DNA from: Methylomonas rivi | GTDB lineage: Bacteria; Pseudomonadota; Gammaproteobacteria; Methylococcales; Methylomonadaceae | Direction of reading: 5' to 3' | Assembly: GCF_024505165.1 (NCBI RefSeq) | Contig: NZ_JANIBK010000008.1 | Location: 1 to 63,002 of the forward strand | DNA: 63,002 nucleotides | Part shown: piece after piece, positions 1 to 63,002 of the stretch | Numbering within the stretch: the first letter of the stretch is position 1 | Layout: every line of letters begins with the position of its first letter | Notes under the pieces: model-generated | What the model was told of the DNA's origin: nothing | Databases searched by the model: none | What the model saw: the letters and a program-made list of their open reading frames with translations, nothing else | Position numbers and translations under genes: made by a program

Positions 1-1
1 G

Positions 2-1204
2 GCATCCAGCAAAGCCGGCGCATGGGCTTGGCGGGGCCCGGTAATAGTATTGACGCTGCTCGCCGCGGCCGGTTATTTCATCGGCTGGCCGCATCGCGCC
101 GAACAGGCAGGAGCGGAGCGAGCGTCCGAAAACCGCGACCAAAACCCGGTGGCCGTGGCTGTTGCGCCCGTCACCCAGGGCGATATGCCGATTTATCTGA
201 ACGGGTTGGGCACCGTTACGCCGCTACGCACAGTCACGCTGCATTCGCGGGTGGACGGGGAGTTGATCCGGGTGGCCTTTAGCGAGGGCCAGCAGGTCAA
301 GCAAGGCGAGGTGCTGGCGGAAATCGATCCCCGTGCTTTTCAGGTGCAATTGCAGCAGGCCCAGGGGCAATTGCTGCATGACGAGGCATTGCTGAAAAAT
401 GCCGAGATCGATCTGGAGCGGTACCGGATGCTGCTGGAACAGGACTCCATCGCCGCCCAGCAGACCGCGACGCAGGAGGCGCTGGTCAAGCAATACCGCG
501 GTACGGTAGAGGTCGACCGGGCTCAAGTGGCAAACGCAGAGATACAGTTGAGTTATACCAAAATCACCGCGCCGCTGAGCGGGCGGGCGGGTTTGCGTTT
601 GGTCGACCAGGGCAATCTGGTGCATGTCAACGATGCCAACGGTTTGGTGGTGGTTACCCAGCTCCAGCCTATCAGCGTGTTGTTTACCTTGCCGGAAGAC
701 AGTGTGCAGGCGGTCATGCGGCGCTGGCATGTCGCGGGTACGCTACCCGTCGAAGCCTATGACAGGGCCGGCCGGCAAAAATTGGCCGACGGCAAGTTGC
801 TGGCCCTGGATAACCAAATCGACCCTGCCACCGGTACCTTTAAACTAAAAGCGCAATTCGAAAATACCGATAAGGCCTTGTTTCCGAATCAGTTCGTCAA
901 CATCAAGATGAAATTGGACAACTGGCCCTCGGCCACGTTGGTGCCCACCGCCGCCATCCAGCAAGGCGCCACCGGCAGCTTTGTATATGTGGTCAAGGAC
1001 GATAATACCGTCACGGTTAGCGCGGTCAAACTCGGTCCCGGCCTGGCCGAAACCGTTGCGGTACTGGAAGGGCTAGCGCCGGGGCAAAAGGTGGTGGTCG
1101 ACGGTGCCGACAAACTGCGGGAGGGTAGCCGAGTCAAGGTGATTCCGGCCGACGGCGCGCCTGTTGCAAACGACCGCACGATGCATCGGCGGGACCCTGC
1201 CTGA
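2..1204 (+). CDS. mdtA: RND efflux periplasmic adaptor (MdtA-like), 5' end cut off by the window
   Basis: Membrane-fusion protein that should bridge an inner-membrane RND pump to an outer-membrane channel in the periplasm. The reading frame is open to the left edge, so the true start lies outside the window; the TTG at 50 is not a credible start because the hydrophobic anchor begins before it. Visible parts are one N-terminal membrane anchor, a biotinyl-lipoyl-like half motif ([19 protein letters not shown]), a central alpha-hairpin rich in Gln/Leu/Ala, the second lipoyl half ([19 protein letters not shown]) and a beta-barrel domain ([15 protein letters not shown]). The stop is two bases from the next start, so it is co-translated with the two RND subunits. 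Family assignment is firm; the exact substrate is not visible. Confidence 0.85.
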
Positions 1205-1206
1205 GT

Positions 1207-4200
1207 ATGGCCGCGGAAACCCCATCCAGGCAGGACTTCAACCCGTCGCGCATTTTTATTCTAAGGCCCGTCGCCACCTCGCTGTTAATGGTGGCGTTGC
1301 TGTTGGTCGGTATCCTGGCCTATCGCTTGCTGCCGATCTCGGCCCTACCGCAGGTCGATTATCCCACCATACAGGTGGTAACGCTGTATCCCGGAGCCAG
1401 CCCGGAGGTGATGACCTCGGTGGTTACCGCCCCGCTGGAAAGGCAATTCGGCCAAATGCCCGGGCTGAAGCAGATGACATCCGCCAGCTCCGGCGGGGCT
1501 TCGGTGATTACCTTGCAGTTTAATTTGGCGTTGGCAATGGATGTCGCCGAACAAACGGTGCAGGCCGCCATCAATGCCGCCGCTAACTTTTTACCGGACG
1601 ACTTGCCGATGCCGCCGATCTATAACAAGATCAACCCGGCCGATGCGCCGATTTTGACTTTGGCCGTCACGTCGCCCAGCATGGCCCTGACACAGGTCGA
1701 GGATCTGGTCGATACCCGTCTGGCGCAAAAAATCGCCCAACTACCCGGCGTCGGATTGGTCGGCATCAGCGGCGGCCAGCGCCCGGCCGTGCGGATCCAG
1801 GCCAATCAAAAAGCCTTGGCGGCTTATGGCTTGAGCCTGGAAGACTTGCGTACCGCCATTGCGGCCGCCAATGTCAATCAGCCCAAGGGCATGTTCGACG
1901 GCCCGGCGCGTTCCGCCATCATCGATAATAACGATCAACTGCGCGGCGCGGCGGAATACGAAGACTTGATTATCGCCTACCGCAACGGCGCGCCGGTAAA
2001 ACTGTCGGCGGTGGCGAAGGCGGTGCAGGCCAACGAAAACGCGCGGCTGGCCGCCTGGGCCAATAATGCCGCGGCGGTGATCGTCAATATTCAGCGCCAG
2101 CCCGGCGCCAATGTGATCGAGGTGGCCGACCGCATTAAACGGATGTTGCCGAGCATACAGGCTTCGCTGCCCGGCGCCGTCGACGTGGCGCCGCTAACGG
2201 ACCGCACCGTGACCATTCGTGCCTCGGTGAGGGACGTGCAATTCGAATTAATGCTGGCGGTGGCGCTGGTGGTCATGGTGATTTTCCTGTTTCTGCGCAA
2301 CCCGGCGGCGACGGCGATTCCAGCCGTCGCCGTGCCGCTATCCCTGATCGGCACCTTTGCGGTGATGTATTTGGCCGGGTTCAGTATTAATAATCTGACG
2401 CTGATGGCCTTGACCATCGCCAGCGGCTTTGTGGTGGACGATGCCATTGTGGTGATCGAGAATATTTCCCGTTACCGGGAGCGCGGCGAACCGCCTTTAC
2501 AAGCGGCATTGAAAGGTTCGCAACAAATCGGTTTTACCATTATTTCGCTGACGGTCTCCCTGGTGGCGGTATTGATTCCGCTGCTATTCATGGGCGACGT
2601 GGTCGGCCGCCTGTTCCGGGAGTTCGCCGTCACGCTGGCCGTGGCGATTTTGCTTTCCGCCATTATCTCGCTGACGCTGACGCCGATGATGTGCGCGAGA
2701 ATGCTGCGCCGAACGCCCGAACAGACCGATGCCGGCGGTTGGTATGCGCGGGTGATTGCCGTTTACGGCCGCAGCCTGGAGTGGGTATTGAATCGCCGGC
2801 GTCTGACCTTGCTGGTGGCCGCCGCCACCTTGCTGTTCACCGTGGCGCTGTATGCCGTCATCCCGAAAGGTTTTTTTCCGCTGCAGGATACCGGGTTGAT
2901 ACAGGGCATTTCCGAAGCGCCGCCCAGTATCTCGTTCGCCGCCATGGCCGAACGGCAGGCCAAACTGGCCGAAGCCATTCTGGCCGATCCGGCGGTGGCC
3001 AGTTTGTCGTCGTTTATCGGTGTCGACGGTACCAATCCGACCCTGAACAGCGGCCGCTTCCTGATCAACCTGAAACCGCATGCCCAACGCGAAGACAGCG
3101 CCGAGGCCGTGATCCGGCGCTTGCGGGTGCAATTGGCGAAACTGTCCGGCATCGACATTTATTTACAGGCGGTGCAGGACATGACCTTGGAAAGCCAGGT
3201 CAGCCGCACTCAGTATCAGTTTACGCTGCAAACCGTGGATTGGAGCGAACTCAGCGCTTGGACGCAACGGTTGGTGGCTCGGTTGCGCGAATTGCCGCAG
3301 CTCAGCGATGTGGCCAGCGACATGCAAGACCAGGGGCTGCAATTGTATGTGAATATCGACCGCGCCACCGCCAGCCGGATGGGCGTGTCCGCCGCGGCCA
3401 TCGATAATGCTTTGTATAACGCCTACGGCCAACGCTTGGTGTCTACCATTTTTACCCAGTCCAACCAATACCGGGTGGTGCTGGAAGCCAGTCCGGACAG
3501 CGGGAACGGTCTGGCGGGCATTCAAGAATTGCGTATTCCCGGCACGGACGGCAGCTTGGTGCCGCTGTCGGCGGTTGCCAGCGTATCCGAGCGGATGGCG
3601 CCGCTGGTCATGGGGCATTTGGACCAATTTCCGGCGGCGACGGTTTCGTTCAATCTGGCGTCCGGCGCTTCGCTCGGCGATGCGGTCGGCGCCATCGAGA
3701 CGGCCAAGCGGGACATCGGTTTGCCGATCGGCGTGCAAGCCGAGTATCAGGGCGCGGCGCTGGCTTTCAATGCCTCGCTGAACAACACCTTGTGGTTGAT
3801 TCTGGCCGCCATCGTCACGGTTTATATCGTGTTGGGCGTGCTGTACGAAAGCTATATCCATCCGTTGACGATATTGTCGACCTTGCCGTCGGCGGGCGTG
3901 GGGGCATTGTTGGCGCTGATGGCGGCCGGTAAGGACCTGAGCATCATCGCCGTGATAGGTATCATATTGTTGATCGGTATCGTCAAGAAAAACGCCATTA
4001 TGATGATCGATTTTGCGCTGGAGGCCGAGCGCAAACAAGGCCTGCCGCCGCGCAAGGCCATTTACCAAGCCTGCCTGTTGCGTTTCCGGCCGATCTTGAT
4101 GACCACCTTGTCGGCCATGCTCGGCGCCCTGCCTTTGATGTTGGGTTCCGGGGCCGGTTCCGAGCTGCGGCATCCCTTGGGAATCGCCATGGTCGGCGGA

Positions 4201-4314
4201 TTGCTATTCAGCCAACTGTTGACGCTGTATACCACGCCTGTGATTTATTTGGCTCTGGACGATCTGTCGCGGCGCTGGCGCGCCGGATGGGCCGGCGACG
4301 CCGGGACGATATGA
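1207..4314 (+). CDS. mdtB: RND multidrug efflux permease, MdtB-like subunit
   Basis: Proton-driven inner-membrane drug exporter of the HAE-1 RND family, 1035 residues, normal for the family. It shows the typical N-terminus ([19 protein letters not shown]), the TM4 proton-relay aspartate pair in [14 protein letters not shown], the GFFPLQDTG segment opening the second periplasmic half, and the duplicated 12-TM architecture ending in [15 protein letters not shown]. The next gene is a second, different RND subunit and the two overlap by 4 bases (ATGA), which is the arrangement of MdtB/MdtC heteromeric pumps rather than AcrB-type homotrimers. There is no strong ribosome-binding site before the ATG; translation is probably coupled to the adaptor gene 2 bases upstream. 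Confidence 0.88.
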
Positions 4315-7300
4315 GTTTCTCGGCTTTGTTTATTCGGCGCCCGGTAGCAACCACCCTGCTGACCATCGGTTTGGCATTGGCCGGCGTGATGGCCTTTGTG
4401 CAGTTGCCGGTGGCGCCGTTGCCGCAGGTGGATTTTCCGACCATTTCGGTGTCGGCCGGCTTGCCCGGCGCCAGCCCGGAAACCATGGCCGCCACCATTG
4501 CCACGCCGTTGGAGCGCTCGCTGGGCCGGATTGCCGGCATCGCCGAAATGACTTCCGCCAGTTCCGCCGGGACGACGGGCATTACCCTGCAATTCGATCT
4601 GGACCGCGACATCGACGGCGCGGCGCGGGACGTGCAGGCCGCCATCAATGCCTCCAGCCGTTTGTTGCCCGCCGAATTGCCCAGCCGGCCGGTATACCGC
4701 AAGGTCAATCCGTCCGATTCGCCGATTCTGATTTTATCCCTCACCTCCGATATCCTCGATCGCGGGCAAATGTACGATGCCGCCTCCACGATTTTGGCGC
4801 AAAAAATCGCCCAAATCGACGGCATCGGCCAGGTCAGGGTGGGCGGCAGTTCGCTGCCGGCGGTACGGGTGGAGTTGAATCCCCATATGCTGGCCAAATA
4901 TCAGCTGAGCCTGGAAGATGTGCGTGGAGCCATCGTCGCCGCCAATGTCAACAGTCCCAAGGGCGCCATTGAAGAGCAGGGCCGGCATTGGCAAATTCAG
5001 GCCAACGATCAGGTCAAACGGGCGGCCGATTACAATCCGCTGATCGTAGCTTACCGCAACGGCGCGCCGATCCGGGTCGCCGATCTGGGCGAGGCGGTGG
5101 ATTCGGTGGAAGACGTCCGCAATGCCGGGGTCAGGAACGGCCGCAATTCCGTATTGCTGATTCTAAATAAACAACCCGGCTCCAACATCATCGAAACCGT
5201 GGAAAGGGTCAAGGCCATGCTGCCGCGATTGCAGGCACTGTTGCCCAATGCCATGACGTTATCCGTGGCGGTGGACAGGTCGCTGACCATCCGCGCTTCG
5301 GTCGACGAGGTAGAGCGCAGTTTGCTGATCGCCATAGCATTGGTGATCATGGTGATACTGCTGTTTTTGCGCAAATTGCAGTCGGCGCTGATTCCCATCA
5401 TTGCGGTGCCGGTATCCTTGTTGGGTGCCTGCGGGATTATGTATTTATGCGGTTACAGTCTGGATAACCTGTCCCTGATGGCGCTGACCATCGCCACCGG
5501 CTTCGTGGTCGACGATGCCATCGTGGTGCTGGAAAACATCAGCCGGCATATTGAAAAAGGCCAAACCCCATTTCAGGCCGCGCTGCACGGCGCCCGCGAA
5601 GTGGGGTTTACCGTGGTGTCGATGAGTCTGTCATTGGTGGCCGTGTTCATTCCGATTCTATTGATGGGCGGCATTGTCGGCCGGTTGTTTCGCGAGTTTG
5701 CCGTTACCTTGTCCGCGGCCGTTTTGGTGTCGCTGCTGGTGTCTCTGACCGTCACGCCCATGCTGTGCGCGCGCTGGTTAAAACCGGCGCAATTGAATCG
5801 GCCGGGGCGCCTGGCGCGCGGTTTGGAGAGGGTGTTTGCATGGGTCCAGGGCGGTTACCGGGTCAGTTTGCATTGGGCTTTGCGGCATGCGCCGCTGATG
5901 CTGGCGATTTTGTTGGTCTGCATTGCCTTGAACGTGTATTTGTACGCCATCGTGCCGAAGGGTTTTTTTCCGGTGCAGGACAACGGCAGGCTGGCCGGCA
6001 GCATTCAGGCCGATCAGAGTATCTCCTTTCAGGCCATGCAGAAGAAATTGCTCGAGTTTGCGGATATTTTGCAAAAAGACCCGGAGGTTACCTCGGTGGT
6101 CGGCTTTGCCGGCGGCGGGCAAAACAGCAATACCGGCCGCATTTTTGCGGTATTGCGGGAACCCGAACTGCGCCGGGATTCAATCGACGCTATCATGAAG
6201 CGCTTGCGGAAAGAACTTGCCAACGAGCCGGGCGCCAGCTTATTTTTGCAGCCGATACAGGATTTGCGCATCGGCGGCCGTTCTTCGGCGGCGCTGTACC
6301 AATTTACCTTGGTAACCGAAAATCTGGACGATTTGCGGGAGTGGACCCCCAAAATTCTGGCCGCCCTGCAAGCCCGGCCGGAGTTGCTCGATGTGAATAG
6401 CGACCAACAGGATAAGGGCCAGCAAGTTTCGCTACGGGTGGACCGCGACAAAGCCGCCCGTTACGGCATCAGTCAGGCGGCCATCGATACGGCTTTGAAC
6501 AACGCTTTCGGGCAGCGGCAGGTGTCGGTTATTTATAATCCGCTCAACCAATACCATGTGATCATGGAATTGGCGCCGGAATATTGGCAGAATTCGCGGG
6601 TATTGAATCAACTGTATGTCAGCCCGGCCGCCGGCGTCGGCGGGCAAAATTCGACGGCCCAAATTCCCTTGGCGGCGCTGGCCGGTTTTCAATCCACAAA
6701 TGCGCCGTTGACCGTGAACCATCAGGGACAATTCGCCGCCGCCACCTTGTCTTTTAACCTTAAGCCGGGCGTGTCGTTATCGGATGCCACCCAATTGATC
6801 GAAGACAGTATGAAAAAGATCGGTGCGCCGAATACCCTGCGCGGCAGTTTTCAAGGCAGCGCCAAGGCCTTTCAGGAATCGTTGAGCAATCAACCCTGGC
6901 TGATCGCGGCGGCCCTGGCAACCATTTACATCGTGTTGGGCGTGCTGTACGAAAGTTACATTCACCCGCTGACGATCTTGTCCAGCTTGCCGTCGGCCGG
7001 AATGGGGGCCATTTTGGCGCTGATGGTCTGCGATACCGAATTCAGCATCATTGCCTTGATCGGCGTGATTTTGCTGATCGGTATCGTTAAAAAGAACGCC
7101 ATCATGATGATAGATTTCGCCCTCCAGGCCGAGCGGGAGCAAGGCCTTGGCAGCGAAGAGGCCATCTTTCAGGCCTGTTTGTTGCGTTTTCGCCCCATCA
7201 TGATGACCACCTTGGCGGCCATGCTGGGCGCGTTACCCTTGGCGATGGCCTCCGGCTACGGCGCCGAATTCCGGCAGCCGCTGGGGATTTCCATCGTCGG

Positions 7301-7424
7301 CGGCTTGTTGGTCAGTCAGTTATTGACGTTGTATACCACGCCGGTGGTGTATTTGTATCTGGACCGGCTCAGTCTCGCCAGCCGGCATTGGTTTAAGGGC
7401 AGGCATGCCGTTCGCGCCATTTAA
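4311..7424 (+). CDS. mdtC: RND multidrug efflux permease, MdtC-like subunit
   Basis: Second RND permease of the pump, 1037 residues. I start it at the ATG inside the stop of the previous gene (ATGA overlap), because the protein then begins with the family-typical [16 protein letters not shown]; an in-frame ATG 24 bases upstream would add an arginine-rich tail that is not conserved. The TM4 aspartate pair ([14 protein letters not shown]) and GFFPVQDNG are present. It resembles its neighbour along the whole length but is clearly a separate paralogue, as expected for a B2C heterotrimer. The outer-membrane channel gene starts 20 bases before this gene ends. Confidence 0.88.
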
Positions 7425-8913
7425 ACCGATGATAAAGTTGATGCCGATGCGCGTATTAGCCTTGTCGTTTTTGCAGGTGCTGCTGGCAGGTTGCACCATG
7501 GGCCCGGACTATGTACGGCCGCAAGCGGTCGTGCCCGCCGAATTCAAGGAAATGAAAGGTTGGAAACAGGCGCAACCCCGAGACGATAGTCTGCCCGGCA
7601 AGTGGTGGGAAATTTTCGGCGATGCGCAACTAAACGCCTTGCAGGAGCAGGTTGCCGGCGGCAACCAGTCTTTGGTCGCGGCCGAAGCTCAGTACCGGCA
7701 GGCCCAGCATTTGGTGCAATCGGCGCGCGCGGCTTATCTGCCGACGGCCGGGGTCACCGGCAGCGTCAACCGCTTCAAGGCGGCCAGCGGGCAGAGTGTG
7801 GCGGTATCCGGTATCCGCAATCTGTTCGGTACGGCGTTGAACATCGCCTGGGAGCCGGATTTGTGGGGTAGCGTGCGCCGCCAGGTGGAAGCCGATACCA
7901 GTAGCGCCCAAGCCAGCGCCGCCACCTTGCAGGCCTTGCGGCTTTCCACCCAGGCCGCTTTGGCGCAGGATTATTTTCAGTTGCGGGCCTTGGATGCCCA
8001 ACAGCAGTTACTGGAAAAAACCGTGGCCGCTTATCAAAAGACCCTGGATATTACCCGCAACCGTTACGCGGCCGGCGTGGCGGCGCGCAACGATGTGTTG
8101 CAGGCGGAGGCGCAACTGGAAGCGGCCCGGGGGCAAGCCATCGATGTGGGGGTGTCGCGTTCGCAAATGGAGCATGCCTTGGCGGTGTTGATCGGCAAAT
8201 CGCCGGCGGAATTGAATTTGCCGCGTACCGAACAGCTCCCAGGCAGCTTGCCGCAAATTCCGGTGGGGGTGCCGTCGACCTTATTGGAGCGCCGGCCGGA
8301 TATCGCCAATGCCGAGCGCTTGGTGGCCGCCGCCAATGCCAAAATCGGCGTGGCCAAAGCCGCTTATTTTCCCAGTCTGACCTTGTCAGCCACCAACGGC
8401 TTTCAAACCGTCAATCTATCCAAACTGTTTTCCATGGCCAGCCGCTATTGGGCCTTGGGCCCGGCCGCCGCGGCCTGGACCTTGCTGGACGGCGGTGCCA
8501 AAAATGCCCAGCTGAAGCAGGCTGTCGACAGTTTCGATGTCAGCGTTGCCCAATATCGGCAAGCCGTGTTGACCGGCTTTCAGGAGGTGGAGGACAGTTT
8601 GTCCGCCTTGCGAACACTACAGGAAGAGCAGTTGGTGCTCGACAAGGCGGTTCAATCCGCCCGGTCCGCATTGACCATTACCGAGAACCAATATAAGGCC
8701 GGCACGGTGAGCTATTTGAACGTCATGACCGCGCAAGCGGCGGCGTTGACGAATGAAAAATCGTCGATTGCGGTATTGGGCGAACGGCTGAGTTACTCGG
8801 TGCAACTGGTCAAGGCCTTGGGCGGCGGCTGGGATGACGGCAGCTTGCCGGATAGCGATGCCGCGGCCGGCGACAGCAGCTGGACGGATGTGTTGCCGTT
8901 TCCCATGCAATAA
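7405..8913 (+). CDS. outer-membrane efflux lipoprotein, NodT/OprM family
   Basis: TolC-like outer-membrane channel of the RND pump, 502 residues. A lipobox (LLAGC) follows a hydrophobic signal segment, so the protein should be lipid-anchored; GPDYVRP directly after the Cys is typical of the NodT family. Two repeated coiled-coil/outer-membrane efflux units follow, with the family signatures RRPDI and [13 protein letters not shown]. The ATG at 7405 is preceded by AAGGG at 5-base spacing and lies inside the end of mdtC; ATGs at 7429, 7441 and 7447 are alternatives that give shorter signal peptides. Having its own channel gene in the operon makes this a self-contained tripartite exporter. Confidence 0.86.
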
Positions 8914-9032
8914 GCGGACAAGTCGGGAATGAATGGACCGTTTCGTCTTTCCCGCCACGATAGCGGATTTTTAGCGATAAAATAGCTTTAAGGTTATTTT
9001 TTAATATTCAAACGAATCAGACCGCCAACCCA

Positions 9033-10034
9033 GTGCTTAAACAATTTGATATTTTGCCCGAAGGCCTGCTGGATATTGCCGTCGAGCAGCTTTACACGCT
9101 GATACCGGAGCCGGCCTTGTTTCATTTGCCCGGCAAGCGTTCGGATACGCTGTTCGTGTCGGTGTTGTTGCACGGTAACGAGCCGACCGGTTTTCTGGCG
9201 CTGCAAATGCTGTTGCGGAAATATCGTAACCAACTGCTGCCGAGAAATTTGAGTCTGTTTTTCGGTAATACCCAAGCGGCGCGTTTTAATCTGCGGCGGC
9301 TGGATCGTCAACCGGATTTCAATCGCATCTGGCCGGGTACGCCGCTGCCCGATTCGCCGGAAACGGTCTGGACGCAACAGATTTGCGATGCGATGCGGGC
9401 GCGCGAGTTATTCGCCAGTATCGATGTGCATAACAATACCGGGCTCAACCCGCACTATGCCTGCATTAACAAGCTGGAGGATGATTTCCTGCATCTGGGG
9501 GCGCTGTTCGGCCGTTTGATGGTGCATTTTACCCATCCCAAGGGTGTGCAATCGGCGGCTTTTGCGGAACTCTGTCCGGCGGTGACCCTGGAATGCGGGC
9601 GCCCGGACCAACCGCACGGCGTTGAGCACGCTTTTCAGTTTATCGATAGTTGCCTGCATTTGCAGGCGTTTCCAGCTCACCCGGTAGCCAAGCAGGATGT
9701 CGATATTTATCACACCGTGGCGCAGGTGACCATAGACGAGCATGTCGCTTTCGGTTTTAACGACGCCGCCGCGGATTTGTCGCTGGATCGGGACTTGGAA
9801 CGCTTGAATTTCACCGAAATTCAAGCGGGAACGGTATTCGGTAAGGTCAGGGGCGCCCGAATGCCGCTGCTGGCGCGAGATAATGATGGACAGCCGATTA
9901 CCGAAAAGTTTTTTAGGTTGGCGGACGGCCAATTACAAATTACCAGGCCTACCATGCCGTCGATGTTGACCCTGAATGAACGGGTGATTCGGCAGGATTG
10001 CCTGTGTTATTTAATGGAGCGGCTGGCGTTTTGA
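9033..10034 (+). CDS. zinc-dependent deacylase of the AstE/AspA (succinylglutamate desuccinylase/aspartoacylase) family
   Basis: M14-like metallohydrolase, 333 residues, beginning with GTG. Zinc and catalytic motifs are visible: HGNEPTG (first His and Glu ligands), RRLDRQPDFNRIWPG (substrate-binding Arg region), DVHNNTG (second His ligand) and TLECG (catalytic Glu). It is not in an arginine-succinyltransferase (ast) operon; it stands alone between the efflux operon and rpsF, so succinylarginine catabolism is not supported and the acyl-amino-acid substrate is unknown. Sequences of this type are often annotated simply as M14 family peptidase or aspartoacylase-like. Confidence 0.8.
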   Translation: MLKQFDILPEGLLDIAVEQLYTLIPEPALFHLPGKRSDTLFVSVLLHGNEPTGFLALQMLLRKYRNQLLPRNLSLFFGNTQAARFNLRRLDRQPDFNRIWPGTPLPDSPETVWTQQICDAMRARELFASIDVHNNTGLNPHYACINKLEDDFLHLGALFGRLMVHFTHPKGVQSAAFAELCPAVTLECGRPDQPHGVEHAFQFIDSCLHLQAFPAHPVAKQDVDIYHTVAQVTIDEHVAFGFNDAAADLSLDRDLERLNFTEIQAGTVFGKVRGARMPLLARDNDGQPITEKFFRLADGQLQITRPTMPSMLTLNERVIRQDCLCYLMERLAF

Positions 10035-10077
10035 CGGCGCCCGCCGCCGCAAAGCCGGCAGCGGTTGAAAAATAAGT

Positions 10078-10105
10078 TTGCAAGAATCTTGCCTGATTTT
10101 ATAAT
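10078..10105 (+). promoter_or_regulatory. probable sigma70 promoter of the rpsF operon
   Basis: TTGCAA at 10078-10083 (4 of 6 consensus bases) and a perfect TATAAT at 10100-10105 are separated by 16 bases. They lie about 85 bases before rpsF, leaving a leader of roughly 75 bases. That leader contains a small GC hairpin around 10148-10159 with a CCG triplet. This would fit an S6:S18 autoregulatory site, but I cannot confirm the fold by eye. Confidence 0.6.
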
Positions 10106-10189
10106 GGTCTGTTTTTGGGATATTCCATCCCGAATCCTTGCTTCACTGCTCGTCCGAGCGGGAGGCTTTTTGAACCGTAAGGAGAAATC

Positions 10190-10615
10190 ATGCGTCATTA
10201 TGAAATCGTCTTCTTGGTACACCCTGATCAAAGCGCTCAGGTGCCTGCCATGATAGAACGTTACAAAACCACCATCGAAGAGGCTGCAGGTAAAATCCAC
10301 CGTCTGGAAGACTGGGGCCGTAGACATTTAGCTTACCCTATCAAAAAAATTCATAAAGCACACTATGTGTTGATGAATATCGAATGCGATCAAGCCACTC
10401 TTGAAGAATTGGAAGCGGGTTTCCGCTTTAACGATGCGATTCTGCGCAGCCAAACCTTGCTGCAAAAAGAAGCCGTTACCGCGCCTTCCGCCATTGCCAC
10501 CAGCGGTAACGACGGTCAAAAAACCAGCAACCGCGTAAAAGAAGTTGAAGAAGAGACTGAAGAAGCGGACGTTGTGGAAGAAGTTGCAAGCGAAACCGAA
10601 GCGGATTCCGAATAA
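10190..10615 (+). CDS. rpsF: 30S ribosomal protein S6
   Basis: Ribosomal protein bS6, 141 residues. It begins [14 protein letters not shown] and carries the conserved [17 protein letters not shown] region. The ATG follows AAGGAG at good spacing. The C-terminal ~45 residues are a low-complexity acidic tail ([18 protein letters not shown]), as in other gammaproteobacterial S6 proteins, where C-terminal glutamates can be added by RimK; a RimK-like ATP-grasp protein is encoded at 59.2-60.7 kb of this window, though it belongs to a different subfamily. First gene of the S6-S18-L9 operon; priB is absent between rpsF and rpsR. Confidence 0.97.
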
Positions 10616-10639
10616 ACTTTTTAAATCAAGAGAATTAAT

Positions 10640-10870
10640 ATGGCACGTAACAATATCAGACGTAAAAAAGGCTGCCGCTTCAGCGGTGAAGATGCAACCG
10701 TGATCGATTATAAAGATCTGGATTTGCTGAGCGAATACATCACCGAAACCGGCAAAATCATTCCCAGCCGCATCACCGGCACTAGCGCAAAATATCAAAG
10801 ACAGTTGACGTCGGCTATTAAACAGGCCCGTTTTCTGGCGCTGCTGCCGTTCTGCGACGCGCACAAATAA
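10640..10870 (+). CDS. rpsR: 30S ribosomal protein S18
   Basis: Ribosomal protein bS18, 76 residues, the usual length. The conserved core is visible: [19 protein letters not shown] followed by [15 protein letters not shown] and [11 protein letters not shown]. It follows rpsF by 24 bases with an AAGAG ribosome-binding site. S18 pairs with S6 on the platform of the small subunit, and the two proteins are co-regulated in many bacteria. Confidence 0.97.
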
Positions 10871-10894
10871 TTTAAGGTAAGCCGGAGAGCGGTC

Positions 10895-11806
10895 GTGCAG
10901 TTTTTGGCAGCCTACATCATGAAAGGCCGTCTGCAAGCCATGACGGTTGCGGCTGCCTTTGCATTGCTGTCATTGAAATTTCCTCCGGCAAGTATCGTAA
11001 GTTCGGCTTCGGTCGCATTGGTCACTTTGCGTAGGGGCGGTAAAGAAGGTTTGTATGTGCTGGTGTGCGCCTGTTTGGCGGCGGCTATACTCAGCGTGTT
11101 CTTGAAAATCGGTTATCAATTCGCCTTGTTGTACGGCGTGGTGTTGTGGACGCCGGTTTGGCTGATCTCCATAGTGCTGCGCGAAGGTAGAAATCTGGCG
11201 GTGGCGATAGAGATTGCCGTGTTGCTGGGCGTGGCGGCCGTGTTGGCTTTCTACGCCTATCAACCGCAACCGGCCCAAGTCTGGGGTGGGGTGTTATCGG
11301 TGATGATGCAACCTATGTTGGACGCGAAACCGGATGTGCCTATCGAACAAATCAAGCAATCGGCGCAAGCTTTTGCCCATTTCATGACCGGGGCTATTGC
11401 CGCCGGCAGTGTGTACGGCTTGTTGTTCGGCTTGTTCCTGGCCAGATGGTGGCAGGCGGCGCTTTACAATCCGGGCGGATTCAGAACCGAGTTTTTGGCC
11501 ATGAAAGGCCACGCTCAGCTGGCGGTGGCCACGATGCTATTGATTGCGGTAGCCGCTTTATCGTCCGGCGCGCTGGCCGAGGTTTGCTGGAACATGCTGC
11601 TGGTGCTGTTCGTGCTGTATACCTTTATCGGTACCGCCGTACTGCATGCTTGTTTCGCGGTCATGAAAGGCAGCCGGTTCATGGTGCCGTTTCTGTACCT
11701 GACGTTGGTGATCATTCCGCACGTGATGGCGATCATAGCCGTCGTTGGCTTGATCGATAACTGGTTGAACTTACGTAATAAAATTTCAAATACAACGGCC
11801 GGCTAA
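10895..11806 (+). CDS. polytopic membrane protein, DUF2232/YybS-like, in the ribosomal operon
   Basis: Hydrophobic protein of 303 residues with about eight predicted membrane segments and no catalytic motif I recognise. It starts with GTG 24 bases after rpsR. A DUF2232-type membrane protein between rpsR and rplI is a recurrent arrangement in Pseudomonas-like gammaproteobacteria, so placement rather than motif supports the family call. The polar loop between TM5 and TM6 (PVMLDAKPDVPIEQI-type region) and the loop after TM6 are the only longer soluble parts. Function is unknown; a role in envelope physiology is only a guess from family members. Confidence 0.7.
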   Translation: MQFLAAYIMKGRLQAMTVAAAFALLSLKFPPASIVSSASVALVTLRRGGKEGLYVLVCACLAAAILSVFLKIGYQFALLYGVVLWTPVWLISIVLREGRNLAVAIEIAVLLGVAAVLAFYAYQPQPAQVWGGVLSVMMQPMLDAKPDVPIEQIKQSAQAFAHFMTGAIAAGSVYGLLFGLFLARWWQAALYNPGGFRTEFLAMKGHAQLAVATMLLIAVAALSSGALAEVCWNMLLVLFVLYTFIGTAVLHACFAVMKGSRFMVPFLYLTLVIIPHVMAIIAVVGLIDNWLNLRNKISNTTAG

Positions 11807-11852
11807 ACGCGGTCATCATTTCGACATAGGTCGATTAACGAGGTAAGTAAAG

Positions 11853-12299
11853 ATGGAAGTCATTCTTCTTGAGAAAATAGCAAACCTGGGCAACTTGGGC
11901 GACAGAGTCACCATTAAGGCAGGTTACGGCAGAAACTTTTTGATTCCGCAAGGTAAGGCCGCCAAAGCCACCGCCGCCAAAATCAAGGAATTCGAAGAGC
12001 GTCGCGCCGAGTTGGAAAAACAAGCCGCCGAGAAACTGGCCGCCGCTAACGCGCGTGGCGAAGCCATCGGCAAATTGAGCGTAACCATCGCTCACAAAAC
12101 CGGCGACGAAGGCCGCTTGTTCGGTTCCGTCGGTACTCATACCATTGCCGAAGCCATTACCGCGGCGGGCGTTAAGGTTGAAAAAAGCGAAGTGCGCATG
12201 CCGAACGGCGTGATTCGCCAAGTCGGCACATACGACATCGCTATCAATCTGCATACCGATGTAGTGGTTACTCTGCCGATTAAAATCGTCTCGGAATAA
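11853..12299 (+). CDS. rplI: 50S ribosomal protein L9
   Basis: Ribosomal protein bL9, 148 residues, full length. The N-terminal RNA-binding domain begins [17 protein letters not shown] and has [19 protein letters not shown] long connecting helix rich in Ala/Lys/Glu follows, then the C-terminal domain ([15 protein letters not shown]). The ATG follows GAGGTAAGTAAAG. It closes the ribosomal part of the operon, but hldD starts only 4 bases after its stop and is probably on the same transcript. Confidence 0.97.
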
Positions 12300-12303
12300 T
12301 TCC

Positions 12304-13248
12304 ATGATCATCGTAACCGGTGGTGCCGGGTTTATCGGTAGCAATCTGGTACTGGGTTTGAACGCCCGCGGTTACGATGAGATTCTGGTAGTCGACCATT
12401 TGGCCAATGGGGTCAAATACAAAAATCTGGTCGATTGCCGGATCGCCGATTACATGGACAGAAGCGCCTTTCTGGAGAAAATCCGGCAGGGTGCATTTCC
12501 CGCCGAAACCATAGAGGCCATTTTCCATCAAGGCGCATGTTCGACCACCACCGAGTGGGACGGCCGCTACATGATGGAGAACAATTACGAATACAGCAAG
12601 GTGCTGTTTCATTATTGCCAAAGCCACAAAATCCCCTTTATTTACGCCTCCAGCGCCGCCACTTACGGTTCGGATTTGACCTTTAAGGAAGAACCGGCTT
12701 ACGAAGGTCCGCTAAATGTGTACGGTTATTCCAAATTTCAGTTCGACCAATACCTGCGCCGGCATCTGCCTAAACTGACCGCGCAAGTGGTGGGCCTGCG
12801 TTATTTTAATGTCTACGGCCCGCGCGAAGCCCACAAGGGCAGCATGGCCAGCGTGGCGTTTCACTTGAATAATCAAATCAAGGACTCCGACAATCTGCGC
12901 TTGTTCGAAGGTTGCGACGGTTACGGCGACGGCGAACAACGCCGCGATTTCGTCTACGTCGGCGACGTGGTCGATATCAATCTGTGGTTTCTGGACAATC
13001 CGCACGTATCCGGTATATTCAATTGCGGTACCGGCCGCAGCCAGACCTTCAATGACGTCGCCAACGCGGTGATCAAATTTCACCGGCGCGGCCAAATCCA
13101 ATACATCCCTTTTCCCGAACACCTGAAAGGTTGCTATCAAAGTTTCACCGAAGCGAATCTGGATAAGCTGCGGGCCGCCGGTTGCGAGTATCAATTCAAA
13201 ACCGTCGAGCAAGGCGTGCAGGTGTACATGGAGTGGCTGAACCGCTAA
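12304..13248 (+). CDS. hldD: ADP-L-glycero-D-manno-heptose 6-epimerase
   Basis: Converts ADP-D-glycero-D-manno-heptose to the L,D form used for the LPS inner core. It has 314 residues with an N-terminal NAD(P)-binding [11 protein letters not shown] motif. The active-site SSAATYG and the YGYSK (Y-x3-K) catalytic pair are both present, and the middle of the protein reads [14 protein letters not shown] as in HldD/RfaD. It is packed 4 bases behind rplI rather than in an LPS core cluster. It serves the L,D-heptose route, distinct from the GDP-D,D-heptose genes of the locus that starts about 5 kb downstream. Confidence 0.93.
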
Positions 13249-13439
13249 CGCTGTCGGCGTTTCGTCAACCCGGCGCAAAGTTCAAGGTGCGTGAGGCTTT
13301 CGCTACGTGCAATTGGCCGTTCCTCAGTTGTTTAGTCAACGCGTCGCATAAGCCTCGGTAAACTCTTTAAATGCCTCGGGCAAATGATGATGCTCCAGAC
13401 GCGCAGGTGGCCGTCGAAAGCGGCAGAGACAGCGGTTGG

Positions 13440-13859
13440 CTAACCGGCGGCATCCTTTTGCAGAATGGCTGCGGAAAAGCGTAAAAACTCGTCCAGATGC
13501 AATGCGATGACATTAATGGTAATTGGTAATTGCAAACTTTGGTAATCATGCACTGCAATGTTACGAAAACCCACCATGCGTTTTAGCGCATCGGCTAAAT
13601 CCGCCTCAATCCAACCGGCGGCCGCAAGCAAGGCAAACACGTCGCGGGCGCTTTGCGGTAGGCCCAGTTTTTCCCTGCGAATCAGGTGCTGGCCGATATC
13701 CAAGGCCGCTTCGCAGGCGCGCTGAATATTCAGGATCGCCGCATCCTGGCGGGTAAGGTTGGAGGCGAAACCGTCCGGATCGCTTGAATATTCCTCACGG
13801 GCGCGCGCCACGCAACGTTCGATAGTCGCTACCTTGTTGAGCAACACGTCATCGGCCAT
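13440..13859 (-). CDS. hepT: HepT-like HEPN toxin (type VII toxin-antitoxin)
   Basis: Small HEPN-fold protein (139 residues, formerly DUF86). Near the C-terminus it carries the ribonuclease/AMP-acceptor motif RNIAVHDY, an exact R-x4-H-x-Y. In characterised HepT/MntA pairs the toxin cleaves RNA and is silenced when MntA adds AMP groups to the motif tyrosine. The ATG lies inside the end of the upstream antitoxin gene (11-base overlap, TGA stop within the first codons), so the two are translationally coupled. A longer in-frame extension upstream exists but overlaps mntA completely and is not credible. Confidence 0.88.
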   Translation of the reverse strand: MADDVLLNKVATIERCVARAREEYSSDPDGFASNLTRQDAAILNIQRACEAALDIGQHLIRREKLGLPQSARDVFALLAAAGWIEADLADALKRMVGFRNIAVHDYQSLQLPITINVIALHLDEFLRFSAAILQKDAAG

Positions 13860-14298
13860 ATACAGACCCCCTGTTTTGAATGTCTTGCAGTAACAGTGCG
13901 CGCGCGGTATCCAATGCGGTTTTTTCGCTAAGCACGAAACATTCGAACAAACCGGTTTGCGGCTCTTGTCCCCATAAACGGCGGCCGGTTTGCAGAATTT
14001 GGTATTGCATGACGGTCGATGCTGTCCGCATGTCCAGCAAATCCACCGGACAAACGGCAATATCGGCCAGCCGGCCGGATAACTCCCAAAGTTGCAGGGG
14101 ATCGGCATAACCAGGCAGCAATACCGCCAAATCCAGATCGCTGCCGGCATGGGCGGCAGGCGTCGGATAACTGCCGAACGCATAAATTGCCAGCGCCTGG
14201 GGAAAGCTCGCCTTTATCAATTCGACGATAGGTCCGCCGGCAGCCAGAATAGCCGTGCGGTCCAGGGACGCTATTGTTTTATCGGTTTGGATGGCCAT
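13849..14298 (-). CDS. mntA: MntA-like minimal nucleotidyltransferase antitoxin
   Basis: Minimal nucleotidyltransferase of about 149 residues. The polymerase-beta-fold signature is complete: GS, ten residues, then DLD (GSYPTPAAHAGSDLDLAVLL). The family inactivates the partner HepT by AMPylation and so works as antitoxin. I start at the ATG; a TTG two codons upstream is possible. It is encoded first and overlaps hepT, the standard gene order for type VII systems. An inverted repeat lies about 40-60 bases upstream and may be the operator. Confidence 0.87.
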   Translation of the reverse strand: MAIQTDKTIASLDRTAILAAGGPIVELIKASFPQALAIYAFGSYPTPAAHAGSDLDLAVLLPGYADPLQLWELSGRLADIAVCPVDLLDMRTASTVMQYQILQTGRRLWGQEPQTGLFECFVLSEKTALDTARALLLQDIQNRGSVYGR

Positions 14299-14333
14299 TG
14301 CCAAAAATGCTCGCGTTGCGTAGTTAAGGTAGG

Positions 14334-14357
14334 CAACGAGCCAACATCAGCTCGTTG
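14334..14357. promoter_or_regulatory. inverted repeat upstream of mntA-hepT
   Basis: Two perfect 8-base arms, CAACGAGC and GCTCGTTG, separated by 8 bases. The site sits 36 bases upstream of the mntA start codon, where an autoregulatory operator of a toxin-antitoxin operon would be expected. It could equally be a transcribed hairpin; no T-run follows it on either strand. Confidence 0.35.
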
Positions 14358-14763
14358 GGTAAAATTTCTCCAACTGGTCTTTGAGTTGGCGGTTTAACCA
14401 GTTTATTCTTGAATGCCGGCAAGGTTGCGACGTCATCGGCTTCATCGGTCAACGTATTATAAGCTGGTTGAACGCGGCACAGCATCCGCATCGCGCTCTT
14501 GGCGTATGGGTTAACACCAGAAAATTAGGATTTGGCTCTTAAGCGTAAGGAAGCCGGGATTATTTTCCTCACTTGTTTCATTCCGGCTATGAGGCAGCTA
14601 GAGGCAGTAATCGGCAGTCTGTGTAAGTTATGGGGATATCGCCGGAAAGAGGGTGACGAATTTTGTTAAAAGCAAAAAACAGGCCAATACCCGACCGTAG
14701 AGGTCGATTCTTGAATGGCCGGTTATATCCGAGTTTACGCCATTGCCAGGGGGGGCTCAAAAA
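14358..14763. other. intergenic stretch without a recognisable gene
   Basis: About 400 bases between the mntA upstream region and the convergent end of the HEPN-like gene. No reading frame with a plausible start and ribosome-binding site, RNA gene or insertion-sequence remnant was recognised. Confidence 0.5.
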
Positions 14764-15795
14764 TCACCCTTTTATCTCATGCTTGGTGCTTTCACTAATA
14801 TGATTGTATGCCCATGAATGCCCACTGTAATAATCTAGTAACCACAGCGTATCTTGTATTGCCTCCAATATTTGATCCAGCGTTTCATAATCTGGAGGTT
14901 TGCCGCCTATATGGGTAATCTGATTTCTAATAGTTACTGCTTTTTTGATTAATGCCATTATTGATCTTGGCGGAGGAAGAACCTTTCCATCTACGGTGTT
15001 CATCGCCGGCAATTTTGGAACATATTCAATTAATAACCTAGACACTGGAGGGCTAGGAATATTCTCGACTAACCAAGAGGTATTTGGAATAAGTGTACTT
15101 ATCGTTGTCTTAATCGCCACTTCAAGTGCGGAAAGTCCTGTAATCAATGAGCTTCTTGCATTTCCATTTCTTTGCTCCCAGGCCTCTCTAAATAGTTCAT
15201 GATGCACAGGCTCTTGAGTATCGCTTATTATGATTTCTTTTACATCTGCTTCTGCATCCTCAGAAATATATACACCTGATGAATGAATGAGAAGTCTTAG
15301 TGAAAGCGATGATGGTGCTGGATGCCAAAACTCTTTATCCCTTGACCAAAACAAACCCCTTGTGCTGATTGGATTATGCGGGCCAAGTGTATTAGTTCTC
15401 CAGCGTACCGCATTTACAACCAGTCTGCAGGCACTGGATAGTTCATCATTGATTAAATCCAAATATGATCTGAAGTGGTTTGGAAATTCATTAATTGACG
15501 GCAGTACAATTTCTTGGTCTTTCTGATTCTTGTATTTTTGACGCCATTCATCTTCGTTCTCAATAATTGAATTATTCTCTATTTTCTCAAATACTTTTTC
15601 GTTCTTAGGTGATGCCTCAATTTCCACCTGTGCAGTACAAAATGCATGTTGTGAATTATGACCAATTTTTTGCTCTTCTTCGCTTGGTGCGCGCAACTCC
15701 ACATGCACTGGGTGAATACCCTGCACATCAAACTGAAATACATCTTCTTTCTGAAGATTAAACTCTCTTACTGTGTATTCAAGTTTGAAATGCAT
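14764..15795 (-). CDS. uncharacterised protein with a C-terminal HEPN-like domain
   Basis: Not a gene I can name; 343 residues starting at the ATG preceded by AAGGA at 6-base spacing (a TTG five codons upstream lacks such a site). The C-terminal third is helical and contains IRNQITHIGG, an R-x4-H arrangement like the active site of HEPN nucleases, after a segment resembling SALEVAIKTT of the Apea/RiboL-PSP-type HEPN families. The N-terminal two thirds are a charged, mostly beta-predicted region without known motifs. It is a monocistronic, AT-rich gene, unlike the GC-rich flanks, which suggests acquisition. A defence role is plausible for HEPN proteins but is inference here. Confidence 0.55.
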   Translation of the reverse strand: MHFKLEYTVREFNLQKEDVFQFDVQGIHPVHVELRAPSEEEQKIGHNSQHAFCTAQVEIEASPKNEKVFEKIENNSIIENEDEWRQKYKNQKDQEIVLPSINEFPNHFRSYLDLINDELSSACRLVVNAVRWRTNTLGPHNPISTRGLFWSRDKEFWHPAPSSLSLRLLIHSSGVYISEDAEADVKEIIISDTQEPVHHELFREAWEQRNGNARSSLITGLSALEVAIKTTISTLIPNTSWLVENIPSPPVSRLLIEYVPKLPAMNTVDGKVLPPPRSIMALIKKAVTIRNQITHIGGKPPDYETLDQILEAIQDTLWLLDYYSGHSWAYNHISESTKHEIKG

Positions 15796-16084
15796 TTTAA
15801 TCCTTAACAAGAAATTAGATAGTTTCTGTATATCTTCTGAAAAATGATCTTTGGCATGAAAGTTAATTGATTAACATATAATTTTCCCATCCGGTTACCT
15901 CGGTGGCAAGTAATTATGGCTGATAATGTATGGATTGCTGCCATTGAATCAGATCGGCCAACCGTCTTCAGAGGGTCGTTATGTCACCTTGCCGCCCGGT
16001 AATCGCTTCTCGCATAGCTCATTCTTTTATCCCGCTTAGTCGTATCCGGCCAGCCGATCCAAAGCGCTGTATCCGATTAAGACA

Positions 16085-16942
16085 TCACCAAAAAAAACCA
16101 TTCCGGCGCATGACGTAGACATGACCATCCACCGGCATGCGCGGTGAGCCTCGATGGGAAATGTAATATTGCCTGCGTCCGCTGCCGTCTATGGAACCCT
16201 CGCGTAAATGCACGAATTCATTGCATTGGGGGCCTATCTGCTCGCCGGATGACGACTGGCAGACATCGACTTTGACGGTTTTGTCGTCAACCATACTCCA
16301 AACCCAATCAACAATGGCGATATGGCCGCCACCCGTCCAGATCATAAAATCCAGCGGTTTGATGTCCTTGGCATGGTTGATCTTTTTTGAGCAATGCCAA
16401 TCGGCCCACTGACGGGGCGTGGCGCCTTTGTATTTGGTCCATTCGCCGGTAAACATAAGAAACGTGCCGGTAAAGCCGATGCAGTCTATACCGAAGAAGC
16501 GATCATTGATCATGGCTTGAATCGCGGCTTTATCGCTTTTACCCTTGAAATACAGGTCGTAAACGTTACCGGTCTTTAGCACGACTTTTGTATCGCTGTC
16601 TCCGCGTTCGCGCCGACCGCATACCTCGACATTGAGTTTTTTCAGCTGCTCCTTGTTGCGGCACATAAAATCCCAGATGGCGATGAATGTTTCGCCCGAG
16701 CCCTGTCCTTTTAAGGCCAGGTCGACCGCAACGCCGCCGACCAGTGTATTCATCTGGCTACCCGTGCCGCCGTCCTTCATCCAACGCAGTTTGCCTATCA
16801 AGCTGGTCGCGCTGTCGTTACCGCCGTTCGATTTGGTTTTACAAAGATATTGCGCCAATGGAATAGTGCCGGCTTTGGCTTGCAGACCGGGCGACCTGAG
16901 ATAGTTGACGAAGTGGTAGGGTAGGTAATTCGATTCGGCCAT
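16085..16942 (-). CDS. NlpC/P60- or CHAP-like cysteine peptidase family protein (tentative)
   Basis: Protein of 285 residues with a strong AGGAGG ribosome-binding site 6 bases before its ATG. There is no signal peptide. GIDCIGFTGTF resembles the nucleophile motif DCSGF of NlpC/P60 peptidases, and about 60 residues later GGGHIAIVDWVW resembles the catalytic-His strand (HVGIY). That order and spacing support a papain-like fold acting on peptidoglycan or another amide. Lack of a secretion signal is common for T6SS effectors and phage-type enzymes of this fold, but no T6SS gene is nearby. Its partner or immunity gene is not apparent. Confidence 0.45.
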   Translation of the reverse strand: MAESNYLPYHFVNYLRSPGLQAKAGTIPLAQYLCKTKSNGGNDSATSLIGKLRWMKDGGTGSQMNTLVGGVAVDLALKGQGSGETFIAIWDFMCRNKEQLKKLNVEVCGRRERGDSDTKVVLKTGNVYDLYFKGKSDKAAIQAMINDRFFGIDCIGFTGTFLMFTGEWTKYKGATPRQWADWHCSKKINHAKDIKPLDFMIWTGGGHIAIVDWVWSMVDDKTVKVDVCQSSSGEQIGPQCNEFVHLREGSIDGSGRRQYYISHRGSPRMPVDGHVYVMRRNGFFW

Positions 16943-17071
16943 CAGAAACCTCCTAAGCTGCGTGGAAAATTGATAGGGTTGGGAAAGCGTCGCAAAAAGT
17001 CCATTTGCATTAGGCTCAATGATGGCATAATCGGCGCATGATTACGAACGTTACCGTCAGGGGGGGGAGAC

Positions 17072-17911
17072 ATGGGCCTACAAGACCGCAATTATTATTG
17101 GGAAAAACGTAAAGAAACCCGTAAACCCCATTTTGGCGATTCGTTCGGGAGTCTGTCTAACAAAACAGCGGATAACGGTTATGGCGAACCTCGTAAACCC
17201 GGCGGTCTGCGTTTTCTTTTGTATCCCGCGTTGATGATGGGTTCGTTGTGGTGCGCCGCGGATACTTTTTTAGCGCGCGGTGCCATGCCAAAGCCAACGG
17301 TGCCGGTGGCACAGGAGAAAATTTATATGTCCGCCGCCGATTCCTCTTGGCCTGCCGCGGAAGCCAAGCATTCGCAACCGCGCCCTATACCGAACAACAG
17401 CAACGATGACTCGAGGGGAGTCATTATCAAAGCCGATGCCAAAGGTCATTTCAGGGGTATGTTATTGATCAACAATGTGCCCATGCCGTTTTTAATCGAT
17501 ACCGGCGCCACCGATACCGTTGTTCCCGCCAAAATGGCGATAGCAGCGAAATTGCCTTATGGACGCTACGTGCAGGCGAGTACGGCTGGGGGTAAAGTCG
17601 CGGTGCGCGAGACATTAATCGACAGCCTGACAATGGGTAACGCGGTAGTTCATAACCTCAATGCTCAAATGAACGACCACTTACACGAGGTCTTGATAGG
17701 CATGAGCACCTTGCGTTATTTCAAGATGACCCAGAGTGGCGACAGCATGACATTGCTTGCCGATCCGCAAGTATCCAAGGCTCGGGGCATGCCGGCTTCC
17801 GCATTTCAAAATGAAACCTCTCAACCCATTGCCCCGAAAGTGACCACTATTAAGAAGACGGTATCCTGCGATGAACGAAAGGTGTGCATAACCAAGTACA
17901 GCGATCATTGA
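17072..17911 (+). CDS. membrane-anchored retropepsin-like aspartic protease (clan AA, TIGR02281-type)
   Basis: Protein of 279 residues preceded by a G-rich ribosome-binding site (GGGGGGGAGAC). A positively charged cytoplasmic tail is followed by one membrane segment (about residues 46-68), a proline/serine-rich linker and a single aspartic protease half-domain with the active-site FLIDTGATDT (Asp about residue 143) and the flap/strand pattern ending in VLIGMSTLRYFKM. Single-domain proteins of this kind dimerise like retroviral proteases and in proteobacteria face the periplasm. The substrate is unknown. It is transcribed alone, divergently from the NlpC/P60-like gene. Confidence 0.75.
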   Translation: MGLQDRNYYWEKRKETRKPHFGDSFGSLSNKTADNGYGEPRKPGGLRFLLYPALMMGSLWCAADTFLARGAMPKPTVPVAQEKIYMSAADSSWPAAEAKHSQPRPIPNNSNDDSRGVIIKADAKGHFRGMLLINNVPMPFLIDTGATDTVVPAKMAIAAKLPYGRYVQASTAGGKVAVRETLIDSLTMGNAVVHNLNAQMNDHLHEVLIGMSTLRYFKMTQSGDSMTLLADPQVSKARGMPASAFQNETSQPIAPKVTTIKKTVSCDERKVCITKYSDH

Positions 17912-18359
17912 CGGCGCAAAAACCCAGGCTGCAAAACGCTAAGGTGCAGACCGTTTTTTGTCAATCCCGATATCCAGACCCAGCACAACCAAACATGCTC
18001 GGCTAAACGGCCGATCGGTTATCGGGCGAATGCCAGGGCCCCGTTTAAATTGCGATGTATAGCGATTGGGTTTGGCCGATTCGTTTTCGTATGACTCCTC
18101 GGGGATATAGAAGCTTACTCTTTTGGCTAGTGCCTGTGAAACTTAGGCAAGATAGGGGGCTGAACGGTTACAGATAATCACTAAGGCGGCCATGTTATTT
18201 GATATGGTAAGCTAGGTTGCCATAACATACTTTGCTCTAGGGTCGGTAAATGCCAACAAGCTATTGATTGCCGTGTTGCTTGGCAAAGCAGCTTGATCAA
18301 TTTTTATAAAACCTCGGTTTATGCAATAAGGTCGTTTAACATAATGATAGAGATTGTAA
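17912..18359. other. intergenic region ahead of the surface-glycan locus
   Basis: About 450 bases that must hold the promoter of the long downstream operon. The last 150 bases are AT-rich with candidate -10 elements (for example CATAAT at 18340-18345), but I find no convincing -35 partner and no RfaH-type ops/JUMPstart sequence. No gene or RNA recognised. Confidence 0.4.
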
Positions 18360-19895
18360 ATGGATAGAAAGCTTGACGCGCTTTTTATAAATCCGGATTC
18401 GTCCGCCATTGCTTATCAAGGGCTTGCAACGGTATATTCAGCAGTCGAACCCCCCACTTGGGCCTTGTTATTGGCTGAATCCTGCCGCTCCAAAGGTTAT
18501 GGCGTTGCGATTCTGGACTGTGACGCGGAACGTTTAACTTTGGAAGATGCCGTACAAAGAATTTCAGAGATCAATCCGCGGCTGGTTGTGTTTGTAGTGT
18601 ACGGGCAAAATCCGAATTCGGGCACGACAAGTATGATAGGTGCGTTGAGTCTTGCCCAGGCATTGAAGGAATCGTCGGATTATCCGATTGCTTTTGTCGG
18701 TTCGCACACCAGTGCCTTGCCCATGGAAGTCATGGCATACCCTTGTGTCGATATCGTGTTTTTAAACGAAGGCGTTTATGCATTGCATGAAGTATTGTCT
18801 AGCGACCTGAAAGATGACCTGAAGCAGATTAAAGGTATCGGATATAAAAAACGAGACCCCGGAGGCACAGCGATTCCGACATTAAACATGCCGCAACGGA
18901 TAGTGCCTCAGGAGCGTATGGACATCGATTTGCCGGGTTATGCCTGGGATTTGTTGCCTTACAAAGGAAAACCGTTGGATTTGTACCGAGCGCATTTCTG
19001 GCATGCGGAGTTTGACTATGCCAAACGTACACCTTTTGCCGCAATTTATACCTCGCTGGGATGTAATTTCGGTTGTAATTTTTGCATGATCAATATAGTG
19101 AATCGTACCGATAACGGAGACGATGTCGATGCCTCGCATTCTCGTGGCATGCGATTTTGGAGTCCGGAGTGGATTGGCAGGGAAATGGAGAAGCTGGCTT
19201 CCATGGGGGTGCGCACATTACGGATTAGCGATGAAATGTTCTTTCTCAACCGCAAATACTATGAACCGGTGTTGAAACAAGTCATAGACCGCGGTTTCGA
19301 TTTTAATATGTGGGCTTATTCGCGAGTGGACACAGTTCGCAAGGATTGTCTTGATCTGTTTAAGCAAGCCGGCATCAACTGGCTAGCCCTGGGCGTCGAA
19401 GCTGGAAATCAGGTAGTGCGGCAAGAGGTTTCCAAGGGCTCATTTCAAGAAGTCAATATTCGCGACGTTAGCAAGACTATCAGCGCGGCCGGCATCAACA
19501 TTATCAGTAACTATATCTTCGGTTTTCCCGACGATACGCTGGAAACCATGCAACAAACCCTCGATTTAGCAATGGAACTGAATAATGAGATGGCTAATAT
19601 GTATCCTTGCCAAGCATTGCCTGGCAGCCCGATGCATCAACTCGCCAAAAGAAATGGCTGGACGCTGCCTGACTCGTTCGAGGGTTATGCTTTCCTATCG
19701 TATGAATGCCAACCCTTGCCGACCAAATATCTAAGCGCCGCCCAGGTATTGAAATTCCGCGACGAAGCTTGGCAAAAATACTTTACCAATCCGGCTTACC
19801 TGGATTTGGTCGAAACCCGCTTTGGGGGGAGGGAACGCAAAAATGTCGAAGACATGGCCTCTATCAAGCTAAAAAGAAGGTTACTGGGGGACTAA
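18360..19895 (+). CDS. B12-binding radical SAM protein (BchE-like), first gene of the glycan locus
   Basis: Protein of 511 residues. Residues 1-155 form a Rossmann-like B12-binding domain (without the DxHxxG base-off motif, as in BchE-type enzymes), and the radical SAM core follows with CNFGCNFC (Cys 235, 239, 242; C-x3-C-x2-C) binding the 4Fe-4S cluster. The C-terminal part includes YIFGFPDDTLETM, typical of the SPASM-less methylthiotransferase/BchE group. Such enzymes do radical methylation, cyclisation or C-C bond chemistry; the substrate cannot be read from sequence. Its position 3 bases before hddA suggests modification of the heptose, its precursor or a lipid-linked glycan. Confidence 0.8.
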   Translation: MDRKLDALFINPDSSAIAYQGLATVYSAVEPPTWALLLAESCRSKGYGVAILDCDAERLTLEDAVQRISEINPRLVVFVVYGQNPNSGTTSMIGALSLAQALKESSDYPIAFVGSHTSALPMEVMAYPCVDIVFLNEGVYALHEVLSSDLKDDLKQIKGIGYKKRDPGGTAIPTLNMPQRIVPQERMDIDLPGYAWDLLPYKGKPLDLYRAHFWHAEFDYAKRTPFAAIYTSLGCNFGCNFCMINIVNRTDNGDDVDASHSRGMRFWSPEWIGREMEKLASMGVRTLRISDEMFFLNRKYYEPVLKQVIDRGFDFNMWAYSRVDTVRKDCLDLFKQAGINWLALGVEAGNQVVRQEVSKGSFQEVNIRDVSKTISAAGINIISNYIFGFPDDTLETMQQTLDLAMELNNEMANMYPCQALPGSPMHQLAKRNGWTLPDSFEGYAFLSYECQPLPTKYLSAAQVLKFRDEAWQKYFTNPAYLDLVETRFGGRERKNVEDMASIKLKRRLLGD

Positions 19896-19898
19896 TAA

Positions 19899-20891
19899 AT
19901 GATCGTTACGCGAACACCGTTTCGGATTTCTTTTTTCGGAGGCGGTACGGATTATCCCACGTGGTTTCAGGAACATGGCGGCGTGGTCGTGGCAACCTCC
20001 ATCAACAAATATTGTTATATCAGCTGTCGTTATTTACCGCCTTTTTTCGACCATAAATACCGGGTTGTGTATTCTAAAATCGAAAATGTCACAAATCATG
20101 ACGAGATCCAACATCCCGCCGTCCGGGCAGTCCTGAAATACATGAATTGCGACAAAGGTTTGGAAATCCATCATGACGGCGATTTACCGGCTCGTTCGGG
20201 ACTGGGATCGAGTTCCTCATTTACGGTAGGATTATTAAATGCCTTAAAAGCGTTGAAGGGGCGACACATATCCAACGGGGATTTGGCGGCTCTGTCCATT
20301 CATATCGAACAAAATATCATTCAGGAGAACGTGGGCTCCCAAGATCAGATTTCCGCCGCGTACGGCGGATTCAACCGGATCGAGTTTCTCCGCAACGGTG
20401 CCTTCAGAGTCAACCCCGTTATTTTGCACAGGGAACGACTGGAAAACTTCCAAAATAACCTGATGTTGTTTTTTACCGGGTTTTCCAGAATCGCTTCCGA
20501 AATAGCCAAGTCAAAAATCGACAATATGCACCTACGGTACGCCGAACTGTCCAGAATGAAAGAAATGGCGGACGAGGCCATTACAATCCTTCAAGGAGAG
20601 GGCGAACTCAACGAGTTCGGCACTTTACTCGATATGGGCTGGAAATATAAAAAATCGCTTTCCGACCGAGTGAGCACTTCCGAAATCGATCAAATTTACG
20701 CTGCCGCACGAGACGCCGGGGCTCTTGGCGGCAAGCTTTTAGGCGCGGGCGGGGGCGGATTTATGTTGTTTTTTGTGCCTCTGGAACATCAAGCGCGAGT
20801 GCTGGAGCGTCTCAAACATCTAATCCACGTACCCTTCCGGTTCGAAAACGAAGGCAGTCGGGTGGTACTATACCAACCTAACGGGTTGTAA
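19899..20891 (+). CDS. hddA: D-glycero-alpha-D-manno-heptose 7-phosphate kinase
   Basis: GHMP-superfamily kinase of 330 residues. The N-terminus reads TRTPFRISFFGGGTDYP, the signature of HddA-like sugar kinases. The ATP-binding loop is PARSGLGSSSSFTVG, and the C-terminal motif 3 is GAGGGGFMLFF. HddA phosphorylates C1 of the heptose 7-phosphate made by GmhA, committing it to the GDP-heptose route. GmhA, GmhB and HddC homologues are all encoded in the same locus, which strengthens the assignment over other GHMP kinases. It follows the radical SAM gene by 3 bases. Confidence 0.85.
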   Translation: MIVTRTPFRISFFGGGTDYPTWFQEHGGVVVATSINKYCYISCRYLPPFFDHKYRVVYSKIENVTNHDEIQHPAVRAVLKYMNCDKGLEIHHDGDLPARSGLGSSSSFTVGLLNALKALKGRHISNGDLAALSIHIEQNIIQENVGSQDQISAAYGGFNRIEFLRNGAFRVNPVILHRERLENFQNNLMLFFTGFSRIASEIAKSKIDNMHLRYAELSRMKEMADEAITILQGEGELNEFGTLLDMGWKYKKSLSDRVSTSEIDQIYAAARDAGALGGKLLGAGGGGFMLFFVPLEHQARVLERLKHLIHVPFRFENEGSRVVLYQPNGL

Positions 20892-20948
20892 AATCTAAAG
20901 GCGATATTTAGCGGCCTTACAAATAGAGTTCGGAAAAAATAAGGTTTA

Positions 20949-21788
20949 ATGATGAATATGCTGCAATTCGAGGCGGGCGTTCTCGAAAAACTAAATGCGA
21001 AGGCGCATTGGGTATGGCGGGAGACGCTAAAGATACATCGCCAATCTCAGGAGACACGAGTCGCTTCGTCGCTTTCCGCGGTAGAAATATTTGTTACGCT
21101 ATATTATGGAGGGTTTCTTCGTTTCGATCCCGCCAATCCCCTTTGGGAGTTGCGAGACCGCTGTATTATCAGTAAAGGGCATGGTTCATTGTGCATGTAT
21201 CCGATTTTAGCTGATTTAGGCTATTTTTCGGTTACCGAGTTGGAGAAAGTTTGCAAGGAAGGCAGCTTTCTTGGCGGCATTCCCGATCCCGTGATACCGG
21301 GTTATGAAACGATCAATGGTTCTTTAGGGCATGGGGCAGGGGTTGGCGCGGGTATGGCTTTAGGATTGAAACGCAAAGGGCGGAATCAATCGGTATATGT
21401 GGTGACAGGCGACGGAGAGTTGCATGAAGGTTCCAACTGGGAGGCCTTTATGTTCGCCGGGCAACATCGTTTGGATAATCTGACGGTATTGGTAGACAAC
21501 AATCACATCAGCATGTTGGGTCCGACCGATGAGATAATCTCTCACCGCAGTTTAATTCGAAAGTTCGATGCATTCGGCTGGTTTGCTATCGAGGTCGCCG
21601 ATGGTCACTCGGTTGCGGCGATTGCCAAAGCATTGCAGGATTGTCGCCGCGAAGCATCCGGGAAGCCGAGCGCAATTATCGTCAACACTCGCAAGGGAAA
21701 CGGCGTGCCGGGTTTGCAGGATGCCCCATTATCTCACGTGGCGGCTATCAAACCGGATTTGATCGATCAGTTGATTGGAGAACGCTGA
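20949..21788 (+). CDS. transketolase, N-terminal (TPP-binding) subunit
   Basis: Split transketolase alpha subunit, 279 residues. It has the early SKGHGSLCMYP motif, the GSLGHGAGVGAGMALG segment and the thiamine-diphosphate motif GDGELHEGSNWEA through VDNNHIS. Its stop overlaps the start of the matching beta subunit by one base, so an equimolar complex is expected. In this context the likely job is to make sedoheptulose 7-phosphate from pentose phosphates, the substrate of GmhA, giving the locus its own heptose feed. A two-carbon transfer onto a keto-sugar (branched sugar) is the alternative. Confidence 0.85.
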   Translation: MMNMLQFEAGVLEKLNAKAHWVWRETLKIHRQSQETRVASSLSAVEIFVTLYYGGFLRFDPANPLWELRDRCIISKGHGSLCMYPILADLGYFSVTELEKVCKEGSFLGGIPDPVIPGYETINGSLGHGAGVGAGMALGLKRKGRNQSVYVVTGDGELHEGSNWEAFMFAGQHRLDNLTVLVDNNHISMLGPTDEIISHRSLIRKFDAFGWFAIEVADGHSVAAIAKALQDCRREASGKPSAIIVNTRKGNGVPGLQDAPLSHVAAIKPDLIDQLIGER

Positions 21789-22765
21789 TGGATGCGATTG
21801 CTACAATTCAACCCAAAGCAATGCGGGATACTTTGCTACTGTCTTTGTACGAGGCAATGCTGCGGGACAACGATATTTTTCTAGTCACGGCGGACTTCGG
21901 CTCGCCGGTCATGGATAAGATTCGCGCGGATGTTCCCCAACAGGTCGTCAATGTCGGAATCGCCGAACAAAACCTGATTAACGTTTCGGCGGGCTTGGCG
22001 TTGGAAGGATTCAAGGTGTTCGCTTATGCTATCGCTCCCTTCATTACGATGCGTTGTTATGAGCAAATTCGCGTGAATTTGGCGTTACTTTCCGAAGTGC
22101 GGCCAATGAACGTCAACCTGATCGGTGTTGGCGCCGGATACAGTTACGTGGTGTCTGGTCCGACTCACCAATGTTACGAAGACTTAACCGTGATGAGAGC
22201 ATTCCCCAATATGCGGATATATTCACCCGCGGATCAGGTCGCGGCGGCCGAATTACCAGGCCGATGTCTTTCCAGCGACGGGCCGAAATACTTGCGTTTG
22301 GATGCTCAGGTATTGCCGGTCCTATATTCGGAAGAACCGCCAATTTTTGCAAACGGTTTTCACGAACATCGCAACGGAGGCGCCGTTTGTTTGCTGGCTA
22401 CCGGCTATATGGTGCATACGGCGCTGAAAGTGGCGGATAGATTAATGGCGAGCGGCATTTCGGTCGGCGTGATAGATTTGTTCGATATCTGCGGCTTCTC
22501 GGAGGACCTGTTACAGTCGGTGCTTTCGAGCTACCGTGGCATAGTGACAATGGAGGAAGGTTTTCGGGGCCGCGGAGGGATGGATGCAATGATGTTCGAC
22601 TATATTGTTCGCCGTGGACTCGATCTGCGCATGCTCAACATCGGCGTCGAGGGCGGATATCGCTTCGAACTTGGGGAGAGGCATGTTTTACACGAACATG
22701 TTGGTATCGGCGTGGAGCGTGTTACGGAAAAAGTGCGCGGTTTAATGAAATCCTTATCGGCATAG
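21788..22765 (+). CDS. transketolase, C-terminal (pyrimidine-binding) subunit
   Basis: Beta subunit of the split transketolase, 325 residues, beginning MDAIATIQPKAMRDTLL. The start is the ATG overlapping the TGA of the alpha subunit; a frame extending further upstream runs inside that gene and is not real. It contains the catalytic glutamate region NVGIAEQNLINVSAGLA, the pyrimidine-domain VVSGPTHQCYEDL and the C-terminal transketolase domain (LLATGYMVHTAL, MEEGFRGRGGM). Works together with the preceding subunit. Confidence 0.85.
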   Translation: MDAIATIQPKAMRDTLLLSLYEAMLRDNDIFLVTADFGSPVMDKIRADVPQQVVNVGIAEQNLINVSAGLALEGFKVFAYAIAPFITMRCYEQIRVNLALLSEVRPMNVNLIGVGAGYSYVVSGPTHQCYEDLTVMRAFPNMRIYSPADQVAAAELPGRCLSSDGPKYLRLDAQVLPVLYSEEPPIFANGFHEHRNGGAVCLLATGYMVHTALKVADRLMASGISVGVIDLFDICGFSEDLLQSVLSSYRGIVTMEEGFRGRGGMDAMMFDYIVRRGLDLRMLNIGVEGGYRFELGERHVLHEHVGIGVERVTEKVRGLMKSLSA

Positions 22766-22805
22766 TATTCCCCGTGGCATCTTCAACAAAATTAACGAGA
22801 ACTCT

Positions 22806-23975
22806 ATGAAATTTCCGCTGATGCGAAACAATATTCTGCGCGAGGATCTTGACGCAGTGATAGAACATCTTAAGCAAGATGATCCAATCTTGACCCATGG
22901 CGCCAACGTGAGGGCTTTCGAGGCCGAATGGTCGGAATGGTTGGGGGTAAAATATAGCGTATTCGTCAACTCGGGGGCGTCCGCGAATCTGTTGACCATG
23001 GCGATCTTGAAGATCCGCCACCCGGAGGGCGGCGAGGTGATTACACCGCCGTTGGCCTGGGTCTCCGATGTGGCTTCCGTGCTACAAAACGGCTTTACGC
23101 CGGTATTTGCTGATATCGATCCCACCACCTTGGCGATGGACACCGCGCAGATATTGAGCAAGATCACCGATAAGACCCGCGCGGTGTTTTTGACGCACGT
23201 ACAGGGTTTCAACGGTTTGACCGACGAATTGATCGGTGAACTTAAGCGCCGGAACATTCCGCTGATCGAAGATGTCTGCGAATCCCACGGCGCGACGCAT
23301 AATGGCATCAAAGCCGGCAGCATCGGCTGGATTTCAAATTTTTCGTACTATTACGCCCATCACATGAGCACCATCGAAGGCGGCATGATCTGCACCAACG
23401 ATCATGAAGTGTATCAACAGGTGCGGATGCTGCGGTCCCACGGCATGGTGCGGGAGGCTAGCGATCAGGCTTTGCGCGATACTTATATAACTGAAAATCC
23501 GCAACTGAATCCGGATTTTATCTTTGCCTACCCCGCCTATAACACCCGCAACACCGAGATTGGCGGCATCATGGGCCGCAGCCAGTTGAAACGGCTGGAC
23601 GAAATTGTCAAACGCCGAACCGCGAATTTATTGCGTTTTTTGGATAAGATCGATCCAACAAAATTCCGTACCGACTTCAAGCTGGAAGGCTCCAGTAACT
23701 ATGCCTTCAATTTGATATTAAGAGAAGCCGACGAGGAATTGGTTCAGCGTCTGATGCGTAAAATGCGGGAAGCAGGCATTGAGTTTCGTCGCGGCAGTGC
23801 CGGCGGCGGCAACCAGATCAGACAGCCTTATCTGAGAGGCATAGTGCCGGAAGGCCATCATCTTGAATATCCGCAGACCGAGCACGTGCATTTCTACGGG
23901 TTTTATATCGGTAATTTTCCGGATTTGAGCGATGCCGAAGTTGATGAGCTTTGTGCGATCTTAAATGCGGCCTAG
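22806..23975 (+). CDS. DegT/DnrJ-family PLP enzyme with a His in place of the Schiff-base Lys: ColD/RfbH-like 3-dehydratase
   Basis: Protein of 389 residues with the fold-type-I sugar aminotransferase sequence (SGASANLLTM, PPLAWVSDV, IEDVCESHGA). At the position of the PLP-binding lysine it reads YYAHHMSTIEGG (His 185-186), as in ColD and RfbH, which remove a sugar 3-hydroxyl instead of transaminating. GDP-4-keto-6-deoxymannose 3-dehydratase (ColD) is the closest match I know, including the downstream Y-N-x-R-x-x-E segment. It lies between the transketolase pair and hddC, so a GDP-linked heptose or hexose is the probable substrate. The required 4,6-dehydratase is not obvious in the locus. Confidence 0.75.
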   Translation: MKFPLMRNNILREDLDAVIEHLKQDDPILTHGANVRAFEAEWSEWLGVKYSVFVNSGASANLLTMAILKIRHPEGGEVITPPLAWVSDVASVLQNGFTPVFADIDPTTLAMDTAQILSKITDKTRAVFLTHVQGFNGLTDELIGELKRRNIPLIEDVCESHGATHNGIKAGSIGWISNFSYYYAHHMSTIEGGMICTNDHEVYQQVRMLRSHGMVREASDQALRDTYITENPQLNPDFIFAYPAYNTRNTEIGGIMGRSQLKRLDEIVKRRTANLLRFLDKIDPTKFRTDFKLEGSSNYAFNLILREADEELVQRLMRKMREAGIEFRRGSAGGGNQIRQPYLRGIVPEGHHLEYPQTEHVHFYGFYIGNFPDLSDAEVDELCAILNAA

Positions 23976-23983
23976 ATGATGCC

Positions 23984-24688
23984 ATGACTACGGCCGTTAT
24001 TCTCGCGGGTGGTTTAGGGACGCGCTTGCGTAGCGCTGTTCCGGAACTGCCCAAGCCGATGGCGCCGATCGGTGGGCGGCCGTTTCTTGAGTATCAGCTC
24101 GACTACTGGATCAAACAAGGGGTGAGCCGTTTTGTCCTGTCCGTTGGCTATCGGCATGAGGTCGTCATCGATCATTTTGGCGATAGCTATAAAGATGCCG
24201 AGCTTGATTATGTCATTGAGGCAACCCCATTAGGCACCGGCGGGGGATTCTTGTTGGCGGCTGAAAAAGTCAACAAACGCGAAGCGTTTTTACTGCTCAA
24301 CGGCGATACCTATTTTGCAGTGGATTTGAATACTTTGATTGAGTTCGCGCGGACAAACCATGCCAGTTGGTGCTTCTCGCTGTTCCGCACCAGTGAAGAC
24401 GGGCGGTATATGGGTATGGATGTCACGCCGCGAGGACAAATTACCTCACTTAAGTCGGATGCCGGACAAGCGGGTCGATTGGCAAACGGCGGTGTGTATT
24501 GGGTTAGCCCGGGAGCATTGCTGGATGAAAGATTTTCCGCTGGCGACAAAGTATCCCTGGAGGACGACATTTTTCCAGCCGCCATGGTTTCCGGGCAGCG
24601 CCTGTTCGGTCTCGAGTTTTCGGGGACTTTCATCGATATTGGTGTACCCGATGACTACTACCACGCTTCGGTTCTGCTGACGCAATAG
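23984..24688 (+). CDS. hddC: sugar-1-phosphate nucleotidyltransferase, HddC-like (GDP-D,D-heptose synthesis)
   Basis: Nucleotidyltransferase of 234 residues. The signature AVILAGGLGTRLR with PKPMAPIGGRPFL marks the NTP-binding loop, and LLLNGDTYFAVD gives the metal-binding Asp. HddC joins GTP to D-glycero-alpha-D-manno-heptose 1-phosphate. I start at the ATG 8 bases after the previous stop; an earlier in-frame ATG would overlap the dehydratase gene and adds an unconserved 11 residues. The HddC rather than generic RmlA/ManC call rests on length and on the flanking hddA, gmhA and gmhB genes. Confidence 0.8.
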   Translation: MTTAVILAGGLGTRLRSAVPELPKPMAPIGGRPFLEYQLDYWIKQGVSRFVLSVGYRHEVVIDHFGDSYKDAELDYVIEATPLGTGGGFLLAAEKVNKREAFLLLNGDTYFAVDLNTLIEFARTNHASWCFSLFRTSEDGRYMGMDVTPRGQITSLKSDAGQAGRLANGGVYWVSPGALLDERFSAGDKVSLEDDIFPAAMVSGQRLFGLEFSGTFIDIGVPDDYYHASVLLTQ

Positions 24689-24701
24689 ACAAGGCATTAC
24701 G

Positions 24702-25286
24702 TTGGATCCGATTGAATATCTCAAGAAAAATCTGGCATTGTCCATTCAAGCCAAGCAACAATTGCTGATGGATGAGGCGTGTCTGCGACTTTTCGAGCGT
24801 GCCGTGATGGCGGTTGTCGATAGTTATAAGCAAGGCGGCCGGATCTATATCGCCGGAAACGGAGGTTCGGCCGCCGACGCTCAACATCTCGCCGCTGAAT
24901 TCGTTAGTAAATTGGCTCGTGAAAGAGCCGCATTACCCGCCGAAGCGTTGACAGTCGATAGTTCGATTTTGACCGCCATCGGCAACGACTACGGTTACGA
25001 CTTAGTCTTTGCAAGGCAAGTGGCCGGCAAGGCAACCGCCAAGGATGTGTTTCTTGGCATAACCACTTCCGGACAGTCGCCGAATATTCTTAAGGCCTTG
25101 GAACAATGCCGAAGCGTGGCGGTGCCGAGCATCGTTTTCTGCGGGCGGGACGGCGGCAAGGTCAAGCTTATGGCCGACCATGCCATCATCGCGCCGGGGG
25201 ATACCACGAGTACCATTCAAGAATTGCATATCGTGTTGGCACATACGCTTTGCGAATGCGTGGAAGCGGCGATGTTTGGCGAATAA
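24702..25286 (+). CDS. gmhA: sedoheptulose 7-phosphate isomerase
   Basis: SIS-domain phosphoheptose isomerase of 194 residues, usual length. The SIS core is visible as YIAGNGGSAADAQHLAAEFVSK, followed by ALTVDSSILTAIGNDYGYD and ITTSGQSPN; the late ELHIVLAHTLCE supplies the conserved Glu/His of GmhA. It starts with TTG with a weak AAGG upstream. It converts sedoheptulose 7-phosphate to D-glycero-D-manno-heptose 7-phosphate, feeding HddA. It is a locus-specific copy; a chromosomal gmhA for LPS would be expected elsewhere. Confidence 0.92.
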   Translation: MDPIEYLKKNLALSIQAKQQLLMDEACLRLFERAVMAVVDSYKQGGRIYIAGNGGSAADAQHLAAEFVSKLARERAALPAEALTVDSSILTAIGNDYGYDLVFARQVAGKATAKDVFLGITTSGQSPNILKALEQCRSVAVPSIVFCGRDGGKVKLMADHAIIAPGDTTSTIQELHIVLAHTLCECVEAAMFGE

Positions 25287-25318
25287 ATTTTACACAACAA
25301 TAAAAAGGCAAACATTCA

Positions 25319-26257
25319 ATGAGTTACAAAATTCTTGTTACCGGCGGAGCCGGTTATCTCGGCTCCACTTTGGTACCCGACTTGCTGGCGGCGGGCCATC
25401 AGGTCACTGTGGTGGATAACTTTATGTATAGACAAGCGAGCTTGAATCAGGTCTGCCATTATCCAAACTTCAGCGTGGTCAAGGGGGATATTCGCGTCGA
25501 AAGCGTTATGGCTCCGTTGCTCAAGGAAGCTGACATTATCATTCCCTTGGCGGCGTTGGTAGGTGCTCCCTTGTGTAATCAGGATCCCGTGGGCGCAACC
25601 ACAATCAACCACGATGCGATTGCGATGATGCTAAAGCTGTTGTCTAAACAGCAATGGGTTTTGATGCCGACTACCAACAGCGCTTACGGCACAGGCGACG
25701 AGAATAATTTCTGTACTGAAGAATCGCCGTTAAGGCCGATTTCGCGTTATGCGATAGAAAAAGTCGCGGTTGAAAAGGAGCTGATGGCCTTCGAAAATGC
25801 CATTAGTTTCCGCTTAGCCACAGTATTTGGTATGTCGGCTAGGATGCGGACGGATTTGTTGGTCAACGATTTCACTTATCGGGCTGTTAACGACCGTTTC
25901 GTGGTGCTGTTCGAAAGCTATTTCAAGCGTAATTACGTTCATGTGCGTGACGTCTCGCGGGTATTCCAGCATGGTATTGCCAATTTCGATCGAATGAAAG
26001 GCCAGATATACAATGTCGGTCTGTCGGATGCGAATGTTTCGAAAAAAGAGCTATGCGAGACAATCCAAAAACAGGTGCCCGACTTTGTGTTTATCGATGC
26101 GCCGGTAGGTAAGGATCCCGATCAGCGCAATTATATTGTATCGAATGAAAAGATAGAGGCGACCGGGTTTCAAACCTCCGTGTCGCTAGAGGCTGGGATA
26201 GCGGAATTGATCAAAGGTTATACCATGATCAAGAACTCGCTATATGGCAATGTATAA
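25319..26257 (+). CDS. extended SDR: NAD-dependent nucleotide-sugar epimerase/dehydratase
   Basis: Protein of 312 residues with an N-terminal VTGGAGYLGS dinucleotide-binding motif. TNSAYG occupies the active-site Ser/Thr strand, and SRYAIEKVAVE supplies the Y-x3-K catalytic pair. It belongs to the WcaG/GalE-type extended SDR group. In the locus it most probably acts on the GDP-heptose (C3/C5 epimerisation, C4 oxidation or reduction), but neither the substrate nor the reaction type can be decided from the sequence. It could be the partner that prepares or reduces the keto-sugar handled by the ColD-like dehydratase. Confidence 0.75.
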   Translation: MSYKILVTGGAGYLGSTLVPDLLAAGHQVTVVDNFMYRQASLNQVCHYPNFSVVKGDIRVESVMAPLLKEADIIIPLAALVGAPLCNQDPVGATTINHDAIAMMLKLLSKQQWVLMPTTNSAYGTGDENNFCTEESPLRPISRYAIEKVAVEKELMAFENAISFRLATVFGMSARMRTDLLVNDFTYRAVNDRFVVLFESYFKRNYVHVRDVSRVFQHGIANFDRMKGQIYNVGLSDANVSKKELCETIQKQVPDFVFIDAPVGKDPDQRNYIVSNEKIEATGFQTSVSLEAGIAELIKGYTMIKNSLYGNV

Positions 26258-26262
26258 TAATC

Positions 26263-26859
26263 ATGGTAAAGGATTTTAGATCGTCAATACCCCCCCAAAT
26301 TACCTTGCTGTCGCGCAGTGTCGTTTTCGAAAATACGGTGTTCTCGGTATTCGCCGATCACATCGCCGATAACAGCGGGCATCAAGTTGAGCGCTATCTG
26401 AGCGTTCTGCCCAAGTATCTTGTGGATGACAGCATCGCCGGCGTGGCGGTCATACCCGTCGCCAACGAGAGAATAGGTCTGATTCGAATATTCCGGCATC
26501 CGGTCGGCCGTTGGTCGTGGGAAGCGATTAAAGGACATGTCGAGCCGGACGAAAATATACAGGCCGCGGCAGTACGTGAGTTGCAAGAAGAGGCCGGTTT
26601 CTCGGTATTGCCGGACGCGTTGCTCGATTTGGGATTTACCGCTCCGGAAGCCGGTGTGATCAAGGCGCGGACAAGACTGTTCGCGGTGGACGTGGAGCAA
26701 TCGGCGGCGAGAACCGTGGCAGGGGAACTCGGCCACGGCGAGATGGTGTTTTATTCCCGAGGCGAGATTGAAATGCTGATTGCCGAAGGCGAAATCGAGG
26801 ATGCCAGTACCCTGGTGCTTTTATTTAAATATTGGTTTCAACAGCATGAAAGGCCATGA
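26263..26859 (+). CDS. NUDIX hydrolase
   Basis: Protein of 198 residues with a complete Nudix box: GHVEPDENIQAAAVRELQEEAGF (G-x5-E-x7-R-E-x2-E-E-x-G). The N-terminal part resembles ADP-ribose/GDP-mannose pyrophosphatases (NudF/NudK type). In a nucleotide-sugar locus it may control GDP-sugar levels or clear dead-end products. It follows the SDR by 5 bases and overlaps the next glycosyltransferase by 4 bases. Confidence 0.85.
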   Translation: MVKDFRSSIPPQITLLSRSVVFENTVFSVFADHIADNSGHQVERYLSVLPKYLVDDSIAGVAVIPVANERIGLIRIFRHPVGRWSWEAIKGHVEPDENIQAAAVRELQEEAGFSVLPDALLDLGFTAPEAGVIKARTRLFAVDVEQSAARTVAGELGHGEMVFYSRGEIEMLIAEGEIEDASTLVLLFKYWFQQHERP

Positions 26860-28085
26860 AGTTTATTAAGCGCAGTGATCGTGCGCAGCCTAAGGTAAGT
26901 CTGATCTTGCTCGATTGGAGTGTGCGGGAAAGCTTTCATTTACTGAATTATCTGAGCAGGCAAGACATCGATCGAGACTTGTTCGAAGTCATTATCATCG
27001 AATACTACTCCCGAATATCGGATGCTATTCGTCCCGTCGAAGCTCAAGTCGATTCCTGGCTACTGCTGGAAATGCCGGACGATTGTTATTACCACAAGCA
27101 TTTGATGTACAACGCTGGGATAGTGACCGCGAAGGGCGAGATTTGCGTGATTTGCGATTCGGATGCGATGGTGAAAGAAGGCTTCATTCGAGCTATCATC
27201 ACGGAATTTGAAAACAACCCTGGCATCGTTCTGCATATCGATCAATTTCGCAATACGCGGAAAGATTTCTACCCATTTAACTATCCTGATTTTGCAGAGG
27301 TTACCGGTAAAGGGTGCATTAACAATGTCGGAGGAAAAACCCGGGGAGTTGTGGATGACAAGGATACTATCCATAACCGCAACTACGGTGCCTGTATGTG
27401 CGCTCGGCGAGCCGATTTGATTGAAATTGGCGGTGCGGACGAGCACATCGATTACCTGGGACATATTTGCGGTCCTTACGATATGACCTTTCGGCTGGTC
27501 AACTCGGGGCATCGGGAAATTTGGCATCAGGCCGAGTTCATGTACCATACTTGGCATCCGGGGCAAGCCGGTGAAGACAATTATCTCGGCCCGCATGACG
27601 GCCGCCATGTGTCCACGACAGCGCTGGATGCATTGATTAGGGAGCGCGTTCATCCCTTGCTGGAAAATGCGGCAATTAGGCAACTTCGTTTGTCTAGTGA
27701 CGCGCCAGACTCTACCCGGTTTGAAATTTCTCCGGCACATTTCAAGGCTTGGCGAAAAGACAAACTCCGCCACGGTCAACAGTGGATTGCGGGAAATACA
27801 TTCCGGAAAAGTCGGCATGGATTCGTGATCGACCGGACTCCCGAAGGGTTTGTCGGTTATCCCAAAGTACTCGATCATCCGTTTTTTTCAAAAGCACGGG
27901 AAGCCTTGGAACTGCGTGCCGCTACCGAATCGATGTTGCTGGAGCGTTTGGATAACGAGATATCTGGCGATTTGAGACGGTTGCTTCCGGTCATAGGCAC
28001 GTTGACTTACCTGTCTAGGGCATTCGGACTGGCTTTCCTTTATTTGCAAAGGCGTTTGCTACGGTTTTCGCAAGGAGTTGCTTAG
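26856..28085 (+). CDS. family-2-like glycosyltransferase (GT-A fold)
   Basis: Protein of 409 residues. The N-terminal GT-A domain begins VSLILLDWSVRESFHLL, and the metal-binding motif is CDSDA, with YHKHLMYNAGI just before it; GADEHIDYLGHICGPYDM is the acceptor-side region. A hydrophobic C-terminal helix pair may sit on the membrane. It is clearly homologous to the glycosyltransferase at 33770-35062, sharing ILLDW, YHKHL-YN-G, CDSDA and the CGPYD block, but lacks that protein's C-terminal NIV domain. Presumably adds one sugar to the exported polysaccharide. Confidence 0.78.
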   Translation: MKFIKRSDRAQPKVSLILLDWSVRESFHLLNYLSRQDIDRDLFEVIIIEYYSRISDAIRPVEAQVDSWLLLEMPDDCYYHKHLMYNAGIVTAKGEICVICDSDAMVKEGFIRAIITEFENNPGIVLHIDQFRNTRKDFYPFNYPDFAEVTGKGCINNVGGKTRGVVDDKDTIHNRNYGACMCARRADLIEIGGADEHIDYLGHICGPYDMTFRLVNSGHREIWHQAEFMYHTWHPGQAGEDNYLGPHDGRHVSTTALDALIRERVHPLLENAAIRQLRLSSDAPDSTRFEISPAHFKAWRKDKLRHGQQWIAGNTFRKSRHGFVIDRTPEGFVGYPKVLDHPFFSKAREALELRAATESMLLERLDNEISGDLRRLLPVIGTLTYLSRAFGLAFLYLQRRLLRFSQGVA

Positions 28086-28086
28086 C

Positions 28087-28452
28087 ATGCTTTTAACGCA
28101 CCGTATAGCCTTTCGATGGCATCAATTTCGAGACGAAACCCAAGGCCTCGTCGAGGGCTTTCAATCATTATTGGTCAATCTTGTCTGTCTTAAACTTAAG
28201 TTCCCCGAGAAACAATCCGTCATCGTGATTCTCGATAGCCGGAGAGAGGCGGTAATGCTTTGGTTGCTTTGGCTGTGTAATATTCTGCCGCGTTATGAAG
28301 TCTGGGTGATTCGCCGGGCCGGCGATCTCGAGTTACGCTTGCAACGAGACTTTGGCGGCGAATTGCTGCTGGTCGCCAGCGCTAGGGTTTTTTGTAAGCA
28401 CTATGGTTTACTGGTGGAGCTACGCAGGCAGCGCCGTTTGATCGTATTGTAG
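28087..28452 (+). CDS. small uncharacterised protein between glycosyltransferase and ABC exporter
   Basis: Protein of 121 residues that I do not recognise. The ATG is 9 bases after AAGGAG; a TTG at 28078 in the same frame is too close to that site. It has a hydrophobic stretch (AVMLWLLWLCNILP) and an arginine-rich C-terminus. A strand-loop (VIVILDSRREAVML, then YEVWVIRRAGD) hints at a small Rossmann-like fold. It is tightly packed (1 base after the glycosyltransferase stop, 4 bases before wzm), so it is likely a genuine operon member. Confidence 0.55.
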   Translation: MLLTHRIAFRWHQFRDETQGLVEGFQSLLVNLVCLKLKFPEKQSVIVILDSRREAVMLWLLWLCNILPRYEVWVIRRAGDLELRLQRDFGGELLLVASARVFCKHYGLLVELRRQRRLIVL

Positions 28453-28456
28453 CGAA

Positions 28457-29260
28457 ATGAACGCAGTAATCCGTTTTTTAATCGGTCTTTATCAGGGCAG
28501 GCGCACGATTCGGGCGCTGGCTCGCCGCGATGTGCTATCCCGTTATTCCGGAACCTTGTTTCGTAGCGCCTGGGAGCTGGCCAATCCGGCATTAACCTTA
28601 TTGGTCTTTTGGTTTGTGTTTTCGGTGGCGCTCAAGGCTAAGGGACCGGACGGGATTCCATTTATTTTATATTTCGTTACCGGCTACGTGCCCTGGCTGT
28701 TTTTTTCGGAAAGCCTGCTGCGCGGCACTCAAGGTGTAGTCGCACATAGTTTTTTAGTGAAAAAAATGGTATTTCCGTCAGAGTTATTACCGTTTGTCTA
28801 TCTTAGCGGCGGAGCTCTCAATCATGTGGTGTTGTTATTGCTCGCGGCGGTCGTATTGTTGTTTAACGGTGTTGCCGTTTCTTGGTATTGGCTGCAAATT
28901 CCCTACTATTTCTTGACCTTGTGCGCCACGCTGCTTGGTCTGCAATGGCTGCTATCGGCACTGAATGTGTTTAGCCGCGATTTGGGGCAAGGTGTTGGGG
29001 TTGTACTTAACGTTTGGTTTTGGGTAACGCCGGTGGTTTGGGTTGCGGACGGTGTCGTGCCCGCTGAGTATCAATGGTTAATGGCCGCGAATCCCGTAGG
29101 CTACGTGGTTGAGGGATACCGGGGCGCCCTGTTGTACCACAAGCCGTTTTGGATCAATTGGGAACAAGGCTTTTACGTATGGGCCGTGGCACTGGTTTTT
29201 GCCTGGATCGGCGCCAACGTGTTTCGCCGCCTCAAACCACACTTTGGAGATGTTTTGTGA
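28457..29260 (+). CDS. wzm: polysaccharide ABC transporter permease (Wzm/ABC-2 type)
   Basis: Inner-membrane component that exports a finished, lipid-linked polysaccharide; 267 residues with six predicted membrane segments. The N-terminal amphipathic region (RRTIRALARRDVLSRYSGTL) and the motif ANPALTLLVFWFVFSV are typical for Wzm/KpsM/TagG. The ATPase partner starts inside its stop codon (GTGA overlap). Its presence says the glycan is assembled in the cytoplasm by the ABC-dependent route, consistent with the lack of wzx/wzy genes here. Confidence 0.88.
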   Translation: MNAVIRFLIGLYQGRRTIRALARRDVLSRYSGTLFRSAWELANPALTLLVFWFVFSVALKAKGPDGIPFILYFVTGYVPWLFFSESLLRGTQGVVAHSFLVKKMVFPSELLPFVYLSGGALNHVVLLLLAAVVLLFNGVAVSWYWLQIPYYFLTLCATLLGLQWLLSALNVFSRDLGQGVGVVLNVWFWVTPVVWVADGVVPAEYQWLMAANPVGYVVEGYRGALLYHKPFWINWEQGFYVWAVALVFAWIGANVFRRLKPHFGDVL

Positions 29261-30639
29261 ATCCCGAAAGTGTTGCGTGCCGCGAAAGTGATTTAGCCAT
29301 TTCGGTTGCAGACGTATACAAAGCCTATAAGCTTTATCCGTCCCACCAAGATCGTTTGAAGGAGGCCTTGCACCCGTTTCGCAAGCGCTATCATCGGGAG
29401 TTTTCCGCTCTCAGCGGCATAAGCTTCGATATCCGCAAGGGTGAAAGCGTCGGTATTCTCGGTAGAAACGGCGCCGGAAAATCGACGTTGCTGCAACTGA
29501 TTGCAGGGGTGCTAACTCCGACTAGTGGAACAATCAGCGTCAACGGGCGAGTTGCCGCATTGCTTGAACTGGGCGCCGGTTTCAATCCCGATCTAACCGG
29601 ACGCGAGAATGTGATACTGGCTAGTACTATTCAAGGCGTTGCCGAAGATGCTATTCCCGACCGAGTAGCCGCAATTGAGGAGTTTGCCGATGTCGGGGTG
29701 TTTTTCGATCAGCCGATGAAAGTCTATTCATCGGGCATGTATGCGCGGGTTGCTTTTGCCAATGCAATTAATGTTAACCCCGACATATTGATAGTCGATG
29801 AAATACTGGGAGTCGGCGACGCCAAGTTTCAGGAGAAATGCTACAGCAAAATTAGAAGTCTGCGTGAACAAGGAGTTTGCATCCTTTTCGTTAGCCATAG
29901 CACCGAGGTAGTCCAGCGGAATTGTGAGTCGGCGATTCTCCTCGAAAGCGGAAATGTAGTGAAGTATGGGCCTGCCGACGCAGTGATTGCCATCTATCAC
30001 GACCTGCTTTATGGTTCTGGCGCGACGCTTAAAAATAATGGCAAGAATAGTGAGAGTCATAACAAAATTGCCAGCGCTTCCTCCTTTCTAACTGGTAACT
30101 TGCCGGGTTCGGAGTTGGTAAATTTTCTCCAGAATGGTGCCGAGCCCTGGTATCAGCGCTCTGGCCTTTATAACCCGAACGAACGACGCTTCGGAAATGG
30201 CGATGCCGAAATTGTGGATTTCTTCGTGACTGCCGACGGACATGCCAATTTCGATGTGTTATCCGGGAATGAAAGTTTAGCTATTTACATCAAAGTTAAA
30301 TTCAACAAGTATATTGCGCAGCCCGAAATCGGCTGGGCTGTCGTTAGTCCGGAAGGAATAGTCCTCTCAGGCTCAAATACTGCAATGACGAAAGTTATAC
30401 TTCCTCAGACCGTTTCAGGCGAGATAAGGGCATATGAGATTAAACTCCAACCCACACTATGTGGAGGAGATTTTTTTCTCAATCTTGGCGTCGGTGAACG
30501 TGTTGGCAAGACATGGACGTTCTTGGACAATCGGAGGGCGATTATTCATCTTACTGTAGCGCATCAAGAAAGCGCTTCTGGTTTTTTCAACATACCCTTC
30601 AAATGTAAGCCTATTTCTGATTCAATTCAGCATGAATAA
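29257..30639 (+). CDS. wzt: polysaccharide ABC transporter ATPase with C-terminal carbohydrate-binding domain (Wzt)
   Basis: ATP-binding subunit of the exporter, 460 residues, starting at a GTG that overlaps the wzm stop and follows GGAG. Walker A is GRNGAGKST, the Q-loop region is GAGFNPDLTGREN, the signature is the family variant YSSGMYARV, and Walker B is ILIVDEILGVGD. Residues after about 300 form a beta-sandwich domain like Wzt-C, which in E. coli O8/O9a recognises the chemically capped non-reducing end of the chain. That implies a terminating modification here; the sulfotransferases or carbamoyltransferase of the locus are candidates. Confidence 0.88.
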   Translation: MNPESVACRESDLAISVADVYKAYKLYPSHQDRLKEALHPFRKRYHREFSALSGISFDIRKGESVGILGRNGAGKSTLLQLIAGVLTPTSGTISVNGRVAALLELGAGFNPDLTGRENVILASTIQGVAEDAIPDRVAAIEEFADVGVFFDQPMKVYSSGMYARVAFANAINVNPDILIVDEILGVGDAKFQEKCYSKIRSLREQGVCILFVSHSTEVVQRNCESAILLESGNVVKYGPADAVIAIYHDLLYGSGATLKNNGKNSESHNKIASASSFLTGNLPGSELVNFLQNGAEPWYQRSGLYNPNERRFGNGDAEIVDFFVTADGHANFDVLSGNESLAIYIKVKFNKYIAQPEIGWAVVSPEGIVLSGSNTAMTKVILPQTVSGEIRAYEIKLQPTLCGGDFFLNLGVGERVGKTWTFLDNRRAIIHLTVAHQESASGFFNIPFKCKPISDSIQHE

Positions 30640-32185
30640 TTATACGAGCAACTCTAGCCTCTTGGTTGTTGGCCCTCCACGCAGTGGCTTCACCCTTCTG
30701 CTTTCAGTATTGTCCATCCTGTATAGAGATCGTGGTAACGCAAAACCAAGCGCCCAAGCAATTGCCGATCCCTACATCGCTATCGCCGGCGAATATCTCG
30801 ATGCCGCAATACGCGATTGGTTTTGTTCTCAGGTTGGCGAGGACAGGCTTTTCTACAACAAGGAATTCTCGATCCTGGTCGGTGGTCCGAAGTGGGTTTC
30901 GGCTGGCGACACAGAAACGATCTGCATTCGCAAGTATCTCGGTATCAAGGGGGCGGGAGACTTTACGTTTCTGCTGTATTTGCCGCGTTGGGTGATGGCG
31001 TTCGACGAAATCATTCATTCTCACAGTCACCCGGCACGCTGGCCTGCGATGCCGGACTATGCGGGATTCAGGAAGTTTGCATCGATCCGCAATCCGATCG
31101 ATATCATCCATTCCTCTGTTTTTTCGATCAATGCGCTCGCCAGCGAATATATCCAGCGTGAGTTGAAGCTCGACGAGCATCAGATTCGCCGAGAGCTTGC
31201 GCTCAACAAGTTGACTAATCCGGAATTTATTTCCGGATTGATCGTTTTTTTGAAGAATTATCTGGATGAGTTTATTCCCGCCATCGGCCAATACGATTAT
31301 CTGATGCGCTGGGAAGATTTGATTCAAGAGCCTGTCGCGGAGATTCGGCGCATCGCACAAGCTGCAGGCGAGCCCGTTAGCGCTGAGTATGCCGCTCGTG
31401 TTTGGAGCGAATTGGATCACCGTAATCTCACTCGCTATCACAGGCATAGCTTCCGCCGTGGTTTGCTGAACGACTGGCAGTTCAATATTACGAACACTCA
31501 CCTCAAGCTTTTTGAGGATGCCGGGTTCGGCGCGTATCTGGAGCGATTTGACTACGATCCGATTGCCTTCTTTGACGAAAGTAACTGTACCTCGGACCAG
31601 ATACTTATTGAGGAGCACATTCGGCGAGGGGAGCCCTATATAGAAAATCTCGATGACGATTTGATTACCTTTGCATTCAATAAGACAAACTTTACGCCGT
31701 CACCCCGTTTTCAGTTCAAACACTATCCGCGTCAAGGGGCAATTGAGATTGAGAAGTCTACGTTGCGAGACGAGGCGCTGGCGACTGGGTTTATGTCCCG
31801 CATGGCGACAGTCTCCGAGACTGTCTATCGGTATTTGACGGCGCTCCGTTTTGCGGCGATTGCCGCAGCGGAAGGGGATGAGTCTTTGCTGCGGGAGCTG
31901 CGTATCCGCTACAAGGATATTTTTTCCGAATGGCTCGGTGATCGGGCGGAAATCATGTTTTCGGCGCTAATGCAACCGTCTTCGTTGACGGCGCCTCCTC
32001 GTCTGGTCGGAAGTAAGTCCGGCTACAACATCGTGTCGTTTGGCGGTATTCACTATGCAGTGCCTCAATCACTTGGCCCAATGGATTTGAGCCAGTTGGA
32101 CATATCCTCATTACCTGCGGGAATCCTCGCTGGGCGCTCGCATGACGAAGCTCTTCAAGCAATTGAAATGGTATCTAAACAGTGA
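30632..32185 (+). CDS. sulfotransferase-like protein with a C-terminal NIV domain
   Basis: Protein of 517 residues overlapping wzt by 8 bases. The N-terminal GPPRSGFTLL matches the 5'-phosphosulfate-binding loop of PAPS sulfotransferases, and SIRNPIDIIHSSVFS matches the 3'-phosphate-binding segment. The middle (about 260-460) is helical and not recognised. Residues 464-517 are one copy of the repeated domain described for this locus (SGYNIVSFGGIHYAVPQSLG). Expected role: transfer of sulfate to the polysaccharide or its lipid anchor. Divergence in the 3' motif leaves room for a different phosphoadenosine-dependent or NTP-dependent reaction. Confidence 0.7.
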   Translation: MNNYTSNSSLLVVGPPRSGFTLLLSVLSILYRDRGNAKPSAQAIADPYIAIAGEYLDAAIRDWFCSQVGEDRLFYNKEFSILVGGPKWVSAGDTETICIRKYLGIKGAGDFTFLLYLPRWVMAFDEIIHSHSHPARWPAMPDYAGFRKFASIRNPIDIIHSSVFSINALASEYIQRELKLDEHQIRRELALNKLTNPEFISGLIVFLKNYLDEFIPAIGQYDYLMRWEDLIQEPVAEIRRIAQAAGEPVSAEYAARVWSELDHRNLTRYHRHSFRRGLLNDWQFNITNTHLKLFEDAGFGAYLERFDYDPIAFFDESNCTSDQILIEEHIRRGEPYIENLDDDLITFAFNKTNFTPSPRFQFKHYPRQGAIEIEKSTLRDEALATGFMSRMATVSETVYRYLTALRFAAIAAAEGDESLLRELRIRYKDIFSEWLGDRAEIMFSALMQPSSLTAPPRLVGSKSGYNIVSFGGIHYAVPQSLGPMDLSQLDISSLPAGILAGRSHDEALQAIEMVSKQ

Positions 32186-33720
32186 CTCGGTATTTGGATT
32201 TTTTTGAGCCAACGGTAGCATCTTCAATCGAGAAACCGCTTGCGGATGCTTATGCGCGTGGTGCCAGAAGAGTATTGGTTACCGGAAAACCCGCTCGCAG
32301 AGAAGAAATAAGCGATCTGCTCGATAAACTCGGGTTTTCGTCGGTTGAGAATCCGTCGGCGATTTTTCATGCATCGGATGTCGTTAATATTGATCTGATT
32401 GTTATTGGCGGTGGTGCTGGCGACGAGGTGTCGAGAACGCTTCACGCATGCATTGGGTTATCAGTCGCTGTGATTGCGCCAGTAACGGAACATCACGTCA
32501 GCAAACGAACCGTATTCCTGCTGTCGATACCGAAAGCAGGCACCCATATGCTGATCCGCTTATTCGGATTGATGGGACTGGAGCGGTCCTCCGATCGGAG
32601 GCCACGCCCAGGCACCTGGTCCACACCCGTTGGATACGAGTACCATGCGCCGTGTCGGGAGCTTTTGGCCAATGATGCGTTCGATCCGCAAGGTCGACAG
32701 TTGCTGTTTCGCTCTCCAGCCATTTTTGTGTATCGTAATCCCTTGGATATAATCGTTTCCGAGCTGGATTGGTTCAAGAAAGAGGAGCATGCATTTTCCG
32801 GTTATTTGAATTATTTTTCCGATGAAAAGGAACGTTTGAGTCAGTTGATTCAAGACGATACGGTGATGGGTTCAATCCGTGACAGAGTCCGGCGGTATAT
32901 CGGATGGATGATGTTCAATAATGTCATTCCTGTTAGTTATGAAGAATTAGTAGGTAGCCGTGGAGGCGGGTGCGATCTTCAACAAGCAGAATCGATTTGG
33001 GCGCTGCAGCTGAAATTGCATATTGCCGGTAGTCCGCAAGAATATGCAAAACAGTTGTATGATCAAGGCAGCGCCACGTTTTCAAAAGGCCGCATTGGCC
33101 GGCATCTGGAATGTTTCGGAGACGAGCAATTTGCGTTGTTTGACCGTTTGCCTCAGGATTTCATGCAAATATTAGGGTATGCAAGAGGCTCGTTTATTTC
33201 GAAGCGAATTAAAGACTTATTGCACCGTCCGTTGGTGGTCAAAGGTATACCGGAAGATTTGCTGTATGTCCCGCGTTTGGCGAGAGAAGGAATTCTCGGG
33301 TTTAACATTGTCGAGATTGCCGGACGCTATTTCCCGATTCGCCAGGGTAAATCGATCGAATCCCTATCGGAGGCAATCGCGTTTTTTAACGAAAACGATG
33401 GGTTTACAACCATTAAAGAAGCAGAACAGTTCGTCCATGCAGTTGTTCAACAGGAAGGCGCTTACAATACCGATAATGGCTTGATATTAGAAGGTTTTCT
33501 GGGTTTCAACATCGTTCGATGCAAAGGATGTTGGTATGGATTTGATCAATCTGTCGGTGCTTTGGATGTGGATGGTTTGAGTAAAGATGATATTGCGGCT
33601 TTGAGTAAAAAGAAGCAGTGCGTCGGAGGGGAAAGCATCGCGGACGTTAAAGCTGAGATTCTAAAATTAGCTGTGGTAGGGCAGCAACATTCCAGTAAAG
33701 AGTTTCAGAGTACCCCGTAA
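32182..33720 (+). CDS. second sulfotransferase-like protein with N-terminal extension and two NIV domains
   Basis: Protein of 512 residues starting with GTG in the stop of the previous gene. Residues 1-100 form an extra alpha/beta domain (RRVLVTGKPARREEI, IDLIVIGGGAGDEV). The sulfotransferase core then begins with the 5' loop LLSIPKAGTHMLIRLF and has the 3' loop VYRNPLDIIVSELDWF. Two C-terminal NIV-type domains follow: one starting near residue 373 (GFNIVEIAGRYFPI, degenerate) and one near 441 (GFNIVRCKGCWYGF). The two adjacent sulfotransferases differ enough to have separate targets. Probably cytoplasmic, acting before export. Confidence 0.7.
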   Translation: MTRYLDFFEPTVASSIEKPLADAYARGARRVLVTGKPARREEISDLLDKLGFSSVENPSAIFHASDVVNIDLIVIGGGAGDEVSRTLHACIGLSVAVIAPVTEHHVSKRTVFLLSIPKAGTHMLIRLFGLMGLERSSDRRPRPGTWSTPVGYEYHAPCRELLANDAFDPQGRQLLFRSPAIFVYRNPLDIIVSELDWFKKEEHAFSGYLNYFSDEKERLSQLIQDDTVMGSIRDRVRRYIGWMMFNNVIPVSYEELVGSRGGGCDLQQAESIWALQLKLHIAGSPQEYAKQLYDQGSATFSKGRIGRHLECFGDEQFALFDRLPQDFMQILGYARGSFISKRIKDLLHRPLVVKGIPEDLLYVPRLAREGILGFNIVEIAGRYFPIRQGKSIESLSEAIAFFNENDGFTTIKEAEQFVHAVVQQEGAYNTDNGLILEGFLGFNIVRCKGCWYGFDQSVGALDVDGLSKDDIAALSKKKQCVGGESIADVKAEILKLAVVGQQHSSKEFQSTP

Positions 33721-33769
33721 TTTGATGTGTTGGTTAAAACCCTAAAGTAATAGCCTGAATTATTCCAAA

Positions 33770-35062
33770 ATGAACGAAATAATCCACAAACAATCCGAAC
33801 GAACTGCATCACGGTTATCCATTATCTTATTGGATTGGGGCTGCCGCGAACGCTTTACCGCCTTGGATTGGTTAAATAAGCAGGATGTTCCCAGAGAAAC
33901 CTACGAACTGATCTGGGTAGAACTCTATGACCGGGTAATGGACGAGGTGATGGAGAAAGCGGATGTTGTCATTACCTGCAATCAGCGCGGCACCTATCAC
34001 AAGCACCTCGGCTACAACATCGGGTTACTGCAAGCGCGGGGAGACTTGATTTGCATCTGCGATAGCGATGCGGTATTTCCGATCGATTTTGTCAGTTCGG
34101 TGTTCCGCTCTTTCGAAATCGACTCTGGCGTTAAGGCGCGGCCTATCGTTTTGATGCACTATGAATGGCGTACATCGCTACTTTATCCGGACGATCTCAC
34201 GGATGCCGAAGAACTCAAGAATAGCGAGCGCTGGCAATGGTGGCCGCTGATCGTCAACGAAGGGGCGTGCGTGACGGTGCGGCGAGAGGATGCGATTCGT
34301 TTCGGCGGTTTTGACGAACATTCAAGCTACATCGGTTACCTGTGCGGCCCCTATGATTTGGCTTGGCGCCTCGTCAATGCAGGCTGGGCCGAAATTTGGC
34401 ACGACAGCTCCGTGGCCTTATGGCACTTCGCGCATCCGGATCCGATTGGCACCAACGGTCAAAAGGCATCTCTTAAACAATTGATGGAAAAAGCTCATCC
34501 TCATTTGCACGGGCATGCATTGACCGCCGTCGAGGCTTTTTCGAGCGGCCGTTTTCAGCCGCTGCAAGAGAATGCACAAATCTGGGCGATGCGTATGCGT
34601 GACAGGCAGATCGGATCGGAGTTGGAGACTCGCTATTCGAATTTGACCGGGCCGCGAGGGTTTTCGGCGTGGTATGTTGCTGTTTTATGGTTTTCGCTTG
34701 TGAAGGAAATTATAGGACAGTATCTTGATGATCGGCTATGGAAACCCACTCTAAGCAATATTCGTAAGGTTCTCGGAGAGAGGATTTATTCTAAACTCCG
34801 GAGTATCTATCGCGAATATGTGACAGCATATCAGATCGATTATTCGGTTCTTGCGGAAAACCCAATATTGTTATGTGCGTACCGGCAGCACAATATTGTT
34901 AAATTCCAAGACAATTTTTATGCTGCTTGCCATGGCTTGGGGGATTTGGATTTAACAACCGTCGAAGGGCGGGCGTGCCCTGAATTATTGGTATCGAATA
35001 ACTATTTTCAGTTGTTGAAAATGGTTAGAAACCATAGATTAAGTGCAGAATTAAATAATTAA
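33770..35062 (+). CDS. family-2-like glycosyltransferase with a C-terminal NIV domain
   Basis: Protein of 430 residues. The GT-A domain shows LSIILLDWGCRERFTAL, YHKHLGYNIGLLQARGD, the metal motif CDSDAV and YLCGPYDLAWRLVNAG, all parallel to the glycosyltransferase at 26856-28085. A helical linker then leads to one NIV domain from about residue 373 (QHNIVKFQDNFYAACHGLGDLDL). The pair of paralogues, one with and one without the domain, shows that the domain is an add-on and not part of the catalytic fold. Confidence 0.75.
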   Translation: MNEIIHKQSERTASRLSIILLDWGCRERFTALDWLNKQDVPRETYELIWVELYDRVMDEVMEKADVVITCNQRGTYHKHLGYNIGLLQARGDLICICDSDAVFPIDFVSSVFRSFEIDSGVKARPIVLMHYEWRTSLLYPDDLTDAEELKNSERWQWWPLIVNEGACVTVRREDAIRFGGFDEHSSYIGYLCGPYDLAWRLVNAGWAEIWHDSSVALWHFAHPDPIGTNGQKASLKQLMEKAHPHLHGHALTAVEAFSSGRFQPLQENAQIWAMRMRDRQIGSELETRYSNLTGPRGFSAWYVAVLWFSLVKEIIGQYLDDRLWKPTLSNIRKVLGERIYSKLRSIYREYVTAYQIDYSVLAENPILLCAYRQHNIVKFQDNFYAACHGLGDLDLTTVEGRACPELLVSNNYFQLLKMVRNHRLSAELNN

Positions 35063-35067
35063 TAAAA

Positions 35068-35511
35068 ATGGAAAAATTAAAAAACTATGATATTTTCTTG
35101 ACGCATGCGTGGCGTTTTCATGATGATTGGAAGAGGTTCTCCGAACTTCTGGATGGAACGGCTAACGTAGCGTGGCGTAACTTTAGCTTACCTTGGCACG
35201 ATCCGGCGATGAATCCGAATAGTGAAGTTGGAGGACGTTTCATCCGGGATTTTCTGGAAAGCCAGATTATTCCTGTCCACAGCGTTGTGCTACTGAGCGG
35301 CGTTTACAAAATCAATAGCGCTCGCCGCTGGTTCGATATGGAAGTCGAAATGGCTCGTAAACATAATAAACCACTGATCGGTATCCCCGGGTTGGGCGAA
35401 GATTCCGTGCCCGACGAAGTGGCAATCCTTTGCGACGAGTGTTGTGGCTGGGATGCGTTACAGTTATTGGCTACAATAGATCGGGTTAGAGAACTACCCA
35501 AATATTTGTAG
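35068..35511 (+). CDS. ThsB-like TIR-domain protein (MTH538 family)
   Basis: Stand-alone protein of 147 residues. It opens with YDIFLTHAWRFHDDWKRF and has WRNFSLPWHDP, VVLLSGVYKIN, WFDMEVEMARKHNKPLIGI and a final CGWDALQLL. This is the layout of the MTH538 TIR-like family to which Thoeris ThsB belongs. ThsB makes a cyclic-ADP-ribose-type signal on phage infection; in other contexts the family is uncharacterised. It is placed 5 bases after a glycosyltransferase in the glycan operon, and no ThsA (SIR2-SLOG or Macro-TM) is nearby. Identification of the fold is good; function is open. Confidence 0.75.
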   Translation: MEKLKNYDIFLTHAWRFHDDWKRFSELLDGTANVAWRNFSLPWHDPAMNPNSEVGGRFIRDFLESQIIPVHSVVLLSGVYKINSARRWFDMEVEMARKHNKPLIGIPGLGEDSVPDEVAILCDECCGWDALQLLATIDRVRELPKYL

Positions 35512-35575
35512 TTTGTCCGAAGTTTTATGGCTTCTTTGTCTAAATGTTATTGGGTAGCCATTTGAGGAACATGAA

Positions 35576-38500
35576 ATGAACGATACAACCGTTGTCATGA
35601 CCCTAAAAAAGGGTTCTTCTACCACACAGGTCGAAGGCGTCAGAGTGGCATTCAGTCCGCATCAATGTTTTGCCTTCGATAATGGTAAAGACGATTTGGC
35701 ATGTTTGAACGCATTGGCCAATCATCTTAAAGTTCTGCCTGGGCTGGTTCTTGTCGGATCGCGGCGGTTTGTGGAGTATTTTCTTCAAAATATACCCGAT
35801 ATGGCGGATCATTTTATCGGTTCAATTGTTTATCCGTCTGCAGTGGATGGATATGTTGGGCATGGCCTTGCTTCCGTTTCGCTGGATATCGGATTGTTGC
35901 CGGAAACCACAGAAACAGTTTTTATCGGTGAGACCTTGGAATTACCTAGGATGCAGATTAAACAGCAGCTTCCTAAATCCTTGAATATCGTCGAGCCGAC
36001 AATTTTGGCTAAAATCGATCCCGAGGTTATTCCGGCTCGAGGCTGGACGCCTCTGCAGCGTAATATCTATCCGATCGAAATTCCGGTTATCAGCTTCAGG
36101 GAAAAGCTTGACTTTGCAATTGTTGACGCCCCATCGCGAAATCTCTCGCTGATGCCGAATGGTCTCGGGTATCTAAATAATGCTTTGAAAAAGACCAGCG
36201 TGGTATTTCAGATACTGGATCTGGATATTATTTCCTATCACCGCTTCCATGTACATCGCTTGTACGACATGGGCGGCCAAATCGTGCTACCCGGCGATCT
36301 GGTATTGCCGGAAGATCCGTGGCAAGCCGAGCATTACGATCTGTGGACAGCCGCCGGCGGCGGAGCGTCCGGAGTAACGGGGCGGAATGAGGTACTGGAA
36401 TTTTTCAGACCTGTGATCGATGAAACGATAGATGCACTGGTTCAAGCCCGTCCAAAAGTACTTGGATTGTCGATTCAAGGTTGTAACGAGGCGGCGGCTC
36501 GCGAGATTGCGGTCGGCGTCAAAGCAAAGCTGCCCGAGATAGTCATCGTGGTGGGCGGGTTCAGTTGCTATAACTCCGATATCGGACGCAGAGCGTTTCC
36601 CGAATGCGATTATATGTGTATCGGTGAGGCTGATTTGACTGTTGGGCCGCTGCTTGAAGCGTTAGCGCGGGGAGAAAAGCCTTTCAATCAACCGGGTATT
36701 CTGTCGCGTTTCGATACTCCGGATTTCAGATACTTGCCTGCGCCGATGATCCATGACCTGGACAAGATCGAATTCCCTAAATACGAATGGTGCGATTTAA
36801 AGATTTATCGTAATTTCAATGATTACCAACTGACGCCAATTATTGCCAGCCGTGGTTGTCGCTGGTCGCGCTGTAGCTTCTGTGCCGAACGATTTTACTG
36901 GCGGATTCGTACGCCGGAAAATTTTGTCGATGAATTGGAGTGGTTGGTCAATCAAGGTTGCTACCTGTTCATGTTTAATGAGAGCGATCTTGGCGGTATG
37001 CCTGAGCGGGTTGAGGAAATATGCGACGAAATCATACGCCGCGGATTGCACCATAAAGTCAAACTCACCGGCCAGTTGCGGGTGAATAAAAATCAAACCC
37101 GATCATTCTTCGAGAAGCTGCGCGCCGCGAATTTCGTTGCGCTACGGTTCGGTATCGATGCCTTTTCGGAAAATACTTTACGACTGCAAAAGAAGGGATA
37201 CACGGTCGATATGATTTCTCAAAATCTTAAGGATTGTTGGGAAGTCGGAATTTTTACAGAAATTAATTGGGTTATTGGTGTTCCAGGCGAAACCGATGCT
37301 GACGTTGAGGAAGGTATCGAGTTGATTTTAAGGAACAGCAAATACATAGGCAGGCTGGCTAACATCAATCCGTTGATATTAGTCAACGGCAGTGTGTATT
37401 GGATAGATCCCGAGGCGCATAACATTGTGTTTAAGGAGCCAAAGGAGCAGATCTACGCAAAGTATCCGCGGGCTTTGCCTGCTGATCAGTGGTATAGCAC
37501 TGATCCCTATATCGATGCCCAGGTGCGAAAGGAGCGCTTCGAGCGGATCGTAATTGCGCTGTACGATGCGGGGTTCAATGTAGGGGCTTGGGCAAATCGC
37601 ATCATTGAGGATGTCAAACTATCGAGGGATAAGGCCCGTACCGGCGGTGCGGTTGGGGATAGCGGTAGTTTCGGCGAATTTGAAATTGCTGGCGGTGAAA
37701 AAGCAGTAATTTCTTCGAAACAACCTTTATCCGAAGAAGAGCAAGCTGTCGATTTGGCCAGCCACCGCAGGCCGCTCGAAGAGAAATTGCATACCGAAAA
37801 GGTTGTTTCAATAAAAACGGCTCAGTCCAAGAGGCAATCGGCGGCTGAGCCCGCCGCGGCTCCGCCGTTACATGGCATCGTTGGCGAATCGCCGCAATTA
37901 CTGCGGGAAACAGACACCCATAAGGTGATATTTTACAATGGTTGGTATTACGGGATCCCTTATGGATTAGCGGGTGTTGATCTCACGGACCCCGCGGCAG
38001 CCAATCACCCTGGCATTATTCGCCTTGCCAGTGAAGCCGAAGTGGTGAAACTTATAGAAGAAAGCGAGCGCTGGGCAAATTCGCGCGGACAATATGATGA
38101 CCAGAAAAAACAGCGGGAGGGGGGGGCTTACATGCGCGCGGATAGTCTGGGTGAAACATCCGGATTGGTCGAGCTTCCCAGTAAACCAAGAGTTTTTGCA
38201 ATTGGTAGGACTTATGTCGCCGTCAATCAGACCTCCTTGGAAAATGCTTTCAAGAAGAATCGGAGTTCTGTTCACACAATCGGGCCTAAACAGCGCGGGC
38301 CTGGTGCTGCCAATACCAACCAGATTCCCGGTAGTACTTTTACGAGGCGTGTAGTGAGTAAGTTTCCTCCCGTACTTGTCGATAGAATACGTGGTTTGAT
38401 TCGCCAGCAATCCTATAGTGCCGGAATCGCATCCGGCCCCTTGGTGACTAAAAGCGATAGGCAACTGGCTGGCATGCTGTTGCGCGCACTCGGCGATACT

Positions 38501-39082
38501 TATATTAAACAGCCGTTAAGAAACCTTCGTCGGACGCTTACTAGCGAGGATCGCTCAGCAATGGGCATTGAAGGTATTGCGGTGGAAGGCGAGGATTTTT
38601 CCATTATTTCCGTAGTAACCAAAAATGCTCAACCCGAACTTATGTGGACCATAGGTTCCTACAATATCGTTAAGTTCGACGGGCAGTATTACGGAGTACC
38701 GCATGGGGCGTCAGTCGATTGGGAGGCGGGAGCGATCTCTGCAATCCCAGGTATGTTGATTGGCGAGCATGTTGCCGATTTGGTGGCAATGATCGATAGA
38801 AAAACAAATGTGGTTAGCAATGACAAGGTTGTTAATGCGACTATCGTTGCGACCGGCTCTGCTGTTTCAAGCAATCCCGTGCTGCTCGGTAGTATGGAAG
38901 AGGAGGGCTACAATATTGTTTATTACGAAGGTTGGGTATATGGCATGCCGCACCAATTAGGCAATATCGACCTGACCTTGGTGGATGTGATGGAAATGCC
39001 CGGCGTAATTCGAGATGTATCTCGCGACGCTGTGGAATCGGAAATCGTTTCACGAAGCGAAGAAAAAAGGCACGTGGCTTAA
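35576..39082 (+). CDS. giant B12-binding radical SAM protein carrying three NIV domains
   Basis: Protein of 1168 residues, about twice the normal size. Residues 1-180 are an unrecognised alpha/beta region; a B12-binding-like domain follows (VLGLSIQGCNEAAAR, VVVGGFSCYNSD, CIGEADLTVGPLLEAL). The radical SAM core has SRGCRWSRCSFC (Cys 428, 433, 436; the C-x4-C-x2-C variant). After about residue 700 comes a disordered Ser/Glu/Ala-rich linker, then NIV domains starting near residues 780, 1028 and 1111, and a weaker copy near 871. It lacks the DxHxxG cobalamin motif. It probably modifies the glycan or an activated precursor by radical chemistry, with the C-terminal third serving tethering or binding. 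Confidence 0.72.
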   Translation: MNDTTVVMTLKKGSSTTQVEGVRVAFSPHQCFAFDNGKDDLACLNALANHLKVLPGLVLVGSRRFVEYFLQNIPDMADHFIGSIVYPSAVDGYVGHGLASVSLDIGLLPETTETVFIGETLELPRMQIKQQLPKSLNIVEPTILAKIDPEVIPARGWTPLQRNIYPIEIPVISFREKLDFAIVDAPSRNLSLMPNGLGYLNNALKKTSVVFQILDLDIISYHRFHVHRLYDMGGQIVLPGDLVLPEDPWQAEHYDLWTAAGGGASGVTGRNEVLEFFRPVIDETIDALVQARPKVLGLSIQGCNEAAAREIAVGVKAKLPEIVIVVGGFSCYNSDIGRRAFPECDYMCIGEADLTVGPLLEALARGEKPFNQPGILSRFDTPDFRYLPAPMIHDLDKIEFPKYEWCDLKIYRNFNDYQLTPIIASRGCRWSRCSFCAERFYWRIRTPENFVDELEWLVNQGCYLFMFNESDLGGMPERVEEICDEIIRRGLHHKVKLTGQLRVNKNQTRSFFEKLRAANFVALRFGIDAFSENTLRLQKKGYTVDMISQNLKDCWEVGIFTEINWVIGVPGETDADVEEGIELILRNSKYIGRLANINPLILVNGSVYWIDPEAHNIVFKEPKEQIYAKYPRALPADQWYSTDPYIDAQVRKERFERIVIALYDAGFNVGAWANRIIEDVKLSRDKARTGGAVGDSGSFGEFEIAGGEKAVISSKQPLSEEEQAVDLASHRRPLEEKLHTEKVVSIKTAQSKRQSAAEPAAAPPLHGIVGESPQLLRETDTHKVIFYNGWYYGIPYGLAGVDLTDPAAANHPGIIRLASEAEVVKLIEESERWANSRGQYDDQKKQREGGAYMRADSLGETSGLVELPSKPRVFAIGRTYVAVNQTSLENAFKKNRSSVHTIGPKQRGPGAANTNQIPGSTFTRRVVSKFPPVLVDRIRGLIRQQSYSAGIASGPLVTKSDRQLAGMLLRALGDTYIKQPLRNLRRTLTSEDRSAMGIEGIAVEGEDFSIISVVTKNAQPELMWTIGSYNIVKFDGQYYGVPHGASVDWEAGAISAIPGMLIGEHVADLVAMIDRKTNVVSNDKVVNATIVATGSAVSSNPVLLGSMEEEGYNIVYYEGWVYGMPHQLGNIDLTLVDVMEMPGVIRDVSRDAVESEIVSRSEEKRHVA

Positions 39083-39966
39083 TGTGGTGGAGACGCAAGC
39101 GATGTAAATTGCCGTTTTTCTCCACGCAAGGTATTTTGCAGCAAGCTGATCCTCGGTGTTGGCAGGATCATTTTTTCGGTTTGACGCCAGCACGGTGGGC
39201 TAGATTGGCTGGTTGCGCATTCTGGATTACCGGAGCCGGCACGGGTTACGGACGTGCCATTGCTCTGGCTCTTGCGGCAAGCGGGGCGACGGTATTTTTG
39301 ACCGGGAGGCGGAGCGAAAAATTACAGGAGACATTGGATGAAGGAGTATGCCTCGGGATCAAGACCGATCAGTGTATTCCGATTGTTGCGGATATTACTT
39401 CCGAGTCGGATCTGATTCAAGCAATAGAATTGATTTCGCGGCATGTTTCGAAACTGCATGGTCTTGTCAATAACGCCGCCCAGCCCCAACCCTGCAGTGG
39501 AAATCGACCGTTGACCGAACTTAGCCTCGCATCTTGGAACGAGCTAATGTCTGTCAACGTGACCGGCCAATGGCTGCTTACCAAGCTTGCCATGCCGTTA
39601 TTAATTAATAGCGATTCCTTACGCATCGTGTTTATGTCATCGGAAGCTGGTTGGGCATATACCTCCGGCTTTGGACCGTATAACATCAGTAAATCCGCGC
39701 TAAATACGCTTGGGGCTTCCTTGGCTGCCGAGTGGGCGGGGCATTTTCCCGACAAAGACATTCAGATCAATGTGTTAATTCCCGGAGAAGCAAAAACCGA
39801 AATGAATCAAGCTTCAACCATTAGCCCTTACTCAGTGGTTAGTATGACGTTAACATTGCTGTCTCATCCATCTGGTGGGCCTAACGGGTGCTTTTTTCAT
39901 CGGGATGGTAGGCATTTAGAGTTTGCCTACTCTCCCTCTTATGTGAATGACCTTCTAGTGCCATAA
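39082..39966 (+). CDS. short-chain dehydrogenase/reductase
   Basis: SDR of 294 residues. The ATG overlaps the stop of the radical SAM gene by one base; an open frame further upstream lies inside that gene. The cofactor motif is WITGAGTGYGRAIA (T-G-x3-G-x-G) and the dinucleotide-stabilising NNAAQ replaces NNAG. The catalytic Ser is in FMSSEAGWAY and Y-x3-K is YNISKSAL. The N-terminal ~45 residues (MWWRRKRCKLPFF) are an unusual basic extension. Most likely reduces a keto-sugar or an intermediate made by the neighbouring enzymes; the substrate is unknown. Confidence 0.75.
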   Translation: MWWRRKRCKLPFFSTQGILQQADPRCWQDHFFGLTPARWARLAGCAFWITGAGTGYGRAIALALAASGATVFLTGRRSEKLQETLDEGVCLGIKTDQCIPIVADITSESDLIQAIELISRHVSKLHGLVNNAAQPQPCSGNRPLTELSLASWNELMSVNVTGQWLLTKLAMPLLINSDSLRIVFMSSEAGWAYTSGFGPYNISKSALNTLGASLAAEWAGHFPDKDIQINVLIPGEAKTEMNQASTISPYSVVSMTLTLLSHPSGGPNGCFFHRDGRHLEFAYSPSYVNDLLVP

Positions 39967-39997
39967 GCAATTCTATTTGTTCTGGAGTATCTGCCCA

Positions 39998-41413
39998 GTG
40001 GGTTTATTGCGGTTATTTCTTGCTTTATCAGTAGTGATTCATCACTTGCCTCAACGCTCTTTTGCTTGGCTAAACGCTGGGGTAGCCGTACTCGTGTTTT
40101 TCATAATATCCGGGTTTTACATGGCTCTTGTTATTAATGAGAGATATTCAAAAATGGAATTTTGGCATTGGCGATTTTATTTGAGTCGCGTGTATCGAAT
40201 ATTCCCCGCATATTATGCTGTCCTCTCTTTCGCCTTGATATGGTTTGCCATTATAAAATCACCTTCAGTGTTTTCCGAAAACTATGATTTAGGCTTCTGG
40301 AGGCAGCTTGGGCTTATTTTGCCAAATCTTTTTATTTTTGGGCAGGATATGTTCCAAGCGATATTAATGACCAACGCCTATGAGAAACATAACATTATAT
40401 CTGATTCGTTTTTTGCTTTCCTGGGATTGGGTTTCTTTCAGAATCAGTTCATGATAATCGGACAAGCTTGGTCATTAGCGGAAGAGCTAGTCTTTTATGC
40501 CCTAGCCCCTTTTTTTGTCCTCAAAAGAAGCAGAATTTTAGCAATTTTAGCGATCTCACTAAGCATAAGAGCGCTATTACAAGCACAAAGTAATTCATTT
40601 CCTCCTATCGTTTGGGGCTATTGGTTTTTCCCAAGCACCATATCGTTTTTTTGCCTTGGTGCATTGGGTTATTTTGGGTACAAAAAAATCTCCTGTTTCA
40701 ATTGGGGGAAAACGGTAGGAGTTATGGTCTGGGGCACAGCGACTATATTGGTTATATACAGATTAATACATGGCGGTATCCTTTATGAAGGTTCCGACTG
40801 TGATTCGGTTAATCACTGGATATTTTTTATTGGCGTCGCAATATGTCTCCCTTTCATTTTTTTAGCGAGTAAGGACAGTTATTTTGACCGACTTTTGGGT
40901 GAATTTTCTTATCCCCTTTATTTGGTCCATGGTTTTGTAATAGGAATATTGTTTAGTCGATTTGGATTAAAACCTGGTAGTTTGGTTTTCGAAGCACTAG
41001 TCATCTTATGTTCAGTTGGCGTTTCAGCTTTGATATACATTTGCGTCGATTATCCGGTTGACCGGTACAGATACCACATTGAAACTGCGAGCCTTTTTTC
41101 ACTACTTAGGCAGACTTATTTGATGGTTACCATGATTTTGGTTATTGGATTTGTTTCGAATACTAGAACCCAATTCTTAGCACCACATCCGTTATTGACT
41201 CAAGAGCGTCCCAGTTTGTATGGGAAAGCCAAAAGTATGCCACCTATTTTAGTGGAGGTTGTCGGTAAATTTAATATTGTGAGTTTTAACAATTTGTATT
41301 ATGCAATTCCTCACGGACAAGGTGTAGATTGGAACCACGACAATGTTTCCGAACTTCATGGCGTTCTGACTGGCAGTAGTCAGAACGAGATAATTACGCG
41401 TATTCAGCATTAA
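39998..41413 (+). CDS. acyltransferase-3 family membrane protein with a C-terminal NIV domain
   Basis: Polytopic O-acyltransferase (OafA/YrhL family), about 471 residues with ten or so membrane helices. The family start GLLRLFLALSVVIHHLPQR contains the conserved Arg and His; FFIISGFYMALV and QAWSLAEELVFYALAP (Ser-x2-x-Glu) follow. Residues after the last helix carry one NIV domain (KFNIVSFNNLYYAIPHGQG). I prefer the GTG at 39998 because the protein then begins at the conserved motif; a TTG at 39977 is an alternative. The gene is markedly AT-richer than its neighbours, suggesting separate origin. Likely O-acetylates or otherwise acylates the glycan. Confidence 0.75.
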   Translation: MGLLRLFLALSVVIHHLPQRSFAWLNAGVAVLVFFIISGFYMALVINERYSKMEFWHWRFYLSRVYRIFPAYYAVLSFALIWFAIIKSPSVFSENYDLGFWRQLGLILPNLFIFGQDMFQAILMTNAYEKHNIISDSFFAFLGLGFFQNQFMIIGQAWSLAEELVFYALAPFFVLKRSRILAILAISLSIRALLQAQSNSFPPIVWGYWFFPSTISFFCLGALGYFGYKKISCFNWGKTVGVMVWGTATILVIYRLIHGGILYEGSDCDSVNHWIFFIGVAICLPFIFLASKDSYFDRLLGEFSYPLYLVHGFVIGILFSRFGLKPGSLVFEALVILCSVGVSALIYICVDYPVDRYRYHIETASLFSLLRQTYLMVTMILVIGFVSNTRTQFLAPHPLLTQERPSLYGKAKSMPPILVEVVGKFNIVSFNNLYYAIPHGQGVDWNHDNVSELHGVLTGSSQNEIITRIQH

Positions 41414-41433
41414 ATTTACCAGCTTACAACTTG

Positions 41434-42318
41434 ATGACATCCCTATCTATTTCATTGTTGCTACCTACCAGAGGTCGTCCAGCTCTGGTTGAACGGTTGT
41501 TTAACAGCATTAGCCAGACGGTATCGCGCTTCGAAAATATAGAAGTAATTCTTTACGCGGACGAAGATGATCCCGCCAGCCATAGCCTGACCAGCACGGA
41601 CTTCAGCGTTACAACCATCATCGGTCCCGCCAAGAGTATGGGTGGCTACAATTCGGCATGCTTGGACAAGGCTCGGGGAGATATCATCATTTTGGCTAAC
41701 GACGATATGGTCGTACAAACCAAGGGCTGGGATGACGAAATAGCGCGGTTTGATGCGGCTTCGGAGGATAAAATTTATTTGGCTTACGGTAACGACCTTT
41801 TTAAAAAAAAGGGGTTATGTACCTTTCCGATCCTATCGCGGCGAACTTGCGAATTATTAGTCGAGCCCTATCCGATAGCTTATGGCGGGGCATTTATCGA
41901 TGTTCATCTCTTTGATATTTTCAAACGTTTGCAATATGCGGGGTTTGACCGTATCCGATATATGGAGGACCTGATTTTCGAGCATTTGCACTATCGTGTG
42001 GGTAAAGCGGATTGCGACGATACCTACACGCGGCGCGGCCGGTTTGCGGATGACTCGACCTTTGTGGCAATGGCGGGTCAACGCCGCCGGGCGGCCGCGC
42101 GTCTTTTGAGCGCACTTCAAGGAGAACCTATGCCTTCATTTGAGCCCTGGAAGGGTGACCGTGATATTCCGAATGGGCTATCGGCAGCAATTGGCTACTT
42201 TACACAGCAGTTTCTGCTGGACAAGCAGCTTCCATTACAGTGGCGTGCTTACCTGTGGTATTGGTTTATCGGTCGATACCTCGTCGCGCGCGGTTTTTTC
42301 GGGCTGTTGATGCGTTAG
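41434..42318 (+). CDS. glycosyltransferase, GT-A fold
   Basis: Protein of 294 residues. The N-terminus LSISLLLPTRGRPALVERL is a typical GT2 opening, and the nucleotide-sugar/metal motif is ILANDDMVV, with GGYNSACLDKARGD before it. The C-terminal part (RMEDLIFEHLHYR-type block, then two hydrophobic segments) may touch the membrane. The start is the ATG; a TTG one codon earlier is in frame. It follows the acyltransferase by 20 bases and is the last glycosyltransferase of this run. Confidence 0.75.
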   Translation: MTSLSISLLLPTRGRPALVERLFNSISQTVSRFENIEVILYADEDDPASHSLTSTDFSVTTIIGPAKSMGGYNSACLDKARGDIIILANDDMVVQTKGWDDEIARFDAASEDKIYLAYGNDLFKKKGLCTFPILSRRTCELLVEPYPIAYGGAFIDVHLFDIFKRLQYAGFDRIRYMEDLIFEHLHYRVGKADCDDTYTRRGRFADDSTFVAMAGQRRRAAARLLSALQGEPMPSFEPWKGDRDIPNGLSAAIGYFTQQFLLDKQLPLQWRAYLWYWFIGRYLVARGFFGLLMR

Positions 42319-42566
42319 CCGGTTTATGATGACGATATCCTTTCTCACTCGAGACAACTCAATGGCTTACTCGTTAATTTCATGCAATGAATCAACGAAA
42401 TAATAGGATAAGCAGTCATATTTTCGCCATCGGTGAAGCAGACTATCCCGGTACGGCGTTAGTGTGCGGTGTTTTGGATGTCTGTCATAAAATTACGGTT
42501 GTGTGGGGCGGCAGTTGCTTGTGAGCAAGCTCGAATATTGGAACTTTTATATCCGTAGGTTGAAAG

Positions 42567-43778
42567 ATGACCTCTAAAACCTGCGATTATTTAATCGTCG
42601 GAGCCGGCATTGTCGGTCTTACGGTTGCTCGAGAATTGAAAAAGCGTTATCCGATTGCCCGCATCGTCATTTTGGAAAAAGAAGCAGAGGTGGGCAAGCA
42701 TGCCAGCGGACGCAACAGCGGCGTCATGCATTCGGGTGTTTACTATGGAAGTACCACTCTTAAAGCCAAGGTCTGCGCGGCCGGAGCCGCCAGAATGCGG
42801 GAATTCGCGGCCGAACACGGTATTGCCTGCAACCATTCCGGCAAAGTCATCATTGCTACCTCGGAGTATGACCTCCCCACACTTGATCGTTTATTGGGCA
42901 ATGCGCGCGATAATGGGGTCCGAGTAGAGTTATTGGACGAAGCAGGTATACGGGAAATCGAACCGTATGCCAGTCCCTATCGAGCGGGGCTTTACTGTCC
43001 GGAGACGGCAGTGATCGACAGTAAGGCCGTTGTGAGCAAGCTACGCGAATTGCTGGAAGACAGCGGCGTAAAATTCGAGTTCAATGCCGCTTTGCTGGAC
43101 GTTCAACCAAGCCAAAAATGGATAAAAACTCCGCAAGGCGGTTACTCCTATGGTTTTCTGTATAACTGTGCCGGCGCGAGCGCCGATCTAATCGCAAAGA
43201 AATTCGGCATGGGGCAAGATTATTCGTTGGTACCCTTCAAGGGCATTTATTACAAACTACGCCCGGAACGTAAACATTGGGTACGAAGTAACATCTACCC
43301 TGTGCCGGATATTAATTTACCGTTCCTGGGTGTACATCTGACGCGTGTTATTAATGGCGATGTTTACATCGGGCCGACGGCAATTCCGGCATTTGGACGT
43401 GAAAATTACGGCATTCTGGAGGGCTTGGAATTGGGTGAAAGCCTGAAGATTGGCGCCGAGCTGCTGAGTATGTACCTCGAAAACAAGCAAAACTTCAGGC
43501 TGCTGGTGCATACCGAAATACAAAAATACCTTAAGCCATTGTTTGTTGCATCGGCCCGGAAGCTTATGAACGAGCTCTCCGCTGATGATTTGGTTTCATG
43601 CGATAAAATTGGGATTCGTCCGCAGCTTGTAAACATCAAATCCAGATCGCTGGAGATGGACTATATCGTCGAAAAAACACCCGACATGTTGCATGTTTTG
43701 AATGCGATTTCTCCGGCATTTACCAGTTCCATGGCGTTCAGTGAGTGGATTGTCGATCAGGCAGATAAAAATGGTTAG
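42567..43778 (+). CDS. FAD-dependent L-2-hydroxyglutarate oxidase-like protein (LhgO/DAO family)
   Basis: Protein of 403 residues with an N-terminal FAD-binding DYLIVGAGIVGLTVAREL motif. The family block GKHASGRNSGVMHSGVYYG matches LhgO/L2HGDH, as does VPFKGIYYKL. It overlaps the next gene (gmhB) by 8 bases and so is co-expressed with heptose synthesis. LhgO oxidises L-2-hydroxyglutarate to 2-oxoglutarate in core metabolism. In a glycan locus the substrate may instead be a 2-hydroxy acid or sugar acid, so I leave the symbol empty. Confidence 0.75.
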   Translation: MTSKTCDYLIVGAGIVGLTVARELKKRYPIARIVILEKEAEVGKHASGRNSGVMHSGVYYGSTTLKAKVCAAGAARMREFAAEHGIACNHSGKVIIATSEYDLPTLDRLLGNARDNGVRVELLDEAGIREIEPYASPYRAGLYCPETAVIDSKAVVSKLRELLEDSGVKFEFNAALLDVQPSQKWIKTPQGGYSYGFLYNCAGASADLIAKKFGMGQDYSLVPFKGIYYKLRPERKHWVRSNIYPVPDINLPFLGVHLTRVINGDVYIGPTAIPAFGRENYGILEGLELGESLKIGAELLSMYLENKQNFRLLVHTEIQKYLKPLFVASARKLMNELSADDLVSCDKIGIRPQLVNIKSRSLEMDYIVEKTPDMLHVLNAISPAFTSSMAFSEWIVDQADKNG

Positions 43779-44400
43779 ACCCGCTATCTTTCTGGATCGT
43801 GACGGAACCCTGAACATCGAAAAGGAGTATTTATTCCGGATTGATGATTGGGAATGGATTCCCGGAGCGGTGGAAGCGATAAAATTAATTAATATGATGG
43901 GCTATCTTGCCGTTGTGGTTACGAATCAGGCAGGCGTGGCTCGAGGCTATTATGACGAAGAAGATATTTTGGAACTGCATAGACAAGTCGACAAAATGCT
44001 GGCGGCGGAAGGCGCATGGATCGATGCTTATTATTATTGTCCGCACCACTCTGAATATGGAAGTGTCCAAGGCTGTGGTTGCAGAAAACCCGCGCATGGC
44101 ATGTTGCTTGCCGCTCGACGGGATTTGCATATTGATTTAGCAAAATCCTTCATGATCGGTGATAAAGCAATAGATGTTGCCGCCGGCGTAGCGGCTGGTG
44201 TTACACCCGTGTTGGTAATGACCGGCTATGGTAGGGCTCAATCAGCACTAGTAGACATATCCGTTCACCGAAGCGCCGCTATTCTGGATGCTTGCCAATA
44301 CATAGAAAAAGTAAGGCTTGGATTGCAAAACGGCGTGCAAAGCTTCCAGGATCCCGGGAAAAAGAACGTTGAAAAGTTTTCACCTCAGGTTGTTCAATGA
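43771..44400 (+). CDS. gmhB: D-glycero-D-manno-heptose 1,7-bisphosphate 7-phosphatase
   Basis: HAD-superfamily phosphatase of 209 residues starting at the ATG that overlaps the oxidase stop. The catalytic motif is FLDRDGTLN, motif II is VVTNQAG, the GmhB zinc loop appears as CPHH followed 9 residues later by CGCRKP, and motif IV is MIGDKAIDV. It removes the 7-phosphate between the HddA and HddC steps. A ~25-residue C-terminal tail after the HAD core is unusual. It completes the GDP-heptose set although it is about 19 kb from the other genes. Confidence 0.88.
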   Translation: MVRPAIFLDRDGTLNIEKEYLFRIDDWEWIPGAVEAIKLINMMGYLAVVVTNQAGVARGYYDEEDILELHRQVDKMLAAEGAWIDAYYYCPHHSEYGSVQGCGCRKPAHGMLLAARRDLHIDLAKSFMIGDKAIDVAAGVAAGVTPVLVMTGYGRAQSALVDISVHRSAAILDACQYIEKVRLGLQNGVQSFQDPGKKNVEKFSPQVVQ

Positions 44401-44523
44401 TCCGCTTTTTGCCGGAGAAACCTGGAGTGATAAAAATGGATGTCATACCCGAAATCAGGCGACTGCATTTTGTTGAGCACGTCACCATCAGCGACTTGGG
44501 ATAAAACCGTCAACTATTCGGTT

Positions 44524-44955
44524 CACCCACTCGGAAAAATAGCTGCCTCCAGGAATGCGATTGCGTCGATAGCTTGGCATGAAAGAGGGCGGATATAACG
44601 TGATTAACCAAAAATCAAAGGGAGTCAAAGCCGCCTTTTGAGAAAGGTTTGAATTGGCTAAAGGTGACGTCATTATTCCGTTTTTGCCGGATGGCAACTC
44701 CATTCCAGAGGATATTCCAAGGCTAATTGAAAGATAAACGATGGTTATGATATAGTTGTAACGTCCAGGTACAAAGGCGATGCAATTTCGGAAGATGACG
44801 ATTTCGCATCGAGAATTGCCAATAAGTTTTTCACCAGTCTTATTAATATATTGTTCCCGGCAAAATATACGGATGGGATTGGGATGTACAAAGCATTCAA
44901 AAAGTCTCATCTATACTCATTGGAAATAGATAAATTCAAGAATCAATTTTCGTAA
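44524..44955 (+). pseudogene. decayed GT2 (dolichyl-phosphate-mannose-synthase-like) glycosyltransferase
   Basis: Conceptual translation across one stop and one frameshift gives a recognisable C-terminal half: KGVKAAF-stop-ERFELAKGDVIIPFLPDGNSIP, then PEDIPRLIER with a frameshift at about 44733, then NDGYDIVVTSRYKGDAISEDDD and ANKFFTSLINILFPAKYTDG, ending at TAA 44953-44955. LPDGNSIP and the SEDDD-TSLIN-KYTDG block are typical of DPM-like GT2 enzymes. The 5' part (44430-44524) is scrambled. A reading frame on the opposite strand here is only a shadow of this relic. The locus thus lost a glycosyltransferase recently enough to be readable. Confidence 0.75.
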
Positions 44956-45569
44956 ATAATATTATTAACCCGCGGTGCCAGGCACGGCTTGAGGATAACG
45001 GAAATTTTTTCTTCTGAACTTCCTAGAATAGGCGTACAAGGAAGTCGAGCCCATACTGGAGTGTTGAGAAATATAAGAGCGATCTTATTCTATTAAAATT
45101 CATATTGCTAGACGCATTGATTTATCCTAGCCTGAATAGCTAAAAACTTACCCTATAGGATAGGTTATATGCTTTCAATACCACAGGCTAACGAACAAAA
45201 TTCACCCGGTTTTGAATTGGTCACTCTTGAGTTCGCCTATGACTTAAAAGTCGTATTCAACTTTCTTGTTTCTGGCGTGCTTTTTATGTGTTGCCCATTT
45301 GGTTAACTAAATAATAAACAGGGAAAAGTTTGACGATCATCGCTTCGATTGTCGCGGCGGAGGCTGATATTCCCTGAAATAGGGCGGAGTTGAAGCATTG
45401 ATTAACAATCTATTCGCGCCATTCGGGGAGGTGCATCGATCAATGGGATAGCGTTGTTAGTCAGTGTCGTTGGCCACTTTTTGCCGATGGTTAAGCACCG
45501 TATCGACCAATAACCAATATTCGCCAAAATCTATGAAAAAATCCATTTATAAACGATCAGGCTACTTAC
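44956..45569. other. AT-rich intergenic stretch between the two glycan modules
   Basis: About 610 bases with no supported gene. It opens with a 12-base palindrome (AATAATATTATT) right after the pseudogene stop. A 45-codon frame at 45169-45306 has no clear ribosome-binding site and no recognisable product. It probably marks a recombination junction and holds the promoter for the downstream cassette. Confidence 0.45.
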
Positions 45570-45992
45570 TTGAAAACTCGCCAAGAACAGAATGTAGAAA
45601 AACCAAGTGAACGGGGGTTTGGAATAACTTTTGCCGCTGTATTTTTCATTATAGGTTTTTTGAGGCTATATAAAGTCCATGACTTGCATGATTATTGGTG
45701 GATGACATGGTTATTCTTTTCTGCAGTTTTTATTATCCTTGCGTATTTTTGGGTGGCACCACTACGTCCACTTAACAATCTTTGGTATCATCTTGGTTTA
45801 ATTTTATCTTATTTAATTAATCCCATTCTAATGGGAATTGTATTCTTATTGACTATTTTTCCGATCGGCTTATTTATGCGTCTCCTTAAAAAGGATTTGC
45901 TTAAGCTAAAATTTGATCGAAAATGGCCAACATATTGGCAAATTCGTACCCATGCAGAAATTAAAAGGGAAAACATGAAAAATCAATTTTAA
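45570..45992 (+). CDS. SxtJ-family small membrane protein
   Basis: Protein of 140 residues with three to four membrane segments (ITFAAVFFIIGFLRLY, WWMTWLFFSAVFIILAYFWV, LILSYLINPILMGIVFLLTIFPIGLFMR) and a basic C-terminus. This is the layout of the SxtJ family, which regularly precedes a DUF5989 peptide and a carbamoyltransferase in polysaccharide and toxin clusters. The start is TTG. The function of SxtJ is unknown; membrane recruitment of the carbamoyltransferase would fit. Confidence 0.7.
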   Translation: MKTRQEQNVEKPSERGFGITFAAVFFIIGFLRLYKVHDLHDYWWMTWLFFSAVFIILAYFWVAPLRPLNNLWYHLGLILSYLINPILMGIVFLLTIFPIGLFMRLLKKDLLKLKFDRKWPTYWQIRTHAEIKRENMKNQF

Positions 45993-46005
45993 AGAGGAGT
46001 CAATT

Positions 46006-46158
46006 ATGTTAGATATTGTGCGAGAACTTTTTGTTTTCCTGTCCATTCGAAAGAAATATTGGCTTTTACCGATCATATTTGTTTTGGCTTTGGTAGGTGG
46101 CCTGGTCGTTTTAAGCCAGGGGTCCGCAGTAGCGCCATTTATATACGCAATATTTTAA
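46006..46158 (+). CDS. DUF5989 single-pass peptide (50 residues)
   Basis: Short gene with a very good ribosome-binding site (GAGGAG, 6 bases before ATG). The product begins MLDIVRELFVFLSIRKKYWLLP, cut here, and continues with one membrane helix and the ending QGSAVAPFIYAIF. This is the DUF5989 family: a cytoplasmic amphipathic head, RKKYWL at the membrane border, and a conserved small-residue end. It sits 13 bases after the SxtJ gene and 17 bases before the carbamoyltransferase, exactly its usual context. Confidence 0.8.
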   Translation: MLDIVRELFVFLSIRKKYWLLPIIFVLALVGGLVVLSQGSAVAPFIYAIF

Positions 46159-46175
46159 AATTTACCGAAAAACTC

Positions 46176-48008
46176 GTGCACATATTAGGTATCTCCGCAT
46201 TTTATCACGATAGCGCGGCTTGTCTGATTATTGATGGTCAGATAATCGCCGCCGCCCAAGAAGATCGATTTACGCGCAAAAAACATGATGCGGGATTTCC
46301 TCGAAACGCAATTGATTATTGCCTCATCGCAGGTGGTAAGAAACTTGATCAAATTGACTATGTTGTATTTTACGATAAGCCTTTTTTAAAATTTGAACGA
46401 CTTCTTGAGACATATATTGCATTTGCACCTCGTGGGTTTAAATCGTTTTTAATGGCAATGCCGATTTGGCTGAAAGAAAAACTTTTTCAAAAAGCTTTAC
46501 TGCGGGATGAGTTGAAAAAGCTGGGTGCAGGCCCGGATATAGAACACCGTTTGCTATTCGCTGAACATCATCAAAGTCACGCTGCCTCCGCATTTTTTGC
46601 TTCACCATTCGAGGAAGCGGTTGTACTAACAATGGATGGCGTTGGTGAATGGACAACGACTTCAGTAGCAATCGGATGCGGGAATCGTTTGGAGACGACG
46701 AAAGAGATACATTTCCCACATTCGATTGGTCTTTTATATTCGGCGTTTACCTATTATCTTGGTTTTAAAGTCAATTCGGGCGAATACAAGGTAATGGGGT
46801 TGGCGCCTTACGGAGAAGCAAAATATGCCGACGTTATTCTGGACAAACTCATTGATCTAAAGGCTGACGGTAGTTTTCGGCTGGATATGCAATATTTTGA
46901 TTATTGCACCGGCCTCAAGATGGTCAACAAGAAATTCTATAAGATTTTTGGCGATCCGCCCCGAAAACCGGATCAGACGTTGACGCAAAAGCACATGGAC
47001 ATTGCCGCATCTATTCAATGGGTTACGGAAGAAATCGTGCTTCGGCTGACGCGCGCTCTTTCCAGTGAAACCGGCAGCAAAAATCTTTGCCTTGCCGGCG
47101 GCGTGGCACTTAATTGCGTGGCTAACGGCAGAATTTTGCGCGATGGCAAATTTGAGAAAATTTGGATTCAACCGGCTGCGGGCGACGCCGGAGGAGCTGT
47201 TGGCGCGGCTTTGGCAGCTTATTACACACATCTCGACAAACCGCGCCGGACAAATGGAAAAGATGCGATGTCCGGCGGCTATCTTGGGCCGAGTTACAGC
47301 AATGGCGAGATTGAACAGCAACTCTTCAGCGCTGGCGCAAGCTTCGAAAAGTTAAATGACTCCGATTTGATTGCGGCCACCGTAGACGCTTTGGCAGTGG
47401 GAAAAGCCGTGGGATGGTTTCAGGGGCGTATGGAGTTTGGCCCTCGTGCTCTCGGAGCGCGTTCTATACTTGGAGATCCCCGAAATCCGGCGATGCAGAA
47501 AACTTTAAATCTCAAAGTCAAGTATCGCGAGAGTTTCCGTCCTTTTGCACCGGCAGTGTTGCGAGAGGATATGGCGGACTGGTTTGAGCTCGATTGCGAC
47601 AGCCCATATATGCTTTTCGTTGCAAATGTAGTCGAAAATAAGCGCAGAAAAATGACGGAACGGGAGTTGGCGCTATTTGGAATCGATAAGCTTAATGTGC
47701 CGCGCTCCGAAATACCCGCAGTGACCCACGTTGATTACTCCGCAAGAATACAATCCGTAGATCGCGAGACCAATCCGAGGTTTCATGAACTCCTATCCGC
47801 GTTCAAAGCCCGCACCGGCTGCCCTGTTCTCGTTAACACCAGCTTCAACGTTCGCGGCGAACCTATTGTTTGCAGCCCCGAGGATGCTTTTCGTTGTTTT
47901 ATGGGATCGGAGATCGAATTGCTGGTTATTGAGAACTATATCCTTTACAAAGAAAAACAGGATACCCGTCTGAAAATAAATTACAGCGCTACCTTTGAGC
48001 CGGATTGA
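46176..48008 (+). CDS. carbamoyltransferase (NodU/CmcH/SxtI family)
   Basis: O-carbamoyltransferase of about 610 residues. I start at the GTG giving VHILGISAFYHDSAACLI, the family N-terminus; an open frame further upstream overlaps the DUF5989 gene and is not conserved. FYHDSAA and QEDRFTRKKHDAGFP belong to the N-terminal Kae1/HSP70-like domain, AGGVALNCVANGRI marks its end, and the C-terminal YrdC-like domain has MEFGPRALGARSIL and VNTSFNVRGEPIV. It transfers carbamoyl from carbamoyl phosphate via carbamoyl-AMP to a hydroxyl group, here most likely of the surface glycan. Confidence 0.88.
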   Translation: MHILGISAFYHDSAACLIIDGQIIAAAQEDRFTRKKHDAGFPRNAIDYCLIAGGKKLDQIDYVVFYDKPFLKFERLLETYIAFAPRGFKSFLMAMPIWLKEKLFQKALLRDELKKLGAGPDIEHRLLFAEHHQSHAASAFFASPFEEAVVLTMDGVGEWTTTSVAIGCGNRLETTKEIHFPHSIGLLYSAFTYYLGFKVNSGEYKVMGLAPYGEAKYADVILDKLIDLKADGSFRLDMQYFDYCTGLKMVNKKFYKIFGDPPRKPDQTLTQKHMDIAASIQWVTEEIVLRLTRALSSETGSKNLCLAGGVALNCVANGRILRDGKFEKIWIQPAAGDAGGAVGAALAAYYTHLDKPRRTNGKDAMSGGYLGPSYSNGEIEQQLFSAGASFEKLNDSDLIAATVDALAVGKAVGWFQGRMEFGPRALGARSILGDPRNPAMQKTLNLKVKYRESFRPFAPAVLREDMADWFELDCDSPYMLFVANVVENKRRKMTERELALFGIDKLNVPRSEIPAVTHVDYSARIQSVDRETNPRFHELLSAFKARTGCPVLVNTSFNVRGEPIVCSPEDAFRCFMGSEIELLVIENYILYKEKQDTRLKINYSATFEPD

Positions 48009-48239
48009 TTGCGCCGCTACACAGCGGTCAATTTAAAAGAGACTGGCAAATTGCTGGAATAGCAACAAGTTTTTTGTATTAATAAATCCTCTCGATAATG
48101 AATGCATCAAATACAAGCTTCGGCCGCACATGGTAGCTGTGCATCCCTGTAAACAGCTGCATGCTGGGCGCCAAGCACAGCGAAGGTTTTTGAAGTTAGG
48201 ATGCCCGGATTTAAAATTGCAATTCTCACGAAGGTTGTT

Positions 48240-49232
48240 ATGCAGCAAACCAATAAAAAATTTCACTCGATCATTTTAGTCTGTCTTTCTCTGGCAATCG
48301 CGCTTGGCCTCGCTGAAGGGCTCCTGCGCATAAAGAACCGCTCCATGATCAACTACGATATCGAGATGTGGCGCTACGGCAAAGAGCTAAAAATCCGTCG
48401 TTCCGAGCCTATGCTTGATTTCGATCACGTTAAGTCGAAATCGGCGATATTGCAAAATGTCGAAATTCGCCTTAACGAGCATGGTTTGCGCGGTGGCCCG
48501 CTTTCCCAATTGCCGCCCGGCGGACGCCGAATCCTCTTTCTCGGCGCCTCCATCACATTTGGCTGGGGGGTTCCCGAGCAAGACACTGTCGAGGCGAAAC
48601 TCGAGACGGCGTTAAGCGCTATCGACAAGCAACCCGTGCAGGTGTTAAACGCCGGAGTCGGCAATTACAACACGGAGCGCTACGTATCCCGTTTCTTTGA
48701 TGAACTTACCGACCTGCGTCCAACCGATATAGTCGTGCATTACTGCCTGCGCGACGCCGAAGATCTGCCGGCTGGCGGCGGTAATTTTCTGTTGCGGCAC
48801 AGTCAACTGGCGGTGATTTTATGGGGAGTTTATCACCGGCTATTCGATAAGACGGGAGAGCAATCGATGGTACAGTACTATCGCGATGTCTATCAGCCAG
48901 AGGCGCCCGGCATGCTCAAAATGAAAGAAAAGCTCAAGCAACTTTCGGAGTATGCCAAAGCGAACAATATTCGTATATATCTGGCCATGACGCCCATCTC
49001 ATACAACTTAGTTGACTACAAATTCGGGTTTGTCCATGACATCATGAAGCAAGTATCGGCCGAGTATGGATACACTTATTGCGACCAACTGTCCACAATG
49101 AAAGGTGTGCCTCCGAAAGACATCTGGGCGATGCCGACCGATCCGCACCCCAATGCACTAGGCCACCAGCTGATGGCCGAGGCAATCCTGCCAATGCTTT
49201 CCCAATCAGGCGACGCCTCGATCAACAAGTAA
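48240..49232 (+). CDS. membrane-anchored SGNH/GDSL hydrolase
   Basis: Protein of about 330 residues. The ATG at 48240 follows AAGG at 5 bases; an ATG at 48201 is in frame but its site is too close. One N-terminal membrane helix (SIILVCLSLAIALGLAEGLL) anchors a periplasmic SGNH domain with block I FLGASITFGWGV (G-x-S), block II-like NAGVGNYNTERY and the catalytic block V DPHPNALGH. Together with the MBOAT protein 12 bases downstream it forms an AlgX/AlgI-like acetylation pair. The MBOAT carries acyl groups across the membrane, and the SGNH protein places or removes them on the polysaccharide. Confidence 0.78.
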   Translation: MQQTNKKFHSIILVCLSLAIALGLAEGLLRIKNRSMINYDIEMWRYGKELKIRRSEPMLDFDHVKSKSAILQNVEIRLNEHGLRGGPLSQLPPGGRRILFLGASITFGWGVPEQDTVEAKLETALSAIDKQPVQVLNAGVGNYNTERYVSRFFDELTDLRPTDIVVHYCLRDAEDLPAGGGNFLLRHSQLAVILWGVYHRLFDKTGEQSMVQYYRDVYQPEAPGMLKMKEKLKQLSEYAKANNIRIYLAMTPISYNLVDYKFGFVHDIMKQVSAEYGYTYCDQLSTMKGVPPKDIWAMPTDPHPNALGHQLMAEAILPMLSQSGDASINK

Positions 49233-49244
49233 ACAGGAAAGGGA

Positions 49245-50642
49245 ATGCTATTTAGTTCGCCGATATTTTTTGTATTTTTTTCCGTTTACTTCCTGCTCCA
49301 CTTCGTCATTCCCAAGCAATTTAGAATTTACCTGGTTATTCTTGGTAGCACGATCTTTTACGCATGGTGGCGAATCGAATACATATGGCTGCCTTACTTA
49401 TTGACGGCGATAGCCTATCTTGGCGTAATGTGGATGAATGGCGCAATCAGTCCTGCCGCACGCAAACGCCGGGCGGTTGCGACTGTCATCAGTCTGTTTT
49501 CACCGCTCGTTTGCTACAAATACACGGATTTTTTCTTTCGGGAGTTGATCGGCCCGTTCATCGGTAGGCAAGACAATTTGCTCGATCTGCCGTTACCGCT
49601 AGGCCTGTCTTTCGTCACTTTTACCCTCATGGCCTATGTCATCGATATCTACAAGGGAAGGTTTCCGGCGACATTCTCCGCATCAACGGTACTCGCCTAC
49701 GTCTTGTTCTTTCCGCACCTGATTGCCGGGCCTATCCTGCGCCCCGATGAACTGTTGCCGCAACTCGAACGGCAGCGCATTGCGACACTACGCCGCTTTG
49801 CCGTACCGCTTGCTATTTTTTCGCTCGGTTTGGTAAAAAAACTGGTTTTTGCTGATCAGGTAGGTTTTGCGGTCGATGATGTTTATAAACAGAATGGAAT
49901 GCCGGGAGCGTTGGATGGGCTGCTGGCGATTTACGGTTTCTCGGTCCAAATATATTGCGACTTCAGCGGATATACCGACATGGCGATTGGACTTGCGCTC
50001 GCGCTAGGAATTCATCTGCCTAATAATTTCCGCCGCCCATACGCCGCGCGTTCGCTCAGCGACTTATGGAGTCGATGGCATATTACGCTTTCATTCTGGT
50101 TTCGCGACTATCTTTTCCTGCCTCTCGGCGGCTACCGGCACGGACGGCTCAAGGCCGTCCGCAATGTGCTGGTTACTATGTTGTTAAGCGGTTTATGGCA
50201 TGGTGCAAATTGGACTTTTTTGATCTGGGGCTTGCTGCACGGCATCGGCATATCGGTTAATTATCTGTTGCGGCCCGTTATACGCAAATTGCCATCCGGT
50301 AAAATACCCGATTGGATAGGGGTTTTGTTGACATTTCATTTTTTCGCTTTTGCAGCCGTTTTCTTTCGTAGCCCGACTATTGCAAAAGCGCTAGACATTT
50401 GGACCGCACCCTTTATCGGTAGTTGGAGTGGGATGACTTCATTCGTCGACAATCATATTTTCACGCTGTTGTTGATCTTAGTATTCTTTGCGCTACATCG
50501 GTTTGACGACATTAGGAGGGTTAAATTTGCGGCTCATTATTTGCGACCGGAACTTCTATGGACCACGCTAGCGTTTTGTTGGCTTATGGCGATTACTATA
50601 AGCCAGGGAAATACAGCGACTTTTATTTATTTCGATTTCTGA
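49245..50642 (+). CDS. MBOAT-family O-acyltransferase (AlgI/DltB-like)
   Basis: Polytopic membrane protein of 465 residues. It begins FSSPIFFVFFSVYFLLHF like AlgI, and SVQIYCDFSGYTDMAIG and NFRRPYAARSLSDLWSRWHITLS are conserved MBOAT blocks. The catalytic His lies in LSGLWHGANWTFLIWG. It should move acetyl or another acyl group from the cytoplasm to a periplasmic acceptor. Flanked on both sides by SGNH-type proteins, which fits a periplasmic O-acetylation machine acting after Wzm/Wzt export. Confidence 0.88.
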   Translation: MLFSSPIFFVFFSVYFLLHFVIPKQFRIYLVILGSTIFYAWWRIEYIWLPYLLTAIAYLGVMWMNGAISPAARKRRAVATVISLFSPLVCYKYTDFFFRELIGPFIGRQDNLLDLPLPLGLSFVTFTLMAYVIDIYKGRFPATFSASTVLAYVLFFPHLIAGPILRPDELLPQLERQRIATLRRFAVPLAIFSLGLVKKLVFADQVGFAVDDVYKQNGMPGALDGLLAIYGFSVQIYCDFSGYTDMAIGLALALGIHLPNNFRRPYAARSLSDLWSRWHITLSFWFRDYLFLPLGGYRHGRLKAVRNVLVTMLLSGLWHGANWTFLIWGLLHGIGISVNYLLRPVIRKLPSGKIPDWIGVLLTFHFFAFAAVFFRSPTIAKALDIWTAPFIGSWSGMTSFVDNHIFTLLLILVFFALHRFDDIRRVKFAAHYLRPELLWTTLAFCWLMAITISQGNTATFIYFDF

Positions 50643-50795
50643 CGAATTGCGCAGTACATTGTTAAAAAGGAGGGCAAAAGTTTATCGACAGGCCGATCCA
50701 AACAATATATTTGATGGAGTGGTTCGAGTGCATGGCGAAATGATTTGAGCGAAGTTTCCGCGAAAAACAAAATTACACTTTGCAAGAGAGGATTA

Positions 50796-51920
50796 GTGAT
50801 AGTGAGCTTCAACAGAATAAGCAATTTAATAATTGTCATTGTAACTCTTGTAGTTGCAATCGTTATGGTAGAGGTTTGTAGCTTTCTCATCATCAAAAAA
50901 CTACCGATGTATGAGTCTCGGTGGGTTTTTCGGGAAAAAAAACCGCCCGCATATGCCAATTCTCCCTATTTTAACGCCGACTTTATTCGTGAATCCGCTA
51001 AAGGAGAAAGATCCAAGCTCGATGATAAGGTCCGTAGATTAATAAATTTTGAAGGCAAGTACATCAATGTGATTGACGGTCATCGGCGCACTGCATTTGT
51101 CCCGGAGGGTGCGATAAATACCGTGTACATTTATGGTGCATCGACAATATATTCACAGGAGGTCCCGGATGAATATACTATTCCGAGTCAAGTGCAGCGC
51201 AAAATCAACGAAATATCAGCTGAATATAAAGTCGTTAATTACGGTTTGGCGTCGATGAATGTCGAGCAGCAGCTTTATTTATTGCAAGAGACAAGCTTAA
51301 AAGAAGGGGATATCGTAATATTTTTCGATGGCGGCTGCGATATTATCAATAACGTATACAGAGGTTACGAACGTGGGCTCAACAGAAACTCTCCGTCTAA
51401 CTCGGGAGAAAATGATATTGTTGAGTCAATAGTGCTGCCGGCCTTGGAGGGCATAAAATTATATAACTTTTCAAAGTTACTAAAATATATTAAGTTAAAA
51501 TCGCCTCCATCAAATGTTCGTAACGCCGATGAGATAAAGGCAAGAGCAATTAAGGCAAGTAGTAATTTTGCTAAAAACATTCTGCAGGCACATCAATATA
51601 GCAAAACATCGGGCGCTGATTTTTATCATTTTCTTCAGCCATCCATATTTTCGCTTAGTGCTCGCACTAAACACGAACAATTTCTTATCGACAATTTCTT
51701 ATTAACCCCCCCTGGAATGGAGTTTGTATATACGCTTAGCATTGACGCGTTTGTTGATCAGAGCAACTTATTGAATTCTAAAGGGGTTGTGTCAATAGAT
51801 TTACGGCATATTCTTGACAACAGGCAAGGCGAGGTATTTCTGGATTTCGCCCATACGACCGAACGCGCAAATGAAATTATTGCGACCGCTATTTTTTCAA
51901 TGATTAGGTGGAAACGGTAG
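50796..51920 (+). CDS. SGNH hydrolase-like membrane-anchored protein
   Basis: Protein of about 374 residues. Starts at GTG 50796, GTG 50802 or TTG 50745 are possible; the first two follow GAGAGG. One N-terminal membrane helix (NLIIVIVTLVVAIVMVEVC) precedes an SGNH-like domain with VYIYGASTIYSQ (block I, G-x-S), VVNYGLASMNVEQQ, FFDGGCDIINN (block III Asn region) and a late DFAHTTERAN (Asp-x2-His). It is only distantly related to the SGNH protein before the MBOAT gene. Last gene on this strand; AT-rich. Confidence 0.65.
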   Translation: MIVSFNRISNLIIVIVTLVVAIVMVEVCSFLIIKKLPMYESRWVFREKKPPAYANSPYFNADFIRESAKGERSKLDDKVRRLINFEGKYINVIDGHRRTAFVPEGAINTVYIYGASTIYSQEVPDEYTIPSQVQRKINEISAEYKVVNYGLASMNVEQQLYLLQETSLKEGDIVIFFDGGCDIINNVYRGYERGLNRNSPSNSGENDIVESIVLPALEGIKLYNFSKLLKYIKLKSPPSNVRNADEIKARAIKASSNFAKNILQAHQYSKTSGADFYHFLQPSIFSLSARTKHEQFLIDNFLLTPPGMEFVYTLSIDAFVDQSNLLNSKGVVSIDLRHILDNRQGEVFLDFAHTTERANEIIATAIFSMIRWKR

Positions 51921-52075
51921 TAATGCGTGCCTGAAATCACTACGAAAAACCTTATAGGCAAGAACCATCCTTATGACCTAGTCTTGTTTCCATACTGGCG
52001 CAACCATATCGGCATTGGCGGCTGTTTTTGATCGGAATACGCGGATTTGCCGCCGGCGAGCCGCCCGCCATTTTG

Positions 52076-52483
52076 TTACAGGTTCTTATACATGCCATCC
52101 AGCACCAATGCGTTGGGGCTGACCATGCCGATTACGGTGCCGTTTTCGACGACGGGAGCGCGGACTAGGTTATAGTTTGAAAACAAGCGGGAACAATGCC
52201 GAATATCCATGTCGGGATTTACCTGGATTACCGGGCAGGTCATGATTTCATAGACATTGACCCGGTCCGGCGCTCTGTCTTTCGCCAACACGTGGCGGGC
52301 AATGTCGCCGCTGGTTATCAGGCCGTAATCGTCGAATTCATGGCGTTTTTCCACCACCAACACCGAGGTTTTATGGGATTTCATTTTGATCAGCGCGTCT
52401 TTAACCGTTTCGGAGCCATGAATGCGGGCGAAATCGGTTCTCATGATATCTCTGACGCGTATGGTTTTGGCGGTATCGATCAT
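52076..52483 (-). CDS. two-CBS-domain protein
   Basis: Protein of 135 residues made of two CBS domains (VRDIMRTDFARIHGSETV, then VYEIMTCPVIQVNPDMDI). CBS pairs bind adenine nucleotides or c-di-nucleotides and act as regulatory switches. The gene overlaps the PII-like gene by 4 bases, and both follow two DUF1538 membrane proteins, so it probably senses energy state for that transporter unit. Confidence 0.85.
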   Translation of the reverse strand: MIDTAKTIRVRDIMRTDFARIHGSETVKDALIKMKSHKTSVLVVEKRHEFDDYGLITSGDIARHVLAKDRAPDRVNVYEIMTCPVIQVNPDMDIRHCSRLFSNYNLVRAPVVENGTVIGMVSPNALVLDGMYKNL

Positions 52484-52830
52484 ATTTCATCTTCCAGTTC
52501 TTGAGTAAGTTGTTCGACTTGATGCATCACGCCTATGGCGTCTTCCACATCGATCTTAAAGGCGATACCCGAACCCGGTTGGGTATCGAATTCGCCGGCC
52601 TTGGCGATTTTTTCCAATATATAGCGGCTCAAATGCTCTTCCACCAAAAATAATAAAACATCGCGCTGCACATCCAGCGTCAGGCCGAAGAATGTCTTGG
52701 ATTGCTTGATGCCTTCGCCGCGAGCCTGGGTAATCACCGTGGCGCCCTTGGCGCCGCTTTTACGGGCGGTATCCAGCACCAACTCGGTTTTGGTGTCGTC
52801 GACAAATGCTATGATCAATTTGAAGCGCAT
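52480..52830 (-). CDS. PII-like (GlnB/GlnK-type) signalling protein
   Basis: Protein of 116 residues beginning MRFKLIIAFVDDTKTELVLD; the upstream in-frame codons overlap the DUF1538 gene and are not part of it. GAKGATVITQARGEG matches the PII beta1-alpha1-beta2 pattern, and the T-loop region (SKTFFGLTLDVQRD) lacks the Tyr uridylylated in GlnB. It therefore belongs to the PII-like proteins that control transporters by nucleotide binding rather than nitrogen signalling. Encoded directly after the DUF1538 pair. Confidence 0.78.
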   Translation of the reverse strand: MRFKLIIAFVDDTKTELVLDTARKSGAKGATVITQARGEGIKQSKTFFGLTLDVQRDVLLFLVEEHLSRYILEKIAKAGEFDTQPGSGIAFKIDVEDAIGVMHQVEQLTQELEDEI

Positions 52831-52838
52831 GGTAATCC

Positions 52839-53618
52839 TCACGTGTGGTTTGAATTGCGTTTTCTGCCGCGCCATTCGGCGAGTTGAGCATAGCCTAGAA
52901 CCGTAATAATCGGAAACAAGCTAGCGAAGGCCACCAAGCCGAAGCCATCCAGCAAGGGATTACGGCCCGGAACGGTGGATGCAAGGCCCAAGCCCAGTGC
53001 CGTCACCAGCGGCACCGTGACGGTCGAGGTGGTGACGCCGCCCGAATCGTAAGCCAAGCCGATTATTAGTTTGGGCGCGAACAGGGTTTGAACCACCACC
53101 ACGATGTAGCCGACCACGATGTAATAATACAGCTCGGTGCCGGTGACGATACGGAAGGTGCCTAAAGCAATGCCAAAAGCCACGCCGAGCGATACGGCCA
53201 AACGGATGCCCCAGGCACTGATAGCCTTACCGGAGATTTCCTCGGCTTTGATCGCCACCGCCAGTAATGAAGGTTCCGCCAGGGTAGTGGCGAAGCCGAT
53301 GCAGGCACCGAATAGGTAAACCCAGCTGTAATTGCGCCAATCGATAGCCGCTGTGCTACCGGGAATATTCAGAAACGCCGGCGAGGTCATTTGTTGGGCC
53401 ATCAATTCGCCAAGCGGAAATAGCGCCATTTTTAACCCGTCCAGAAAAAAAGTAATACCGATCAATACATTGATGAATCCCAATAGGGTTTTGCCCGGAT
53501 GCACCAGCGGTTTACGTATCACTAGCAACTGGAAGCCGATGATGATGGCCGCAATCGGCAGCACGTCGCGACCGGTTTCCAATAAGGCCTCTAAAAACTG
53601 GTGCAGCCAGCCGATCAT
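52839..53618 (-). CDS. DUF1538 membrane transporter subunit (second of a pair)
   Basis: Protein of 259 residues with about seven membrane helices. The family motif [22 protein letters not shown] is complete. It overlaps its paralogue upstream by 4 bases. DUF1538 pairs have been reported as two-component cation/proton antiporters (UmpAB type); I rely on memory for that and cannot see ion specificity. The basic C-terminus (WRGRKRN) is probably cytoplasmic. Confidence 0.8.
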
Positions 53619-54346
53619 GTCATCATGCCGAAAGCCATGACGAAAATGATCGGTGTCAAGGAGGCGAAGGCAATCAGCCCGAAGCCGTCCGTGATCGGAT
53701 TGCGGCCCTTGATGGAATTAGCCAGACCGATACCCAGCGCCGTGACCAGCGGCACGGTGATGGTGGAGGTGGTGACGCCCCCCGAATCGTAGGCAATCCC
53801 GATGATTTCGGCCGGCGCGAACGGTGTCATGGCCGTGACCGCAATGTAGCCGGCGATAATGAAATAATGCAACGGCCATCCCATCAGAATGCGCAATACG
53901 CCGATCACGATGGCAACGCCGACCGAAGTCGCAACCGTCAGACGCAGGCCAAGCGCATAAGCGGTTTTGGCGGCCTCGTTATCGGCTATCAGGTGGGCGC
54001 CGCCGGCAATATCGGCGGCTTTGGCCGTGACGGCAATCAGGGCGGGTTCCGCAATGGTAGTGCCGAACCCCAGGCAAAAGGCAAACAGCAGCAGCCAGAA
54101 TACGCTCCCTTTACGGGCAAAGGCATTGGCCATGGATTCGCCGACGGGGAACAGACTCTGTTCCAGGCCCAGCATGAAAAAAGTCAGACCCAATACCACC
54201 AGCAAAGAACCCATGATCAATTCGCCGATATTCGGGATGGGCTGGCGAATCACGGCAAGCTGAAATACCATTACCACGCCTAGGATTGGCGCCAGATCCA
54301 GGCAGCTGCCGATAATCAATCTGATCAATCGATTGTTACGAAACAT
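53615..54346 (-). CDS. DUF1538 membrane transporter subunit (first of a pair)
   Basis: Protein of 243 residues, homologous to the next gene across its length: [14 protein letters not shown] against [13 protein letters not shown], and [21 protein letters not shown] in both. About seven membrane helices. First gene of the unit DUF1538-DUF1538-PII-like-CBS, all overlapping or within 8 bases, so a regulated heteromeric transporter is the natural reading. Confidence 0.8.
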
Positions 54347-54420
54347 AGGCTTGTCGTTAAAGGGCGGCAGCGAAAAACCGGCGGGCTAATTGAGCGGATT
54401 TAGCTCGGCGAGCGGCTGTG

Positions 54421-55971
54421 CTACGCATCGGGATTTTTGATTTTCAGCATCTGTCTGGCCATCTGATTGCCCGCCTCGATCAAGGGATGGATCACAAAGT
54501 CGGCCCCTAGCCGCATCAGCTCCTCCTGTTCGTCGTCGTAATAGCCGATAGTGCCGATTTTACCTCGAAAACCGCGCTGTCTGAGCTGGGTGACCGCCGA
54601 ACACCGCAAGGAAAATTGCGGCAGGGTCAGAATCACGCCCTTGACTTTATCCAGTGGCAAGCCGCTCCATAGCTCGGTATCCTCGGAATCGCCATAAATC
54701 ACCCGGCGGTTTTGCGCCAAGTGAATTTCAACCACCGTGGGGTCGGCATCCAGGCCGACTACGCGTTTTTCTTGGGCGTGCAAGGCGGCGTAAGCCGAAA
54801 CGCCGGTGCGGCCCATGCCTACTACCAGCCATTCCGCCGCACCCAGCGATTCCGGAATGCGATCAAGATGAGGTTGGCGTTTTTTGCGTTCGAAACGCGT
54901 CAACACCGGCTCCAGCCAGGCAAACAGGATATGCGAATAGCGGTTCAACGGCGCGGCAATGGCCAGGGAGCCGGCCACCGCCAAGCTGATGATGGGTTGC
55001 CACTCCGGCCCCAGCAGACTGGAGTTCACCACCGACTCGGTGGTGATCAAGGCAAACTCGCTGTAGGTGGTCAACGCCAGCGACGACACAAACGCGGTAC
55101 GGGCCCGCAGTCCGGCGACGATGAACAGGAAAAAAAACAATCCGCCCTGCAGCGGTAACCAGGCCAACAAGGCCAAAGCCGTCAAGGCCTGTTGTTGGGT
55201 GGGTAAATTGTTCAGGCCTATCTGCAGGAAAAACGCTACCAGAAACAGCTCTTTCAAACCCCAGAGCTTATGGGCGATGTCTTCGGTTTTGCTGTGTCCG
55301 CCCAGCATGATGCCGGTTAACAAAGCCCCGATGTCGGCGGAAATGTCCAGATGTTCCGCGAACACGCCGCCGGCCAAGGCCATGGTCACGCCCAGCAGCA
55401 GGCGCAATTCCGCGTTACGGCTGGCTTCCAGCAGGCGATAGGCGACCGGACGCAGAAACGGGATTAACAGCAGCTCCAGCGCCCACGGCGTGGGTTGATG
55501 GTCGTCGGTAAAGGCCAGCAAGGCGATGGCGATCATGTCTTGCAGGATCAGGATACTCAGCACGTCCCGGCCGTGAAACGAAGACAGTTCGCCGTTGTCT
55601 TCCAGCACCTTGATGGCCAGCACGGTACTGGAGAATGCCAGACTGACGCCCAGCACCAAGCCGCCGGTAATTTGCTTGCCCAGCCAGAAAAACATCAACG
55701 CGGAAACGGCTGTGACTATCAGTAAATGCCAGCCGCCGACACTTAAAACCTCGCTTCGAATTAACGAGCGCGGTTTGATTTTGAGTCCCACCGTGAACAA
55801 CAACAATTCGATACCGATATCGGCGATATGCGGTATGGCCGTGAAGGTCGTGAAACCCGAGGCATGTAGAGCGTAACCGGCAATGAGATAACCTACCAGC
55901 GGCGGAAACAGCAAGCGGCTGGCTATCAGTCCCATCAGATAGGCGCTGCCTATCCACACTAATTCGATCAT
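54421..55971 (-). CDS. KefB-like monovalent cation:proton antiporter with TrkA-N domain
   Basis: CPA2 family protein of 516 residues. About 12 membrane helices occupy residues 1-370, with the family block FSSTVLAIKVLEDNGELSS and GRDVLSILILQDMIAI. After a basic linker a Rossmann TrkA-N (RCK) domain follows with LVVGMGRTGVSAYAAL and GLDADPTVVE, ending near RLGADFVIHPL. It probably effluxes K+ or Na+ against protons under NAD(H) or adduct control. No KefF/KefG partner gene is adjacent. Confidence 0.85.
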   Translation of the reverse strand: MIELVWIGSAYLMGLIASRLLFPPLVGYLIAGYALHASGFTTFTAIPHIADIGIELLLFTVGLKIKPRSLIRSEVLSVGGWHLLIVTAVSALMFFWLGKQITGGLVLGVSLAFSSTVLAIKVLEDNGELSSFHGRDVLSILILQDMIAIALLAFTDDHQPTPWALELLLIPFLRPVAYRLLEASRNAELRLLLGVTMALAGGVFAEHLDISADIGALLTGIMLGGHSKTEDIAHKLWGLKELFLVAFFLQIGLNNLPTQQQALTALALLAWLPLQGGLFFFLFIVAGLRARTAFVSSLALTTYSEFALITTESVVNSSLLGPEWQPIISLAVAGSLAIAAPLNRYSHILFAWLEPVLTRFERKKRQPHLDRIPESLGAAEWLVVGMGRTGVSAYAALHAQEKRVVGLDADPTVVEIHLAQNRRVIYGDSEDTELWSGLPLDKVKGVILTLPQFSLRCSAVTQLRQRGFRGKIGTIGYYDDEQEELMRLGADFVIHPLIEAGNQMARQMLKIKNPDA

Positions 55972-56002
55972 GCTGATTCGGCCATGGCCAATAAACTCGA
56001 CA

Positions 56003-56887
56003 TCAGTCTATATAACGCTTCACCAGCTCGCCGTAGGCATCGATGCGCCTGTCGCGCAAAAACGGCCAGATCCGCCGCACGTCTTCGCTACGTTTAGGAT
56101 CGAGCGTGGCCGTCAGCAGCGTGTCTTGCCGGTCGTCGGCATTGCCGAGATATTCGCCTTGCGGGCCGGCAATGAAGCTGTTGCCCCAGAACTGGATGCC
56201 GCTGGCTTGGCCCGGCGCGGCTTCATAACCGATCCGGTTGCAGGCGATCAAGGGTAAACCATTGGCGACGGCGTGGCCGCGTTGTACGGTAATCCAGGCC
56301 TCCAGCTGGCGCAGTTTTTCGGCCGCGTCGTCGTCCGGATTCCAGCCTATGGCGGTGGGATAAATCAACACGTCCGCGCCAGCCAAGGCCATCAGCCGTG
56401 CCGCTTCCGGATACCATTGATCCCAGCAAATCAACACACCCAATTTGCCTATTGAAGTGTCAATCGGTTTGAAACCCAGATCGCCGGGGGTGAAATAAAA
56501 CTTCTCGTAAAACCCCGGGTCGTCCGGGATGTGCATTTTTCGGAACCTGCCGGCGATGCCGCCGTCCTTGTCGAACACCACCGCCGTGTTGTGGTACAGG
56601 CCGGGCGCGCGTTTTTCGAATATCGTCGAGACGATGACCACGCGGTTGTCGGCCGCCGCTTGGCTCAGGGTTTCGCAGGTCGGGCCGGGGATGGCCTGAG
56701 CCATGTCGAAGCAATCGGTATCTTCGCTTTGGCAAAAATAATGGTCCAGGTGCAGTTCCGGCAGCACCACCAGATCGGCATTTTGTTTGGCGGCGGCCTC
56801 GATCTGGCTGATCGAGTAGGCGAGATTGGCGTCTCTGCCGCGATTGCAGGGTTGTTGTACGGCGCAGGCGATGATGGGTTTTTTCAT
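56003..56887 (-). CDS. aguB: N-carbamoylputrescine amidase
   Basis: Carbon-nitrogen hydrolase of 294 residues. The nitrilase triad is visible: Glu in VVLPELHLDHYF, Lys in FRKMHIPDDPGFYEKFYF and Cys in VLICWDQWYPEAAR. The start is the ATG giving MKKPIIACAVQQP; a longer frame upstream would add 39 unconserved residues. It splits N-carbamoylputrescine into putrescine, CO2 and ammonia, completing the agmatine route begun by the AguA gene 65 bases upstream. Confidence 0.9.
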   Translation of the reverse strand: MKKPIIACAVQQPCNRGRDANLAYSISQIEAAAKQNADLVVLPELHLDHYFCQSEDTDCFDMAQAIPGPTCETLSQAAADNRVVIVSTIFEKRAPGLYHNTAVVFDKDGGIAGRFRKMHIPDDPGFYEKFYFTPGDLGFKPIDTSIGKLGVLICWDQWYPEAARLMALAGADVLIYPTAIGWNPDDDAAEKLRQLEAWITVQRGHAVANGLPLIACNRIGYEAAPGQASGIQFWGNSFIAGPQGEYLGNADDRQDTLLTATLDPKRSEDVRRIWPFLRDRRIDAYGELVKRYID

Positions 56888-56952
56888 AGGGTAATCGAGT
56901 GCATTATGAAAAAGGCTAGGGTACGCAGTGCATACCCTGGCGGCAAATTGGA

Positions 56953-57990
56953 TCAGGGTTCGAAATTCAAGCTTACAAAGGCCGGAATTTGCATGCTGGC
57001 GCAATGCAGGCTGCCGTATTGATGTACCAAGGGCCGGCAGGGCACAGCGATGATTTCACGATCCGGAAAGCTGGCGGCCAAGCGTTCCAACGCCAGTTTA
57101 TCGTTGGCGTCGTCATAAACCGGCACCAACACCGCGCCGTTGATAATCAGGAAATTGGCATAATTGGCCGGCAGGCGTTGGCCGTTTTCGTCGCTGATCG
57201 GCTTGGGCAGCGGCAGGGCGACCAGCTTATAAGGCTCTCCGGCCGCGGTTTTAAAGGTCTTCAACTGCGCTTCCATGTTTTTAAGGCTGGCGTAATGCGC
57301 GTCTTCGGCATCGTCGCAACTGCTGTAGGCGATGGTTTCGGCGTCGCAAAAACGGGCCAGCGTGTCGATATGAGCATCGGTGTCGTCGCCGGCCAAATTA
57401 TCCTGTTCCACCCACAGTATGCGTTCGGCGCCCAAATAGTTTTTTACCTGGCTGGCGATGGCGGCTGGCGACAAATCCGGGTTACGGTTGGGGTTGAACA
57501 GGCAATTCTTGGTGGTCATCAGCGTGCCTTGGCCGTCGGATTCCACGCTGCCGCCTTCCAACACCAAATCGACCGTGGCGGTGGGGTGGCCCTTAAAAAT
57601 CGGATGCGAAAATAGCGCCAGATTCAAGGCGTCGTCTGCAGCGTGCGGATATTTGTTACCCCAGCCGTTAAAGCGGAAGTTGGCCAATTGCAGCTTGGCT
57701 TTCGGGTGTTGCCATTCCAGGCTCAAAAATACCGTATCCCGTACCCAGATATCGTTGTAATCGGCTTGAATAAAGTGAATATTGCCGGTGCTTTTCAACA
57801 GGCTTTGAATATGCACTTCATGTTCGCCGTTTTTGCAAATGACGATCAGCGGCTGGAAGCGGCTGACGGTAGTGGCGATGAAATGATAGGAATCCTCGAC
57901 GGCGGACAGGTTGGCGAAGTCGCCGTCGGCATGCGGCCACGCAATGATCACGGCGGCTTGCGGTTCCCATTCGGCTGGAAAACGGATCAT
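56953..57990 (-). CDS. aguA: agmatine deiminase
   Basis: Peptidyl-arginine-deiminase-like enzyme of 345 residues. The N-terminus has FPAEWEPQAAVIIAWPH. The guanidinium-binding DYNDIWVRDTVF and the His/Asp block GDDTDAHIDTLARF are present, as is the catalytic Cys in YGSLHCASMQIP near the C-terminus. It converts agmatine to N-carbamoylputrescine. Forms a two-gene putrescine operon with aguB. Confidence 0.9.
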   Translation of the reverse strand: MIRFPAEWEPQAAVIIAWPHADGDFANLSAVEDSYHFIATTVSRFQPLIVICKNGEHEVHIQSLLKSTGNIHFIQADYNDIWVRDTVFLSLEWQHPKAKLQLANFRFNGWGNKYPHAADDALNLALFSHPIFKGHPTATVDLVLEGGSVESDGQGTLMTTKNCLFNPNRNPDLSPAAIASQVKNYLGAERILWVEQDNLAGDDTDAHIDTLARFCDAETIAYSSCDDAEDAHYASLKNMEAQLKTFKTAAGEPYKLVALPLPKPISDENGQRLPANYANFLIINGAVLVPVYDDANDKLALERLAASFPDREIIAVPCRPLVHQYGSLHCASMQIPAFVSLNFEP

Positions 57991-58083
57991 GAAATACTCC
58001 CTGATTGAATATGGTTTGAAAACGGATGCGCTATTGTATCAATGCTGCCTGGGGAATGTTTTACCGGTTCAAAATATGTCCGA

Positions 58084-58112
58084 TTGACAGCGTCCGCACC
58101 GGACTCTATAGT
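58084..58112 (+). promoter_or_regulatory. strong sigma70-type promoter
   Basis: TTGACA at 58084-58089, a 17-base spacer and TATAGT at 58107-58112: eleven of twelve consensus bases at ideal spacing. It points toward the DMT exporter gene and would leave an untranslated leader of about 160 bases. It diverges from aguA. Confidence 0.72.
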
Positions 58113-58213
58113 CTGCGCCCATGCACATTTATACACGTATTTCAAACAAGCAAACATGGCTAGGGATTACCCCCTTTTGCCGTGGTGCTGTCGTTTAATT
58201 AATCGATTTTAAA

Positions 58214-58239
58214 GCAACCGCGGGCTCTACCGCGTTTGC
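58214..58239 (+). promoter_or_regulatory. hairpin in the long leader of the DMT exporter
   Basis: GCAA-C-CGCGG, loop GCTCTA, CCGCG-T-TTGC forms a nearly perfect stem 43 bases before the start codon. No T-run follows, so it is not a simple terminator. With the ~160-base leader it may be a control element. I could not match it to a known riboswitch. Confidence 0.35.
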
Positions 58240-58281
58240 TTCGCTTTTCGCCCACGGCCCGCAACCATCCTGGAGGCCATA

Positions 58282-59196
58282 ATGGCGACAATCACACCAC
58301 CCACGTTATCCGACCGTAAGCTTTTATTCGGCTTCGCTTTGGCCGCGCTGGCCGCCATCGGTTTTTCCGGCAAGGCGATTTTGGTCAAACTGGCATATGT
58401 CGACTCGGTCGATGCGGTAACGCTGCTGGCCCTGCGCATGCTGTTTTCCACCCCGTTTTTCTTGCTGGTGGCGTTGCGGCATATCGGTCGCGGCAGCGCG
58501 TCGCCGTTGCGCGGCAGGGACTGGCTGTCGATTTTGATCCTGGGTTTGTTGGGTTACTATCTGTCCAGCTTGTTCGATTTTATCGGTCTGGCCTACATAT
58601 CCGCCGGCCTGGAACGCCTGATTCTGTTTCTGTACCCGACCATGGTGGTGTTGCTGTCGGCGCTGCTGTTGGGTAAACGCTTCGGCCGCAAGGAAGTGAT
58701 GGCGCTGCTGTTGAGTTATGCCGGCATCGGCGTGGTGTTTTTGGACGAGCTGCAAGTTCAGTCGCCGCATGTATTCAAGGGCGCGGCCTTCGTGTTCGCC
58801 AGTACGTTGACGTATTCAGCCTACCTGATCGGCACCGGCGAAGCGGTGGCGCGCATCGGCGTGTCGCGCTTTACCGCCTTCGCCATGCTGGTGGCCTGCG
58901 CGGCCACCGTGTTGCAGTTTGTATTGACGCATTCGCCGCGGAGCTTGCTGGATTTGCCGGCGCGGGTGTATCAATTGAGCGCGGTCATGGCTATCGTCTC
59001 CACGGTGTTGCCGGTGTTCATGCTGTCGGCCAGCATTCGGCTGATCGGTTCCGGCCGCGCCGCATTGATCGGCTCAATCGGGCCGGTGGCGACCTTATTT
59101 ATGGCCGCCGCGATATTGGATGAATCCTTGACTGTGCAACAAATGGCCGGCGCCGGTTTGGTAATGGTTGGCGTGTTGAGCCTGTCGCGGCGCTAA
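58282..59196 (+). CDS. EamA/DMT-family transporter
   Basis: Drug/metabolite exporter of 304 residues with ten membrane helices in two EamA repeats (first: AALAAIGFSGKAILVKL; second: FASTLTYSAYLIGTGEAVARIG). The ATG follows GGAGG. The repeat ends carry the typical LERLILFLYPTMVVLLSALLLGK motif. The substrate is unknown; amino-acid or purine export is usual in the family. Single gene with its own strong promoter, ending 6 bases from the convergent RimK-like gene. Confidence 0.85.
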   Translation: MATITPPTLSDRKLLFGFALAALAAIGFSGKAILVKLAYVDSVDAVTLLALRMLFSTPFFLLVALRHIGRGSASPLRGRDWLSILILGLLGYYLSSLFDFIGLAYISAGLERLILFLYPTMVVLLSALLLGKRFGRKEVMALLLSYAGIGVVFLDELQVQSPHVFKGAAFVFASTLTYSAYLIGTGEAVARIGVSRFTAFAMLVACAATVLQFVLTHSPRSLLDLPARVYQLSAVMAIVSTVLPVFMLSASIRLIGSGRAALIGSIGPVATLFMAAAILDESLTVQQMAGAGLVMVGVLSLSRR

Positions 59197-59202
59197 AGCG
59201 CT

Positions 59203-60678
59203 TCAGTCCAGGCCTTTGCTGCGGTTGTCCATTCGCCGCAGAAATTCGCTCATGATCACCCGGTACAGTTCGTCGCCCAGGTATTTATCTTCTACACCAC
59301 TGTCGATGCTGGGGTTGTCGTTGACTTCGATCACATAACCCTTGCCGGCGATTTCCTTGACATCGACGCCGTACAAGCCGTTGCCTATCGGCTGGGTGGC
59401 TTTTAGCGCCGCGTCCAGCACGGCTTTCGGCACTTCGAAGGTCGGCAGGGTGGCGAAACTGCCGCTGTCGGTACGGCTGGCGCCGTGGCGGTAGATTTGC
59501 CAGTGGTTTTTCACCATGAAGTAGCGGCAGGCATACAAGGCCTTGTTGTTGAAAATGCCGATACGCCAGTCGAAATCGGTATAGAGAAATTCCTGCGCCA
59601 GCAACAACGCCGATTGCTCGAACAGTTCCGCCACTTTAATATCCAGTTCCTGGCGGTTGTTGACCTTGACGATGCCGCGCGAAAACGAGCCGTCGGGGAT
59701 TTTGATCACCACCGGATAACCGGCGGTCGCTTCCAGTTTATCCAGATGTTCCAGATTACCCTTGTGCAGGATCCAGGTCTTTGGCGTCGGGACTTTATGG
59801 GTGCGAAACAGGTCGGCGAGATAGACTTTGTTGGCGCAGCGCAAAATCGAGGTGGGGTCGTCTATCACCATCAAACCTTCGGCTTCGGCTTTTTTGGCGA
59901 AACGGTAGGTGTGGTGGTCGATGGCCGTGGTTTCGCGGATAAATAAACCGTCGAATTCGGGGATGCGGCCATAATGTTTTTGGGTGATCAATTCCACGTC
60001 TATACCCATTTGCCGGCCGACGTCGATAAATTTTTTCAGCGCGCCGCGGTTGCTGGGCGGCAGTTTCTCCAGGGGATTGATCAATACCGCCAGATCGTAA
60101 CGCGCCGCCTTGCGGGTGCGGCCCTTGCGCCAGACTTTCTTGCTGAATTTATCCAGCGCTTCGGCGAACAGAGTTTGCATGGCGTCGTCCAGGCTGCGCG
60201 GCGATACGGCGTTCAGATCGGTAATTTCCCATTGCTGATTAAAGTGCAGGGTAATTTCCAGCACCGGGCAGGGGAAGCGTTCGAACAAGCGCCGGGCCAA
60301 ATCCTGAAAATCGGTTTCCGGCGTATTGCCGAAATAACTGTACAGCTTGAATTCGCTCTGCCGGGTTTGCTTTTTAAAAGCTCGTGCCAGCGGTTGGGTA
60401 AAGTCTTCCAGTTGCAAGCGGTACAAGGCGTTTTTACCCAGATCGTTGATGACCTTGACCGAGGGGATGACGTGGTGGTTGCGGGCTTCGGCCAGCAGGG
60501 AGCAGTAATAGCCGTCGGACAGATAGGCGTAACTGCTGCAAAGATTGATGACCCGCACCCGTTGCTCGGGGTAGGTGTGCTCGGACGCCAGATAATGTTC
60601 GAAGCTGATCACCTGTTCGCTGGGATAATACGGATTCCAGTCGGAAAGATCGTCAACAACCAATAATGTGTTTGCCAT
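59203..60678 (-). CDS. RimK-like ATP-grasp ligase with N-terminal RLAN domain
   Basis: Protein of 491 residues. Residues 1-165 are the RimK-like ATP-grasp N-terminal domain (TLLVVDDLSDWNPYYPS), and the ATP-grasp core follows with YPVVIKIPDGSFSRGIVKV (ATP-binding loop), AQEFLYTDFDWRIGIF and the metal-binding VIEVNDNPSIDSGVED. This double-length subfamily is separate from ribosomal S6 modification RimK. It probably forms a peptide-like bond between an amino acid and a carboxylate; the substrate is unknown. In many genomes a GNAT or glutamate-cysteine-ligase-like partner is adjacent, but none is seen here. Confidence 0.82.
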   Translation of the reverse strand: MANTLLVVDDLSDWNPYYPSEQVISFEHYLASEHTYPEQRVRVINLCSSYAYLSDGYYCSLLAEARNHHVIPSVKVINDLGKNALYRLQLEDFTQPLARAFKKQTRQSEFKLYSYFGNTPETDFQDLARRLFERFPCPVLEITLHFNQQWEITDLNAVSPRSLDDAMQTLFAEALDKFSKKVWRKGRTRKAARYDLAVLINPLEKLPPSNRGALKKFIDVGRQMGIDVELITQKHYGRIPEFDGLFIRETTAIDHHTYRFAKKAEAEGLMVIDDPTSILRCANKVYLADLFRTHKVPTPKTWILHKGNLEHLDKLEATAGYPVVIKIPDGSFSRGIVKVNNRQELDIKVAELFEQSALLLAQEFLYTDFDWRIGIFNNKALYACRYFMVKNHWQIYRHGASRTDSGSFATLPTFEVPKAVLDAALKATQPIGNGLYGVDVKEIAGKGYVIEVNDNPSIDSGVEDKYLGDELYRVIMSEFLRRMDNRSKGLD

Positions 60679-60975
60679 GGTGGAACAGGTTCAGATCGAA
60701 AAAGAAGTGCTGATTCTGAAACCAGACAGCGTTTTAAACAAGAGCTAAAGTTCATGACGGCGCGGCATCGTCCCGGCAAGCGAGAGATACCGCGCGGGAG
60801 CTGGCCGGGTAGAGGCGGAACCGATTTTTAGAAACCGGAACTCGAATCGGCAAGCCGACTTGTACCGTTATCGATTCGATCATCCCAAGGAATTGCGGAA
60901 ACTCAATATGAAAGGCATTTTTTAATTGGTAGGCATGGCGGCAAGTGCGGACGAATGTAGCAAGTAACTCGATTG

Positions 60976-61119
60976 GTGAGCTGGGAAATCCTCTACGGCA
61001 AACAAGCGCAAAAAGGCGCCCGTAAACTCGTGGCGGCTGGATTGAAAGACAAGGTCTTACCACTCTTAGCCGGCGCTTATTTCCGGCGTATCAACATAAT
61101 GTGTCGCTATCGCGACGGC
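60976..61119 (+). pseudogene. truncated YoeB/RelE-type toxin relic
   Basis: Starts GTG with SWEILYGKQAQKGARKLVAAGLKDK, cut here at the point where it resembles the first helices of Txe/YoeB-like toxins. It then jumps directly to GAYFRRINIMCRYRDG, the region that in full toxins follows about 20 residues later (AYSRRIN-QHRLVY). The internal part and the last strand are missing and the frame runs into a repeat element. No antitoxin gene is visible upstream. Probably a non-functional remnant. Confidence 0.6.
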
Positions 61120-61134
61120 GTTTTTAAGTCGGGT

Positions 61135-61345
61135 CTCGGCCCGAAAGCCGAGGTACTTTTCTTTGCTTGTCCAAAGAAAAGTACCCAAAAGAAACGACAC
61201 CCCATGCCGCTTTGATCCTGCGCTCCGAAGGGTTTGGACGGGGTTTTCCGAAGGGGCATCCTAGCCCCTGCGAAAAACGCGATGCATTCATGCATCGCCC
61301 CTGTCGGGCAAATCCGCCCAAACCCTCCGGTGCTCGGCGCGGCAT
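61135..61345. repeat. composite fold-back repeat element
   Basis: Three nested or serial inverted repeats are seen. CTCGGC/GCCGAG is at 61135-61152. A perfect 14-base stem, GGTACTTTTCTTTG/CAAAGAAAAGTACC, with a 6-base loop lies at 61152-61185. An outer 12-base pair, GGGTTTGGACGG (61230-61241) against CCGCCCAAACCC (61314-61325), encloses the palindromic GCGATGCA-TTCA-TGCATCGC at 61279-61298. Short frames here (reading FFACPKKSTQKK) are a common mis-annotation of this kind of intergenic repeat. No transposase is present. Confidence 0.7.
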
Positions 61346-61392
61346 CAGGGGAGAAAACCATCCCAAAATCGAAGTTTATAAACTCGGGATCG

Positions 61393-61422
61393 GTCCGATT
61401 AGCGAAGTGTGATCGGACGCAT
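61393..61422 (+). repeat. REP-like palindromic unit, copy 1
   Basis: TCCGATTA, 8-base loop GCGAAGTG, TGATCGGA: a stem with one G-T pair. It matches an inverted second copy about 195 bases downstream. The core, GATTAGCGAAGxxTxATC, resembles dispersed intergenic palindromes of many gammaproteobacteria. Confidence 0.55.
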
Positions 61423-61585
61423 CACGTCCAACATTTTTCATAGCAATGGCCTTGATAACAAATTGATTTCGCGGATCGAAAAACTCTACATCCATGTCGC
61501 GCATAATGAATCCATTTTAATAACAAACCTTAAATTAATTTAATATTCTTCAAAATTTGACGAAGTTCATTTCGTAAAACACAGC

Positions 61586-61616
61586 ATTCGTCCGATTATG
61601 CTTTGCTAATCGGAAC
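61586..61616 (-). repeat. REP-like palindromic unit, copy 2 (inverted)
   Basis: TCCGATTA, loop TGCTTTGC, TAATCGGA with perfect 8-base arms, immediately after the stop of the HEPN-type gene. Its reverse complement matches copy 1 over about 30 bases with roughly six differences. It may also serve as transcript end for the gene on the minus strand. Confidence 0.55.
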
Positions 61617-61624
61617 TATTCGGG

Positions 61625-63001
61625 CTAAGCGTTTAGAGCATACTTAAACAAAAGCCTATCAATATTTTCCTTACTAAACTTCAAATCTTTTTTGTTCATG
61701 GATTTATAATAAGATGTGTAATTTAGTTGAACCATCTTAAAGCCTTGATCAATAGAGTTTAATCTGTTTTTAGAGGATGCTAAAAACATTAAGCTATTCA
61801 CAATACTGTCCAGGTAATCATGTGTGTTTTCGATTAACACATCCGTATAAGATGGAGTGTTACCATCATGAACTATCAGGTTTCTCGCTCTATATATTCT
61901 TCTTATCTGCCAAGCAACTCGTCGCTCATGATCATCGAGAGATTTTATAATATTTTTTGGATCAGAAAGAATAAATCTAATATAGCTATATCTATCCTTA
62001 AGAAGATAAAAATCCTTGAATGACAACTCTAATTTATCTCGTAGGTCTTGATATTCATCTAAAGACATGAGGTGCACTATTTTTTTCAAATAACCATCTG
62101 CCTCGACATTCCTGATAATTGTTTTTATTAATTTACTATCCCATTTCCATAAATCCTTTGAGAACCGAGTGACTATTTTCCTAATGTAGATCAAATTTAA
62201 AAATGGAAGTACAGATGAAACGATATGTTCAATTTGGGAGATTTCATTGTCATCAGATTTGCTTGGAATCAACGATTCTAGTGCTATCCAAAGATTGATC
62301 ATTTGATTTTCTAATGACTCGCTGCTTAGCGCTAAAGCATGTAGCTCCGCGCTTCGATTAAATTTCCTAAATGAGTCTCTTCTCATTGAAAATTCAGCCA
62401 TAAATTCTGTCAATTTTTTAGATGCAACGCCTGTTTTTGAGTCATGGCACTTGTGCATTGGATTGATCGACTTCTTTACTTTTACACATTTTTTGGATTC
62501 AATATTTATTACTAAACATTCTACAATTGGATCAGGCGATTGTTTATGGTGAAACAATCCAACCAAAGTTTGCAAAAGCTCTACAATTCCATCGGTCACC
62601 ATTTTGGACGAATATTGGTCTTTTGCTTTTATGTTTTTGAAAAACAAATATGTTTTATCGCCGTGCAATTCAAAATCGAATTTTTTTATCTGATCCGCAT
62701 ATTCCGGAATCGTTATCGCCATATCAATTCCAAGATTTTTCCCTGAATCAATGAACTCATGCAAATAATTCGGAGCTCGATAAATTACCGCATATGACGT
62801 CTCTTCTCCAGAAAATATTTCAATATAATCAAAAATTGCATTATTGCCAGAAATTCTGCTGGATGAATAAAAGAAAAATTCTGTGGACTTCTCTTTTATA
62901 TATCGTGGCGAGTAACCATAATTCAGAAGTGTTGTTATATAACTTCTCGTCAAAGAACGTAATTTATAAAAATCTTGCCCTTCTGTAATCTCTTTAATAA
63001 G
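61625..63001 (-). CDS. HEPN (Apea-like) domain protein, 5' end beyond the window
   Basis: At least 458 residues; the frame is open to the right edge (upstream codons read LIKEITEGQDFYKLRS), so the start is outside and the TTG at 62953 is not a reliable start. Residues near 200-240 read LENQMINLWIALESLIP, and the C-terminal region has IYRARNLIVHDGN, the R-N-x3-H pattern of Apea/HEPN nucleases. The first half is an unrecognised alpha/beta region. Strongly AT-rich compared with the neighbours, and placed next to repeats and a toxin relic, so probably acquired. Members of such families are often found in defence islands. Confidence 0.6.
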   Translation of the reverse strand, partial: LIKEITEGQDFYKLRSLTRSYITTLLNYGYSPRYIKEKSTEFFFYSSSRISGNNAIFDYIEIFSGEETSYAVIYRAPNYLHEFIDSGKNLGIDMAITIPEYADQIKKFDFELHGDKTYLFFKNIKAKDQYSSKMVTDGIVELLQTLVGLFHHKQSPDPIVECLVINIESKKCVKVKKSINPMHKCHDSKTGVASKKLTEFMAEFSMRRDSFRKFNRSAELHALALSSESLENQMINLWIALESLIPSKSDDNEISQIEHIVSSVLPFLNLIYIRKIVTRFSKDLWKWDSKLIKTIIRNVEADGYLKKIVHLMSLDEYQDLRDKLELSFKDFYLLKDRYSYIRFILSDPKNIIKSLDDHERRVAWQIRRIYRARNLIVHDGNTPSYTDVLIENTHDYLDSIVNSLMFLASSKNRLNSIDQGFKMVQLNYTSYYKSMNKKDLKFSKENIDRLLFKYALNA

Positions 63002-63002
63002 C

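Follow-up and report, generated by a model that had tools for sequence, protein, structure and literature searches.

A small recurrent module on unrelated enzymes of a Methylomonas rivi glycan locus and its putative role in glycan binding

One locus within the window (the whole stretch of 63,002 nt of Methylomonas rivi DNA that was analysed) encodes eight copies of one module of about 50 residues, spread over five proteins at 30632–41413. Comparison with other genomes reveals that the module is a single homologous unit carried by many unrelated glycan enzymes, and that it is kept by selection. It seems to represent an undescribed domain family, and the type of role that it plays is probably already known. 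The reading that we favour, with confidence falling just short of even, is of a small non-catalytic tail with putative glycan-binding activity.

Module copies in the M. rivi locus

The five carriers, their module copies and neighbouring genes are listed in Table 1. Sulfotransferase 1, the glycosyltransferase and the AT3 acyltransferase each harbour a single copy, sulfotransferase 2 has two and the radical SAM protein three, with both the LGxxDL and the VDW variants of the motif present. The third enzyme, called a glycosyltransferase in the initial annotation, is indeed GT2-like, with a family match that is sub-threshold.

Table 1. Features of the module locus and its surroundings in the window
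Feature	Position	Strand	Basis or remark
Sugar-nucleotide genes: GHMP kinase, split transketolase, DegT, NTP transferase, SIS isomerase, epimerase, NUDIX	19899..26859	+	upstream
Wzm (ABC2_membrane)	28457..29260	+	profile match
Wzt with Wzt_C carbohydrate-binding domain	29149..30639	+	profile match; open frame, start not fixed
Sulfotransferase 1	30632..32185	+	PF00685, 26.3 bits, cutoff 22
Module copy, sulfotransferase 1 C-terminus	32003..32182	+	profile match, including leave-one-protein-out
Sulfotransferase 2	32182..33720	+	PF00685, 24.9 bits, cutoff 22
Module copy 1, sulfotransferase 2 (weakest copy)	33280..33459	+	profile match; −0.3 bits with own protein left out
Module copy 2, sulfotransferase 2, short insertion	33484..33684	+	profile match, including leave-one-protein-out
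GT2-like glycosyltransferase	33770..35062	+	PF00535, 21.0 bits, below cutoff 23.3
Module copy, glycosyltransferase C-terminus	34868..35050	+	profile match, including leave-one-protein-out
TIR-like protein, without module, conserved neighbour	35068..35511	+	PF08937 ThsB_TIR, 22.4 bits, cutoff 21.2
B12-type radical SAM protein, three module copies	35576..39082	+	B12-binding match, 29.8 bits, below cutoff 32.1
Module copy 1, radical SAM protein	37898..38080	+	profile match, including leave-one-protein-out
Module copy 2, radical SAM protein (VDW variant)	38639..38818	+	profile match, including leave-one-protein-out
Module copy 3, radical SAM protein; sequence modelled by AlphaFold2	38888..39070	+	profile match, model
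Short-chain dehydrogenase (SDR) open frame adjoining radical SAM gene	38932..39966	+	N-terminal part overlaps that gene; frame, start not fixed
AT3 acyltransferase, one module copy	39977..41413	+	PF01757, 59.3 bits
Module copy, AT3 acyltransferase C-terminus (VDW variant), behind extra predicted transmembrane segment	41249..41410	+	profile match

For each window protein, a profile built from the other proteins was scored against the protein itself and against 2000 shuffles of it. The left-out copies of sulfotransferase 1, the glycosyltransferase and the acyltransferase reached 33.4, 19.8 and 34.3 bits, compared with best shuffles of 6.3, 6.1 and 6.4 bits, respectively; sulfotransferase 2 scored 7.6 bits (best shuffle 3.5), and the three radical SAM copies 34.1, 22.5 and 8.1 bits (best shuffle 3.5). 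Chance repetition is therefore rejected as their source, since these scores exceed all 2000 shuffles. The sole copy missed in this way is the first of sulfotransferase 2, which is retained as a module because its Methylomicrobium counterpart has the same first copy (5e-5); a wider profile, itself seeded with this copy, scores it at 2e-4. With this one supported through its counterpart, the at least eight recurrences in five proteins reported in the initial annotation are all upheld.

No sixth carrier is apparent, as only these five proteins reach E < 0.1 amongst the 402 window frames of at least 60 aa; the GT2-like proteins at 26856–28085 and 41431–42318, the SDR and the TIR-like protein are without the module. 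In the host genome (382 contigs), the best match after the eight copies has an E-value of 1.49. Recent duplication inside the window is also rejected, given that the other copies are 20–35 % identical to the first and that the tree groups them by enzyme family.

The radical SAM protein may have a fourth copy, reduced to the hairpin (approximately 38192–38233), for which the signal is weak. Here, the best local match starts at the same place (profile 4, residue 46) in 13 of 17 inter-copy regions from the window and 16 orthologs, with 5.4 bits at most, and the window's own protein gives no score at this position.

Sequence identity and predicted fold

The initial annotation knew of no named domain with this pattern, and none emerged from any of the collections searched. 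When 73 diverse copies were compared with Pfam-A at E ≤ 1, no family was matched by more than two of them (best 0.0053), and Wzt_C (PF14524) was absent from the families matched. For the tails of the five window proteins, the sole Pfam match was PF10682 (UL40; 0.085, 13 bits against a cutoff of 27), which is not credible, and a scan of the same tails against NCBIfam gave no match at E ≤ 1. Ten PHROGs families were matched at E ≤ 0.1, each by only one of the 73 copies (best 0.0043), and the best hit of a profile search against PDB sequences was a designed protein with an E-value of 0.081. On the basis of these four scans, a named domain is rejected as the identity of the module.

A profile of 236 aligned copies, some of which come from duplicate fetches, has the consensus GYNIVRYDGRYYAVPQGLGPVDLTSLDVAALPGVLVGESLEEVLAEI and displays conserved aromatic residues. 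AlphaFold2, using the 73 copies as input, returned a confident small domain (pLDDT 84.5, pTM 0.67; one domain modelled), in which three strands are followed by a loop containing short helical turns, then by a further short strand and, at the C-terminus, by a helix; structural comparison of this single model found no solved fold close to it. The small size and variable copy number of the module suggest that it is non-catalytic and, as carbohydrate-binding modules are, it is fused to carbohydrate-active enzymes.

Carriers in other loci

The 46 fetched loci contain 114 carrier proteins with 203 module copies. There is one copy in 59 carriers, two in 28, three in 24, four in two and eight in one, meaning that 55 of the 114 have at least two. 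With regard to position, the module was initially annotated as always C-terminal to the catalytic part. This holds for all eight window copies; elsewhere it is a prevailing arrangement and not a rule: in 102 of the 114 carriers, no more than 100 residues separate the end of the last copy from the C-terminus. The module lies ahead of a Sulfotransfer_2 domain in one protein (L143:110–1225), between two GT2 stretches and a methyltransferase in another (L138:7630–11295), and ahead of a SPASM radical SAM enzyme in a third (L166:8348–10198), which has a second weak match near its C-terminus (0.073).

Amongst the 38 carriers scanned with Pfam, the remainder being placed by similarity only, catalytic families above cutoff are Sulfotransfer_1, Sulfotransfer_2, Sulfotransfer_3, Glycos_transf_2, Radical_SAM (with or without SPASM), Acyl_transf_3, Methyltransf_24, Methyltransf_23 and Methyltransf_11, spanning at least five enzyme superfamilies. 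The Pfam matches of GT4-like carriers fall short of the cutoff, and for several polytopic carriers there is no Pfam match at all.

The module is also found outside large enzymes, in a small stand-alone protein with three copies (L048:3914–4774) and in small membrane-anchored proteins of L054, where it is present once or twice in full or partial form; the latter locus additionally encodes three radical SAM enzyme homologs that lack it. These stand-alone, unusually positioned and module-free forms indicate that the module can be gained, lost, repeated and separated. One protein (L131:9151–12912) contains eight copies, most of them nearly identical, with coiled-coil-like spacers between, and is a recent copy expansion; another (L044:5177–8383) has four closely similar tandem copies. 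Coiled-coil-like stretches accompany the module in some tails.

Selection and history of the copies

The claim of the initial annotation that diverged copies have been kept by selection is substantiated by comparison of the window with Methylomicrobium sp. wino1, for which pooled dN/dS is 0.105 in modules (380 codons), 0.114 in catalytic parts (2297 codons) and 0.19 in linkers (348 codons). For individual carriers, the module value is higher than the catalytic value in sulfotransferase 1 (0.216 versus 0.128) and the glycosyltransferase (0.133 versus 0.088), slightly higher in sulfotransferase 2 (0.127 versus 0.121), and lower in the radical SAM protein (0.049 versus 0.085) and the acyltransferase (0.047 versus 0.215), with synonymous sites near saturation in the modules of sulfotransferase 2 and the radical SAM protein.

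In a tree built from 138 copies, the grouping is strongly by carrier family, with 30 label changes compared with a lowest value of 76 in 300 shuffles. When labelled by locus, the same tree requires 118 changes, which is no likeness beyond chance (300 shuffles, mean 119, lowest 114). It follows that the copies are old residents of their enzymes, and they show no joint adaptation within a locus. Such a history would be expected if the module were an accessory part particular to each enzyme, fused long ago and serving to stabilise that enzyme or to shape its active site with no common ligand, and the strong conservation of the third radical SAM copy in 18 aligned orthologs is in keeping with this. 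Nevertheless, a unit found on at least five unrelated superfamilies, in one to eight copies, and at either end of or between catalytic domains, is unlike a fold-specific stabiliser, and the radical SAM homologs of L054 have no module; we therefore consider an accessory part improbable, and rank it third of the four explanations weighed herein.

Distribution across genomes

With the full-length radical SAM protein as query, 23 loci were identified in Nitrospira, methanotrophs (Methylobacter, Methylomicrobium sp. wino1), Rhodocyclaceae, Betaproteobacteria, Rhodospirillales and others. A module copy is present in 22 of these, the exception (L055) being a gene cut by a contig end. Profile searches, all counts of which include the known carriers, found the module in eight of 151 relatives and three of 397 phylum genomes (the M. 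rivi genome counted in both), in 16 of 196 genomes from the order of a Nitrospira carrier (that carrier counted), in four of 240 genomes of a class (two known carriers counted), in two of 191 genomes of another set (one known carrier counted), and in one of 199 genomes of a further set, this being the known carrier itself. The module is thus rare and patchy, yet dense wherever it is present. In 27 of 33 genomes with multiple matches, all fall within one cluster of at most 22.5 kb, including two genomes (G015 and G551) in which every match is in one protein; the six exceptions have matches on different contigs, and two of these six, G843 and G552, look like cases of true second loci.

Genomic neighbourhood

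The initial annotation had asked whether profile matches cluster at the C-termini of glycan enzymes in Wzm/Wzt loci, and Wzm and/or Wzt matches are seen within the stretch examined in 28 of 48 module loci, or 27 of 46 once the duplicates L135 and L147 are left out. Of the 19 loci without such a match, eleven are short contigs or start where a contig ends, and L133 is the continuation of L132; the longer stretches of L044, L050, L054, L056, L137, L164 and L165 still give no match. In 24 of the 27 exporter loci the first carrier comes after the Wzt gene, the exceptions being L051, where a TIR-like gene lies between, and L132 and L134, where carriers are on another side. The gene order glycosyltransferase, TIR-like protein, radical SAM protein and SDR recurs from methanotrophs to Nitrospira, and the TIR-like gene was not found by BLAST in many stretches (e.g. 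L129, L131, L134 and L138–L142).

The upstream sugar genes are also widely shared. An epimerase 76–87 % identical to that of the window occurs in 18 other loci, mostly with DegT (76–89 %) and the NTP transferase (59–79 %); in L054, L055, L166 and L167, matches to the upstream genes are only 26–58 % identical. Amongst the 151 relatives (limit for the epimerase E ≤ 1e-80), the eight module genomes are exactly the eight with an epimerase of at least 84 % identity, and one further relative has an epimerase at 61 % and no module. In the Nitrospira order, an epimerase of at least 80 % identity is present in 15 of 16 module genomes, and also in three that are module-free; in 13 further module genomes, identity is 81–92 % in two and 50–74 % in eleven. 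A strict tie of the module to one sugar is therefore rejected, on account of the three module-free genomes and the eleven more distant epimerases, and the association looks for the most part like that of genes inherited together as one locus. The three module-free Nitrospira-order genomes share the epimerase (80–84 %) and the NTP transferase, and have no Wzm/Wzt match in the 16–18 kb after the sugar genes; ten frames scanned in them include methyltransferases and asparagine synthase in two genomes, and a glycosyltransferase in two. In this small comparison of three genomes, with 16–18 kb each, the module goes with the exporter and not with the sugar genes.

Such an arrangement raises the prospect of an assembly-line scaffold, in which modules bind each other or a common partner (Wzt/Wzm or the TIR-like protein) and gather the enzymes at the exporter. 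The single-cluster placement of matches, the position of carriers behind Wzt, the small module-only proteins and the coiled coils beside some modules would all suit this, as would the recruitment of a polymerase by the C-terminal region of WbdD, as described in PMC11231755. However, simple inheritance of a locus would also give single-cluster placement, no partner is found in every locus, given the patchy TIR-like gene and the 19 loci without Wzm/Wzt (about eleven of them short contigs or contig ends), and copies from the same locus are no more alike than chance. Moreover, carriers predicted on both membrane faces (see below) cannot share one single-compartment scaffold. We regard this explanation as second in rank and rather unlikely.

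Predicted topology of the carriers

Sulfotransferases, which use PAPS, SAM-dependent methyltransferases and radical SAM enzymes perform cytosolic chemistry. The acyltransferase appears to differ in this respect, since in each of the four orthologs seen an extra predicted transmembrane segment separates the AT3 core from the module, with scans giving 13 or 12 segments in total and hence an uncertain parity. Counts of K/R around the extra segment in three orthologs (6 versus 3, 7 versus 2 and 7 versus 3) agree with an outer tail; those of the window protein (2 versus 3) are neutral. In AT3–SGNH proteins, the 11th helix places the fused domain in the periplasm, according to PMC9833829, and acylation is placed outside the cytoplasm in the review PMC9558356, which discusses two systems where it is proposed to occur inside.

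In one deltaproteobacterial genome, four polytopic proteins have the module behind their membrane part (with one weak match, 0.0045). In the same genome, two small proteins that are anchored in the membrane and contain module segments alternate with three large membrane proteins; one of the large proteins has a YfhO match (1.3e-6) just under cutoff. These polytopic carriers may be GT-C-like transferases with outer-face tails. Carriers are therefore predicted on both faces of the membrane, with cytosolic enzymes on the one side, and the tails of the acyltransferase and the polytopic proteins on the other.

The polytopic carriers also bear on whether the module is a membrane or polyprenyl-lipid tether that would hold soluble enzymes close to the membrane. 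Wzm/Wzt pathways build their polymer on a lipid, as outlined in PMC11231755, and the conserved aromatic residues of the module could serve such a contact; proteins that are themselves polytopic need no tether, and we place this explanation last, as very unlikely.

A putative glycan-binding tail

One module on unrelated enzymes points to a shared ligand, for which the glycan, the modules or exporter themselves, and a lipid are plausible candidates. If the topologies are right, the module is on both faces, and what is shared there is the glycan; for this reason glycan binding is ranked first, and we lean towards a glycan-binding tail over a protein scaffold. The initial annotation had named both roles and chosen neither; both are plausible and neither is proven, and the carriers predicted on both faces count against a single-compartment scaffold and somewhat in favour of the glycan. 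Further considerations behind the glycan-binding tail are that its carriers belong to at least five unrelated superfamilies, that copy numbers of one to eight and the expansions of nearly identical or closely similar copies resemble avidity repeats, that the module-free Nitrospira-order genomes have the sugar genes without a nearby exporter match, and that pooled dN/dS differs little between modules and catalytic parts.

Under this glycan-binding reading, each module copy would bind the lipid-linked polymer made by its own locus. On the cytosolic face, sulfotransferases, methyltransferases, radical SAM enzymes and glycosyltransferases would stay on the chain whilst modifying it; on the outer face, acyltransferases and polytopic proteins would be held to the same chain, and several copies per protein may provide higher avidity.

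Relation to known systems and implications

The choline- and glucan-binding repeats of cell-wall proteins are short aromatic beta-hairpins that occur in tandem on unrelated catalytic domains. The module differs from these in that it is longer and, in the model, ends in a helix, and no such Pfam match was found in the 73 copies. The C-terminal carbohydrate-binding domain of Wzt contacts the exported glycan at its terminal part, as stated in PMC11231755, and is similarly a non-catalytic, C-terminal part of a machine component in the same kind of locus. However, this domain (PF14524) is of about 140 residues, and is matched by Wzt alone amongst the window proteins scanned and by none of the 73 module copies. 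WbdD, with its coiled-coil ruler and polymerase recruitment site, likewise has a C-terminal non-catalytic region that organises enzymes of a Wzm/Wzt glycan pathway, and some module tails have coiled-coil-like stretches; in the same paper, that region is described for the terminator protein of its system, whereas the module is one homologous unit on many enzymes. For one O7 terminator enzyme, PMC11231755 further describes a predicted carbohydrate-binding domain of immunoglobulin-like type, and states that none is known in other terminators. AT3–SGNH acyltransferases such as OafB, as presented in PMC9833829, share the AT3 core, extra transmembrane helix and C-terminal soluble domain of the window acyltransferase, in which the soluble part is the small module and not an SGNH domain. 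Against all of these known devices, the module stands apart in that its sequence matches no named family and in that many tailoring enzymes of a locus carry it (five proteins in the window).

A bolder version of the glycan-binding reading is possible, and to our minds somewhat less probable than not. Here, a single undescribed glycan-reading handle would be present on most tailoring enzymes of both faces, and any fold could join the line by acquiring it, so that modifying enzymes could pass freely from one such locus to another across Nitrospira, methanotrophs and other bacteria. If the glycan-binding reading is right, enzymes of surface-glycan pathways would be recognised by a common handle and not by their fold. 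The module would then be a marker for unknown glycan-tailoring enzymes, several carriers being without a Pfam family, and glycan engineering could use it as a part by which selected modifying enzymes are attached to a polymer. The glycan-binding tail also offers a testable model for how cytosolic modifying enzymes may hold a long lipid-linked chain before its export.

Neighbouring genes and unusual forms of the module

In the window, a small TIR-like protein is encoded next to the radical SAM gene (see table for coordinates). Adjacency was counted across the 26 loci with a radical SAM homologue, comprising the window and, from other genomes, L034–L056, L132 and L164. In 22 of these the TIR-like gene immediately precedes the radical SAM gene, whilst in L056 it lies downstream rather than before; among the same 26, none was found in L053, L054 or L132.

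Module-bearing proteins take a variety of forms. The L131 carrier is sulfotransferase-like, with eight copies, most nearly identical, separated by coiled-coil-like spacers, and at the L135 site (a duplicate of L054, from a deltaproteobacterial genome) two small membrane-anchored module proteins are interleaved with three large membrane proteins, one of them YfhO-like. The L168 membrane protein, with a C-terminal module and a weak polyamine-synthase-like match (E 0.011), is the sole carrier not obviously a glycan enzyme. Flanked by SDR (short-chain dehydrogenase) and GT2 genes, the 109-residue, single-module frame of L034 occupies the place of the acyltransferase gene in the window; it could be either a remnant or a module that stands alone. 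The radical SAM protein of the window has a possible fourth copy, hairpin-only, which is weak and apparent in orthologues only.

Coordinates of the features described
Feature	Locus	Position	Pfam match
Small TIR-like protein	Window	35068-35511	PF08937, 22.4 bits (cutoff 21.2)
Possible fourth module copy	Window	38192-38233	
Sugar-nucleotide genes	Window	19899-26859	
Single-module frame	L034	6473-6799	
Eight-copy carrier	L131	9151-12912	
Membrane protein cluster	L135	6500-14006	
Membrane carrier	L168	5861-8005	

Upstream sugar-nucleotide genes

Judging from its Pfam families, the upstream gene set has the appearance of a heptose-activation set; its transketolase is split, and it also encodes a DegT enzyme. 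Epimerases 80–92% identical to that of the window occur in module-bearing methanotroph relatives and in Nitrospira, and this sequence similarity is suggestive of exchange between phyla.
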